From positions 17,126,928 through 17,190,927 of the forward strand of contig CM037867.1 of NCBI GenBank assembly GCA_021292105.1: DNA of 64,000 bases, written 5' to 3'. The translations under genes were made by a program, and so were the position numbers. Numbering within the stretch: the stretch's first letter is position 1; each line of letters starts with the position of its first letter. The notes under the pieces were generated by a model. That model was not told where the DNA came from. It saw nothing but the letters and a program-made list of their open reading frames with translations, and ran no database searches. Source of the DNA: Anadara kagoshimensis (lineage: Eukaryota; Mollusca; Bivalvia; Arcoida; Arcidae). This document shows, in pieces, positions 1 to 64,000 of this stretch.

Positions 1-3000
1 AGAAGAACAGTTAGCTATAAGTAGTCAGTTAATTGTAGAAGAAAAGTTAGCTACCAGTAGTCAGTTACTTGTACAAGAACAGTTAGCTATTAGTAGTCGG
101 TTACTTGTAGAAGAACAGTTAGCTATTAGTAGTCGGTTACTTGTAGAAGAACAGTTAGCTATCAGTAGCCAGTTACTTGTAGAAGAAAAGTTAGCCACCA
201 GTAGTTAGTTACTTGTAGAAGAACAGTTAGCTATTAGTAGTCGGTTACTTGTAGAAGAACAGTTAGCTATTAGTAGTCGGTTACTTATAGAAGAAAAGTT
301 AGCTATTAGTAGTCAGTTACTTGTAGAAGAAAAGTTAGCTATTAGTAGTCAGTTACTTGTAGAAGAACAGTTAGCTATTAGTAGGCAGTTACTTGTAAAA
401 GAAAAGTCAGCTATTAGTAGTCAGTTATTTGTAGAAGAAAATTTAGCTATTAGTAGTCAGTTACTTGTAGAAGAACAGTTAGCTATTAGTAGTCGGTTAC
501 TTGTACAAGAACAGTTAGCTATTAGTAGTCGGTTACTTGTAGAAGAAAAGTTAGCTATTAGTAGTCAGTTACTTGTACAAGAACAGTTAGCTATTAGTAG
601 TCAGTTACTTGTAGAAGAACAGTTAGCTATTAGTAGTCAGTTACTTGTAGAAGAAAAGTTAGCTATTAGTAGTCAGTTACTTGTAGAAGAACAGTTAGCT
701 ATTAGTAGGCAGTTACTTGTAAAAGAAAAGTCAGCTATTAGTAGTCAGTTACTTGTAGAAGAAAATTTAGCCACCAGTAGTCAGTTACTTGTACAAGAAC
801 AGTTAGCTATTAGTAGTCGGTTACTTGTAGAAGAACAGTTAGCTATTAGTAGTCAGTTACTTGTAGAAGAACAGTTAGCTATTAGTAGTCAGTTACTTGT
901 AGAAGAACAGTTAGCTATTAGTAGTCAGTTACTTGTAGAAGAACAGTTAGCTATTAGTAGTCAGTTACTTGTAGAAGAACAGTTAGCTATTAGTAGTCAG
1001 TTACTTGTAGAAGAACAGTTAGCTATTAGTAGTCAGTTACTTGTAGAAGAAAAGTTAGCTATTAGTAGTCAGTTACTTGTAGAAGAACAGTTAGCTATTA
1101 GTAGTCAGTTACTTGTAGAAGAAAAGTTAGCTATTAATAGTCAGTTACTTGTAGAAGAACAGTTAGCTATTAGTAGGCAGTTACTTGTAAAAGAAAAGTC
1201 AGCTATTAGTAGTCAGTTACTTGTAGAAGAACAGTTAGCTATTAGTAGTCGCTAACTTGTAGAAGAACAGTTAGCTATTAGTAGTCTGTTACTTGTAGAA
1301 GAACAGTTAGCTATTAGTAGTCAGTTACTTGTAGAAGAACAGTTAGCTATTAGTAGTCAGTTACTTGTAGAAGAAAAGTTAGCTATTAGTAGTCAGTTAC
1401 TTGTAGAAGAACAGTTAGCTATTAGTAGTCAGTTACTTGTCAGTTACATGTAGAAGAAAATTTAGCTACCAGTAGTCAGTTACTTGTAAAAGAAAAGTTA
1501 GCTATTAGTAGTCAGTTACTTGTAGAAGAAAATTTAGCTACCAGTAGTCAGTTACTTGTAGAAAAACAGTTAGCTTTTAGTAGGCAGTTACTTTCGGTTA
1601 CTTGTAGAAGGAAAGTTAGCTATCAGTAGTCAGTTGCTTGTAGAAGAAAAGTTAGCTATTAGTAGTCGGTTACTTGTAAAAGAAAAGTTAGCTATTAGTA
1701 GTCAGTTACTTGTAGAAGAACAGTTAGCTATTAGTAGGCAGTTACTTGTAAAAGAAAAGTCAGCTATTAGTAGTCAGTTATTTGTAGAAGAAAATTTAGC
1801 TACTAGTAGTCAGTTACTTGTAGAAGAACAGTTAGCTATTAGTAGTCGGTTACTTGTACAAGAACAGTTAGCTATTAGTAGTCGGTTACTTGTAGAAGAA
1901 CAGTTAGCTATTAGTAGTCAGTTACTTGTACAAGAACAGTTAGCTATTAGTAGTCAGTTACTTGTAGAAGAACAGTTAGCTATTAGTAGTCAGTTACTTG
2001 TAGAAGAAAAGTTAGCTATTAGTAGTCAGTTACTTGTAGAAGAACAGTTAGCTATTAGTAGGCAGTTACTTGTAAAAGAAAAGTCAGCTATTAGTAGTCA
2101 GTTACTTGTAGAAGAAAATTTAGCCACCAGTAGTCAGTTACTTGTACAAGAACAGTTAGCTATTAGTAGTCGGTTACTTGTAGAAGAACAGTTAGCTATT
2201 AGTAGTCAGTTACTTGTAGAAGAACAGTTAGCTATTAGTAGTCAGTTACTTGTAGAAGAACAGTTAGCTATTAGTAGTCAGTTACTTGTAGAAGAACAGT
2301 TAGCTATTAGTAGTCAGTTACTTGTAGAAGAACAGTTAGCTATTAGTAGTCAGTTACTTGTAGAAGAACAGTTAGCTATTAGTAGTCAGTTACTTGTAGA
2401 AGAACAGTTAGCTATTAGTAGTCAGTTACTTGTAGAAGAACAGTTAGCTATTAGTAGTCAGTTACTTGTAGAAGAAAAGTTAGCTATTAATAGTCAGTTA
2501 CTTGTATCGGAACAGTTAGCTATTAGTAGGCAGTTACTTGTAAAAGAAAAGTCAGCTATTAGTAGTCAGTTACTTGTAGAAGAACAGTTAGCTATTAGTA
2601 GTCGCTTACTTGTAGAAGAACAGTTAGCTATTATTAGTCTGTTACTTGTAGAAGAACAGTTAGCTATTAGTAGTCAGTTACTTGTAGAAGAACAGTTAGC
2701 TATTAGTAGTCAGTTACTTGTAGAAGAAAAGTTAGCTATTAGTAGTCAGTTACTTGTAGAAGAACAGTTAGCTATTAGTAGTCAGTTACTTGTCAGTTAC
2801 ATGTAGAAGAAAATTTAGCTACCAGTAGTCAGTTACTTGTAGAAGAACAGTTAGCTATTAGTAGGCAGTTACCTGTAAAAGAAAAGTTAGCTATTAGTAG
2901 TCAGTTACTTGTAGAAGAAAATTTAGCTACCAGTAGTCAGTTACTTGTAGAAAAACAGTTAGCTATTAGTAGGCAGTTACTTTCGGTTACTTGTAGAAGA

Positions 3001-3190
3001 AAAGTTAGCTATCAGTAGTCAGTTGCTTGTAGAAGAAAAGTTAGCTATCAGTAGTCAGTTGCTTGTAGAAGAAAAGTTAGCTATTAGTAGTCGGTTACTT
3101 GTAAAAGAAAAGTTAGCTATTAGTAGTCAGTTACTTGCAGAAGAAAAGTTAGCTTTTAGTAGTCGGTTACTTGTTAGAGAAAAGCTATGT
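1..3190. repeat. 36-bp minisatellite array with higher-order duplication
   Basis: About 88 tandem copies of a 36-bp unit built from TTACTTGTAGAAGAACAG followed by TTAGCTATTAGTAGTCAG, with variants (AAAAG for ACAG, GGCAG for GTCAG, CAAG for GAAG). The array enters from the left edge of the window and ends near 3190. Variant patterns repeat at a larger scale: the block around 381-1450 recurs about 1353 bp downstream (381 matches 1734; 1441 matches 2794), and the offset grows to 1389 after one extra 36-bp unit (1591 matches 2980). Because 36 is a multiple of three, one frame stays open for 390 codons (1634-2806). I see no sign of a gene there. Confidence 0.95.
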
Positions 3191-4990
3191 GTGACCCCTA
3201 CATGAAGTAACACTTACAAATGTAAAACCTATCACAAATTTAACAAAATAATACCAAACAAGTAGTAACGAACCACAAAATGTAATAAATTTGTCAAAAA
3301 TGTATTAAATGTTGGTCACAAATGTAGCAAAATGAAAAACAGGTAATATCATAATTTTCAACATGGATAATATCTCCGTGATAGTTATTGAATAATAATG
3401 ACAAGCACTGTGGTGTCTCTTGTCCTTGCCGTGTAATTTTAAGACTGTAACCCCACCACCTTGTTGGACTCGGTGTTTTACGTGTACCCATTAGCGACTA
3501 CAGATTCTAAAACGTTCACCAGATTGAATTACTGATATAGTGAACAGTCGTTTTCAGCCAAAACATGGCTATGCGCAAGTCTATATGAAGTTCATGCACG
3601 AGAACATTTATAAGTCGTTATTTTTGCGTGTTTCTTATTGGTGACCTCATCTTCGATCGGTTAAATATCAATTATTTATCGTAATTAATATTCCACTTTC
3701 TGTCTCGGACAGTATATTCGCCACTTTCTGATTTCCGATCATGGTCAGACTTTGGTTTAAACCCACGACCTACGACCGTCGGTACCTAAAAGGTAGAATG
3801 CACGCTCCGATTGTGGAAGATTGCGGGAGTGTAACCTTGTCCGGGTCCCACCAAGCCTCAAAAATGTTATTTAGAAATAAAAGTCATTAGGGTCCTTCGG
3901 ATAAGACCTTAAAACCGATGTTCTGTGCAGCGGTTAACGTGGCACGTTAAAGAATCCTCATATTACAATATCGTTAGCAGAGTCAAATTTTCTGTAACTT
4001 CGCATGTAACTGGCGAAGTCTCGATTTAAGCAAAATATTCATTCAGTCAAAGAATCCATGCTCTTGTGTAAGTTACACTTGACGTGGGATGGACATTGAA
4101 GTTTGCGTATCTATCAACAGTCTGTAATGTGTAATGTGTAATCTTTGTAAAATCGAAATGATCAAAATGTAGCACCTCTATACAGACCTTTGATCAGATG
4201 ACTTCTCGGAGGATGGTTAGAGGCGTATATAACTTGACAATAACAAATAAAATAGAAAAAAAAACTTTGAAAATTGCTAAAGAATAAGAACTACCACTTA
4301 AAACCTATATGAATTGCGAAATATCTTGTCATCTCCGGTTTCATTTGAGTTGTTCATCAAGTCAGTTTCATTAAAATTTTCAATAAGCACTTATTTAAGC
4401 AGATTTTTTAATATTCAAGAATAATTTGGAGAACTTTATTCAATTCTGTGTCCCGGATTAATACCAAATATTCAAAATTTAAAGCTTTCATACGCAAATA
4501 TTCGCTTATACAATCCGTGGGGGAGGGGGTAGTTTCAGGTACAATTTCTATCATTTTTTACATTCAAGACTACTAGCTGGTTATTTTTTTTTAAATATTC
4601 ACTATTCAATTATATCATTATAAACTATAATATATTGTGTATTATTACTGGATATATCTTTGTTTTTTTTTTCGGGTCGGTAAGCTACATGTAATTGATA
4701 CCCAATCGCCTATACTTTACCAGCACGTGTAAAGGTTTTCATTTTGATGAAAAACTCTAATTCAGTCAGTTGGAAACTATTACGATCAGATTCCAATGTA
4801 TACAAATCAGCAGAATGATGAAATTTCAGAATTCTGACAAGTCATACGATTGTGTTTTATTCAATGATGCTGTCTTGAACGAAGTTCGCTAATATCAAAA
4901 TCAGTTTGTGATGTTTTTGATGTTGTAGTGGAGAATGCAATTTTTCAGCTATTGCAGACGAAAGCAAGGCTAATATCATACAGTTTCACA
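3191..4990. other. No gene seen; AT-rich, one SINE fragment
   Basis: No domain or plausible exon was found. Positions 3700-3800 resemble the tRNA-like end of the SINE family seen at 25.8 kb (minus orientation, with a TTTAAACCCACGACC-type B-box region). The rest is AT-rich non-coding sequence. Confidence 0.5.
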
Positions 4991-4998
4991 TAATTTGC

Positions 4999-5310
4999 GC
5001 AAGTTCGTAGGGACGTCACCAGCTATAGGTGAGGAGGCAGAAAGGTTTACCTTCGCAGTATGCTTATAACAATGTAAAGGAAGGGGTGCTTAACGTGCCA
5101 AGCCTGTCGTGACACGCGTACGGGACATCGATTTTAAGGTCTCTTCCGAATGACCTCGCTACTTTCATTTTTAATGCCAAGTTCTTGACGAAAGAACAGT
5201 AACTACTTTTTCAACTCTTGGTAGACCCGGTCAGGGTTCAAACCGAAGACCTGTCACATATGGAGCGAGCACTCTATGCTCCCTAAGGACAAGCGTCCAC
5301 TAATGCATTA
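4999..5310 (-). repeat. tRNA-derived SINE, diverged copy
   Basis: Shares the order of motifs seen in other copies: GACGTCACCAGCTATAGG at one end, TGCCAAGCCTGTCGTGAC in the body, and a tRNA-like end with GGGTTCAAACC and a GAGCGAGCACTCTATGC stretch. Read on the minus strand, the tRNA-like head comes first and the conserved tail (TCACCAGCT complement) last. The related copies are at 25822, 32465, 40362 and 58022. Confidence 0.65.
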
Positions 5311-6111
5311 TTACGTGGATAGTCTCAAATTATCATACTGTTCTTCCTGTTCATTTTACTGACAGTGATTAAGTTATTCGTTTCCTCATTTCACTGAATG
5401 CAAAACGTCATGCGAGAAGTAGAAAACCGCACATTTTAACATTTTGTGTTTAAACACGCACAACGTCCCGCGCTTACAAGGCGTACGGTCTATTACTACA
5501 CCATCGGGGCGATCCAGATTATATCATTTTATTTTTTAACATAAAATAAATAATTTTTTATATACTGTAAATCAAATAAATACAAATTACATCGAAATGT
5601 ATCTTATGAGGTTAACTAATAAAAATAGGAATTCCAAGCTATTTCTCGTTTTTCTTATTAACATTTCAATTAATGCATTTTGTGTTCTAAAAATCAGATT
5701 GACGTATTGTCTGCAACAATTTTTCTTTATGGAATTCTCTATTTCGGAAGACTTTAATTCTGAGCCGCAAAAACTAATTACCAGCAATAAATAGATGAAT
5801 GTTGACACCGGACTTGTGTTTCTGTCGAATGTAGGACGGAATGGGATAGACTAATTGCATCCTCAAATGTGAAGAAGATTCATGCTTATTTATGATTCCA
5901 AATTTCGTAATATTTCGAATAAGCCAGGTCTAAATTTTACATTAATGATCATTCTTTCATATTGGTTCGGCTATACCTTTCTTGGACCTTCAGTCCAGGT
6001 GAGCTGTTGTCTTTGTTCTACTCCGAGCACCAACTCCTCGTACAAAAGATATTGAAACTGCAATTTTGGTTCTCGGAAAAATAAGGAAAATAAAAGTTTG
6101 TTTTATTGACG

Positions 6112-6150
6112 GTGACTCGAACACACACACACACACGCGCGCGCGCGCGT
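6112..6150. repeat. (AC)n/(GC)n microsatellite
   Basis: A run of ACACAC followed by GCGCGC dinucleotides; a second short CACACGCGCGCACACA tract lies near 6388-6405. Confidence 0.9.
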
Positions 6151-6274
6151 GTAGCGGGACTGAGCTAGCCGTGGTGTTGTGGGCGAGATTTCCAAGGTAG
6201 GAAATCGAGGAATGTAGCGGAACTGAGCTAGTCGCATAATAGCTATAGACTGATTTACTGCCAGGCTTTCTGGT

Positions 6275-6370
6275 CCGAAACTTTTAGCCTTGTGGTAGAA
6301 CGCTCGCTTTTCACTCGGAGGTTCGGGTTCGATCCTAAAGCAGGGCACTCGATGAGAAAGTAATTTTTCT
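6275..6370 (+). repeat. tRNA-like SINE head, second type
   Basis: Positions 6283-6340 carry GCCTTGTGGTAGAACGCTCG (A-box-like) and GGTTCGGGTTCGATCC (B box), the two internal RNA polymerase III boxes at tRNA-like spacing. No intact cloverleaf is evident. This differs from the main SINE family in this window and lacks its tail. Confidence 0.5.
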
Positions 6371-6850
6371 GGTGTTTTCCCTGTTACACACACGCGCGCA
6401 CACATATATAATTTAGTTCGAAAGGTGCAGTGGATAAATACATTGGCTCAGAACCATCAGATATGTATTTTACACCTACGAAATTTATTCGAATGTAAAT
6501 GGTGCTTAAAACTCATACAACTCGTTAAGTGTCCATCTTTTATTTCAAACTGAACAGCGGAAAATAAGGCTTTGATATAATTAGATTTAATAAATTCTAT
6601 CATTAAATTCAGATGGTCTATATACAAAGAAATATTATTTTAAAATGTGTAGTTTGACTATTTTCACTATTTTCTAATTTAATATTAAAAATCAAGAAGT
6701 TAAAAACTGATATTTTAAATCAAATTTGCCACATTGTTCGCAACTTTGTCTAGTAGGAAAAATACCACACAAAATCGCATTCATCCTTGGAGTGAAAGAC
6801 TCAATTCAAATTTTCCGAATTTCCATCTATACTTAATAAAAATAATAGAA

Positions 6851-7030
6851 AGATAGGTAAAGTTAGCTACTAGTAACTGGCTACCAGTAGCTGGCTACTT
6901 GTAGAAGAAAAGTTAGCTGCTAGTATCCAGTTAGTTAGCTACTACAAGTCAGATACTTGTTAGAAAAGCTACTAGTAGCTTACTTTTCTTCTACTATTAG
7001 CCAGTTACTAGTAGCTAACTTTACCTATCT
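6851..7030. mobile_element. 180-bp MITE with 33-bp TIRs and 9-bp TSD
   Basis: Perfect 33-bp inverted ends lie at 6851-6883 and 6998-7030 (outer sequence AGATAGGTAAAGTTAGC). They are flanked by an identical 9-bp direct repeat, ATAATAGAA, at 6842-6850 and 7031-7039, which reads as a target-site duplication. There is no coding capacity. A 9-bp duplication is typical of Mutator-like elements, but the superfamily is inferred from that alone. The interior (6898-6933) contains one full 36-bp unit closely matching the minisatellite at 1-3190. Confidence 0.85.
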
Positions 7031-7540
7031 ATAATAGAATGACATTTATAAAAAATAATTTTCTAATTTATACATAAAAATTCGGAATCATAACATATAG
7101 CATGTTTGAGGTGAGTGCTCACTCAAACTATAGGATTAATCAATCCACAACTTCATTAGGTTTGGCTCATAAGAAAGTTCTACACTAACTCAGCATGACA
7201 AAATTAAGTGGTATATACTACATGTACTATCTTTAATGTCGGGTAATGAATTGGGTTTTCTTTAACATTACGCAATGGTTCTTTTGTTTTTGTTGGGTCA
7301 GTAAATTCGATGAACAACCCGTGTCTGAATAGATAGGCTGGTATGTGCTCGTGGGTAGGTTGGTATTTTCTTAGAACACTCTTTAAGGTTAAAATATATT
7401 ATTGTGTTACGGGTATTTAATAATTCTTTGTCTATATCTTTTATCACATGTTAAAAGTTTCTCATACGTCTTTTAAGGCTGGGTGATGTATTTTATACAA
7501 ATTGCTAACATTGTTTAGATATTTCTGTGACTTTATGTTA

Positions 7541-7552
7541 TTATTATTATTA

Positions 7553-7589
<37 letters not shown>

Positions 7590-7590
7590 G
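7541..7590. repeat. (TTA)n microsatellite
   Basis: Tandem TTA/ATT trinucleotides with one interruption (ATTTATT). Confidence 0.95.
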
Positions 7591-7599
7591 ACTTACACA

Positions 7600-8500
7600 A
7601 TAGAACACTACATTAACATTTCAATACGACGGTTATAAACCTTTATTTGCATGTTAAGAGACAAGAAGCTAACTTTATTGAAAATCAGTAAAATTTGTCC
7701 ATAATGTAATGAAGAACCTCGCAGATCAACGATAGTTCATACAAAATGTACATGTATATGTTTTGTATTATCATTGGAATTATTACAAATTGATAAATTA
7801 AAGCCAGTGACAATACATTATGTATTAAAATTAATAAACAGTTTTTACTTCATGTATTTTATAAAAGATTTGGATTGAAACTCATGTTTTCCATAGCAAA
7901 TTAATACAAAGTAACTTATTTGTTTATAATAATGATAATATGGAAGAAGACATTTTTATTCATTCTTCCATACCTAGACAAAGAAAAAGATTTATGTAAG
8001 GATCGGATAATAAGTCTTATATCATCACAAATAGAAACATTATTTGGTGACAGTAAGGAGTTACAATTTGATGGTCAATAACAACCCCCACTGTGTAATG
8101 TGCCATTAACCAAATGTTCTCATTTCCTCTGTATCAAACAGGCAATTTTGTTCACTTTTAACTCTTGAGGGGAAAGAACGCACATCGCTGAAACAACTCT
8201 TAAAATCAAGTACATGTATGTCGGACATCAAATCTATGACAGATAGTGAAGTAATCATTCTATTGATATCGTGCAAAAAGATCATGAAAGAATAATACAA
8301 AGTGAAGAAAGTGTGGCTACATTGTACTTTCCTGATTATTATTTAATATATAGACAGGTTTTCAGTATCAGATGGTGTGCGCGCTTACTGGAGTTAATGG
8401 CGAAAAATTTCATGTGTTTCCGATTTTTCGTAGTAACATTATAATGCATCAATAGATATATTTTATAATGGAATATTATTCATCAAAATGTATGTGATTA
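7600..8500. other. No gene seen
   Basis: AT-rich sequence without recognisable domains, splice-flanked exons or repeats. Short open frames here have no coding signature. Confidence 0.4.
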
Positions 8501-8504
8501 TTAT

Positions 8505-10070
8505 TAAAAACGTAAAAATGTCATCTTTTTGGAAAGTCAAAAGATTTGGATATGTTAAAAAAAGTTGTATTTTGTACAGCAAAATATATAAAAAGGCTAG
8601 GAAAGGTCATCTTTTGGAAGGTCAAAAGATGTGGATATGTCAAAAAGGTTATATTTTGTTGTACAAAATGTGTAGAAAGGCCTTCCAAAAGGTCATCTTT
8701 TTGGAAGGTCAAAAGATTTGGTCATGTCACGAAAGGTCATATTTTGCAGTACAAAATGTATAGAAAGGCTAAAAAAGGTCATCTTTTGGAAGGTTAAAAG
8801 ATTTGGATATGTCACGAAAGATCACATTTTGTAGTACAAAATGTATAGAAAGGCTAGGAAAGGTCATCTTTTGGAAGGTCAAAAGATTTGGATATGTCAT
8901 AAAAGGTCATATTTTGTAGTACAAAATGTATAGAAAGGCTAGGAAAGGTCATCTTTTGGAAGGTTAAAAGATTTGGATATGTCATAAAAGGTCATATTTT
9001 GTAGTACAAAATGTATAGAAAGGCTAGGAAAGGTCATCTTTTGGAAGGCCTAAAGCTGTGGATATGTCATAAAAGGTCATATATTGTAGTACAAAATGTA
9101 TAGAAAGGCTAGGAAAGGTCATCTTTTGGAAGGTCTAAAGCTGTGGATATGTCATAAAAGGTCATATTTTGTAGTACAAAATATAGAAAGGCTGGAAAGG
9201 TCATCTTTGGAAGGTCAAAAGATTTGGATATGTCATAAAAGGTCATATTTAGTACAAAATATATAGAAAGGCTGGAAAGGTCATCTTTTGGAAGAGCAAA
9301 AGATTTGGATATGTCATAAAAGGTCATATTTTGTAGTACAAAATATATAGAAAGGCTAGGAAAGGTCATATTTTCGAAGGTTAAAAGATGAGGATATGTC
9401 ATAAAAGGTCATATTTTGTAGTACAAAATATATAGAAAGGCTGGGAAAGGTCATCTTTTGGAAGGTCAAAAGATTTGGATATGTCATAAAAGGTCATATT
9501 TTGTAGTACAAAATATATAGAAAGGCTAGGAAAGGTAATCTTTTGGAAGGTCAAAAGATTTGGATATGTCATAAAAGGTCAAATTTTGTAGTACAAAATA
9601 TATAGAAAGGCTAGGAAAGGTCATCTTTTGGAAGATCAAAAGAGGTGGATATGTCATAAAAGGTCATATTTTGTAGTACAAAATGTGTAGAAAGGCTAAG
9701 AAAGGTAATCTTTTGGAAGGTCAAAAGATTTGGATATGTCATAAAAGGTCATATTTTGTAGTACAAAATATATAGAAAGGCCAGGAAAGGTCATCTTTTG
9801 GAAGGTCAAAAGATTTGGATATGTCATAAAAGGTATATTTTGTAGTACAAAATATATAGAAAGGCTAGGAAAGGTCATCTTTTGGAAGGTCTAAAGCTGT
9901 GGATATGTCATGAAAGGTCATATTTTGCTGTACAAAATGTTTAGAAAGGCTAGAAAAGGTAATCTTTTGGAAGGTCCAAAGATGTAGATATGTCATAAAA
10001 GGCCATATTTTGCTGTACAAAATGTATAGAAAGATATATTAGATGTGGATATATCAGAAAAGTCCAACTC
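8505..10070. repeat. 85-bp tandem repeat with two hairpins per unit
   Basis: About 18 units of 85 bp (for example GGTCATC-type starts at 9449, 9534 and 9619). Each unit contains ATCTTTTG...CAAAAGAT, 8-bp inverted arms around a 6-nt loop, and ATTTTGTAGTACAAAAT, 7-bp arms around AGT. Units decay after about 10080, with degenerate copies to about 10400. Several short open frames on both strands come only from the repeat. Confidence 0.93.
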
Positions 10071-10399
10071 TTGTCGCATATAATCTATTGAAAGGTTAGC
10101 AAAAGGTAATCTTTTGGAAAATCAAAAGGTGTAGGTATGCCACAAAAGGTCAAAATGTGATGTATAAAACATATAAAAAGGCCTACAAAGATAAACTTTT
10201 GGAAGGCTAAAATGTCAAAAAAGGTGAAATTTTATTGAACAATATGTGATAAAAGTGAGCCATTTGTAAATTACAAAAGGTATACAAAAGATCATTTTTC
10301 GACACCTTTCCAAAAAGTTGGATATGTGATCAAAAGACAATGAAAGCTTTATAAAAGATGGTCTTTTATTAACCTTTTGACTACATTAAAAGGTGATAT

Positions 10400-11170
10400 T
10401 TCGCCCAGTGCATCCCGTAGCAGACATGATCTCTTTTACATAGCACTCTATACTCTCTTAATAAACACACTATAAGCAGGATAAGCAAGTATTCAAAATA
10501 TTGATAGAAAACTTATGCCATTGTCTGTACCATATTCGACTTTAAAGACAGCTTTTAGTTGGCATCATTCTGACGTACAAATACAAATAAGAAACACGAA
10601 TTCAATCAGTTTCGTAACAGTTACTGTTTAAGCTCACTAAAATAGATGACATTCACATATTCAGAATCTTTTAGTATTAATTTAAATAAAGCCATCTATA
10701 TATATATGTATGTTAAATTGATTGATATGTCTACAGGTTTTGATCTAGAATAAAGGAAAAATTCAGCATTTAATTACAAAAATAATGTTTTGTGTATCGT
10801 TTTTAATATTTTTGTTATGACACGAAATTTTAAAAGAAAGATATATAACAACACATTAACATAATACCAGAACAATGCTTCTAAGTCAGTAAGCAATACA
10901 TGATTCTAAAATATAACATTTTTACTCTTAACTTCTTTATCAATTCAACTATGAAATAGATGTTAATTATAACAATAAAGTTACACCTACCGACAATCTA
11001 CTTTTTCTTTTTATAAATATACCACCGTCATCATTGATTAAGTCTCACCTGAGGGGTTATTTAATATATCTTATGAAGGGTAAATAGTCAAACTTATAGT
11101 CAAAACAATCACAATTGACTGCAAAGATCGACATATTTGTCCCCAAAATACTACAACTAAATGTTCAGGT
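10400..11170. other. No gene seen downstream of the last lectin exon
   Basis: AT-rich sequence with no domains. It lies beyond the predicted polyadenylation signal of the minus-strand gene, so it is probably intergenic. Confidence 0.4.
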
Positions 11171-11178
11171 ACTGTATA

Positions 11179-11184
11179 TTTATT
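11179..11184 (-). terminator. Possible AATAAA polyadenylation signal
   Basis: AATAAA on the minus strand, about 290 nt after the predicted stop codon at 11471. Position and sequence fit; with such AT-rich DNA a chance hit is possible. Confidence 0.3.
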
Positions 11185-11470
11185 AAATGCTTTAATTATC
11201 GCAAACGTATAACGGGAAAAGGTTGGTCATGACCATGAAGGTTTTCATTTAGTCCCTTTTCAATGCCATATCATGCAAATTCAGTAATAATATTCAATGT
11301 TTAAATTACCTGTGGTCCAAATAGTAAGATGTAAATGATGTCATTACCTTGGTTTTTAATAAAATTACCATCTAGTAGTATTTGAAAAAATAAAGACCGA
11401 TTAAATCCGATTTGCATGGAACTACGTTTTTGCATCCTCTTTGTCCGACAGTCCTTTTTGTACCACGGTA

Positions 11471-11522
11471 TCAGTCGCGCACTGTCCGCTTGGAACAAAA
11501 AGTTTTGTAAATTCGCGCCAGA
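11471..11522 (-). CDS. Terminal exon of last CTLD
   Basis: Acceptor TTTCTTGACTAAG precedes the exon. One nucleotide completes the codon split at the previous donor (TG+T = Cys). The peptide then reads LARIYKTFCSKRTVRD and stops at TGA 11473-11471. The result is Cys-x8-Cys, the spacing expected for the last two cysteines of a C-type lectin-like fold. The exon is short and the phase is the main support. An overlapping open frame (11561-11301) is judged to be a shadow. Confidence 0.5.
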
Positions 11523-12051
11523 CTTAGTCAAGAAATATCGCTGTTGTGTGTAGCATAGCATGTGAAATGGGGTCTATTACACAATCATTAACCATTTTAA
11601 ATTTCTCTCAGTTTTGAATGATGACCTTTAAATTCTTTGTCTGATATGAAAATCGTAGTTATACAAATATTTTTTGTAATTACAATACACTTGAGTACAC
11701 AGAAACAAAAAGTACGGTTTTCCAGACACTTATAATGTTATTCTTTTGCATATGTCCTTGACGTTTGAATACATGAAATTCATAAAATTATGAAAAATGT
11801 CCGCAAATCATTACCTTCAATGTATAAATATCAGTGTATATATAAAACATAGTTTTCATTCTATATATATATATACTAAATCAGTAGAAATGCATAGTAA
11901 TTTGTTGTTTCGGTAACATAAATGTAATATTGAATTGGCAATGACAACAATATATCGATTTATAAATACGTTACACGTTAATATACCATACAACACAAAT
12001 CTTTTGGTGATATTAGACTTCAATAATGCAAAGTTTTACATCTAATTATAC

Positions 12052-12289
12052 CATTTATAAATTAGTTTTTCAGAAATGTAATTTTTAGATACAAGATCAG
12101 CGCATTCATCTCTACCATACGCATCCCATCTAAAATTACTTATCGTAGAATCATAATAACCACAAATGTCCGAATGATCCGGTTGACCTTCAATCCAGTT
12201 AGTATATGTAGCTGGTTTCTGTGTACTTAACCAAATCCAAATATCATTTTCCTTTACTAAACCAATCCAGTAAGAATACCCTTTTGATT
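12052..12289 (-). CDS. CTLD exon, central/C-terminal part
   Basis: Acceptor TTTCTTTAG; the donor is GTATAA after TG at 12052. The peptide begins SKGYSYWIGLVKE and has the WIGL hallmark, then a W-rich loop (WIWLSTQKPATYTNW), EGQPDHSD and the cysteine segment GRDECADL. EGQPD replaces the EPN/QPD sugar-binding loop pattern; QPD in classical lectins favours galactose, but binding here is only inference. It joins the exon at 15432 in matching phase (G+AA = Glu) and the exon at 11522 for its last cysteines. It lies immediately before an intron holding the 66-bp array. Confidence 0.8.
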
Positions 12290-12299
12290 CTAAAGAAAA

Positions 12300-13680
12300 A
12301 CAAATTACAATGTTATTAATATTTATAGAAATAAAAAAAAACGTTTTGTTTATATTCCAAAACAATTCAATAGAATGAAATACCCTATAAAATCTAAAAG
12401 ACAAATAACATTGTTATAATAATTTCAAAGTCATGTACAACAATTATACTAAAACACTGTATCCATTAATGGTTGAGGAATGTGAAATCATTAAATGTTT
12501 CAGTTTAAACTTTCTCACCTATTAGATACAAGAGGGAATATAAATTCACATTCAATAATTGAGCTTCATCTGAATATAACATAAAAAGTCGAACAATTTG
12601 GACTGGTCGGAATATTACCTATTGTCTGAACATAAATAGCAGTGGTGGCAAACTGTTTATGATTATAACAAGGATATGTTTAGACATATAACATTATGGT
12701 TCTGTTTACATCTTCAAAACAATTTAGTAATAACTTGGGATAACCACTGCTACTCCTTAACTATTTGAACTTCCATGAGTTAAGAGCATTTCTAAATTAC
12801 CATTTATATTGCATATTTGTTTTCATTGAATGGAGTGCGGTGTGTTTTTATATATCATATCATTCATTATACATCACTCATAAATACTAAATTTGATTCG
12901 ATGAGAGCAATCACATGGTGAGGATTGAAATATCATATTTCCTTCATGCGATAAAGTTTCACTGTAATACATCCCTTATTCGGAACACACCTATACGTCA
13001 CAATGATATGAGGTCATCGATAGAGAATCGGTCATGACTTTTGACCAATATGAACACCCCCTAACATGTCACATTTCTCTCGTGGTTCAATGTCGGATAA
13101 TATAACTTGCTGCGGGTAAACGTTCATACTTCCCTCTTTCAAAGACAAAAGACAATAAATGTATAATAATAATTGTTTGGGTTTACCATCCCTTATCTTT
13201 TTGAACGCAAATGAGTAAAGAAAATTTCTTATTATCATTCATATTGCATACTTTTATTCTTTTTACCGAGTACAGTGTGTTTTTGTAAAGCAATACCACG
13301 TGTAAGTAACTATGTTTTGATATAATGGAACAATATCTTTCTTTTAAATGTATTACGTATACTTTTCAATTTAAAATAAATAAGAAGATGCTTAAACATC
13401 ATATTGATGTATTGGAAATATAAAAAACCGATTACGTGTATTGTGTATAAGGTCAACGTTAAATAACCTAGCAAACAACTGACCAATTTGCTTGAACTTT
13501 AAATGAATAATTATTATAGACAAGTACATTGATGCAAATACTTTACAAAGCTTTATTATGTTCACATGGGAACACTAATTTTAGAAACATACCAGTATCT
13601 TCAATAAATAACCGAGAGGTTAAGAAACTAAGGAACACATTAAAATAAAGACAGCTGTTATAGGTTGAAGGTGAAGTATC
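12300..13680. other. Intron sequence, no gene seen
   Basis: AT-rich, with no domain signal. It is the part of the 3.1-kb intron between the CTLD exons at 12289 and 15432 that lies next to the 66-bp array. Confidence 0.45.
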
Positions 13681-13689
13681 TACTTACTG

Positions 13690-15320
13690 CAAATCTTAAC
13701 AGTGCCGATGTTTTGGCTGGGCCTCCCTGATATGTAAATTTCTAATGAAAGGTCAAAGGGATATGTCAGTGCCGATGTATTGACTGAGACTCCATTATAT
13801 GTATATCTTCCTAACGGACGGCCAACGGACATGTCAGTGACAATGTAATAGCTGTGCCTCTCTTACAAGAATTTTCCTCATGGGAGGTCAAACGGACGTG
13901 TCAGTACCGATGTATTGACTAGGCCTCTCTTATATAAATATATTCCTAAAGAAAGATCAAACGGACATGTAAGTGCCGATGTATTGACTGGACCTCCCCT
14001 AAATGTTTATTCCTAACGGTAGGTCAAACGGACATGTTAGTGTCGATGTATTGGTTGTGCCTCCCTTATATGCTTATATGTATATTCCCAACGGAGGTTT
14101 AAAAAGATATGCCAGTACCGATGTATTGGTTGGCCTCCCTTACATGTATATTCTCAACAAAAGTTTAAACGGTTATGGCAATACCGATATATAAGTTGGC
14201 CTCCTTTATATGAATATTCCTAATGAAAAGTCAAACGGACATGTTAGTGCCGATGTATTGGACGGGCCTCCCTTAAATGTATATATTCCCAAACGGAGGT
14301 CAAACAGATATGTCAGTACCGGTGTATTGGTTGGCCTCCCTTATATGAATATCCCTAATGAAAGGTCAAACGGACATGTCAGTGACAATGTATTGGCTAA
14401 GTCTTTTTTATGTATATATTTTGACGGAAGGTCAAACGGACATGTCAGTGCTAATGGACTGACTAAGCCTCCCTTATATGAATATTCCTAATGAAAGGTC
14501 AAACGGACATGTCAGTGCCGATGTATTGGCTAAGTCTTTTTTATGTACATATTTTGACGAAATGTCAAACGGACATGTCAGTGACGATATATTTGCTGTG
14601 CCTCGCTTCTATGAATATTCCTGAAAAAGTCAAACGGACATGTTAGTGACGATGTATTGGCTGTGCCTCCCTTATATTAATATTTCTAAAAAAAATGTCA
14701 AACGGACATGTTAGTGTCGATGTATTGGCTGGACCTCCCTTATAAGTATATTCCCAACGGAGGGTCAAACACATATGTCAGTACCGATGTATTGGTTGTC
14801 CTCCCATATATGAATATCCCTAATCAAAGCTTAAACGGACATGTCAGTGTCGATGAATTGGCTGAGTCTTCTTTTTTATGCATATATTTTGACGGAAGGT
14901 CAAACGGACTAAGCCTCCCTTATATGAATATTCCTAACGGAAGGTCAAACGGACATGTCAGTGCCGATGTATTGGCTGGGCCTTCCTTATATGTATATCT
15001 TTCCAACAGAAGGTCAAACGGATATGTCAGTGCCGATGTATTGGATGGGCCTTCTTTATATGTTTATATTCCCAGCAGATGGTCAAACGGATATGTCAGT
15101 GCCTATGTATTGGATGGGCCTTCCTTGAATGTATATCTTCCCAACAGAAGGTCAAACGGATATGTCAGTGCCGATGTATCGGATAGGTCTTCCTTATATG
15201 TATATATTCCCAACAGATGGTCAAACGGATATATCAGTGTCGATGTATTGGATGGGCCTTCCTTATATGTATATTTTCCCAACAGAAGATCAAACGGACA
15301 CGCAGTGTTGTTTTCCAATA
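13690..15320. repeat. 66-bp tandem repeat array
   Basis: About 24 units of 65-69 bp, each with GTCAAACGGACATGTCAGTG, CGATGTATTGGCTGGGCCTC and a TATATGTATATTCC-type stretch. The unit length is close to 22 codons, so frames stay open on both strands (plus 14708-15340; minus 15384-15103). Unit length drifts, which breaks the frames elsewhere. The last units (14935-15300) are the most alike. It lies inside an intron of the minus-strand lectin gene. Confidence 0.92.
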
Positions 15321-15431
15321 TGCATGCAGAGATTGAATAGAAATTGAAAGCTTTATAAGACTGGAAATTGTAAGAAAAAGTCATCTTTACGATGTATTCC
15401 TATGACACAATTAGATATAAAGAAACTCTAC

Positions 15432-15522
15432 CTCTTGCTCGTTGTCTTAGTATCGGCAGTAAATTTTCATGAATTTCTGGTGTATCTATTGTAAGAAGAT
15501 TTCCATATATCTCACTTATTTC
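15432..15522 (-). CDS. CTLD exon with GNLLTID motif
   Basis: A 91-nt exon with acceptor ATGTTTAG and donor GTAGAG. The peptide EISEIYGNLLTIDTPEIHEN continues LLPILRQRAR. YGNLLTID-x-x-E is the standard second strand/helix block of a CTLD (G-x-L-x-x-I-x-S-x-x-E). The usual cysteine before this block is absent. It is phase 0 in, phase 1 out, matching both neighbours, and the same length as the equivalent exon at 21285-21375, so the two CTLDs probably arose by duplication. Confidence 0.8.
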
Positions 15523-16233
15523 CTAAACATATACAAGAAAAATTAAATATCTTACTGTCAAGGACATATTAATCAATTAATTTTGTTCAAAAAACAGTAA
15601 TAAAATTCAATTTATGAAAAATAGTATGTTTGTTTCGGCGATTTTCCATGCGACTGTTTCCAAACATTGGTTTCTTGCAGTCATTTTTGACAAAAATATT
15701 AGTACATATTTTGTTATTTTGGCTTATTTTATAACTTTTCTGACCAAATCAAACACACACATACCGTTCCATGTCCAAACCACAACTCCAATAGGAAAGC
15801 AAGAATTTAGTTTCAACATTTATCTCAAAATAAGCAGATATATAATAAAACAATGGCAACATAAGGAAATAATACTAAGATTGCTAGGAATCATTTTAGA
15901 AAAATGAGGCGAAAACTTGATGCTAACAAAATAAATAAAAGTATAAATAAAACAATTCGACAGTCTAATAAATGATGAAAAAAGACGGCATTTGTTTTTT
16001 CGGTGTTTCTCAAATATTTTCCTCTATTAAATCAAACAGAAACACACCGATACATGTCCCTAACATGATATCAAAAGGAAAAAACAAGTTTCAGAATTGA
16101 TAAATTACACGTTCCTCACACGGAAAGCTATATCATGTACTCTGAAAGGATACCGTCTGTTTAACTAGCTACACCCTGAATCTCGTTCAAATTTAAGGAA
16201 CTGATCTAAGTATAAGGTTTTACAATTACATAC

Positions 16234-16347
16234 CTTAGCTCTCCAAAAAAGTTCCTTCTTTCTAGAGAACAGTATACACGATTTCCCTACTTCAGTCCAT
16301 CCATACGGACAAAGCGAGACAGGAATATATTTTTGCTTCTGTGGAAT
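16234..16347 (-). CDS. First exon of the last CTLD
   Basis: Acceptor TTTGTTTTAATCAG, donor GTATGTAAT. The peptide IPQKQKYIPVSLCPYGWTEV continues GKSCILFSRKKELFWRAK. CPYGW followed by a second Cys and W-x-A is the N-terminal CTLD signature. It leaves in phase 0, in agreement with the next exon. Entry is unclear. The preceding exon ends in phase 2, so either an upstream weak acceptor (AAAAG before 16382) is used, giving GA+G, or this exon belongs to a separate lectin gene. Confidence 0.78.
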
Positions 16348-16623
16348 CTGATTAAAACAAATAAACAGTATCTCATTAAACCTTTTAAAATGTACCACTT
16401 AATAAATATAGGGCTGCAATCATTTTGTAAATTACATCACGAGTACTATGAAAACTTTGTTTTTGAGTGGGGTACTCCTTAAGGGTAGCACTTACTCTTC
16501 AGTCAGCTGCACCCGGAAAGTGGAGTATCTTAAAAATAATTTTTTTGCTTATGTTCATTATTATCACACATGATGATTTTTATTGTTAACTTAATCTCAA
16601 TCGAAGAAAAATATTTGACTTAC

Positions 16624-16849
16624 TCAATTTGACATACTGATCCTGAGTGGGTATAACAAAGAGCATCAACTAATCTGTACGTATGACCATTCACAAAACC
16701 TATTTTAACACAACCGTTAACAGCTAGATCATTTGATTCTCTGAGAAAATATCCGTAAGTGTCTTTCAATTCCAAAGCAGAATCTGTTTCTATCCATTTG
16801 AATTCATTTTTGTAAGCATAACTATAAAGTCCAATCCAGAATGCTATAT
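16624..16849 (-). CDS. CTLD exon, C-terminal half, possible gene end
   Basis: Acceptor TTTTTTTCCAG. The peptide starts IAFWIGLYSYAYKNEFKW and ends CYTHSGSVCQIE, with the WIGL block and the final Cys-x7-Cys pair. The end is ambiguous: after CQI the sequence is GAGTAAGTC, which can be read as Glu-stop (stop at 16622-16620) or as a strong donor GTAAGT after GA. The stop reading gives a natural CTLD C-terminus. It joins the exon at 21285 with matching phase (C+AT = His). Confidence 0.82.
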
Positions 16850-17239
16850 CTGGAAAAAAATGGTTGATCATAAAATGCAAAATCATAAAATACAGATATG
16901 CCTATACCTGACGATGTCTAGCAACATATATTTAAAGAAATATTGAATTGATACTCTTTTTGTGGTGTGTCACGTACATACAGTATCGAATAATTTAGTA
17001 ATAAGGCGGCGCATGAAAAAGGGTCATCGCAATCCTGGCAATTGCGAACTTAATAAAGCCAAAGTATCGCTGCCGCCGCAATTTGTTCACATGCTGTTGC
17101 TTTGCTGCTTCTATTTTAATTATTTCAAACATAGCTATATAATCGGCATTTTTGTTTTTGTGTCTGTATCTAAACCTTATTACATGTGTTGTAGATTCAT
17201 AGAATGTACGGGTTATATATATTTTCATTGTTAAAATTA

Positions 17240-18430
17240 TACCCATAACAAACTTACAATCTTAAGATTTATTAGTATAACGTGAACGTAAGTGAATGCA
17301 AGTTTCTCTCTGATAAAATCTGGGATCAGATGATAATAGTTACTTTTAATGATAGCAATTACATGTCTATAAATGCCTCTTCTTATTTTCTTTTTTTTAA
17401 TACTTTGTTAGTTCCGAATTGGCAGCGTTTTTTCATGACCCCTTTGGGAAGATTGCCAAATTATACCAGGTTTAAAAGCTGAAGGGTAGATAAGTATGAA
17501 AAAAAGTTTTTCAAATTGAAACATAAAATATTTGTTGTTGTTATAAACATTGAAAGGAATTCAGTGACTGGTAGATGCATATTTGAGAATGTAGCATTAT
17601 ATCGTTCCATTCTAGATCTTTGATGGTAATTCAAGACTATTTAAATTTTATGTACAAAGAAGTGAGGCTACTTTTTATTATCAAATAAACCTAAACGTCG
17701 ACAGGTATCAGTATCTCAATCCTGTAAGTATCTATAGTTAGAAAAATGTGTGATAGATATTTTTAAACGTAATTTTACACAAAACATATGTGTTATGTAC
17801 TGTTTGTTCAGAGAAACAAGTGATGTCACCCATGATCAAAAGAAAAGACAAATATAAATCATTTTACACCAATTTATAAACGAACTACGACTGTTTTGAA
17901 AAAAAAATGACAAAACGGTTGGGCGAAATAGATTAATCTTTATTGTTGATATTACACACCGTTGTTTCTCAATTGAACTATCCTGTACGAATTATCAAGA
18001 ACGTAAATAGAAAACATAATTTTGGAAGATACTTAAAAAAATTAAACTAACGAATTAATACATATACATATCCAAGATACGTATAAAAATGAGTGTCTTT
18101 AAGCAGGAAAAATTTCAATTCAGCGTTGGTTAAAAAAATGAAAAAATGTGTTCTGTCAATATGAAACAAATTTTAGTAAAACCTAATGACAAAAGTCCAT
18201 TTACAAAGAAAAAAAAACTAAATATAAAATGTAGCAAATGCCAACAGTGATAATTTGAAGAAAACCTAGTACACAAAAACAAGTAACAATTAGTTTAACA
18301 AAAGAAAACTGTTCCGAAACATGGTAAAGGTGGAAATGTAATAAAAGCTACCACAACCGTTATTCTCAATCAAATCTCACACGTAGTCAATATTGGACAG
18401 TTCACCAGCCAAACTATTATCGGAGAAGAT
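17240..18430. other. Intron sequence, no gene seen
   Basis: AT-rich intron between the CTLD exons at 16849 and 21285. No repeats or domains were recognised before the Penelope-like element begins. Confidence 0.45.
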
Positions 18431-18439
18431 ATCCAGGGG

Positions 18440-20700
18440 ATAATCAAAACTACTTTGAACCAACATATGATTATTCCTGCCATTACGGGGAAGAGGATAT
18501 CTATGAGAACAAACATCTAAACACTTATTAATCTTCTAGTCCTTTTTAGGGAGACGCCCAACCATCCATCCCTTAGGTGATAAAACGAAATCAATCAAAC
18601 ATTATCAATTTATCAAGCCGCAAATTATATGTATACGAAATTAAAATTTCAAAAAAGGACTAAAATCAAGACCAACACCAAAATCTCACAAAATTCAAGT
18701 AATAGAAAACGATATTTAAACTGTTTTTAGAAGATTAAGATAAACTTAGTTTTATTAAGACAATAAAACAAAAGAGTCATGCATAGCCAGGAACAAAGGA
18801 ACCTTAACTCTAGAAAAAGGAAGAGTCCAGGAATTAGATCAATATATTGAACATTTAAAAAAAAATGATTGACCTCAGTTTATTATCAAAAAGTTGCAAC
18901 TTCACCAAAAAGCGATGGAAATCATTTATGATGATAAAAATATAATTATCAAAGAAGCTGACAAAAATGCTGTTGTAATCATGGGTAAAGAATATTACCG
19001 TAAATTATGAATTAAAACGATAATAAAGATAACAACGATATAAGGTCACCTAAACTCGGCAAAATTGTATATGATCCACAAAAACCGATAAGAAGATAAG
19101 GGAAAAAAATTATCTAGTCTATTTTCATTGCAAGGAAAACATCTTTTATGGTTTTTTTTAAATTCCATAAAAGCAATATAAATAATAATGCATGTTCGAA
19201 TGGTAAATCAAACTATATTGAAATTTCTCGACTAAATGATCTTAAACTACGACCGATTGTAGCAGGACCCGTTGGTGAAGCACGTAGTCTCAGTAACTTT
19301 ATCGATATTCTCCTAAAACCATATGACAATAAAATCCAAAGTTATATACGGCATATAGTTGATTTCTTAAATAATTTACCATCAGACACTGTAGAAAATT
19401 CTATTTCACTTTCATTGGATGTAACAAATCATTATTTAAATATTCCGCATTGATTTCGGAAAAAAGTAAAAAAAATATTGGTTAAACAAACACACAGAAC
19501 TCTTGCCTGAACGAATACAGAAATACTTCATCATCAATGGTCTACAATTCATTCTTGAAAACAATTATATACATTTTGATAATAATCGTTACAAGCAAAG
19601 ATGGGAACAGCCATGGGAACAAAAGTTGCTCCTATATGCCTTCGGATATTTAGAAGAAAATATGTATGAACAAATACAATCAATAATCTGTCAAGAAGAA
19701 CGAACTTATATTGAATCAAACTGCAAAAGATTCCTAGATGACTGTTTTATCATTTGAAAAAAAAGACAGAGATTCACTTAACTTATTTCATTCTTTCTTC
19801 ATCCTTCAATCACTTTCACAATGGAATCTGACCCCATTCAATTACCGTTCTTAGCCGTTCTAGTGAAAATAGATCGTAAACAAAATATCCAACCGGATAT
19901 GTTCTACAAAACTACGGATACAAAACAATGTCTGGAATGTGAATCTTGGCACCTGCGACACAGAGTATACCTTATACTTTAGCTGGGAGACTTTGCATAT
20001 TAATATCAAAGAACCATACACTTAACACTAGATTACAGGGATTAAATGGATTCTTTTTAGAAGCAATTTATCCTGAACAATTAATCAGTCATGGTATTTC
20101 AAAAGCTAGATCTACTTGAAAATAACTACGAAGGATTCAAATAAGAAATAATAAAAAACATCTCGTTTGTGTCTACATTCTATCCAAAGAACCCTAAATT
20201 GTTTAAGCACATCTACAACAGCATTCCAATGTTCATAACAAACGTATTCGAAAAAATGCTGACAAAAGCAAGATTCTGTTCTAACGAAGAATTCTATGAA
20301 ATCAAAAGATGTGGAAGATCAAATTGTGGAACAAGTATAAACTTAGAAGAAGGTCAATCAAAACGCCTTATTGATGGTTTTCTTTTCAACGTCAATGCAA
20401 ACATGGACTGCAGGAGTGATAATTTGATTTATATCATCAGATGTCAGTGTCGTGGAGAACATTATGTGGGTCAAACAGAACAAGTTGCGACTTAGAATCA
20501 CAGTCTATAGGCAACAAATACATCAACCAGAATATGATCAAATACATCTTAGTGCACATATTAGACAATGTGCTCGGGAAAAAACCAAACATTTACCATT
20601 TCCCCATGTACTTATTCATGAAAAAATCACTAAGAGGAAAAGAGAAATCAGAGTCCTTTTTTAAAACGAAATTGAGAGCCAAATTAAATGCAAGTTAAGC
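18440..20700 (+). mobile_element. Degenerate Penelope-like retroelement
   Basis: Broken coding remnant with reverse transcriptase and GIY-YIG endonuclease, the hallmark pair of Penelope-like elements. Pieces in order: IIIKEADKNAVVIMGKEYY (18943-18999); RPIVAGPVGEARSLSNFIDI and SLSLDVTNHYLNIPH (19148-19453); the FILENNYIHFDNNRY block and RFLDDCFII, the FLDD catalytic box (19503-19757); then LIYIIRCQCRGEHYVGQT (20420-20480), where LIY/YVG replace GIY/YIG. At least six frameshifts or stops interrupt it, so it is dead. It sits in an intron, antisense to the lectin gene. Confidence 0.88.
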
Positions 20701-21284
20701 AGTAGGACAATTACACTCATTTCCCATTATGACGTCAAAATCACGTCATGTGACTTTAACATAGCTACAATAATCAACTGTATACTCCTGTATACTTTAT
20801 AAATTTAAACTAATATCAAGAAAACTAGTTGAGTAAAATGTAGTAATACATTTTTTTAATTCCATTTAAGTCTTATCATTATTTTGGATTATGTACTACC
20901 ATGTGCAAGACTTATTATTTAAACTATATATATATATAGTGTGTGTGTCACATTTTCAAAAAATTTAAAGTGACTATTTTACTAATAAAATACTAAAACA
21001 CACAGATACGTTATCTATTTTAACTCTTTGAAAGCAGCAGAAGGCTTTAAACCTTCCTCCGCAAAGAAGCATTTGTTTAATATAATTTGTTTTAGTATTC
21101 TATTCGTAAACTATTTATCCAATTCGTCCGACACATTAGAAGCAAAATGGTCAATGTTCAACTCACAATCCCAAAACAAAAAAGAAACTAGCAAATGAAG
21201 TGGGACTCCACTAGGCAAGCGAGACTTGGTTTTCCAAAAAAGATAATTTATTATGACATAATGCGTCTTATTTAGTTTACTTAC

Positions 21285-21375
21285 GCATTTCAAAATTGTC
21301 GAATATTGATGTCAGATATTTGTAGGGTTTAGAATCATCTACAGTAGCCAGGTTCCCTATTTCACGACAGCCAAC
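21285..21375 (-). CDS. CTLD exon with GNLATVD motif
   Basis: A 91-nt exon with acceptor TTTTCTCAG and donor GTAAGT. The peptide starts VGCREIGNLATVDDSKPYKY and ends with FEM plus one nucleotide. Joined to the exon at 21982 it gives W-x-E-A-x-x-x-C-x-x-x-G-N-L, the canonical CTLD spacing. Phase 0 in and phase 1 out match both neighbours. It was too short to stand out as an open frame; splice sites and motif define it. Confidence 0.85.
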
Positions 21376-21611
21376 CTGAGAAAAGGTTAATACATATCCA
21401 TACAACTTTTTAAATGATAAATATTTTTATGACAAAGTCCATCAACAAACATACTTTTGCTTCATTAATCCTGTAATAAATATTTTACTACAGGTTTAAG
21501 AGAAAACGATGCCTTCCAAATTTATCGCCGCATATATCCTATATCAGATATGTGAGTAGATAACATACAAACGTTGCTTAACATAGTGGTTACCTGTAAT
21601 TATATACAATC

Positions 21612-21765
21612 AAACCTGTCTATAAAGGCCACCCAAGGATCGGGTAAAAGTAACCTTAATATACAGGTGGCCTTTTTACAAAGGTTCAAATAATATGAAT
21701 AATAAACAATTGGGAGACAATTCTACTGGTCAGTATAAACAGATAGTCTCTTTATAGAAGTGGCT
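21612..21765. repeat. Dispersed repeat with TCTATAAAGGCCACC
   Basis: Contains CCTGTCTATAAAGGCCACC and the complement-like AGGTGGCCTTTTTACAAAGG, an imperfect palindrome. Diverged relatives appear at 22685-22870 and 52090-52160 (GGTGGTCCTTATATAGAGGT), indicating a low-copy dispersed family of unknown class. Confidence 0.55.
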
Positions 21766-21981
21766 TTTCCCATAATTTTATTTTTAAACTTGTGTATGAT
21801 TGATATAGTTTACATTGGCAACAATCATTATGACATCAAACGTATAATCGCAAAATTGTGTCATTCGATATGTAAAAGGGATTTTCTTGCTCCTGTAGAT
21901 CTATCATGCTGTCACATTCGCAGTTTGTTAATCATGACTAATCTTATTTTAATGTTATGTACAAAACTCATGAAATATTAC

Positions 21982-22070
21982 CTCTGCTTCATACCAGTTC
22001 TTAGGTTCCATGCTTATTTTAAAACACCCTTTATTTAAGTCGCTCCAATCTATGCAGCAGTACCCAATGC
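21982..22070 (-). CDS. First exon of the first C-terminal CTLD
   Basis: Acceptor TATATATTAAG, donor GTAATATT. The peptide starts IGYCCIDWSDLNKGCFKISM and ends NWYEAE: Cys, W, second Cys and the W-x-E-A motif of a CTLD start. It enters in phase 1 (G+GC = Gly from the coiled-coil exon at 23526) and leaves in phase 0. It directly follows the coiled coil, as in oligomeric lectins. Confidence 0.8.
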
Positions 22071-23525
22071 CTTAATATATAAAGAATAAATTTACTTTTA
22101 AATTTTATTAATTGAAAGTTCTGTTAAATATTAACAGTTAAATCTCAAGATCAAATTGCGTTTTTAATTTTTAAACCGAAGGTCTGGAGTTTAAGCATGA
22201 AAATAACATTCCTTTGTCTTTATTTTTATATTGCATAAATGTAACATTCAATGACTAGAAGGTCACACGAGTCCATGTAGATATTATAACCGGTGTTTTT
22301 TTTTCCAATTAATTATCAACTGAAACTTTAAAACATGTAGTTGGTTACAAATGAGAACAAACCACAGTCTAAACTGATAGTAGATTCAAGACAACAAAAT
22401 GCAAATACATATTGGAAACGTTGGCTATACGGAATTAAGACAGACAATCTCCGGTATAGCATTTTTGTAGAGACACAACCATCCCACGTTTTACACATTC
22501 AGTAAATATTCAATGACTGTGGATTTGACCAATATGCAATGTCTTTATTTTATCAGGATTTTGTATCCGAAACTATTCACAAAGATTTGGATTCCATCAT
22601 GTCCATTTAGTGCAATTGAGCAATAAGGAATAATTTTGGAATTAACTAACACAATCTATCATTCTTAGTTGATATACAATAATTTTATAATAGACCTTGC
22701 CTATAAAAACCTTATGCGGGAATCTGTAAAAGTGACCTTTTTAAGCTCGTGTCCTTTTATATACGGGATTAAAAACATGTTTAATGCTCAGAGACGACTT
22801 TATTGGCCTTTACAATCTGGTGACTCTTATGTAGATGTATCTTTTAAGAGAGTGACTGTATTAAAACAAACCTGTTTCTTTTAAACCTTTGTAACAATAA
22901 TCTGAAACAGAAAAATTATAATGAAGTGAAATTAAAACTTGACGTATTCTTACACTCAGAATACTGTGCCAACATTTCATATCTTATTTATATTTTACTT
23001 ATTTTGAATACTTATGTAATGGCAGATTTTAAAATGATTTAATTATAATAAAATATTCACTATAACATAAATATTCTCACATAAATCTAAAATGTCAATT
23101 TTATTTAAAAAATCTACCACTATATTTGATTATTTTCTTGTTTAAGAGTCTTAGTAACACACATGCGTAAATATACACAAAAACTTTGTCCAATGTAATT
23201 TGAGTTCTCAGAGACCTAAAAATAATATAATACCCGTATTGATGTCGCGGCACTAGACGAATATTTCGTAATAGTGCTCGAACCAATATTGTGAATTAAA
23301 TTTTATTCAAGGGGTTGAACAAATTACAGATTATACCTACAATAATGTTACATCACTTAGACGTCTGTTTCGGAAAAAAATACTTAAACCAAAATCAAAG
23401 TGACGTGATGCAACCGCATTTGTGCTCCTTCATTTACCACTTTTAAAGGTTTTCGCTTTGTTTGTTAATTGTGATTTGAACATATATGCATTTTTAATGA
23501 AATTAATGTAAATCTTTATTATTAC

Positions 23526-23600
23526 CATTTTCCATTTTTTCCTTAAAAGCCATCACTTTCTTATTTAAAAGCGTCGTCTGAAATCTTGCTTGTGCTACTT
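23526..23600 (-). CDS. Coiled-coil exon 2
   Basis: 75-nt exon, acceptor ATCTATTTTTAG, donor GTAATAAT. The peptide VAQARFQTTLLNKKVMAFKE continues KMEN. It is charged and heptad-like and lacks Pro and Gly. Phase 1 in and out agrees with both neighbours. It probably forms a stalk that oligomerises the lectin heads. It has no close family identity of its own; its place between the hydrophobic exon and the CTLD is the argument. Confidence 0.65.
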
Positions 23601-24102
23601 CTAAAAATAGATATCAAGAAATAAATATGATAAAAAAAATTCTTCATTAAATAATTTATTTAATTAAAATTTATTTTTGTAGTGAAAACTTCAGATATAA
23701 AAATGACAAAAGAAACCTAGGATACATTATAATACGCTAAAAGTTCTAGATGTAAAACAAAGTGTTAATCTGTCATTTTCGGTAAACATTTACAAATTGA
23801 CAAATAGCAAAGGTTTTAAAAAAATGAACAATATTGTTGCATACAATGGAGATCAACGATGCTTCACGTTATGAAACGCATTATATTTGTGCAGGACGTT
23901 TTGATAAAATAATAGCTTTATCTTCGTTTGTTACTTATTAAAATGAAGTAAAATCAATGTAGGCATCATAGTCCGATTATCTAAATGCAATTGTATGCTT
24001 TGAGTACTGAAACAATCTGAATGGTATTTCGAATAGAAAAAACCGTTTTTGTTATTTTTGCTACTGTCTATCTATTTCCATGAACACGACAATTTACTGT
24101 AC

Positions 24103-24156
24103 CTTGTTTATTCTTTAGTGATTCTTTTTGTAACTGTCGATGAAGTTTAAAAAAAT
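24103..24156 (-). CDS. Coiled-coil exon 1
   Basis: 54-nt exon, acceptor AATGTGTTTTCAG, donor GTACAG. The peptide FFKLHRQLQKESLKNKQ is amphipathic. It enters as G+AT = Asp from the hydrophobic exon at 25400 and leaves as G+AA = Glu. With exon 2 it gives about 42 residues of stalk. Confidence 0.62.
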
Positions 24157-24439
24157 CTGAAAACACATTTCATAATATTCATAATTAAGATTTTTAAACA
24201 TATCGAACATAAACAGTCCAATCCTTTTCAAATCAAAATAATTAAGGAAGTGAGGTCATGTGATCCGGAAGACTAAGCATACCCAATCTAAATGCTATTT
24301 GTGAAATCAATTATTGGATTAAAAGGAACATGAAACTTTAGCATTAAATATATCCTGGATATTTTTTTATCAAGGTACAAGGCACTAAGCAATGATTTCA
24401 AAATCATTAAACATATAACAAGATGGTGTAGCTAGCTAG

Positions 24440-24575
24440 ACAAACGTTGTTTTCTCTTCCGTAGCACATGGTCTCGCGTGTCAAACCTAACTTGTCGGTT
24501 CTAAAGTTTTTTCTTTTGCTTTTGGGTTTTAATTCGGACATGGATTAGTATTTGTTTTTCATAACAACGGAATTA
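24440..24575 (+). mobile_element. Retroelement 3' tail fragment
   Basis: Carries CTAACTTGTCGGTTCTAAAG and ATTCGGACATGGATTAGTAT, the two blocks found at the 3' end of the retroelement copies at 50385, 58440 and 62455. No coding part is left. Confidence 0.65.
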
Positions 24576-24672
24576 ATTACGTACTGTATGAACATATATT
24601 TATATCTACATCGGGATTGGTTGTTTTCTCAATGTGAATCAATTTAGCCATTAAGTGTGTATTTGGGTTGTC

Positions 24673-24676
<4 letters not shown>

Positions 24677-24722
<46 letters not shown>
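24677..24722. repeat. (TG)n microsatellite
   Basis: About 22 uninterrupted TG units. Confidence 0.97.
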
Positions 24723-24723
<1 letters not shown>

Positions 24724-25399
24724 ACAAAACGTCATTTACTTTACAAATATTTTGTGTATATGTAAGCAACATTTTTGTGTAACATTATTTGTAAATCAAA
24801 AATAGTAAACATAGATGATTGATAAAATGATAAAAGTATCGTGTTCTGTTTTCTAACCGAAGTATAAACCAAGTCGCAATTTCTCTTAAAGCAATATAAA
24901 TTGCTTAATTTATTGTGTAATGACTTCATATTTACTATTGTCTAAATTTGCTGCTAGTTAAACCCCCTTATGAAAAGTTTTTCTTTAGCTAAATTTGGTA
25001 AAATATATTTAGCTCTTCAAGTACCTTTTCAACATCTTAAAAAAATTTAGAAATATACTATAATTGTCTAAATTTCCTACAAGTTAAAATTTGAAATTTC
25101 TCAAAAACTAAGGTATACTCTCTCATGCAAAGTATTTCCTTGGCTTAATTTGGGTACCTTTGGGTAGCTTTTCAGCATCTTCAAAATAATTTTGGTTTCA
25201 TAATTTTGGTCCAAGCACTACAAGGCCGTCTAGTGCTGTAAAATTAAAACTGGTATAATATGTAATTTCACAATTTTGGTCTAAAAGCTACTGATGAGGA
25301 ATTGTATTGCGAAACAGCCGTCTAATGTTGTAAAGTTACCACAGGCATAATATGAAATAGCATTTTTTGAAATTTTACTCTATGTTAGAAATATCGTAC

Positions 25400-25498
25400 C
25401 TTCCGATTCGACGATGTTAGTTAAAATATTAGCTACCATCAGAAAAACGCTGACAAATGTTATCAATCCTGCCATTTTCCAAAGCTTTTTTGATTTGT
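25400..25498 (-). CDS. Exon with extra transmembrane/signal-anchor segment
   Basis: Acceptor TTTTTTTCAG, donor GTACGA. The peptide reads KSKKLWK, then MAGLITFVSVFLMVANIL and TNIVESE. A basic patch followed by a 19-21 residue hydrophobic run and an acidic stalk is the layout of a type II signal anchor (positive-inside rule). The ATG at 25475 could start a separate type II lectin. Equally, the frame is open through the ATG back into the exon at 26182 (A+AC = Asn), which continues from TM7 of the receptor. That would make this an eighth membrane helix, placing the coiled coil and lectins outside the cell. Confidence 0.72.
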
Positions 25499-25821
25499 CT
25501 GAAAAAAATTATTTTATTTGTTAATGTCCAAATGTGGTATTGATCTTATGATGATATGTTTGATTTATGATATTTCAACTAATTAATAACTACCCCGGGG
25601 GTATTATATGCCATCTTCAGTTATTTTTACTTTACATATACAAGTTGAAGAATGTAAAAAAACAATAACATATGTATGTTATAGTGAATATTTTTTTCAA
25701 ACAATACAAGGTTTTACTGAATCGATTTTTTGTAGTTAGTAATAGCTAACATTAATAGTTGCCATACTGTGTTTGGTATTATACCGAAGTTGAATTGAGT
25801 AATGATGTTTTACGCCCCAGG

Positions 25822-26125
25822 CAAGGATATTTTACTTATATCAAGACATCACCAGCTATCAGCAAAGTTGTAGAAAGTTTGCCTGTTCGTTGCGCTGATG
25901 ACTTACAGCGGGATTCTTTACCGTGCTAAGCCTACCGTGACAGGGGATCTCGTTTATTTTAAGTTCCAATCCGAAAGAACCGTGACTTTCATTTCGTAAT
26001 TTTCAAGTGCTTCGCGGCTGAACTACTACCAACTTATTAAGTCTTTGCTCAGAACCAGTCGAGATTCGAACCCCCGGACTGCCACTTTCAGAGTGAGCAC
26101 CCTACCAACAGAGCTACAGTGATAT
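25822..26125 (-). repeat. tRNA-derived SINE, best copy
   Basis: On the minus strand it starts with a tRNA-like head (GTAGCTCTGTTGGTAGGGTG, then GGGGGTTCGAATCTC, A and B boxes at tRNA spacing). The body contains CGGTAGGCTTAGCACGGT and the tail is TGGTGATGTCTTGATATAAG. Four other copies share head, body and tail. Confidence 0.8.
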
Positions 26126-26181
26126 TTACCCTGGGTTGTGTTATTTTATCATTTGTGGGTTTATCAATTATAATTACGTAC

Positions 26182-26224
26182 TTTTGGAGTTCGTTTTCAA
26201 GTTGTTTAAAACCTTTTCCAGAAC
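26182..26224 (-). CDS. 43-nt linker exon after TM7
   Basis: Acceptor CTGTTTTAG, donor GTACGT. The peptide is VLEKVLNNLKTNSK. It enters in phase 0 as TM7 leaves, and exits with one nucleotide that completes Asn in the exon at 25498. Following NPFLYTFIDLQ, the amphipathic VLEKVLNNL fits helix 8 of a GPCR. The exon is small enough that a chance match of splice sites cannot be excluded, but only one phase combination is open and it is the one that fits. Confidence 0.6.
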
Positions 26225-26747
26225 CTAAAACAGTTAAACAATATCATTTTTGAACAATATCTTAACTTTATCATTATACAGATGTGGATAAAGCCTCTTA
26301 TCTCTCAAAGCGCTGTTTCGACCCAGACTAAATAATCTGGGAATTTACTTCGTACCTAATTGATAAAATTACATCTGTTCTTATGTTACTTTTTTTTATT
26401 TACTTTAATAAACAGAATTAAAAATCTTCATTAAGATAGAAATGTCAAAAAAGTCTAATGGTAGAACAACATAATAACCATTAAGACAGTGTTTGAGCAA
26501 ATAGTGCAGTGCAGGATCAATTTAAAGTATGAATAAAACAGCCTCAAGCAAATTTTGAGTCTGCCTTAAAGCTCAACTCTATATATTTACCGCCTTTTCA
26601 AATGACCAGAAATATTATATCGTTATGAACTTTTATTCAATGAATATAATTTTAACTTGTATATAAGTACAACCTATTATTAAATACTTTAACTGGATTG
26701 TTTTCATTGCTTTTATAGATAGATTAAGTCGTATTTGTATAACAAAC

Positions 26748-26866
26748 CTGTAAGTCTATAAAAGTGTATAAAAATGGGTTGATTGCAGAATTGATTGGAA
26801 GAACAAATACAACTGTCCAAGCATAAACTGTCCTTTTCATATCATATCCAAACATAGCCATTACAC
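26748..26866 (-). CDS. GPCR transmembrane helix 7 exon
   Basis: Acceptor ACATTTGTAG, donor GTTTGT. Joined by one nucleotide to the main receptor exon (MG then VMAMFGYDMKRTVYAW). It holds the third extracellular loop and TM7 with VLPINSAINPFLYTF, where NPFLY is the NPxxY motif. If the intron were retained the protein would stop seven codons later. The exon is too short to show as a long open frame but is unmistakable by motif. Confidence 0.9.
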
Positions 26867-27479
26867 CTACAAATGTAAATATTAACAATATAGATGGTTA
26901 AGAGGCGGGAAACATAACCTAACATAAACTTTATTAATAATAAATAATCAAAACAAGAATAATGAGGTAAAAAAGATTTTTTAAAAATAAAACCTCTAAG
27001 ATGATGTTTAAATAATGTTGAAGTGAATTAAAGCATGTATTTATTCTTCAAGCCAAAACATATGTACTACTCGATATATGAAAGTAACAAGAAAATGAAC
27101 CTAACTCAATTTTTAAGTATTAATAGTAATTTTAATTATGATAAAAAAGTAGAAAAAAAATACCCCAGACCAGTCAAAAGAAATTTTGAATTATTGGTCG
27201 ATATATGTGTTTCTTTCTGGTTTTTCATTAACTTGTATGATTAGTGTTAATGTCTGTGTTAGTGGTGTTAGTGGACAATTTATTTTTATTTGCAAGTATG
27301 AGCGTATATTAAAGATAATTTTATTTAAATTTGATGTGTGAAAAATTTCCAATTATAAGAACTCGGAGACCAGATATTGTTTAATTATTTCATTGTAATT
27401 CAAATTTTCTAAAGAGATGGATAGACCATAATATGTTTTAGGTTTTAATCGAAGAAGCAACCAATTACTTTCGACATAC

Positions 27480-29175
27480 CCATTGTTCCAATAGGAATCC
27501 AGCACAAACAATCTGTTGCTACCACTAATGAAAGTCTCTTTGCTACTTCAATGTGCTTCAATTGTCCTGTTCTTGCTACTTTAGACGATATTTTTTTCAC
27601 TTCGTATACTATCGGGATCTGCGCGAGTGCAACAAAAAGAAAAGTTAGAAAATTGAAAACTACGAAGATTAAAAATGAATAAATCCATCCATCCGTTCTT
27701 TCTTTCCTCAACGGAAGAGATACACAAACACCAGAAGCAGAGTAATACTTCTCAAAAATGAAATGCGGAATCAATGCAATAGAAAGCGAAACAATCCAAG
27801 AAATAACGCTTCCAATAACAGCGTCTTTTCTGGATATTTTATGTTCTTTAAACGGAAATTTCACAGCTAAATATCGAGCAAACGTTATAAGTGATATTGT
27901 TAAAACTGACACCTCTGATGAAAGAACTGATATTATACCAAGCACTGCACAAAGTTTGCTATTTCGCCATTTGTACTCCCTCCAGATATATTCGCCTCGA
28001 AATACTGCATCACTAGTTCCTATCGATATTAGATATACTCCTATTAAAGTGTCTGCTAGAGTTAGATTCCCGACCAAAACAGAAAATGTATCTTGATAAA
28101 GTCCTCCTTTGCTTCTAATTCTATAAATCAAAACCATTATATTACCAATTACAGCTACTATACCAATTACCCAAAGAAAAATACGGAGAACAATATTTTC
28201 AATTAAATCTTCGCAACTTGATAGGTCAAATTGGGGAGCTATGCAGCGGTCATCTGACATTTGTTTGGGTTTCACACAGCATAATGCGAAGGTGTCGCTA
28301 TAAATCAGCTTCAGGTTCAAATTGTTCTGAAAAATTTTCCCGATATATAGATATCATTTCCGCGAGTATCCAAAACCTGGAGAGATATCATACTAGAAAA
28401 TAATTCTGTTTCTAAAATGTTGATCCTATTTTGTGATATATCTAAGTTTACCAAATGCGTTAGATTGTTAAATACTTGTGGATATAGTTCTTGTATTTGA
28501 GATCCAGTTATGGTAAGATTCACACAATTATGTATTCCAATAAAAGCCCCCGCTTCTATTCTTTCTAGCGAATGGCAACGCATCCAAAGTGTTTTCAACT
28601 GTGATAAATTTATGAAGACTTTATTTGGCAGTATTGGTTGTTGAACGTCTGTTAACTCCAGAGTATCAAGGTCTAGAAATTTCTCAAAAGTTTTATCAGA
28701 CCAGATTCGAGAAATACCTTTCCTGATAAAACTAGTTTTCTGAGATATTTGTGACGTCCACGTAAAACATTTGATTTGATAATCTGTCTAAACCTGTGAT
28801 ATGAGTTGAATGATATGATCTTAAAATGTTGTGTAGATGAATCTATTAAATTGAATATTTCATACTCTACACTACATTGTAACTCTGGTAATTGTGTATA
28901 ATTGATAAACCGTGAAAAAAGATGTGTTTCCCATTTAACATATACCAAATCCTGTATTTCGTAAAAATACTGGTTATGTATATTTTTCTGACACGATAGA
29001 ATAATACTGATGTATTGATTCTGATGCTCTTTATATTCGCAATGCATTTCATCGTAACTGTCGTAACACTGATCCACTCCATCACATATCTGTTCGGATG
29101 ATAAACAAATCCACTCCATACTGGCATCTAGACATTTTGAAATACCAATACAAGATACATTCTGTATACCCTTTT
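27480..29175 (-). CDS. GRL101/relaxin-receptor-like GPCR: LDLa, LRR, TM1-TM6
   Basis: A single 1.7-kb exon. The LDLa module at 29155-29040 has CIGISKC, WICLSSEQICDGVDQC and YDSYDEMHC, with all six Cys and the D-x-S-D-E calcium box. Leucine-rich repeats follow (about 28760-28350; NLTHLVNLDISQNRI is one), then the hinge CCVKPKQMSDDRCIAP and SSCEDLIENIVLRIFLWVIG. The 7TM core has GNIMVL (TM1), LTLAD (TM2), Cys before TM3, FARYLAVKFPF (TM3 end; D/E of DRY is Ala), CWIP (TM6). Peptide or protein hormone receptors of this type couple LRR binding to the 7TM domain through the hinge. Two single-base frame breaks, near 28730 and 28335, interrupt the LRR part. The donor is GTATGT after ATGG. Confidence 0.9.
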
Positions 29176-29639
29176 CTGAAATAAAGCATAAAAATGCATT
29201 TCGTCACAGGGTTATGAGATAATAATCTATCTGATCATTCAAGGATCAGCATTTTAAATCAATTATTGAATGTAACTAAATTACTGACTTTTTAAACGAA
29301 AATGTGGATTTGCATGCATATATTACAATCTTTTATCGTATGTACAACATTTTTGATCAGTTCGTCAATTTTATGAGTGAAGTTTTAGATAGACAACACA
29401 TACATTTTTGTATTTTTTTACATATTTTTTTTGTCAAATATAAACGGTATCCGTGTGAGCACAAGCTGTGCACCATTGCCTGTTGATTTGTTTTCTTTAT
29501 TTGGATGGAGCAGAATATATGACTCTAGTTAAATCTGGAGCAAGGACTGTCCAAACCATGCATACATGCAGATACAGTATAAAGGTGACGTTCTATCTTA
29601 TAAAAATCTTAAATGTGTATATCATCTATCCCTATGACC

Positions 29640-30215
29640 TTAAAATAAATGATATGATTAATTACTTCAGTAAGTTCTGCTTCATATTTTACTCAATCAT
29701 GACGCCAAGGAAGCGCTAAATTTGAAGCTGTATGACAAACATGATGACTTAAATGTTCCTATTGCAAACTTTCGGTTCCATGCAACAACATAACTACTGT
29801 CCTGCCTTCGAAGTATTAGTTTCTAACATAAATACGAGATGGTAGTATTTGATCCGACTTTGGCAACTTTATACATTGAAGCTAGCTGCTAATAAATAAA
29901 TTTTTGACCCATGAATATTGCAAGTCTAGGCTTATCAGAACATTTAAAGTTTTATGGCAGTCATCACAATATCTTTTATATCTCCTTGTCCAAATTACCC
30001 TGTATTTATTTGACGCCCAATAGTTTGTTGTTCATTTCACTCTCAATTTTGATTACATACGTGTTGTTAGGTTAACAGTAGGTGCTTACTTTGACGAAAC
30101 ATCCGACCTCATTTCCCTTGCCAAATTGACTTGTCGGTTTCAGGTTTCATTTTGTTTACTTTCTTTAGAATTGTGACTTGGACATGGAACATTATGTGTG
30201 TTTTGAATATGTGTT
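29640..30215 (+). mobile_element. Truncated retroelement copy, very decayed
   Basis: Carries TCTGCTTCATATT, GCTGTATGACAAACATGATG, ATATTGCAAGTCTAGGCTTA and GACTTGTCGGTTTCAGG in the same order as the better copies at 50385 and 62455. Many indels; no open frame remains. Confidence 0.65.
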
Positions 30216-30960
30216 ACGTTTTAATTTTATCCTAAAGTATATACTATGCCATAATATTGGTATGCTTGTGTATGTTTTTAAAATAATAAGTATAGTCGAA
30301 ACGAGGGAAAATGTTTAAAAACGTTAAATAGATTGCACAATGCAATATATGACACTCATAACATATACGACTTTCATCAGATAATACAATGGCTAAGTAC
30401 AGGCTACTAAATTAGAAAAAAGGTTGAAAATAAATATAGTATTTAAACTTTATTAAATTAAATAAGTTTACGTAAACATCTTTAAACACTATAGTAAAAA
30501 CTTTTATATGACTTATATCGAGTCATTCTTTATTACCATATTGAATTCAAACATGGCTTGTGGTGAACAACATGCTTTTCATCTAAAAAACAGTACTGTG
30601 CTGTGATCAGGTAGCTGTATTTGTACAGTAACTGAGGTGGATCTCAAATTCTAATAAGTTAGGCAGGTTTTATATTTTCTCGTCCTCGTTTTGTGAAAGA
30701 TATTTTTAATTCTTTAAAATACTTTCATACCTTTCAAAGACATCATTTAAATATATGTTTGCTTTTTAATTGCAAAGTTTATTACCATGCATTTTTTTTA
30801 CTTTAACGTTTGATTTATTTGCATTTAACATGTGACTATGACCTGGATATCAAGACAATTGTATAGTAAAACAAAGATAGCAATACAATACACAGCAATA
30901 AAAAATGGATTAATAATTTGCAAATACGAGTATATCATAAAGAAAAATATATGTACTTAC

Positions 30961-31098
30961 GTGTTTTCATTTTAAAACTCCCTTTAGCTATTACATTAAT
31001 CATCTGGCTGCTGCTTCTTGAAAAGATGTGCCCATCTCCTTCTGCAACATTAATTCTACCAAATTCGCCTTTGTTTCCCGTAACGTATAAGTCGTCAT
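30961..31098 (-). CDS. YWTD propeller closing blade exon
   Basis: Acceptor AAAATGTTAG, donor GTAAGT. The peptide DDLYVTGNKGEFGRINVAEG continues DGHIFSRSSSQMINVIAKGS and FKMKT. The D-x-LYVT-x-G-x-I pattern equals L-Y-W-T-D of LDL-receptor class B repeats. It follows the exon at 37313 (G+AT = Asp) and joins the LDLa exon (C+AA = Gln), so the propeller leads straight into LDLa. The overlapping plus-strand frame is a shadow. Confidence 0.75.
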
Positions 31099-31320
31099 CT
31101 AACATTTTATGGAATATCATATACATGTTATTTCAAAACATATTTTTCATCATAAAGTAGGTGTATATATGTACTTGTTAGTTTCTTGTGACAAATAATT
31201 ACATTGGAGAAAACAAGAAACCGAGTAATGGTAGCTTGATATGTGTATCAATTGTGTTTAACGATTTTTGTAGCAAGTGCGACTAGTTGTTCTTTTCGAT
31301 GTCACAGGATGAAATACTAT

Positions 31321-31412
31321 CTATAAGCCCTATAAGCCATTTATAACCTGGCTTATTGGCAGTAAAAATATCAGCCACCTATAAGCCATGCTTATAGGTG
31401 GCTTATAGACTA
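31321..31412. repeat. TATAAGCC foldback cluster, left
   Basis: Several TATAAGCC/GGCTTATA copies in both orientations, including a perfect 12-bp-arm palindrome at 31375-31401 (CCACCTATAAGC, CAT, then its complement). A matching cluster in opposite orientation lies at 36545-36715. Confidence 0.8.
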
Positions 31413-31454
31413 TTACTGTTTCTAAATAAAATCATTATCATGTACTTACATTAT

Positions 31455-31464
31455 GGTAGTCTAT

Positions 31465-31495
<31 letters not shown>

Positions 31496-31597
31496 TTAAT
31501 TAAATTTATTCAATTTGTATATATGACAAAAAACTATAGAAGAAAATACGCACTTTAAAATATAATGACCGACTATAAAATGTCATAATTATTAGTG

Positions 31598-31652
<55 letters not shown>

Positions 31653-31680
31653 TTCATGTATTTATTTATTTGTAATTATA
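31455..31680. repeat. (TTTA)n microsatellites
   Basis: Two TTTA/ATTT tracts (31455-31500 and 31604-31672) separated by about 100 bp of AT-rich sequence. Confidence 0.95.
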
Positions 31681-32464
31681 TTTTTTTATTATAATCTCTA
31701 GCTCTATAGTGAGTCTTTTAACAGCTTCTTATCGGTGTATTTACCTGTATTTATCTTTTTAAAATTTAGAAACTAATAGTTTCGACTATTTATCAGTTTG
31801 AAGGTGTAAATTACATATTTATGTCTATCGATAATAGACACATCACGATTACTAATTGATGACCATCGGCAAACCTCCTCAACAACTTACGTAACTAATT
31901 GATAACGGAAGCAAACTCAAACTCATTTAATCACTCGATAGCATATTCTACGTTAAAAATTCACCTGTGTGGTGTTAATCTGATTAACTTTAAATAATTT
32001 GGATAAACTGGAATTTTAATGATGTAATCTTAGTGATTAGTAATGTTAGGGAGTATTAATTACTTTTTACCAATTGTTATTCGTGTGTAAATTAATGAAT
32101 AAATTAATATTTATTATTAAACATTTTAATAACTATCTAAAATATATGAAGTGATTTAAAATTATTTGAATATTTCATCTAGGATAAAGCACAAAGGAAG
32201 TCAAAATTAATATTCATATTTCCATCGCACTCTCAATAAAATGGGGAGTCTTGTTTCTTTTTAAAAATGTTTTTGGAGAGAGTGATATTCTTGCGCAAAA
32301 AAGACGCTAAAATGGTGAAAATGAATTTCATTACTACCAATTTACATTTGTTTATATTGCAGAAACAAGACAAATTTCTAAAGCATAATATATTTTAATT
32401 ACGTGACCTGAAACTACCTGCACACAAATATTTCCTCACAAATGGAATGAAAAATTAACGAACT

Positions 32465-32812
32465 TAGAGTGAGTTGAGTTAAGTAATGGTGTTTAACATC
32501 ACTGTCAAGAATATTTCACTTATTTCGAGATATCGCCGGCTATAAGCGAAGGTACATATATTTTGCCTGTGCCATGCTTGCGCTGCTGGCAGTATACAGC
32601 AGGGTTCCTCATCGTTCCAAGCTACCGTGACACAGGACCTCGTTTATTTTAGTTCCCATACGAAAGAACCCTCAATTAAATTCGGTAATGTCGAGTATTT
32701 GACAATCACTACCCACTTTCAAGTCTTGGGTCAAATCCAGTCGGGGTTTGTACCCACGACCTCCCATTCACGGAGCTAGCAGTCTTCAAACTGAGCAACC
32801 GCAACGAACTGG
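32465..32812 (-). repeat. tRNA-derived SINE copy
   Basis: Same layout as the copy at 25822: tail ATATTTCACTTATTTCGAGA, body CCAAGCTACCGTGACACAGG, degenerate tRNA-like head with CGGGGTTTGTACCC. Confidence 0.75.
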
Positions 32813-33888
32813 GGAGTAATAAAGTTATATGATTGATGTTGTGATTAAAAAAATTAAAACAAAAACCGGACTTTTATTTTGACCGGAATTTATTTAAAGT
32901 AAATTATTGTTTTAAATTTTAACGATTAGTACGAGTTACGGCCGAAGATTATATGTTACACCCATGGTCTACTTACTACACAGGAGTGCAAGATAACCCT
33001 CATAATTTACCGAACGAAAAATTGTGATGTGTTTGCTTGCCGAAATTTTTTTCCTGTACTTCTGTGCCCTTCTGTTTAATCCTAGAATCTAAAACTCACC
33101 TAACCTCACCAGCTTGCTTCGTATTGTGTTCTGGCTAATCCTAGTGTGAGAAAATTCGCTTGCCGAATGTTGTTTCTTTTCTCAGTGCACTTCGGTTTCC
33201 TCCAACATTGTTGAACTTGACGTCTAGACACAAAGACTACACATTTTTTACAAACTGAAATTTTTTTTATTATGCATAAAGCACAGTTGCCCAACTTTCC
33301 ACCTATTATAATTTAAAAACAAATTGGTGTATCACAGAATTTCATGCTATGTGATCAGTATATGTATAACGTTGATTAAAAAGAAATTCACGGTATTTTA
33401 ATGAATTATTTATAATATTAAAATATATACCGTATTTTCAAATAATAAAAAAATAATAAAAATAGCACATAACCTAGGCGTCATACCATATGCGTTCTCT
33501 ATACACGGACTTGGGGTAGGTTAGGCTTCAAGTACCAGGACGCTAAGTACCCGGGACATCTTTCAAGGTAAGCCGTTCGCATAAAACTGTGACAGGTCCT
33601 AGTGTCAGAAAAATGTGTCAGTTCGCTCATGCTCCAGTTTCACAATCATTTGAAGATTTTTCTGACGTTAAAACTGGCAAATTTAGACGAACATGTTTCG
33701 TAACACAAATAAGAAATATCGACAAAATAAGAATATCGATGTAATAAAGCTTAGAGAGATCTTCAAAACGACACCTCAAATGTATGAATATCTTGAAAAT
33801 TAACAAAATTAATCAGATTTCAAATGTGCCAGATTTAAGTTATAAGTATATTCCGTTGTTCGTTGTGTTATGATTACATCTATGAGAG

Positions 33889-33917
33889 AGAGGGAGTGAG
33901 AGAGAGAGAGAGAGAGA
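33889..33917. repeat. (GA)n microsatellite
   Basis: GAGAGA run with two interruptions. Together with the CT run at 34080 it forms an inverted pair of purine/pyrimidine tracts about 190 bp apart. Confidence 0.92.
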
Positions 33918-34075
33918 TTTGGTTTCAGTGTCATACACTTTTTTAATTATATATACCAGTAATAATTCAATAAATGTTTTTAATGACAATGGTAATAAAT
34001 AATTAGTTTTTTGAACAGTTCCACAGTGTAAATGTTAGATTTTCAATTTGTCAAGACTCTCATTATTATACTGTG

Positions 34076-34079
<4 letters not shown>

Positions 34080-34139
<60 letters not shown>

Positions 34140-34152
34140 CTCTCTCTCTCTC
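34080..34152. repeat. (CT)n microsatellite
   Basis: About 35 CT units with one TTTCTT interruption; a mirror-repeat, triplex-prone tract. Confidence 0.96.
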
Positions 34153-34819
34153 GCTAAGAATTTTATTAATTGTTACATAATAAAATTATTTATTCAACTT
34201 TCTCTCATGTGGTGTAAAAATACTTCACTTCCTTTTTCTCTCATATAACAGTTTAATGTGAAATCTGAAACCATTACATGAAGTGGTTCAGTGTCAGTCA
34301 TTCGTTTTTCATTTTCTATGATATAAGGATAGATAATTACAAAATAACATTAAACTCGTTTTTCCATCTTTTAACTTGTTTAATGTTCTTTTGAAAATTA
34401 TCCGTGTATCCATCAATAAAGAAAATAAGTACCGGTATCTCATTAAAAACTATGTTTCAATGGACATTTTTAATAAAATTAAGCTGATCTCAAGAGTTAT
34501 TGAATATATAAATAATGTATATTATTTATATGTATATTAACTAAAAAAGAAATGTGCCTCTATTAAGACTATACAAATGAAAATTAATCTCTGATCGATG
34601 ATTGATCTTTATAATTGATCACTGCCAGCCAGATACATAAGTGTATTACAGGTGAGATTTGACTTCCTGTCTTCCTTGATATCTTGGATCAGTAAGCCTA
34701 AAAATTATTCCTCGAATGAAAGACAAACTATAATAATAATAATAATAATAATAACTAGAGTTTGTAACTGGGATACCAGTTACGTATGATTCCCCACCGT
34801 CCATAAATGATATATGGCA

Positions 34820-35430
34820 TATATCCGGTTAAAAGACCTTAGAGTCTTACTTCTTTTTCAGGGTTTTCAACCGTCCCAGAATATAAAAGTGTTGTTAATC
34901 TTGATCACTCAGACGCTTTACTCTTTCCATCCTATAAATTCCATACACGAGATTTATTCCGTATAATACACCTAAACTAACAAGACCCTCTACGTGTTAA
35001 AAAGTATGGCTTTCTCATAGATAGGATCTTTTAACCGGACTGTATATATAGCGCCGATCTATTTCAACACACTTTATAAGGTCCGGTTAAAAGATTTGCT
35101 TCACATTAAAATGCCCGTTTTTCCCATAGATGGGTCTTTTAACCGGACTTATATATAGAGTCGATCTATTTTATTCCTAATGTTTCCAATTATTTTTATT
35201 CCGTTGATTTTAAGTTTATTCTATTGTTTTAGAGGGTTTTCTTATGGGAGAGACATAATATCAAAAGGGGCATGTTTATTTTTCTGGTATTTTAAAACGC
35301 AAAGAAATGCGCATTTATAAATATCTGGACTAAAAAGATTCTCTGCGTGTTAAAAAGTATGTTTCCTCATAGATAGGGTCTTTAAACCGGACTGTAATAT
35401 AGCGCCGATCTATTTCAAAACACTCGGTTT
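34820..35430. repeat. Repeats with GGTCTTTTAACCGG core
   Basis: The core (or its complement CCGGTTAAAAGACC) occurs five times: 34825, 35024, 35083, 35132 and 35377. Longer flanks are shared: GTGTTAAAAAGTATG, CTCATAGATAGG and AGCGCCGATCTATTTCAA appear near both 34995 and 35350. Orientation alternates, which suggests fragments of a foldback element. Confidence 0.7.
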
Positions 35431-36063
35431 GTCCAAAAATGAGTACCTTCTGGTAGGGTACGTTATGGTATGGGTACGTTTTGTCCTGCTGCCGTACAGA
35501 TCTATCACTCAATTAAACTGTTCAGTTATAAGATTTTATGCTCGAGTGGACTTGTTTGACGGTCACTAATCGGATTAACTCATAGGTGAAGGCATTGGCT
35601 TGGTATTATTAAAGTGTCGTAACCAGCTTATGTCCATTCAGAATTGGTTTCCCCGGGCCCTCAGCGACGTATTTAGTTACGCCATTTACACCCACCTACC
35701 TTCCAGATAAAGAGACAATGAACAGGTGTAGCATATCTACACAGACAAGATATTATTGGTACTAAATTTCATCTAAATCCATCAAGCCGTGTTCGAGATC
35801 TGATCCAGCATAATACTATGGTAGTAGGTCTTGAGAGAGGCGGAATAATAAGAATAATAAGAAGAAAAAACTGAACGAAAACAATATGATTTCCCACCTA
35901 TGGTGGTGGGGAATCATAATAAATATGTCAAAATATAAGTAAAAAAATATATATTTATTATTTATATTTTATTAAAATCTGAAAGTTTTAGAGCTAGTCA
36001 CGTGATCACATCTTAGGTAACTAGATACTGATATACATTTAAAATAAAAGATATGAGTTCATG

Positions 36064-36137
36064 TCCTCCGTTGGCCTAATGGATAAGGATGTAGATTTAG
36101 AATTAGAATGTAGAGTTCAAGTCCCGCTGAGGACAAA
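36064..36137 (+). pseudogene. tRNA-Arg-like sequence, degenerate
   Basis: GTCCTCCGTTGGCCTAATGG, then ATAAGG, resembles the acceptor and D arms of a eukaryotic tRNA-Arg, and the 3' end (GTTCAAGTCCCGCTGAGGAC) pairs six of seven acceptor positions. The anticodon stem does not pair and the T stem is mutated (GTAGAG opposite CCCGCT). Probably a tRNA pseudogene or SINE head, not a working tRNA. Confidence 0.55.
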
Positions 36138-36235
36138 ATTGAGTTAGTAAATTGGTAATAAATGATGTTCAGTAATGTTATCTTAATTATATGTGATTTC
36201 AGGATAAATTACATAAGATTTAAAAATTATATATA

Positions 36236-36265
36236 TGAATAATAAATAAATAAATAAATAAATGA
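36236..36265. repeat. (TAAA)n microsatellite
   Basis: Six AAAT units, followed by about 200 bp rich in AATAAA-type sequence. It is complementary to the TTTA tracts at 31455-31680. Confidence 0.9.
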
Positions 36266-36544
36266 AATATTAACAAAGTAAAACTATTTAATAACAATAA
36301 AATAATATTTTTTAAATAAAAAGATTAAATAAATAAAATAAAATAAATTAATAACAATAAAATAAATATTTTTCAAATGAAAAATAAAAAATATAACAAT
36401 TTAATTAGGAAAGTAATAATTATTTTTAACATCATATTTATATAATTTTAAAATTAAAAATAACATATATTGAACTCTGTTTCCTGTATTTGTTTGTAAA
36501 ACAAACCATTAAAGATCCTTAAAAGCGCATTTAAATCTTCTACT

Positions 36545-36715
36545 AAAAGAAGGCTTATAGGTGGCTTATAGATGCTTATATTCTGAATGCCAATAAGCCA
36601 TCTATAAGCCGGCCTATAGAAGGCTTACAGGTCATCTATAAACGGCTTATAAATCTCTATAAGCCCTCTATAAACCCGCTATAAGCCACCTATAAGCTGG
36701 CTTATAGACAGTTTA
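36545..36715. repeat. TATAAGCC foldback cluster, right
   Basis: Ten or so copies of TATAAGCC or GGCTTATA. The outer copies AGGCTTATAGGTGGCTTATA (36551) and CTATAAGCCACCTATAAGC (36679) are inverted, so the whole segment can fold. The sequence matches the cluster at 31321-31412. Confidence 0.8.
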
Positions 36716-37312
36716 TCATCTTGTGTGTCATATAATAGATTAAAGTCCACTCCAAAAATTATTAAAATTTTGCTTAACCTCTTGTCTGCGGTTTCACAAC
36801 AAATAAACATCGAATCGATTATTTTAAAAAAGGCCATATGTAGAAAACCCATTTGTTTTCGTTAAAACTAGATATGCATTTTCTTTGGATGTTTAATAAT
36901 AAAGTTTTATCAGAAAGATTGATTGTATTTACTAGTTATATATAAATATAATCAACTATAAATAACCCAAACCTTGTTTGAAGAATAGGAAGGATTAGTC
37001 AATATTGTATATAATCATAATTTTCACATCAGATGAACATCTCGAATTAAAAACGTGAGCAATTTTTATTGAGGATTTGTTCTGTTCAATTTGATTTAAG
37101 CAAGATTTCACATTGACCAATGCGTTTGTAATTGGATTATAACAATACATGTTTGTTGATTTTTTTATATCGTTTATCAATTAAACACTTGAAAACTAAA
37201 TTTAAATTTTGGGCCTGGTTGACTAAGATCTAGAATCACATAAAGACCCATCCTGAAAAGTTTATTGAGTAAACATACTTTGATAACATGAATGCTAACA
37301 TCTTTTCCTTAC

Positions 37313-37587
37313 CAACTAAGCATAAATTTGTGTATCTAATCAGTTGAGACTCAGGCACGACGGTCTTCCCTTTTGTACCTAGGATTGCATGCATTTTAAT
37401 AATATTCTTATGTATTCCGCTAGTCCAGTATATGATGCTTGCTTTTTTATCCACAGCAAACGTCCGCAGATCTGCTGGGCCCGTAATTTGTGGTATTATA
37501 ACTTCCTCATGTTTGTTTTCAACGTTAATTCTATAAATTCCAGTGTCTTTGATGTCTAATTTATTTGCTCGATGGTAGTAAATGAAT
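37313..37587 (-). CDS. YWTD propeller exon, two blades
   Basis: Acceptor TTCTTTATTTTAG, donor GTAAGG. The peptide starts FIYYHRANKLDIKDTGIYRI and includes GPADLRTFAVDKKASIIYWT, a clear LDL-receptor class B (YWTD) blade. It enters with one nucleotide completing GG+A = Gly from the exon at 44124 and leaves with one nucleotide. A 25-bp inverted repeat unit sits only 8 bp upstream of the acceptor side (37595-37619). Confidence 0.85.
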
Positions 37588-37904
37588 CTAAAATAAAGAA
37601 TGGAACAATCTAGAGGATTAGTTCCGAATTCATTCGGAACATCCTCTGGATTGAAATGATAAAGGCGACAACTTTCTCCTTTTTAGCAGCATATTTGGCA
37701 TCTTTGAGGAAGTTAACTTTTGACTATAGATTTTGCCAAAATTTCAGACTTTATGGAGTCTAATGCGATCTAGCTATCTAACTATGTTTATTTTTGTGAA
37801 AAATATGGATCATACTTAATTTTGGGGTAAAACATGCAAAAAATGGACTTTTCATACAAACTTTCTGTTTAACCGACTCCTGTTCAATAACCGTTCGTTG
37901 TACG

Positions 37905-38450
37905 AAAAGTCGTCAATGCGCCGAAAATAGATTAAGATCTCGCGGAAAAAAAGGTATTTTTATATTTTTTTCTATCTTATTCACAAAATCCACAATATGT
38001 GTTCAAAGTTGACCCTATCGCTCAAAATAAAAAAATCCGCGTCTAAGCACGTGCAGTCTGGCGGAAATTTCCACAAAAACAATTCTGCATTCGGCCTCTT
38101 GAAACAGCTTGTCTGAAAACTCCACTTCAGGTATCAACTTGAAAGTCGGTAAATATATTTTAAAGTATTAAGAAAATAACGGTATTTTTATATTTTTTCT
38201 ATATTATGTACAAAATTTGTAGTAAATGTTTAAACTCAACCCTATCTTTCCAATACGCAAAAAGCCCGCCAAATTGGCATGCAGCAATCGTACGATTTCA
38301 TTGACAAGGTCAAAGTTCAATGAATTACCTATCCAATCAGCGTTCGGCAACTCGAACCCTACCCAACTGCCCAAGAAGCCATTTTGAACTTGAACTGCAG
38401 ACAAAACTTGAAAGTTTACTTTAGGCTATATCTGATACACTGACAGATAG
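37905..38450. repeat. Two diverged tandem copies, about 230 bp
   Basis: GGTATTTTTATATTTTTTTC followed by TTGACCCTATC and a purine-rich AAAAAAxxCCGC stretch (from about 37951) recurs from about 38182 with CAACCCTATC and GCAAAAAGCCCGCC. Identity is moderate. Confidence 0.6.
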
Positions 38451-38899
38451 ACTGTAAGGATACGCTTGTAATGACGATGATGTTAGTTCTCCGAAAAACG
38501 GAGGGAAGTATAACAGAAACAAACATCACCTTAAACGTCCATTGTGATGCGTGGAATTTACCAGAAGTGGAGAGAGGATTTTTTAGCAATATAATGTCAG
38601 GTTAGTAACTTAGTATTGTTAGACCATTGGTTTTGTTTATGTGACACGTTCATGAAACCAGACAAGTGGTTTATCCAAGTAATTTGCTTTTTAGATCGCG
38701 AGATCGGCATCAAACAGAAGCTACTCTTCGGACAATGTGCCATTTCTACAGTACGGGCTTGTCGAAAGTTTAAAAGCCGTTCATCTCTCAGCAACTGGAG
38801 TTGTCGATAGCTCGGCAACTAATTCGGGGGCCTCGGCACTTCGTGCTGTCTACAGCTTGCTGTCAATCCTGTACTCTAATTAGCTGGAGAAACAAAGTG

Positions 38900-40350
38900 G
38901 TGCACCTGCTTAGGGGGGGTTAGCTGAACTTGTGGTAAATAATTTATGCACTGTCAACGCGAAGTATACATGTAGGCACGTTTTCTAGGGGGTATGGGGC
39001 ATGCTCCCCATAAATTTTGAAAAATATGTAACAAAAATGATACATTTTCCATGAATTTCGACCTTTATCTACAAGAAAATTTTAGATAAAAATCAGATAG
39101 AGATATTTAGTATTATTTTTGCAAATGCAAAGCATTTGTCTCCATCGATACTTGGTATCTAATTTTTATGGTATTTTGACATATTTTATTCAAATATCAG
39201 TGTTGTTAGTTGCAGGGAAATTGTTGGTCTGGTAAATATGGACAAGTAAATATGATGAAATCTGGGTTTCATTGAATTTTGAGATTTTCTTTGAAAATCT
39301 TGAAGTGACCAGTGTAGTCGTTTAAATGAATTGTGATTTAGGTGTACATGTGCTACTAGCCATCTGTTCTTGCAATGCTAGCTTGTCAAGGCACTGTGCA
39401 ATATTTGTGTGTTTACCCAACTCAGTTTACAACCCATCATGACTCTTTTTCTCTATCTAAGGCTAAGCAGTAAAGTTAGTACCTTTTTAATGACCGAACT
39501 GTAAAATGCACAAATTTTGCCACAAGAACAAGTTTGTCTAGCATGACTCGTACTTGGACTAATTTGCAGTAAGTTCTGATTAAAACCCTAAAACAAATTC
39601 AAACGACAGCGGTTTTTGTATAACTAAATTGTACATTGATTCTTATGCATTGGGTTACTTTTGTTTTGCTGTCAAGTTTTAAAATATACCAGTAACTGTC
39701 ATAGAATTAAAACCATTTTGAATATGATATTTGACAAAATTAACTTACGCAATGTCCAATATTGCACATGCCCAGCTACGCCTTTTTACTAGATTCCTTC
39801 CTTATTTTAGATGACTTCTGATATATGATTACAAAAGTGTGCATGTGTCGTGTTGTTATGTTAATTATTATTTTTGAAATCTAAGTTATATTTCAGAATG
39901 TGAATTGCATATTACTGATAAGCTAATATAGATTGTGATTTGCTTACCACACCACTGTCACCATTTGGTATTTATGATTGGTACCCATCCCAAGTCAGAA
40001 GTATTATAATCAGTTACCCAACATGTGTTTCCCCCTATTTTTCAGTCTTACTTTCAGTGTATTCTTGATGGACCTTGCTATTTCTAAGAACATTTTATCA
40101 GCTACTGAGCTATGTCCATCTCACACTCAGAAGTGAGATTCTAACCTAGATATTGAGAGACACTGATCTGTAACAGTAAGCTTGTGTTTTTATCTATTAG
40201 ATAACTTCATCACCAAGACCTTGGCTTCACAGTATAAAAATTGCATTGTTAGCTCAATAGGTTTTTTTTCAGGTACTCTGATTTCCTCAACCCTCTCAGA
40301 ATTGAAACCTTCAGAATTTACCTCTTTGTTATAACGTATTACACGGCGTA
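38900..40350. other. Intron sequence, no gene seen
   Basis: No domains found. It is slightly less AT-rich than its surroundings. GGGGGTATGGGGCATGCTCC at 38989-39010 looks like a repeat edge but I could not place it. Confidence 0.4.
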
Positions 40351-40361
40351 CACTCAAACCA

Positions 40362-40650
40362 ATGCAGTAGCTCAACCATTAGATTGCTTGATCCATATGT
40401 GGGAGTTGTGGGTTCGAATCCCAGCCACTTAAAAATAAGTACTGACTGTTATTTTCCAAAAATTGAGCATTTAGAAACAAAGAGACCTTAAAAACTTATG
40501 TCCTGTGCCACGATTGGTGTAGTACATAAAAAACCTTGCCGCACCTTGCCCTGAGAACATCAAAATGTCTGCCACTTCAACAATAGCTGGTGATGTCTCA
40601 ATATAAAAGAAATATTCTTGACTGCATGTAAAAAACAATTCAACCAATCA
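40362..40650 (+). repeat. tRNA-derived SINE copy, plus strand
   Basis: Head GCAGTAGCTCAACCATTAG with B box GGGTTCGAATCCC, body CCTTGCCGCACCTTGCC, tail AGCTGGTGATGTCTCAATAT. It is the one copy in plus orientation; the others are minus. Partial tails also occur near 41500 and 41835. Confidence 0.78.
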
Positions 40651-41234
40651 TTCAATTGATCCACTTATTTCAGAATATACAATTATTTTAAATGTGTTTT
40701 GCATGTCTTTCATTATTTATCCTATTTGATCATGTTGATCACTGGTGAGTTTTTAAATTTTTATGTACTTATTTATATAATTTAATCAGATTTTTTATTT
40801 CTAGAAATCTACTTCTATCCTGGAATAGAATGCGTTGCTTTGTGGTCCGTTTTAATTTTCTGTGCAGCTTTGAAGAGTCATTGACTAAATCCACCTATCA
40901 ATACAGCTGGATTGGATATCAGCAATTTGACAGCCTGAAACAGGATCTTGAAGAATCTTGACTGTGAAGTAATTAAATGTAAACACCATTACTCCACCCC
41001 ATCAAGATAAGTGATAGAATCTTAACAGGTATGAAGCATCAATACTCAACTTCACCATCTCTTGGTATAGTGAAAAAATCTTGTCTGGGAAGTAAAACAC
41101 CATTTCTAGATTTTCATCATCTCAGAACTGACCGTCCATAGAAGTGAAAGAATCTTGACTTGGGTGTAGTAGTTTTAATCCATTCCACCATTCCCGAACT
41201 TATCGTCTAGATACATGCCAGTATAATATAACTT

Positions 41235-41485
41235 GTTTTTATACTCCCCACTTAAAAAGTGGGGGTGTATACCGGTAGTGATAGGGGTGTCCGTTCGTCC
41301 TTCCGTTACACATTAGGGTACCTATCTCTTATCCGCAACTCCTCCTAAACCCTTCAATGGATTTTCATGAAACTTCACACAATCTTTGTGATATAATGTA
41401 GATGCGCACTTCCTATTTAAAAATTTGATCCGATGGATTTTTGGGAGCAGGGGGTATTTTTGTGAGCTTGTGGCTCACAATTTTT
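41235..41485. repeat. Dispersed repeat with CCCACTTAAAAAGTGGG
   Basis: Begins with a palindrome (CCCCACTTAAAAAGTGGGGG) and continues GTGTATACCGGTAGTG and GGATTTTCATGAAACTTCAC, a low-complexity body seen widely as interspersed repeats in bivalve DNA (from memory, not searched here). Confidence 0.5.
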
Positions 41486-41959
41486 CTAGTTCTTTACTAA
41501 AGTCAAGAGTATTTTCACCTATATCAAGACAGTTATATCATGAATGATGGAGGAAACTGGAGTGCCAAGAGAAAACCACAGACCTTTGGAAAGCAAACAA
41601 ACAAATTTTCTCACACTAAGATGTGTTAAACCAACATGCCTTACTGGCGCAATGGTTGCTTAGTGGTAATACCTTTATGAACAGAAAAAAGACTCGGAGA
41701 CAAACACACATGGAAAACCTATACCTTGAATCTGGGCCCTTCCCATACTAACAGAATGCTTTGCCATTGAGCTACCTGGTCACCTGTCGAGCAAATTCCC
41801 CCACACCTTAATCGATCGATTGAATGAGTTTTTCTAGTCTAGAATATTTCACTTATATCAAGACGTCACCAGGTCTGTTTTAAACATTTTCAGTTTTGAC
41901 AGGCAAGTACTGTAGAAACGAGTACCAACCTAACCTAGACACCCCATGTAGACAATGTG

Positions 41960-42360
41960 TCATTTTGATATGTAATTGAAGGTCATGAGTTCAAAGGTCA
42001 AGGTCATAGAGAAATGGTTAACTATCTGGAAAACTATCAATTTTTTATACATACATGTGTATATAGGCATGTATATTGGATTGTCATAGGTATTTGTACA
42101 ACGTTCATTTAGAGATGTAAATGAAGGTCATGAGATCATAGGTCAAGGTCATGGATACAAAAATATATAAATTGTTTATTATCTGGAAATTTAAAGTTTT
42201 TATATAGGCATGTATATTGGAATATTGTAGGTATTGATACAACGGTCATTTTGCTGTAAGGGTGAAGGTCATTGATTGAAAGGTCAAGGTCACAGATGCG
42301 AAAGTATACTGAAATGGTTAATTGTCTGGAAAACTATAAACTTTTTGTACAGGCATGTGT
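41960..42360. repeat. Three tandem copies, about 143 bp, with AGGTCAAGGTCA
   Basis: AGGTCAAGGTCA occurs at 41995, 42140 and 42281. The units share GGTCATGAG or GGTCATTGA, TATCTGGAAA and AGGCATGTATATTGGA. Spacing is 145 then 141 bp. Confidence 0.85.
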
Positions 42361-42719
42361 ATTGAAACACAATGGGAATCCTCTAGATTGTTCCATTCTT
42401 TCCCGCGAAACCCCTCCAGGTGTCGCCATACTAGTAAACGTGGTCAAAAGTTTACATTTTATATAACTATATTACGAAAGGCTACTTTTATGACAGACTT
42501 CATTTTTCTATTGCCTCTCCGGCTTATGGTGTATTGTGTGTCCCATTTTATACGCTACGAGGGGAAGTCATATAACAGTGTATTCAGCCAAGCGTAACAA
42601 ACATTTTCTTTTCTTATTTAGACAACACAACATTCCGCTATTTTAAACGTATTAGGTTTATTTGTCACAACATATTTGTGTAATTCTCAAAAGCATTCAA
42701 AGTTGGTGACCATCAAGCA

Positions 42720-42960
42720 ATGATGGAAAATCAAAATGTTGAGTTTAGGGCAGTAATAAAGTTCCTCACAGTAGAGGGATCAAATGCCAAAGAAATTCGC
42801 CGGCAAATGGCCGAGGTGTACGGTGACAGTGGTCCTGCCTATTCCACTGTGGCAAAATGGTCAGCTGAATTTAAACGTTGGCGCAGCTCACTGAAGGATG
42901 ATCCAAGGTTAGATCGCCCAGCTGATGCTATCACAAAGAAAATTACATTGGTGAGTTGTC
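42720..42960 (+). pseudogene. Mariner-type transposase N-terminal HTH remnant
   Basis: MMENQNVEFRAVIKFLTVEG continues SNAKEIRRQMAEVYGDSGPA and YSTVAKWSAEFKRWRSSLKD. This is the helix-turn-helix DNA-binding region of mariner/SETMAR-type transposases (also found alone in GVQW-like proteins). It runs about 80 residues to DRPADAITKK and is then followed by a good splice donor, TTG|GTGAGT at 42951; the catalytic DDD domain is missing. It is either a 5' fragment of a dead element or a captured exon. Plus strand, in an intron of the receptor gene. Confidence 0.8.
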
Positions 42961-43159
42961 ATATTAAAGTGAATTTTCACGCAATGCGTTGCCATATTGA
43001 AACAAGAACGAAACGGGATCTTTCGATTTCATTTTTTCTTTTCGGAGAACCAGTGCTAAGAATGCCTATAATGTCTATAGCTAAAACTTTTGAATTGTTT
43101 CGTGATTTTCTAAGAAAATATAGAAAAAGTAGATTAGACTTTCTAAAGGTTTGAAAATT

Positions 43160-44120
43160 TAAAAATTTTCATTTGGCATATGCTGAAATTAGAAAAACCT
43201 CTATCAAAGAACTTTGTCTTCACGGTCATGCCGTTAAGCAAATTAGAATCTATTTTGAGTATCAATTTAGGAAAGGAAATTTCGCCCATGGGGTTGAATA
43301 TTTCAGTCAGCGACAAGGCAAGTTGATTCTTCTTCTACTTTAATGACATTTAAGCATCAAATGAATACCATCGACATTGACGTCATCTTTGGTTATGTGA
43401 CTTTCTTATTTGACTTTTTACATCAAAATAAATATGATCGTCTGAAAGAATGTACATGATTTTGGTTTATACAACATGTATAAACTTATTTATGGTAATT
43501 TATTCTAATCTCCGAGAATAAACATTTTAAACACAATGAAACTGTCTAAATCTTTGAGAATCGGGCGTCGCAAAACGACGACGTCATATTCTTACAGTAT
43601 GATGTCATTCAATTGTTCTTTGAATGTGACGTCACGGAAAATCCGCACGTCTAGGCGAAGATAAACGCACCTGAAGATAGAAATTTCCACAATCGTTTCT
43701 TTATATACAATATATTATCATAAACATAGAAAGATGAATACACATCATGTACATAGTGTGTATGTAAAGTCCTTTGTTTCGGATTCCGTCTGATCTTTAG
43801 TAGCCTACTAATTAAAAAATTGACATGACCTGATACGAAGGGTTGTTTATACACATTATGAATATTATATTATTATATGCATTTGTCATTTTTACTATAA
43901 TTTTAATTTTGTTTTTGTTTTATCTGTTGTTGCAAATTTATTATATTTTTGTAAAATGAAATCAGGCAAAGTAATAAAATTCAATACTAGCCAAGTAAGT
44001 TCAACACTTGAACTTAAAAGAAAAAAGCGAGACCATGTTCTCTAGAAGAATATGCCAATTTCATTTAACAAGCTAAAACCATGTACGTTTGAAATAAAAA
44101 TCCTAACTGTATCACTTACG
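43160..44120. other. Intron sequence, no gene seen
   Basis: AT-rich, with several TGACGTCA/ACGTCAT motifs (43379, 43577, 43627) but no domains. Confidence 0.4.
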
Positions 44121-44123
44121 TAC

Positions 44124-44322
44124 CCGTTAAATGTATCTAGAATAATGAAGCTTGGGTAATATTTATATGGTAACCTATATTCTTCTGTGTGGTTTTTCCC
44201 GTCTAAACCAATAGATTCGATTGTGGAATTGCGAGAGACAGAAAATAAAATACGTCTTTGGAAAACATCAAGAGTTATTGACCATATCTCTATCGAAGTG
44301 CCTGGGTAAAACTCTTCTACCC
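44124..44322 (-). CDS. YWTD propeller exon
   Basis: Acceptor ATGATTTTCAG. The peptide starts VEEFYPGTSIEIWSITLDVF and continues QRRILFSVSRNSTIESIGLD, a class B blade with ILFSVS in place of IYWTD. It ends LDTFN plus GG, and the donor is GTACGT; using it gives G-FIYY at the next exon, as expected for a blade. The overlapping GTAAGT four bases later would break the frame. Confidence 0.8.
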
Positions 44323-44811
44323 CTGAAAATCATAATGTATGTTTCAATTATAATGTTCATCATTAAATAAAAAGTTCATTAAAAGCTCCATATATGTGTG
44401 TTTCTTTTACTAAGAAGCATATGCTTCTACCGTTTCCTAAGGTTAAATACCTTGCTTGATCTTACCCCAATATAACGCTTCCAACAAGTTTGATGATAAC
44501 ACACGCACAAGATTATTGCATAATGCGTAGCGAGGAGAATGGAATTATAACATTGAGTTTTGAAATTATAAACTGTCTCGTGATGCCAAAAAGATAATTA
44601 CATACTAATGTCAATATAATAGCCGTATAACTCAATCGTATGTTGGGTTTCCCATTTTGCAGACATTCACTTTCTATCAAAATTATGCTTCAGTTGCGTT
44701 TTGCAAAATGAAAAAAGTAATGTAGATATTAAAAATAATTTTGAAACAATGGATAACCCAGTCTGTATAATTTTGATGTCTTGTAAGGAATATATATATA
44801 TAACTACTTGC

Positions 44812-45012
44812 CTGTACCATTAAGATAAGCGCGTCTTATTCCGAAACCCTGTACCCAGTAAATTTGTAATTCTTTTGGATCAAATTCAATGCCACCATTA
44901 CCATATGTGCTGAAACTTTCAACAGGAATTCTGCGCGTATTTTCAAATTTTCCTTGTAGCAAATATAGTTCTAAAAATATCTGATCACTGAGTAAAAGAA
45001 ATGTCTGAACAT
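44812..45012 (-). CDS. YWTD propeller first exon; GC-AG donor
   Basis: Acceptor TATTATCACAG. The peptide starts DVQTFLLLSDQIFLELYLLQ and ends GGIEFDPKELQIYWVQGFGI, then RRAYLNGT. IYWVQG-x-x-IRRAYLNG is a clear YWTD blade. The best donor is CAG|GCAAGT, a GC donor with otherwise perfect consensus; a GT donor six bases upstream (ATG|GTACAG) keeps frame too and would drop two residues. Confidence 0.82.
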
Positions 45013-45327
45013 CTGTGATAATAAAAAAAAACATACATTTAACTATTTTAGTCACCGTTAATATGCACGAAATAATTAATTCAATAATCAACAAAAGTTC
45101 AACTTCTGGTTTTTATTTTCGAAATAAGAATTAAAATATGTTTGTTTTCAACGCTTTCTATGGCTTATGATCTACTCGAGCATAAATATTCCTGTCCATG
45201 GTAAAATTACAACATAAAAAACAAATCAAAATTGAAATTGGAAACTAGTTAGGTTAAGATATCATTTTAACTTCTGCCAGTAAATTGAGGCCATTCGCCA
45301 AGATTAATAAGCACTGCTCTTACTTAC

Positions 45328-45465
45328 CATCTGCATTTATACATGTGTGTTCATCAACTGACATTTGAAAGCCCTTATAACACGAACAATACACGTACGG
45401 ATAGTCATTCGTATCACTGCATTTTTGTGAACACTTTCCGTTTTCTTTGGAACATATGCTAATAT
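45328..45465 (-). CDS. EGF-like domain exon 2
   Basis: Acceptor TTCATTTAAG, donor GTAAGT. The peptide ISICSKENGKCSQKCSDTND continues YPYVYCSCYKGFQMSVDEHT and CINAD. It has six cysteines with EGF spacing and the C-x-C-x-x-G-F/Y signature. Phase 1-1 exon, as usual for shuffled EGF modules. The long open frame in another phase is a shadow. Confidence 0.85.
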
Positions 45466-45744
45466 CTTAAATGAAATGTAGAACAAATGTTTAATCAAAC
45501 AAAAGTAATACCAGTTCATATCAAAATTGGAATACAAAACTAGAAAATTAAGGTTAAACACATAAGCTTTCATCAGGGATATGAGGCAAAGATAAGCAAG
45601 CTATATATGCGATGTTTGGAATCAAATTAGAAATAAAATTAACTAAAATTAATTAAAATTTACGTCAAATATTTCGAGGATAAATGTGCATACAACGACA
45701 TTATACTTATCAACAATATTTCGACTACGGACAGAAACATTCGG

Positions 45745-46030
45745 TTGAGGTGTATGTGGGGTTCTCCGATATGACTATTTGTTTGTAACTAAATTGCAAT
45801 CTCAAAGCAAAATTAAAACTTTGAAACCGACAAATTAGTTAAGCACATCATGTTTAGTTACCTACATCTGTCTGTGTAATGGAAATCAAAAGTGATCGGA
45901 ATATGGACAGATGGGTCAACAAATATAACAAAGACACAGAAACACCATACTTAACAATACTGAGATTCAGTCATGAAATTTTTTGAGAATTCTGATAGGC
46001 CTTTAACTGCAATATCTATGTGTCAACAAC
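45745..46030 (-). mobile_element. Truncated retroelement copy, minus strand
   Basis: Complement of the family's ATATTGCAAG, CTTATCAAGG and GTCGGTTTCAAAG blocks, in order. One of two sense-oriented copies in the gene. Confidence 0.6.
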
Positions 46031-46089
46031 AAAGTTTGGTTTATTTAATAAAATTTTCTTAGCGAACCAATCTCTTCTAAATCAAATAC

Positions 46090-46390
46090 ATATCAACAAG
46101 CTGTCAAATCGCTCAAAATCTTTATGGCCGTCATTACAACTATTATAGTGTTGATACGTATGGTATCTCTGTACCCAAAATCACCATGGATATATTTGAC
46201 GTTTCATAGTTGCATGGTCCTTTAATTGTTCAAATTTGATTACACACATGACGGGTGTAGTTGGTAACCAAGAGGTGCCAACCACCTGTAGCACCCGGGC
46301 TCACGTCAGTGGTGCTAGTTCAAGTGTTTAACCTAATTTGTCAGCTCTAATTTTTTAGTTTTTTTACTGTTTTTGATATATGTTTGTGTT
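46090..46390 (+). mobile_element. Truncated retroelement copy, plus strand
   Basis: Contains TTTATGGCCGTCATTACAAC, ATGGATATATTTGACGTTTC and CCTAATTTGTCAGCTC of the family 3' end. It abuts the minus-strand copy at 45745-46030, tail away. Confidence 0.7.
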
Positions 46391-46773
46391 TTTGAAAATT
46401 CAATATTTTTTATATTAGTGTCACATTACCATAGAAATCAATTTCATAGCCACACAAATAGAAATTATATAACAAATTAGTCCATTAACATCATTACATG
46501 TTTTATTATCAGAAATCAAACGTTTAATACGTGTTTATCGTGTAATTCCCATGGTGTTAGTTTATTTTGTATAATACATCAAGATATATTTGTATTAATG
46601 TTTATGGTTACACTGCTAAAAACAAATGTACCTGTTCGTGTTCAAATCTGAATCTAAAACTCAAGGTGACGTTGAAAACTGACAAATAAGTTAACACGTT
46701 AACCTTGGAAATAAGACTAGGCTCTACAGAGGTTTTATTACTGATTTTAGTAGAAATGATATATAAAACTTAC

Positions 46774-46908
46774 CACATGAATTATTTTTAGCAGTTAAGA
46801 ACACACCATCTAAAGGGCAAACACAACTAAATTCCTCACTTTCTCTTAATGAAATTGGTCGCAGTGTAAGTTGCTGACAATTAGGTTTTGAAAAACTATA
46901 CACTGAAA
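46774..46908 (-). CDS. EGF-like domain exon 1
   Basis: Acceptor TTATTTTTTCAG, donor GTAAGT. The peptide SVYSFSKPNCQQLTLRPISL continues RESEEFSCVCPLDGVFLTAK and NNSC. It is the kind of short EGF that closes a YWTD propeller in LDL-receptor-type proteins (a PNC start and C-x-C-P-x-G). Phase 1-1. It therefore expects an upstream propeller exon; none with matching phase was found between 47571 and 46908. Confidence 0.8.
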
Positions 46909-47149
46909 CTGAAAAAATAACTGTTTATAATCAAGAAATAGTTTTCAATATATGCCCATAGTTATGATGTCAATAGAGACCTATACCGTTCAAAGCTTTC
47001 TCAAAATAAATTCGAACATTCTGCAAGTATGTATTTAAAACATCATAACATAATACCTGTCAATTAATTCAATAATCTTATGAGATGAAGCTATTAAGTG
47101 TTTAATATATTGACATGATACTCAATACAGTAATATATATACACATATA

Positions 47150-47390
47150 TTATATGTTCCCACTACGGGGACTTTGTACAACGAAGCAGGCTGCTTGCAA
47201 ATAAATTGTTCACTCAGGATTACTACAAGCCTAGGCTTTTAGATGCCCTCAAAAAGTTATGGCCGTCCTCACAGTATTGTTGATAAGTTTGATGTATCCG
47301 TGTCAAGGATTGAACTGGACGTCTCATAACTCCATATTCATTGTCTTCCAAGGTTTTTACTTTGCTTCTGTATTGTATTTGCATTAGACC
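47150..47390 (+). mobile_element. Truncated retroelement copy
   Basis: Starts near CCCACTACGGGGACTTTGTA, with coding remnant Y-G-D-F-V-Q-R-S, then CCTAGGCTTTTAGATGCCC and the GTTTTTACTTTGCTTCTG tail. The middle of the tail is deleted. Confidence 0.75.
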
Positions 47391-47570
47391 TCGTATTGGT
47401 GAAGTGATTAAGACAGTGGACTATTAGTTAAAAGTTATGAACGTGATCTACACGTTTAAAAATGAATCTAAAGTTCAGAGCACTTAATTTACCATGAGAT
47501 AATTAAAAATCGGTTATATGTCCTTAGGTAGAAAATAATAGTATTTTTGCTATGGCCAGACAAAAAACAT

Positions 47571-48165
47571 CTATGTTGATGATTTGTTTCGAAATTTAAA
47601 GTTTTGAGAATTATCCAGACAAGAAGTATCTAGACAAAGAGAAAGAAGGACGGAATCATGATTGGAAGGACGACATTCCACTCTTTCTTTACTCAAATGA
47701 TACAAAGCATATTTACATGTTCGGTTGTCAATAATCTTGAAAACTTTCCAATCTTCGTTTAGATGATAGACATTTTTAAGATAAAACTCATTAACATAGG
47801 CGAACGGACTATAATATGACATACAAATCAGTGAATTGTTATCTTTGAAACAAAATTCTCCATGTTCCTTCTGATCACTATTTTTATAAACACCGTAATA
47901 TATTATAACATCGATATTTTGACTTGAACGCTCTTTATCAACACAAACTTTTTCCCATATATTGTCTTGTTCGTAAATCTGATCAAGAGTTTCTGCTTTT
48001 TTATTCAATGAGGACACTGTAATGTAGTTTCCAAAACTAATAAAAATCCACTTTCCAAATTTACCCAAAGCAATGCGATCAAACTTTCCGTTCATCATTT
48101 TTTTTTTATATCTACCGTCCATAGTTCCACACATAATTCCTGAGGGTTCAAGCCAAAACAATATT
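47571..48165 (-). CDS. YWTD propeller exon running to a stop
   Basis: Acceptor TTGATTCTTTTAG. The peptide begins ILFWLEPSGIMCGTMDGRYK and includes GKWIFISFGNYITVSSLNKK, two class B blades. It then runs through about 130 residues with eight cysteines but no family I recognise (for example YYGVYKNSDQKEHGEFC) to TAG at 47573. It joins the exon at 48559 (GG+A = Gly). Either this is the last exon of a CTLD-YWTD protein, or a donor inside it was missed and the tail is intronic. Confidence 0.7.
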
Positions 48166-48558
48166 CTAAAAGAATCAAAACATTTTATTATGAGAATTTT
48201 TATAATTACGCTAAGTCCTATATACAGAGATAAACCTTTCGGTGGAAATATTCGGAATGAACTTACCAACCAAAGTTAAATCTGAGTTGTATATCATAAA
48301 ACCATTTGTGCGGTGATATGGACCGAACCAATGGTTTATTATACGTAATTTTGATGAGAATCTTCAAAAATATTTACCCGATTACACAAAATCATTAGAC
48401 ATAATTGGTTGTAGAGTTTTGTGTGTTTTGTGTTTTTATTCGTTTTCATTTTTCTGTTTTGATTATAATTATAATTGCCCAAGTACGTTTTATTCTGCCT
48501 CAATTGTCTAAAAAAACATTTGAATAGAGGGCATGCGATATATGATATAGATACGTAC

Positions 48559-48952
48559 CCATGTATTGAGTCTACTTGAAGAGATTGAGGTCTGACCACA
48601 TATTGCAAATACAGAATTTTCGTTAGTTCACCATTTGAGACACTTATTGTCTGCGTTGTCATACTCGACCAATATATATTTTCTGCCACCCAATCAACAG
48701 AAAGATCAGTGAAAGGATCACCGGTATGTACAAATTTCCGGTGAGTGAAGTACGATGTGTAATTCCAATCAGTATGCATAATAAATGTTGACTTGCGGCT
48801 GTGCCAAAATAAGACATTACGATTATGCAAAATATCCAATGTGTAAACAGGTTCGTCCGTTCTTATTTCTTTTGTTAAAAACATCTGAGTATGTGTCTTC
48901 ATGATATAATGTTTTATGCTTTTATTTGTTGTTATGAGCACATTTCTTTCAA
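48559..48952 (-). CDS. YWTD propeller exon after CTLD
   Basis: Acceptor ATTTTTTCAG, donor GTACGT. The peptide starts ERNVLITTNKSIKHYIMKTH and includes YTLDILHNRNVLFWHSRK and LSVDWVAENIYWSSMTTQTI: two blades, the second with the classic V-D-W-x-x-x-N-I-Y-W. It enters from the CTLD exon at 49684 with G+TT = Val. Confidence 0.85.
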
Positions 48953-49079
48953 CTGAAAAAATAAATGATATATATTCATTTCTAAATATGATCATATAAA
49001 ATATAAAATAAAATAAAAATTCAAAAGGTAAAATTATTTTTTCTACTTGATATCAAATGGCACTGCATTATAGTTAAGA

Positions 49080-49400
49080 TATATTAATGTTAATCAATGT
49101 CTTCATAAAGGTTAATGGCCGTCATCAGAATTTTGTTGATAAGTGATTTTGATTAAAACTGTATATCAAATTATCCTAGGTATATTTGACGTCCCTTTCA
49201 TTTGCATTTCTCACTGACATTGACAAGAAGTTAGCTTAACAGGAATTGTCTATCCATCCTTAGCAACCGGCCTCACTTCCATGATAAAAGTTCATGTAAT
49301 CAAGCTTGCTTGTCAATTTCGAAAGTTATTGCTTTACTTTGCAATTGTTTATTTCGAAATGGTTTGGTATGTTTGTTTTTGATTGATGGTCATTTATTCA
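49080..49400 (+). mobile_element. Truncated retroelement copy
   Basis: Contains GTTAATGGCCGTCATCAGAA, GTATATTTGACGTCCC, CCTCACTTCCATGATAAAAG and TGGTATGTTTGTTTTTGATT, the family 3' tail. Confidence 0.65.
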
Positions 49401-49683
49401 TCATTGAATGCCGACCAAATCTTTCTCATATCCAGTGTCCTTTGTAATATCCATTTAGTCATTTTTGACGAAAGCTTCATACGAAACAAGGAGGTATTCG
49501 CTGTTAAAAACATCATATTGTCACGGACGCACTCATTTTCTCTTTTGGAAAACAACAAACGTGTATGTGTTGAGAAAATATTATTTTATGTGCCAAGCAA
49601 GAACTTATTTCACTTTTACGTAGGTGGGATAAAGGTGGAGAGACGCAAATTCTGACAAGAAATTGCATTTGAATTTGATTTAC

Positions 49684-49950
49684 CGAAATAATTTGATCTT
49701 GTATCATAATCTTTCCATGTTGTTGATAATGAACTCTTGCAGTATTTGCCACAGATAAAAGGTAATTTTTCTGAACAGTTTCTGTAATACACTGTCGCCA
49801 TCGATTTATTAACAATAAGAACATAACAACGATTGTTCACATTTACTAAGGATTCGTTGATAACTACAAATGGTTCTCTGACATCACTTTTATGATACCA
49901 ATGGTAAAATTTGTCATCTGAGTGGATGTGAAACACATTGTTATCCAGTT
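49684..49950 (-). CDS. CTLD exon, C-terminal half
   Basis: Acceptor ATCCTTTCAG, donor GTAAAT. The peptide LDNNVFHIHSDDKFYHWYHK continues to RCYVLIVNKSMATVYYRNCS and EKLPFICGKYC. C-x-V-L plus NCSEKLPFICG is the C-terminal CTLD signature. The WIGL block is replaced by VFHIHS, so the fold is diverged. It joins the exon at 58882 in phase. Confidence 0.85.
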
Positions 49951-50384
49951 CTGAAAGGATAATTAACACAGTTTGCAAAACAATACAGAGTAATTTCCCC
50001 TTTTTATGGTTAAGTTTGGATAATGTAAATGCATGTGGAAGTTCTCAAAGTGTTGTAGCGCATGTTTTCAAAACTTTTAAAAAAAAATCTAAAGAAATAA
50101 TTCACTTCTCATTCTTTTACAAAAACGGTGTGTGTCTAGATACAAATATCTGGTGCTGAACATAGATTCTGGTAATATTGTTAAGTATCATACGGATCAT
50201 AAACAAATGTGTACTGAAGATACCATCAACAAAATGTGAAGTTTTTGATAGATAACAAATTTGTTGTTTTTTATGTCTCTGAGAGAAGACTGTCGCCAAA
50301 TCATTAAACTCCATATACAGATATATAATTGACGTTCTCTCTCTTAACAATCCTACATTTGGATACTATGTAAATTTCAGCTAT

Positions 50385-50980
50385 CCTATTGAGCTTGGAA
50401 TAAAAGAAACGAATGATTCCTCAAGTTCTGCTTCATATTTAGACTTATACTTGAATTATGACGCATACGAATGACTTCATTTGAAACTTTATGACAAACC
50501 TAATACTTTCAATTGATCAATTGTCAATTTTGTTTTTCTATCCAACAATATACCTGCTTCTCCTGCTTATGATGTATTTGTTTCCAAATTAATACGCTAT
50601 AGTAGAGTTTGTTCTCAATACGGTGACTTTGTACAACGAAGCAAGCTGCTTGCAGAAAAAATTGTTGACTCATGGATATTGCAAGCCTTATCAAGGTCCT
50701 CAAAAAACTGTATGGCGGTCATCACAGTATTGTTTATAAGTTTGGTGTCCTTGTGTCGAAGATTGCCTTGGATATATTTTACGTACCATAGTTCCAAGTT
50801 CTTTCCACGCAATTTTGATTAAATAAACCTAAACAGTAGGTACTTACCCTTCCAAAGCACTTGGTCTTACTTATCTGGTGGAAGTTTAAATGTCTAAGCT
50901 GACTTTTCAGTTCCAAAGTTTTTACTCTGCTTCTGGATCGTGAATTGGACATGGATTGGTATGTTTGTTTTTTGAATATC
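50385..50980 (+). mobile_element. Truncated retroelement copy with coding remnant
   Basis: Translates in pieces as SSSASYLDLYLNYDAYE, LHLKLYDKP and VCSQYGDFVQRSKLLAEK, then the LIKAL-KFYGRHH region and 3' tail. The motif set is the C-terminal part of a reverse-transcriptase-type polyprotein seen in many invertebrates (family inferred from memory). 5'-truncated and frameshifted. Confidence 0.75.
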
Positions 50981-51329
50981 AGTTAAATGTAATATTTTCT
51001 TTTTAAACTTGTACTAGTACTCCAAACGTTGAATTAATTTTTTCTACTGTAAATTAAAAACAGTTTTCGAATTCTCACTATACGCACAAACACATAGGTG
51101 CCACTGTTATTTGGTCAAAAGAATTGTATCTTAAAATGTGTAACCACATATTGACATATAAATCTATAGAATTACACATTCAAAACGTTTAGTTTAAAAT
51201 GTTAAAATAAAATTGATGAAAAGATGAAGTTTTGATATATTCAGTCAGAGTTTGAATTTTAAAAGTAATTCCAACTGACAATTAAGAATATTACATATCA
51301 TAGACAAACTACTTTGTCAATGAACATAA

Positions 51330-51790
51330 GCATGGGCAATATTCAAATTAAAAAGACCTTCTCATGGAGTATCTAATCAAACACAAACATACTAATTCAT
51401 GTCCGAATCACAATCCAGAAGCAAAGTAAAAACTTTGGAACTGACAAGTTAGGTTAGACACGTGAACTTCCACAAGGGAAGTGAGGCTGGGTGCTCCGGA
51501 AGGGTAAGCTTTGCTAGCTACACCCTCCACGTGTGTAACCATAACCGTGCGAAAGGAACATGGAACTTTGGTACGTAAAATATATCCAGGGCAATCCTGG
51601 ACACAGAGACATCAAACTTATCAACAATACTGTGGTGACGGCCAAAAAACTTTTTGAGGGCCTTGATAAGCCTAAGCTTGCAATATCCTTGAGTCAACAA
51701 TTTATTTGCAAGCAGGCTACTTCGTTGTACAAAGTCTCCGTAGTGGGAACAAGCTCTACCTCTAACTTTCTCTTTGCATGGAATCATTGA
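51330..51790 (-). mobile_element. Truncated retroelement copy, longest open remnant
   Basis: Minus strand. CSHYGDFVQRSSLLANKLLT continues QGYCKLRLIKALKKFFGRHH and SIVDKFDVSVSRIALDIF before a frame break, then the 3' tail to about 51330. This copy best preserves the reading frame of the family's C-terminus and is one of the two copies in sense with the receptor gene. Confidence 0.8.
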
Positions 51791-52399
51791 TATGGTGTCT
51801 AATAGACTATAAAATTAATTTTCTGTAAATGTAGAAATGCCAATAATTGGTCCAAAATATATGATGCCCTATTGTTATTTAATTTATATTTTATATATTA
51901 AATCTTGATAATTGTAAATTAAACTAATGTAAGTTATGTTATATTCATGCATCAATGTGCTTGTTTTAATTTAAACAATATAAAGGATTACAAAAGCAGA
52001 ACTGTCATGTGCTGCGTTATCAAGCAATAATAATCAAATGTCAATAAATAAATATATAAAATAAATAAGTCAAATTAAAGCATCTGAAAGTAAATAGTAT
52101 GCTCTGGAAAATGTCTCTATCCACAGGCAGGTGGTCCTTATATAGAGGTGACTTTGTATAATGATAAATAATAATAAAATGAGTAAAGAGTTTTTATTTT
52201 CGTTTCACAATAACATTTTATATTATATTGTTCTGCACACTATTTCGATATCAAATTGGGCAGCCCCATCCCCTCAAGCACATACTCAATTAATATAATT
52301 TTTATATGCATATGCACATTTGTGGGTCTTATGTTTTGGATTTTTCTTAATAAATATTAATTTTCAATTCACTTAATAATTTTGTCTGTTATCCCAGAG

Positions 52400-52432
52400 C
52401 TGAGAGAGAGGACGAGAGAGAGAGAGAGAGAG
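52400..52432. repeat. (GA)n microsatellite
   Basis: GAGAGAGAGGACGAGAGAGA-type run. Confidence 0.9.
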
Positions 52433-52513
52433 GGATTGTTTTTCGTCAAGGAAATTGGAAATACACTAAATACGATAAACGCGTATAGACCTTGGGCTGA
52501 CAATAGACCCCCT

Positions 52514-53170
52514 CCCCCCTAAGGGATTTTTTTACACTATATTTTTTCTGAAAGCCTATCATGTACCGAATACATGGCAAGTTGTTGGCACATTGGCGGT
52601 TGGGGTTTTTACGAGACATGGAGCTTTAAAAGTGCTGCGTCAGCTTTTTCAAAGACAAATTGGGGTAAGGGAGACATTAGTTCTATTTTTTCCAACAAAA
52701 TAATGAAACTCCATTATATTTGGTATCAAATGAAAGGTAATATCCCAAGCTCTTGATTAGTATCAAAAACTAATTTCTATCTAGTCACATGACAGATATA
52801 TGACGTCATTAATATACAAAGTTGCGTGAAAATGCAGTGAAAACACAGGAACGGAATTAAACTTTCAGCTCTAATGAAGAATGTGCTGTTATATTTCTTA
52901 TTATATATATTCTTTCAAACGTGTGTGATGTATCCAATACAATACAGGCTGTCCAGACTTTCAAAGCCGTACATTTTGCGACTTTTAAAGCTGTAAAAGT
53001 TAAAACAGCTTTGCCATCAGTTTCATTGTAAATTGAGGGTATAGGAGAAATTTCAATTGTTTTACCAGCTAAAATAGTATGAAACATATGATATTTGGTA
53101 TCATTGGAAAGGTAATACTCTCCGCTACTTATCAATAATAACAAAATAAGAATTATCTAGTCACGTGATG
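52514..53170. repeat. Left terminal inverted repeat with subrepeats
   Basis: Besides the match to the right end, this arm contains a diverged internal duplication: ATTTGGTATCAAATGAAAGG then CTAGTCACATGA (52722-52790), and ATTTGGTATCATTGGAAAGG then CTAGTCACGTGA (53093-53168). Subterminal repeats are commonly transposase-binding sites. Confidence 0.7.
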
Positions 53171-53679
53171 AGTGGCCCAGTCAAAACGAAGTATATTGCG
53201 TATGGTGTACTATATATTGACTATTGTGTCTTATGTATAAACATTGACGTGATCGTCATGTCTTTAACAAGTTAGTTGATGTTTATAAATAATACGGACA
53301 CAATAGTTACCTAATAATAAAGTTATATCTATCATAAGTATTAACTGACAATGAGTGACCCGTCATAGAGACGCTGCAAGCATTGTGGTCCGAAGGTCAA
53401 ACCGTTGGTGTATCTAATTACTGTCACTATATCGATATTACAACACGCGTTATTACACCAGTGTAGAAGCACGTGTATAGTAAAGCGAATATCTATTTAT
53501 TACTAGATGTTTCATCAACTGTAAAAATATCTAAAGAAATTCCTGTTAAAATAAAAAAATCAACGCGAAAGCGAAATAGACGTAAAAAATGTGATACACA
53601 GACATTGAAGTGTATAGTTCATTTTGAACGAAATACAACAGACTAAACTGTAAACCCTTTAACACAATATAGTTTTATC

Positions 53680-56319
53680 AGAATTCTGGATGTGGCAAAG
53701 CAACGCCAAGAAAGCACCAATCCTGATATCAAATTACATGATATCATTCAGGAACTCCCAGATAGCTTTGACGCTTCATGTCATGGTACACACCGATGGC
53801 GTTATCAAACTTTCACCCATGTGCACCAATTAGAACGTCAGAAGCTTAAGAGGTCACATTCCACAGAGGCACAAAGTAGAGGGGACGTCCCTTCAGCAGC
53901 AAAACGCATGAGACGACCTTCTTCTGAGACACAATCTTCTTCATCCAAGCTCTTTCCTGATAATAAATGCTTGGTCTGTGGAAAGAGATATATTAAGATC
54001 AAACAGAAACGACATCAATTTGTTAAATGTATAACAAAATCTGCCTTAAACTCAATCCATGTTGCAGCTGAATTAAAAAAAGACGAGGAGATTTTGTGTC
54101 GTATACGTGGTATGGACCCAGTCGCAAGAGAGGTACATTATCACAGTCACTGTCGAAAAGAATATAATAGAAAGGGATGTCGAAACTCCAGTGCTGGGGA
54201 CATTGAAGCTGCTCAAATGCTTGATGCCCATGAATGTGCCTTTAAATTCATTTGAAACAATGTAGATGAAAATATAATTATTGTTTAAAAGTTGAGAGAT
54301 TAAACATGATTCGTGAGAAATACCTGATGTATATGTTAGAAAACAGTCCTGAATTCTACAATGAAAATTATAAAACTTACAAATTAAAAGATAAACTTAT
54401 TAAACATTTTGGTCAACCATCATCCAGAGGGGAACTCGTGTATTCATATGGTATATACACAGGCCAGGCTGTTGAAGTATACGTAGCATTTGAACTTGCC
54501 TCTTCAGAAGAAAGGACTATTGAGGAAGTCGCATTGATTATCCGACGGCACATTTTTGATAAACAGAGACAATCAACTGAGATCCCTTGGCCTCCATCAG
54601 CAACTTGGCTATCTTGAGTTGACGGGAACACACCTCTTGGAAGCCCCTACTCTTGGAAAGAGACAAATGGATACCTTTATAACAGAGAGATTAGTTGACA
54701 AGACAATCAAATTCCACGACAAAATGAAAAAGATGAAACTGGAGACTTTTGAATCAATGAAGAGAAGTTAAAAGATTAAAAGTTCTGGAAATAAAATAGT
54801 ACAAATGAAAGCCAAAGGAAATATCTTTGGGCAGTTAGTTTTGCTGTCAATAAATCACAACATAAATTTACAAATGACACTGTCTTACCAATTAGGACCT
54901 GTTCCATGGGCATTAGCAACAGCAGATGGATCGCTCGTAAAAACAGATAAGTCTAGGCTACTTCACAAAATGGAATCTGCAGTTGAACTATGCAATAAAC
55001 CACCCAATACAAATATTGCTTATGTGTATGATGGCAATGCGTTATTGCAATCATTAACAGCAATACCTCCTACCTTTGGAGATGTAGCTGAAAAGGTGTT
55101 CAATCTTCTTCCAAATACACCAAGGGTTGATTTTGTTACAGACTGTTACCATATGGGGTCAATAAAGACATCTGAAAGACTTCGACGTGGTTTCTCTAAT
55201 ACCTTCCTGATCTCAAGTCCAGAAACAAAATCACCTAGAGATTGCAAAGGCTTCATGTCGAACGACGAAAACAAAACACAGTTAATCAAACTATTGTTTG
55301 AAGAGTGGAAGAAAAAAAGTTTGCGCCAAAGCTGTTGGGTCGACAGTTGTATGTTGTATGTGGAGAAGAGTGTCATTGTCTGTCTAGTAATAACACATCG
55401 GTTGAAGTCACTGCTGAAAGGAACCTGTTTTTTTTTCCAAGAAGAAGGTGACACAAGAATGATCTTGCACTGTTTCCATATTTCAAAGGGGCTCCCAGCT
55501 CTATATATCACTGTAAGATCTCCAGACACAGATGTTTTCCTTCTATTCTTGAAGTTTTCACAATAATGAAAAAGAAAGTAATTTTTGACACGGGTACGGG
55601 TAACAAACGCCGACTCATTGACGTAAAAGCTGTTGTTACTGATAAGGGAGAAGATATTTGTTCTATATTCCAGGATACCACAGCTTAATTGGCTGTGATA
55701 CCACAAGTTCATTTTTAGACGTGGGAAATTAGGTCCTCCTAAATACTTAGACAAGTATCCATCTTTCTATAACATGTTTAGTTGCCTTGGTGTGAATGTC
55801 AATGTACCTGATGATACACTTGTGGAATTAGAAAAGTTTGTTTGTTGCATGTATGGCAAGGACAAGAACACAAATAGCAATAGGCTTCGTTATGACATGT
55901 TCTTGCAGCGGTATCACACAAGAGAAGGAGCCATTCTTACAAGTTATATTGAAATTGACCTAAGCCTATTGCCACCTTGTAAAGATTCCCTTCTTCTTCA
56001 TATTGCTAGAGCAAATTACCAAGCTATGATTTGGAACAAGGCAAATGAAAATTATCCAAACATACCAGGTCCAGATGAGAATGGTTGGAAGAAGGATGAA
56101 TCTGGAAATTTTGATTACCAATGGTGCAAAGGTCAAATTCTACCTCAACAGCTTATTGATATCGTTTGTGAATATAGAACTGGAATAGTTGAGGATATAA
56201 CAGATGGTAACAGAAGTGTAGAATCTGATGTGGATGACGACAGTGGTACAGATGATGATAGCGATGTTGAAATTAAAAATCCTGTTGACATTGTTTTTGA
56301 TGACAGTGACAGTGATTAA
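53680..56319 (+). pseudogene. Decayed transposon-encoded protein (uncharacterised multicopy family)
   Basis: Successive open pieces: 53692-54255 has a zinc-binding-like N-terminus (CLVCGKRYIKIKQKRHQFVK, later YHSHCRKEY); 54306-54617; 54556-54771; 54805-55566 has VYDGNALLQSL, VDFVTDCYHMGSIKTSERLR, then GDTRMILHCFHISKG and SPDTDVFLLFLKF; 55774-56319 has LEKFVCCMYG, NRLRYDMFLQRY, LPPCKDSLLLHIARANYQAM and an acidic tail (DVDDDSGTDDDSDVEIKNP). D-G-x-A...E-x-D-T-R...S-P-D-T-D resembles a PIN/FEN-like acidic nuclease arrangement; that is inference. Stops and frameshifts at 54256, about 54600, 54771, 55567 and a collapsed stretch at 55600-55770 make it non-functional. Confidence 0.8.
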
Positions 56320-56849
56320 CTTTATGTTTAACATTGTGTTCTTTTGCAGTTGTGTGTGTGGTATGTATACAATATATTGGTACAGAATACATGGCTTGAT
56401 GGTTTTATAGAACTCAGATTTAGAGTAACTGTCAGCAAAATTTGATTGATAGTATATGAATAATTACATACGAGTCCAAGACTATATCTTGTAGAAATGT
56501 TCCAAGAAGGACATGTTTTGTTTACATGTAGTTATTTCCATTCTACTGTTTAATTTTTGAATTGTTTATCATATTTGTCACTTTCCAGATGGGATCTAAT
56601 CATGTTACTTGTTACTGAATAGTTTAGTGTATTGCTCTTTCAATATTTTTTTGAGGAATGTCTTGATGTTTCTTGTTTATTGTTTTACGTTATGATATAA
56701 ATTCATAACGTCATCGATTTGCTAGGTGTCCAGATAGGATGCATATTTCTTTATTGATAGGCATTTGTGTTTTTTATCTACCAAATGTTATTTCATATGT
56801 CATGTTTTATATTCATTTTGTGGTTAAAAATAGAGAAAATGTTTTCCCT

Positions 56850-57648
56850 ACTCCAGGTATGTTTAAAAAGTGCTGACATAGTATTTCCAAACTTTGAGGC
56901 CCAATAACGTGAAAATGGTTGAATCAACAGAATGATGTTAACTTATTTGTATCAGGAAGATCGCTACCTTTCTCATACACATTTGTGGATAAAATTCTAA
57001 TAGGAAAAGATTTCAAACCTCTGATTAATAAATAACAGCATTTTTACGTAAAAATATGAATTGATGACGTCATAACTTTACCACCTAGGCAGATATAAAA
57101 CATTTTCTTTTGTTAATAAGTAACTTATAGCAATAGCTTTCCACTGATACCACATATGATAGGTTATATAATTATTTTGACTTCTGAAAAAGAGAAAAGT
57201 TTCCCCTACCCCATTTTACACAAAAGCCCTCTACACCAGAGTTCTATTGAGTGGTTTTGTACTTGTTATATGATAGGCTTTTAAAACACTATTAACTAGC
57301 ACTTTTTCCTATGGTTAGATATGTTTCCAAGCCCTGTAACTATTTATTTACTATGTTTTCACTGCATTAGTTGTATTGATGACGTCATAAATCTGTCACG
57401 TGACCAGATAGAATTATTATTTTTTGTTGGCAAGTAGCTAAAGGTATTACCTTTACCGTGGTACTACATATAAGAGAAATGCTTCCTCTACCCCAAATTA
57501 ATATTAAAACTGCTGATACAGTAATTTTTCAACTTTAAAGCCCCATAACTCGAAAAAGCCCCAGTTGCCAGCGTGCCAACAACCTGCGTTGAGCTAGTTA
57601 GACATCTGGCTTTCAAAAAAATATAGTGTAGTAAAATCCCTAGGGGGG
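56850..57648. repeat. Right terminal inverted repeat with subrepeats
   Basis: Internal repeats at 56850 and 57485 share CCCTACxCCA, AAAxTGCTGAxAxAGTA and AACTTTxAxGCCCxATAAC. TGACGTCA palindromes occur at 57065 and 57380. The outer 300 bp mirrors the left arm. Confidence 0.7.
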
Positions 57649-58021
57649 ATGTGCACTATCAAGCTCATGGCCTAGTATTTCGATTCAATAATATTTTTCT
57701 CAATAATGATGTACCTTCCTCAACATTTGCAAAAAACATTCGTCGAGAATGAGTTTTTTTTTAGAAAAAGAAGACATGGGCATGCTTGGCCTAATAATGA
57801 ACACATGACTTTTCACCTTTCAACTTTCAACGACTAGATTCAAGTTCTAACCAGGCAAATCCTAGTGTGAAAATGTTTCCTTACCAAAAAAAAAAGAGAT
57901 TGTTTTCTCCATGTATGTCCGAATTTATCACACAGTCTATGACTAATCTCTCTTGTCTGTTGTGTAAAAAACCATACTTCACTTCCCATTTCTCTCATCA
58001 AACAGTTTATATTAGATTGAT

Positions 58022-58325
58022 TACATCCAAGTCAAGAATATTTTACTTATATCAAACCCTCACCAGCTAAAGATAAAGTGGCAAAGATTTACCTTTGGCG
58101 TGTCTTTGCCAATATGCAAAATGGGCTCTTACACCGTAACCACGCCTGTCAAGATGCGATGTATTGGTTTTAAGGTCTTCCGAGTGACCTCGTTTCATTT
58201 CTTAATGAGATGCTTGTCGAAAGAACAGTCACTACCTATTTTAAGTTTTTGCTCAGACCCGATGACGTTTGAACCCATGATCTCCTACATTCGAAGCGAG
58301 CTCTCTACCATAGTGATAGTTTAAA
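58022..58325 (-). repeat. tRNA-derived SINE copy
   Basis: Tail complement (TATTTTACTTATATCAAACC and TCACCAGCT) at 58040-58073, body GTAACCACGCCTGTCAAG, head region GTTTGAACCCATGATC and GAGCGAGCTCTCTACCATAG complement. Same family as 25822. Confidence 0.75.
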
Positions 58326-58439
58326 CGTGAAATGTAAACTATTACATCAAGTGGATTAGTGTCGCTCATTTCTTTTTAACTTTCTATGATATAAGAATAG
58401 AATTTTACAAAATATTATTGAAACTGGTCCCTTTATCTT

Positions 58440-58880
58440 TATTTTGTACAATATGTCATTTTCCGTTGTTAATCCTGCTTACGGCATAATGTTTTTATCA
58501 ATCAATACCCTATGGTAGAGTTTGTTCCTACTACGGGAACGAAGCGAGCTTCTTAAAATATTTTTTGTCGAAAGTATGTTACAAGCCTAGGTTTATCATG
58601 ATCCTTTAAACTTTACACTTTTGTTTATAAATATGATATATTTATAAATTTGGCGTTCCATAATTTCTTAATCGTTTCGTTTTCATTTTGACTACATGTT
58701 TGGTGGATGCAGATATTAAGTATTCGTCAGGATGTGCTTACCTTTCCGGAGCATCTAATCTCACCTCCGTGATGGATGGACGTGATTTTTCTAATAATTT
58801 GCTAGTTGTTTTAAGTTTTTACTTTCTTTTCGGATTGCGATCTGTACATGAATTGGTGTTATATTTTTTCAATTATTTTA
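58440..58880 (+). mobile_element. Truncated retroelement copy, decayed
   Basis: Contains GAGTTTGTTCCTACTACGGG, ACAAGCCTAGGTTTATC, ATAATTTCTTAATCGTTTCG and TGAATTGGTGTTATATTTTT blocks in family order, ending just before the CTLD donor at 58882. Confidence 0.65.
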
Positions 58881-58881
58881 C

Positions 58882-59098
58882 CTGATGCTATCTTATTAAG
58901 AGTGCTGTATTCAGATATTGTAGATATGGATAATAACAGTACATGTTCATCCGCACAAATGTTTACAGCACTTTCATGATCGACAGATTCTTCAAATACT
59001 TTATAATACAGATTTGCTTCTTCTAAATAAGTATAGTCCTCGACAACGCAATCTAAAATGTTATCAATACTAGAGATATATCTGATATATAGTTTAAT
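58882..59098 (-). CDS. CTLD exon, N-terminal half, with CUB-like lead
   Basis: The peptide starts IKLYIRYISSIDNILDCVVE, then DYTYLEEANLYYKVFEESVD and HESAVNICADEHVLLLSIST before ISEY. The last 45 residues are a CTLD start (Y-x-V-F, S-A-x-x-x-C, L-x-x-I-x-T-x-x-E). The first 25 resemble the end of a CUB domain (D-x-C-x-x-D-Y). Two acceptors are possible: CAG at 59099, which fits the phase of the exon at 59272, or a stronger-looking TTTTCAG at 59109, which does not. Donor GTAAAA. Confidence 0.75.
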
Positions 59099-59271
59099 CT
59101 GGTTCCAACTGAAAAGTAATTGTTATTTTCATTTAACGACATTATATATTGGTAAAAAATAGTAACAATTGCTTAAATAATTACTTCATAAAAAAGAAAA
59201 CATGTAGGTGAAGTTAAAATATTTTATAGTTTTGTTAATTTGAATATCTCCTAATATTATTGAATACTTAC

Positions 59272-59303
59272 CTTAGTAACGACATTCAATGACCATACTT
59301 GAG
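59272..59303 (-). CDS. Short linker exon (32 nt)
   Basis: Acceptor ATAGATCAG, donor GTAAGT. The peptide QVWSLNVVTK has the only open frame, and it enters with G+CT = Ala from the exon ending at 63109. Very short; phase agreement and the strong donor are the support. Confidence 0.4.
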
Positions 59304-59309
59304 CTGATC

Positions 59310-61090
59310 TATCATAATCAAATCAAAAACACCAAATCATTTTCAAATCAATTATAAAAACAAAATAAAAATTTAAAAACAAGTTTAAGCAAACAATATT
59401 CTGCCCGGGAAGTGAAGATGGCTACTCAGGAAAGGTAAATACCTCTTATGTAGCTAACTTTAGTTCAATAGTAAGAGTCCATATTAAAGAACTATCTTTA
59501 TCTACTATAAAGCATGTTCTTTAAATGGCATAATTTATTAAAGCGTCATTTAAATAAACTGCAAGTAGTTAAATAAGTGAAACTTTTTAGGACAAATCTA
59601 TTCTTTCATATATCAATAATCAGAACACGTTCAAAATAGCTATAAAAGATAGTTCAACGTGAATAATGAGCATTGAGAAAGACAAACAAATCGTTTTATC
59701 AGGTACAATATATTCTGTAATTAAAATAATTGAATCATTAGAAATTGCGTTAATCTTATTTTGGCAAGGATATTAAAAAATCTGTCCGTTTCCTACCTTA
59801 AATAGATGTCACATGGTATCATTTGACGCAGAAAAAATCTATTAATGTTTAAGAACAAATGCTTTATTTTTAGCCTCTGAATCAGCAGTCTTTGCTTCTG
59901 AAATGATGTAAGGTCTATCGCGCTGTATTTTGCCGTCCTTTTTTCGTTTTTAATGGTGTCATCTATTAGAATATCACCATAAGGTTAAACACTTATGTTG
60001 GCTAACATTTGTTTCAAGTTTTCCAAATTTCTAATTTTGAGTAAAAGTAATTTCAACTACATGTATTAAAGTAAATGTGGAAAAATTCCAATTGTGTTTC
60101 GAAGAAAATATTTAAAACAATTAGTGCAATATACGCGTATTGATTTTTAACGGCCGGGTCGAAGCTGTTAAATTTACCACCCGATAAAGAATTAACCTAT
60201 ATGGACATGGGCGGTTTTAAATGACCTCAAAGATAAAAATAGCAAGGGTTCTGTTTACAAATTCATGAGCACATGGTCAGTAATATTTGTTGAAAATGTA
60301 AAAAAGCTAATGAATTGAATGAAAGAAATAAATAAATATATATACATGTATATTTTAAATTTAGACATACAAATGAATATGATTACATTACAAATGCATT
60401 GCCTTATTTGAATCTCTTTGGAACCATTGCGTTAATTTTTCGATGACAGCAGTGTGTCGCGCGCTCTGTGTAAAGCGATACGTCAGTTAATATCTTCAGC
60501 CAATCCGCTTTCGATGTACAGCGGAGGAATACATACCACCAAGGAACTACTTATTCATTCATAATTTCCTGCGGGTTCATTCATAAATCTATCCGGCGAC
60601 TGCAGGGACGCTCTTTACGAGCGGTAACAAACGTAGAAATTTGTCATACTGCACCAATTTTAAAAATGATTTGAAAATAAAAATAATAAAAACCAATATT
60701 TGTTGTCTTTTTATATCAAAATAATTTTTAATGATTAATGACCATTTCCCAAGGCCTATAAAGATACGAAGTGAAAAAATTAGTGAGTCCGAGGACACCA
60801 CATTTAAATTATGAACAACTGTTTGTTATTCGACTAAATAATTATATCCATAGTAATATCTTACCAAACAGATTATTGTTTAGTGAAAAAAGGAGAAATA
60901 GAATTTAATTTTCAAAAGAGTTTTACGGAACTATATTTTACGATCGCTAAGCAACGAGACAAATCAACATGGCTGTTCTCTTTATATGGTTCTACAATAA
61001 GAGTTATCTCGCTTTAAGTGTTCCAACCACATTAATACACCGACTTTCGGAAAATTAATAATACCTTTTTGTTGGGTAAAAATAATGTAA
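59310..61090. other. Intron sequence, no gene seen
   Basis: AT-rich; no domain or repeat recognised between the linker exon and the palindrome at 61094. Confidence 0.4.
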
Positions 61091-61093
61091 ACA

Positions 61094-61250
61094 TAAGGAT
61101 TGAATGTCACTTTGAATGCTGTCATCGAGGTATGACTGCATCAGCTCACGTTCAAAGTTAACATGAATCGCGAAGCGATTCATTTACTTTGAACGTGAGC
61201 TGATGCAGTCATACCTCGATGACAGCATTCAAAGTGACATTCAATCCTTA
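61094..61250. repeat. 157-bp near-perfect palindrome
   Basis: Left arm TAAGGATTGAATGTCACTTT... is mirrored by the right arm ending ...AAAGTGACATTCAATCCTTA, about 76 bp per arm with one 2-nt difference. The centre is ATGAATCGCGAAGCGATTCA. No flanking duplication is obvious. It would form a long hairpin. Confidence 0.92.
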
Positions 61251-61259
61251 AATGAAGTT

Positions 61260-62450
61260 TATCATTCCGTAACATATTATTTCAGTTATTGAAACTAAAA
61301 ATAAGTTTATTCATTGGATTGGAGTGGAAAATCGGTATTTTAAACTCAAGGAAGAGAGTCTTGAATAATTGAAAACCCTAAATAAGAATTTGGCACTTTG
61401 AAGAAAGGAAGTCGAAAACAATTATACCAGCGTTCAATTTCCTAAACAAAATCTTGTGATTTAATTTACATGTGGCATGTAACAAGGCAGCTATGTGACT
61501 AACAACTGTTTTCAAGAAACTCAACCTGACATTATTCAAACTGTGTGGATATCTTTTGTATTTGAAACACCCATCAGAGCAGGGAAACATGTCCCTTATT
61601 AAAGCAGACCTTAATGGATTATAATAATAATCTAAAACAATATCTTGATAGAAATTAACAAGGTTTAAAAAAATAACAATCAGATTTCAAAATACAAGAT
61701 TCATTAAAAAAATTGCATGGACTATTTATTTGGAGATTGGCCATATAGGGATAAGAGGTGTCTGTTTTGTTTACATTCTAGTGTAACATGTGCTTGGTAT
61801 GAATGCAGGTCAAACTCGGCCTATTTATCTGTCAATCTCTATTCATAATACCCGAAATACTTCAATTATTTTTGTCCCTTGAAGTCCATGATAATAAAAC
61901 TTTTACCATAACAAATGTCAGAAAAATATGAAAATTAAATTTTTAGATATTTTCATAAAACCGTCCTAACTTCGAAAGTTGCCAAAAAGATAAGATACTT
62001 ATAGATTCACAAGCTATGCTGCTATTTATACCCCAGATCCGACCTTTAATATTTTTTTCAACGTTGCTAATAAGAGCAGCTCGGACTCGCATTTGCAGAC
62101 TTAACGCCTGAAGCTTAAAAACATAATAATGTTACTTGATTTTTTAGTAAATTAAATATACCTTCAACACGAAAAAAGTTTACAATTTCTACTGATTTCC
62201 TAATGAAACATGTCAGATTACTTTATGTCTAGTTTCGTTTGTGGAGCAATATATGGATTTGTGCCCACAAGAGACGCAACTAGTAACATACCTTAATTAA
62301 ATAGATACATATCTTTTATAATGATTGAAAAAATATTCTCATATTTGTTCTTTCTCTTATTTACTGATTGATTGAAAGTACGAAGTTGGGACTCATTTTT
62401 CAATCAAATTTGGTAAAAATGTGAATACATGTATTAGTGAATTGACATTA
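61260..62450. other. Intron sequence, no confident gene
   Basis: AT-rich. A possible minus-strand mini-exon (about 62095-62037, LSLQMRVRAALISNVEKN) has splice-like edges but no family signal, so it is not called. Confidence 0.35.
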
Positions 62451-62454
62451 TTAG

Positions 62455-63060
62455 TGAGCTTGAAATAGAAGATACGACTGATTCCTCAAGTTCTGCTTCA
62501 TATTAAGACTTATACCAAAATTATGACGTACACGAATGATTACATTTGAAACTTTATGACAAACGTGATGACTTCAATTTTTCTAATGTTAACTTTCCTT
62601 TTTATGCTGCAATATACCTGCTTCTCATGCTTCTGGTGTATTTGTTTCCCAATTAATACTCTATGGTAGAGCTTGTTCCCACTACGGGGACTTTGTACGA
62701 CGAAGTAGGCCGCTCGCAAACAGGTTGTTGACTCAGGGATATTGCAAGCCTAGACTTATCAAGGCCCTCAAAAAGTTTTATGGCCGTCATCACGGAAATG
62801 TTGTTAAGTTTGATGTGTCTGTGTCCAGGATTGCCCTGGATATATTTGACGTCTCATAGTTCCATATTCCTTTCACATAATTCTGATTACACACGCATCT
62901 GGTGTAGCTAACTAAACATGAGGTGCTTACCCTGCCAGAGCACCTGACCTCACTTCCCTGGTGGAAGTTCACGTGTCTAACCTAACTTGTCGGTTCAAAA
63001 GTTTTTACTTTCCTTCTGGATTGTGATTCGGACATGGATTAGTATGTTTGTTTTTGATTA
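62455..63060 (+). mobile_element. Truncated retroelement copy, fullest 3' end
   Basis: Remnant of SSSSASY, LKLYDKRDDFNFSNVNFPF, then ACSHYGDFVRRSRPLANRLL continuing TQGYCKPRLIKALKKFYGRH and VSVSRIALDIFDVS to a TAG near 62860, then about 200 bp of 3' UTR ending GTATGTTTGTTTTTGATT. This copy defines the stop and 3' end of the family. Confidence 0.82.
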
Positions 63061-63108
63061 TGATGCTACGAGATTTTGTCTTACATTAAGTTGATGAACA
63101 GTATTTAC

Positions 63109-63387
63109 CCTCTCCTTGCAAGAAGTCTTTCTCTTCGTAGACAGTTGAATTTATTGTGCATGTGCACATGAAAGGCAAAGCATTTGTATAACAATTTGCA
63201 TCTTCAATGGTTTCAGTTTTAACATTTAAAGCGCCACAGTCTTCTCCAACTCCAGCATTATCTGGCTGACATGAGTCCCAAAACGTTATTGTAACATTTC
63301 CCCCATCGACCCATTTCCATTCGCCTTCGTTTGCTACATCACTCATACCAACCCATGTATGCTGCATCTTTTCCGGTAGCACTCTCA
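63109..63387 (-). CDS. CTLD exon, C-terminal half
   Basis: Acceptor TTATTTTATAG, donor GTAAAT. The peptide RVLPEKMQHTWVGMSDVANE continues GEWKWVDGGNVTITFWDSCQ, PDNAGVGEDCGALNVKTETI and EDANCYTNALPFMC. It has WVGMSD, W-x-W-V-D-G, W-D-S-x-Q-P-D-N and C-A-L-style blocks of a classical CTLD; the QPDN loop is where canonical lectins bind calcium and sugar, so this domain may bind carbohydrate. Its N-terminal half was not found and may lie beyond the window. Confidence 0.88.
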
Positions 63388-63550
63388 CTATAAAATAAAC
63401 ATTAAGAGAACCAGCCGTGGTATAACAAACAATATACCCATCGTTGTTCCGTTTTAATGACGTACTCCCTTGCTTATCTTATGGCGTCACTCTAATAAAA
63501 TCATTTATTTCATTGGAGGAAATCTCAAAAGCCGAAATGTTCGAATAGAC

Positions 63551-63742
63551 CTTTTTGAAATAGATAGTAAAATGTACTTCCGAGGAAAGAGTTCGCAATC
63601 TTTATTTTAATCCTTTTTATCTGAGTCATGTTAGAATTGAAATGATCAATATTTACAAGTTGTACATCATCGAATAATACCGGGCCGTCGTTAACATGAA
63701 GCGAATATATCACCGGGTGGCAAATCCACCTCGTGATATATT
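63551..63742 (-). CDS. Possible CUB-like exon
   Basis: The peptide includes YITRWICHPVIYSLHVNDGP, VLFDDVQLVNIDHFNSNMTQ and STFYYLFQK. It has mixed beta-strand character, with RWICHP and GPVLF reminiscent of CUB, but no certain family. Donor GTCTAT; it leaves with G that would complete Val in the exon at 63387. The acceptor (CATGCTGAAG at 63743) is uncertain. Confidence 0.45.
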
Positions 63743-63889
63743 CTTCAGCATGCGAACTCCAGTCGTGTATTATTCGACGATATACCACGGGTAGATGTTA
63801 ATTATTTTTAATTATACCAGTTTTAATTTTACAGCACTAGACGACGGCTTCGGAATACAATTCCTCATCAGTTTATTAACAATGTCAAA

Positions 63890-64000
63890 TAAATTAGGTG
63901 CTTAGACTTCCGGATTACCCTACCTCGCTTACCTGGTGAAAATTCATGTGTCTAACCAAACTTGTCAGTTCCAATGATTAGTATATTTGTTGTTGATTTG
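63890..64000 (+). mobile_element. Retroelement 3' tail, cut by window edge
   Basis: TAGGTGCTTAGACTTCCGG, TCATGTGTCTAACCAAACTT and TTGTTGTTGATTTG match the 3' tail at 62920-63060. Confidence 0.65.

Follow-up and report, generated by a model that had tools for sequence, protein, structure and literature searches.

The window analysed here comprises 64,000 nucleotides of the Anadara kagoshimensis genome and carries, on its reverse strand, the exons of a class A seven-transmembrane (7TM) receptor, followed by exons for a candidate eighth span, a coiled coil and two C-type lectin-like domains (CTLDs). A further CTLD lies upstream. In reading order, the features are as follows:

63089 to 63478, reverse strand: upstream CTLD (Lectin_C, E 2.9e-12).
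27480 to 29175, reverse strand: exon A, with a degenerate LDLa-like module, leucine-rich repeats (LRRs), hinge and TM1 to TM6, ending in phase 1 (comparison with the L029 copy).
26748 to 26866, reverse strand: TM7 exon, NSAINPFLYTFIDLQ, ending in phase 0, with an NPxxY-type motif recognised by eye.
26182 to 26224, reverse strand: tail exon, 43 nt, phase 0 to 1, amphipathic and helix-8-like, VLEKVLNNLKTNSK (paralogue scan).
25400 to 25498, reverse strand: putative TM8 exon, 99 nt, phase 1 to 1, with the basic patch KSKKLWK and then a hydrophobic span (paralogue scan).
24103 to 24156, reverse strand: coiled-coil-like exon 1, 54 nt, phase 1-1, also present in the C7, C4, C14 and C9 paralogues.
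23526 to 23600, reverse strand: coiled-coil-like exon 2, 75 nt, phase 1-1, with clear matches in the C7, C4 and C14 paralogues.
22872 to 22901, reverse strand: short linker exon, 30 nt, phase 1-1, YCYKGLKET, with a weak match in C4 alone (DYCHRRLKENS, E 0.067).
21982 to 22070, reverse strand: first C-terminal CTLD, exon 1, IGYCCIDWSDLNKGCFKISMEPKNWYEAE (Lectin_C), the exon most often matched downstream of 42 receptor loci.
21285 to 21375, reverse strand: first C-terminal CTLD, exon 2 (comparison of paralogues and copies).
16624 to 16849, reverse strand: first C-terminal CTLD, exon 3, ending GA/GTAAGT in phase 2 and not at TAA.
16234 to 16347, reverse strand: second C-terminal CTLD, exon 1, with one A fewer than copy 2, which is in frame.
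15432 to 15522, reverse strand: second C-terminal CTLD, exon 2 (comparison with copy 2).
12042 to 12289, reverse strand: second C-terminal CTLD, exon 3, with the stop TAG (Lectin_C, comparison with copy 2).

The three introns that follow TM7 (26748/26224, 26182/25498 and 25400/24156) lie exactly where the original prediction had placed them, with GT-AG ends and in phases 0, 1 and 1. The spliced frame reads ...NPFLYTFIDLQ-VLEKVLNNLKTNSK-NKSKKLWKMAGLITFVSVFLMVANILTNIVESE-DFFKLHRQLQKESLKNKQ..., i.e., TM7 continues into an amphipathic segment, a basic patch, a hydrophobic span, coiled-coil-like exons and a CTLD, as had been proposed, and the phases stay the same when the exons are joined. The phase-0 donor after TM7 was also present in all five distant paralogues read. 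The CTLD described earlier as complete does match Lectin_C, but the frame does not end there, and a second CTLD follows. What looks like a stop to the first CTLD (16620) sits inside the donor-consensus site of its third exon, whose phase-2 donor is also found in the C14 copy, and in copy 2 (C11:17.02 Mb) the frame passes through the first CTLD into the second and on to a TAG at 12042 of the window. Evidence for the second CTLD comes from the window, from copy 2 and from the opening bases of a homologous exon in C14. The left edge formerly given for the feature, 11471, overshoots the TAG at 12042 by about 570 bases.

An open frame from the 7TM receptor into the lectin, also part of the original prediction, is seen in the exons joined from TM7 onwards, but exon A (29175-27480) is not open in the window copy. 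Compared with near-identical copies, that of the window is shifted in frame at three places by 1-nt run-length differences (28724, 28342 and near 16335). The two in exon A are 1-nt shortfalls in G runs, and exon A of the L029 copy, which differs from that of the window by those two bases only, is open (586 aa). The shortfall at 28724 is common to copy 2; in the A run near 16335, the window differs from copy 2. These frameshifts could indicate that the window copy is itself decayed and non-functional, and the one at 28724 may be a real, inherited mutation because copy 2 has the same one. We nevertheless regard such decay as somewhat doubtful, given that all three are run-length differences and that exon A shows no substitution against L029 or copy 2, which is the pattern of long-read consensus errors. 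L029 in its turn lacks one A where its TM8 exon ends. No C11 copy that was read is therefore open from end to end, which errors would likewise produce.

Pfam searches with the window receptor and lectin returned 7tm_1, LRR_8 and Lectin_C. In the joined model, 7tm_1 was matched over its full profile (E 1.2e-24), consistent with a class A 7TM domain, and Lectin_C was matched in two stretches (whole-protein E 6.4e-14); LRR_8 was found before the 7TM domain (E 5.5e-14; 6.8e-12 in the joined model). Ldl_recept_a was below the cut-off (E 0.56) and unlisted for the joined model, its cysteine pattern being LDLa-like by eye. The best PDB match of the 7TM core was relaxin receptor 1 (E 5.2e-39), with 7tmw and 7fii among the best matches. 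The second CTLD (Lectin_C, E 5.6e-6) best matched a scavenger receptor with C-type lectin, 2ox8, with whose GQPD its own GQPD aligns; neither EPN nor QPD was seen by eye in the first CTLD. In the closest annotated protein, from Tegillarca granosa (81% across the 7TM query), little sequence follows TM7. Protein-database searches found no annotated protein joining the receptor and lectin parts; queries consisting of the lectin or of the C-terminal portion of the joined model gave no matches.

To compare paralogues within the same 1.1 Gb clam genome, we assembled 42 loci on 15 contigs that carry a related 7TM exon at an identity of at least 54%, a cut chosen after the data were seen; these loci are not independent, as eight belong to the C11 array and nine lie on C17. 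A lectin exon match was present downstream, on the same strand and within 30 kb, at 41 of the 42 (nearest 2.0-16.4 kb), and upstream or on the other strand at none. Conversely, a 7TM of this kind lies upstream of 76 of the 77 lectin rows. The exceptions were receptor C17:26328671, with no lectin detected downstream, and lectin row C17:32826266, with no receptor detected upstream. A second query, the first CTLD of C14, recovered the same loci. At 28 of the 41 linked loci the matches were confined to the first or second CTLD exon, and exon 3 of the first CTLD was matched downstream of 13 of the 42. Among 85 more distant 7TM loci (<54%) there was no lectin match within 30 kb; for five of these receptors, the sequence read covered the tail up to the TM7 donor plus a further 0.5-1.2 kb or so.

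We had at first assumed a gene boundary, in which the downstream lectin would form the N-terminal part of the receptor next in the tandem array; this was rejected, since the order is unchanged at dispersed loci on other contigs. Such a boundary had initially been expected from the in-frame stop just past the tail exon, followed by a signal peptide. A tandem array does exist on C11, and the part of PMC12297450 drawn on here describes an N-terminal CTL domain in GRL101-like receptors of the Biomphalaria sudanica SudRes2 cluster. Even so, it is highly improbable that the downstream exons belong to a following receptor, as the receptor-then-lectin order recurs at dispersed loci on 14 contigs besides C11, and a different, upstream CTLD is present at 35 of the 42 loci. 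The latter count includes every locus with one of 150 CTLD matches on its own strand no more than 50 kb upstream; the corresponding downstream figure was 0 of 42. The CTLD at 63089..63478 probably belongs to the N-terminal ectodomain encoded by the same gene as the receptor.

Scans beyond TM7 identified a 43-nt tail exon together with a hydrophobic phase-1/1 exon at seven of nine loci, well above control. Each of the seven had a single tail-exon candidate, always of 43 nt, with donors GTACGT, GTAAGT (three loci), GTATGT (two loci) and GTATGC; the donor rule had been loosened after earlier scans, and the tail exon at C17 shows little similarity in sequence and ends at a weak donor. Control sequence gave 24 tail-exon matches per 400 kb of strand, six of them 43 nt long, of which one was the true copy. 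The TM8 exon was found at all seven of these loci (99 nt in six, 111 nt in one), against seven control matches per 400 kb of strand, where the sole 99-nt match was the true copy. At C19 (L036) and C13 (L037), no TM8 exon and no convincing tail exon were detected within 4.0 and 2.8 kb after TM7, respectively, a reach limited because 5 kb pieces were read. In the C7, C4, C14, C9, C17 and C8 copies, exon A is open for 573-630 aa and the tail and TM8 exons are likewise open. Charge is positive before TM8 and neutral or acidic after it in the five loci computed. The C-terminal exons have dS values (0.72-0.83) like those of the TM7 exon (0.56-0.82), and a dN/dS of 0.30-0.42. Across the receptor and first-CTLD exons, the nearest tandem copy departs from the window only by a single substitution (in CT3) and a single run-length base (in exon A), too little divergence to show selection. 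Exon order, phases, conservation and linkage are features of the sequence itself.

Left unspliced at 26182, the tail exon of the window reaches an in-frame stop after two residues (VLEKVLNNLKTNSKST, then stop), at 26174, a simple alternative end that the original prediction had overlooked. Early stops past the tail exon also occur in C7, C4 and C9, but read-through past the donor in C14 is open for at least 16 codons; the donor itself (+43) is kept across paralogues and the stop is not. Early-ending forms, or a second promoter, are possible. One such arrangement, which would be compatible with a fused gene, is that both forms are made: splicing would yield the eight-span lectin form, and transcripts that retain the intron or are polyadenylated early, past the tail exon, would yield an ordinary seven-span receptor. 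The retained intron in the window and the early stops in the three paralogues would fit this tentative reading, against which stands the open read-through of C14.

The same stop is also central to the view that two neighbouring genes are always co-duplicated, i.e., a receptor ending at 26174 and a secreted or type II lectin that starts, with a signal peptide, from ATG 25475. In its favour, the hydrophobic segment directly follows this ATG, the Met is kept in C4, C14 and C9, and two annotated T. granosa relatives (P0001 and P0002) stop a short way past TM7. In the approximately 23 bases that precede the ATG, changes are not in excess at third positions, so that support for coding there comes from the open frame and from likeness, not from codon bias. 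However, the supposed start is GTG (Val) in C7 and L030, and the C17 exon has no Met; an acceptor precedes the TM8 exon, with an open phase-1 frame, at seven loci (the scan required that phase), although the frame before the TM8 span of L030 is off by a run-length difference. The residues before the ATG are alike among copies (KSKKLWK, SKKLLK, RTLWK, SAKLWK). Together with the non-conserved stop, the kept donor and a coupling at 41 of 42 loci that always has the same strand and order, this makes two separate genes improbable. The alternative offered originally, a receptor plus a type II lectin from ATG 25475, thus fares poorly, and the fused eight-span receptor with a C-terminal lectin is supported by the linkage, by tail and TM8 exons of fixed length and phase at seven of nine loci, by the kept donor and by the missing ATG in C7, L030 and C17.

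We therefore favour a single gene, very probably encoding a GRL101/LGR-like class A receptor whose frame runs past TM7 into a helix 8-like segment, TM8, a coiled coil and two CTLDs. Its product is most likely (N-terminal CTLD)-LDLa-like-LRR-7TM-helix 8-TM8-coiled coil-CTLD-CTLD, with lectins outside at both ends; the TM8 exon and its flanking charges predict that the C terminus lies outside the cell. We infer that a single mRNA joins these parts and that TM8 crosses the membrane, and a mechanism can be proposed on this basis. Beyond TM7 there would follow the helix-8-like segment, about eight residues of basic patch, the eighth transmembrane helix, the coiled-coil stalk and the two lectin domains. 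TM7 would end inside the cell and TM8 would therefore bring the C terminus back out, leaving both protein ends extracellular. The coiled coil may pair or trimerise receptors, and the C-terminal lectins may act as a built-in co-receptor for microbial or self glycans. Through its connection with helix 8, the lectin arm could couple glycan binding to the 7TM core, acting jointly with the ectodomain at the N terminus (CTLD/LDLa/LRR). The remaining cytoplasmic tail, of roughly 22 residues, would offer little room for the usual kinase/arrestin switch-off. With the chances about evenly balanced, there may be a family of about 40 eight-span class A receptors, with lectins at both ends of the 7TM core and an extracellular C terminus, each gated directly by glycan binding or clustering at a C-terminal arm whose coiled-coil stalk is tied via TM8 to helix 8.

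In its textbook form, a class A receptor crosses the membrane seven times, and kinases and arrestins are recruited to its cytoplasmic tail. If a large family had exchanged this tail for another span plus a lectin arm outside the cell, its layout would be new among receptors, its signalling would have to be switched off by different means, and this would point to a set of glycan-sensing receptors in clams, perhaps with an immune role. Gene-prediction programs may also truncate genes of this type after TM7. The clam receptor shares its 7TM core and LRR ectodomain with the relaxin and glycoprotein-hormone receptors (LGR family), but the latter end in an intracellular tail, whereas the clam receptor appears to carry TM8 and a lectin arm after the 7TM core. 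Type II coiled-coil C-type lectins (e.g. asialoglycoprotein-receptor-like) consist of a basic patch, a single span, a coiled-coil neck and a CTLD. The C-terminal part of the clam receptor resembles such a lectin fused on, but three paralogues lack the start Met, and the reading frame runs on unbroken from the receptor. With GRL101-like receptors (Lymnaea GRL101; Biomphalaria sudanica SudRes2 cluster, PMC12297450), the clam receptor has in common LRRs, a class A 7TM domain and clustered paralogues, and its degenerate LDLa-like module and probable N-terminal-side CTLD would be further likenesses; the descriptions in the sections of that source used here include neither an eighth span nor a C-terminal lectin. 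Finally, oomycete GPCR-bigrams, as described in the portion of PMC6033456 used here, also join a 7TM domain to an extra C-terminal domain, but theirs is catalytic and predicted to be intracellular, whereas the C-terminal domains of the clam receptor are Lectin_C domains predicted to lie outside the cell, behind an eighth span.

The original prediction was of a reading frame running from a seven-transmembrane (7TM) receptor, across three further introns and by way of an amphipathic linker, basic patch and hydrophobic segment, into a coiled-coil lectin; a single eight-span receptor and a pair of genes were both considered. The three introns after TM7, with GT-AG ends and phases 0, 1 and 1, were confirmed in the sequence, and once they are removed the minus-strand frame does pass through the tail, hydrophobic (TM8) and coiled-coil exons:

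26866-26748, minus strand: TM7 exon
26224-26182, minus strand: 43-nt tail exon
25498-25400, minus strand: TM8 exon
24156-24103, minus strand: first coiled-coil exon

Exon A of the window (29175-27480, minus strand), which precedes TM7, is split over three frames. Pfam matched 7tm_1, LRR_8 and Lectin_C, with the LDLa module under the cut-off (E 0.56), and the best solved-structure match of the 7TM query was relaxin receptor 1 (E 5.2e-39). By eye, the DRY-type motif after TM3 (27840-27900, minus strand) reads FARYLAV in the window and IARYLAV in P0001, an annotated relative from Tegillarca granosa, and lacks the acidic residue. A tRNA-like SINE head was seen by eye in the tail-TM8 intron (26040-26120, minus strand), at which ARAGORN called no tRNA gene.

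These exons could alternatively belong to two genes, a receptor ending soon after TM7 and a separate lectin starting at ATG 25475, which we regard as unlikely. Left unspliced at 26182, the tail exon soon reaches an in-frame stop (VLEKVLNNLKTNSKST, then the stop), as a short receptor would require; however, the donor after this exon is conserved among loci (GTACGT, GTAAGT, GTATGT, GTATGC) and the stop is not, the C14 paralogue being open for at least 16 codons beyond the donor. Similarly, the ATG in the hydrophobic exon precedes a signal-peptide-like stretch and its Met is conserved in the C4, C14 and C9 paralogues, but the position is GTG in C7 and in L030, the copy at C11:17.38 Mb, and the C17 exon lacks any Met. 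Residues ahead of the ATG are similar between loci (KSKKLWK, SKKLLK, RTLWK, SAKLWK), which argues against a start there. The few pre-ATG codons showed no third-position excess of changes, a point for two genes, so that the case for their being coding consists of the open frame and this likeness alone; dN/dS for tail plus pre-ATG codons was 0.34-0.88 over the eight pairs, out of ten, that allowed it to be defined.

Nine loci were scanned after TM7, namely the window and paralogues on C7 (95%), C4 (89%), C14 (84%), C9 (76%), C17 (75%), C8 (71%), C19 (L036, 75%) and C13 (L037, 75%). Two blind scans covered all but the last two, with 200 kb on both strands as control. The tail-exon rule (37-49 nt with splice signals, phase 0 to 1 and two or more K/R), whose donor requirement was relaxed after the first scans, letting the weak C17 donor pass, returned one match per locus in 7/7, all of 43 nt; the control gave 24, six of them of 43 nt and including the true copy. 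The TM8-exon rule (phase 1 to 1, 84-120 nt, hydrophobic) likewise matched all seven loci (99 nt in six, 111 nt in C17), with one extra match in C9, and the sole 99-nt match among seven in the control was the true copy. Since exon A is also open (573-630 aa) in C7, C4, C14, C9, C17 and C8, these six paralogues are open across exon A, tail and TM8 exons. A phase-0 donor followed TM7 in all five more distant receptors read. In L036 and L037, the 4.0 and 2.8 kb read past TM7 held neither a TM8 candidate nor a convincing tail exon, and the lectin matches of both loci lay 9-11 kb away. Because of these two loci and the absent third-position signal, we raised our estimate for two genes, still unlikely, and lowered that for one gene, in which the receptor frame would run past TM7 into TM8 and a lectin arm and which we continue to consider highly probable.

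Linkage was assessed across the genome (1.115 Gb, 36 contigs), where the 7TM query gave 135 matches (127 loci after discounting 8 second fragments) and the lectin query 77. An identity cut of at least 54%, chosen post hoc with the data already seen, kept 42 receptor loci on 15 contigs; they are not independent, 8 lying in the C11 array and 9 on C17. A same-strand downstream lectin match was found within 30 kb at 41 of the 42 (nearest 2.0-16.4 kb), with none upstream or on the opposite strand, and 76 of the 77 lectin rows had a receptor above this cut upstream. No lectin match lay within 30 kb of any of the 85 7TM loci below 54%, using 56 lectin rows, the other 21 being in the C11 array. The first CTLD (C-type lectin-like domain) of C14, used as query, recovered the same locus set plus one generic CTLD. 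On C17, a receptor without a detected lectin (26328671, minus strand) and a lectin match without a detected receptor (32826266, minus strand) were also seen. Taken together, paralogue linkage and exon scans favour one gene on the question originally posed. The third CTLD exon was matched at 13 of the 41 loci and only the first or second at the other 28, which lowers to an even chance our estimate that about 40 eight-span receptors would carry complete lectin arms.

A CTLD was present as predicted (Lectin_C), but its stop, at 16620, is only apparent, falling within the donor GA|GTAAGT. C14 has a phase-2 donor at the matching position, with an acceptor and the first part of a homologous exon after it, and in copy 2 (C11:17.02 Mb) the frame continues through a second CTLD to a TAG (12042 in the window). 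QPD is a motif associated with galactose-type binding. A GQPD in the second CTLD aligns with the GQPD of 2ox8, the scavenger receptor with C-type lectin, to which this domain is similar. The gene's last intron holds a minisatellite (13722-15276, units mostly 65-69 bases), and the first C-terminal CTLD is interrupted by a large intron with a remnant resembling, by eye, a reverse-transcriptase element (18300-20700, plus strand). At 209-3205 (plus strand) there is a long, mostly open tandem repeat of type LLVEEQLAISSQ.

Three exon runs in the window are one nucleotide short relative to near-identical copies:

28724: shortfall common to copy 2
28342: shortfall not seen in copy 2
16335: second CTLD, exon 1, one A fewer than copy 2

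Exon A of L029 (C11:16.78 Mb), open for 586 aa, differs from that of the window at two bases only, each a G missing from a window G run. L029 is itself one A short at the TM8 exon end, and in L030 a run differs in length close to the TM8 exon start. The run-length shortfalls are likely assembly consensus errors, a pattern that speaks against the window copy having decayed; however, the shortfall common to copy 2 may be a real mutation, which raises the odds of decay, though we still think it improbable. C11 carries an array of at least 8 receptor-unit copies in both orientations at ~16.5-17.4 Mb, which takes in the window (17126928-17190927). The window copy and the next, ~132.6 kb apart and 0.87% different, represent either a recent duplication or haplotypes left adjacent in the assembly.

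In pairs of window, C4 and C14, the codons of the tail, TM8 and coiled-coil exons and of the first CTLD exon, once concatenated, gave dN 0.25-0.31 and dS 0.72-0.83, and the TM7 exon dN 0.02-0.09 and dS 0.56-0.82; window versus C7 gave dN 0.12 and dS 0.21. By these substitution rates, the C-terminal arm is under purifying selection, looser than on the TM7 exon, and the similar dS indicates that receptor part and arm are similar in age. As dN exceeded dS in some single-exon pairs (CC2 in C4-C7 and C14-C7, CC1 in C4-C7), the short coiled-coil exons alone prove little.

In the proposed protein TM7 would end inside the cell, with TM8 following after ~22 residues. At the five loci computed, the 15 residues ahead of TM8 carry 3-6 positive and no negative charges and the span is followed by neutral or acidic sequence, so that the positive-inside rule predicts the lectins to lie outside. 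The coiled coil points to a dimeric or trimeric receptor. The lectin arm might act as a glycan-binding co-receptor, with binding coupled through helix 8, and the tail would be too short for usual arrestin control.

The closest annotated relatives are from the blood cockle T. granosa (Arcidae); the one with 81% identity terminates shortly past TM7 and its tail is different. Searches of protein databases yielded nothing related to the lectin arm. In the open PMC literature, which excludes subscription papers and preprints, we found no paper on an eight-span GPCR with a C-type lectin or on GPCR/C-type lectin expansion in T. granosa. Titles and abstract openings of related open papers, for two broader topics those of 15 out of 2,980 and 12 out of 52, gave no layout with TM8 and a lectin arm, and the GRL101 passages of PMC8018223 do not mention one. 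Among the 150 best CTLD matches in the genome, same-strand CTLDs lay upstream within 50 kb of 35 of the 42 receptors and downstream of none. Between the window's upstream CTLDs and the LDLa-like exon, several exons look YWTD/LDLR-propeller-like by eye (37236-49052, minus strand); Pfam found no domain in seven frames from this stretch. The nearest known layouts are GRL101-like receptors, LGR receptors and oomycete GPCR-bigrams. The last have C-terminal catalytic domains predicted to be intracellular (PMC6033456). GRL101-like receptors of Biomphalaria are described with an N-terminal CTL domain (PMC12297450), and the upstream CTLDs of the clam loci, known here from linkage, fit that domain.
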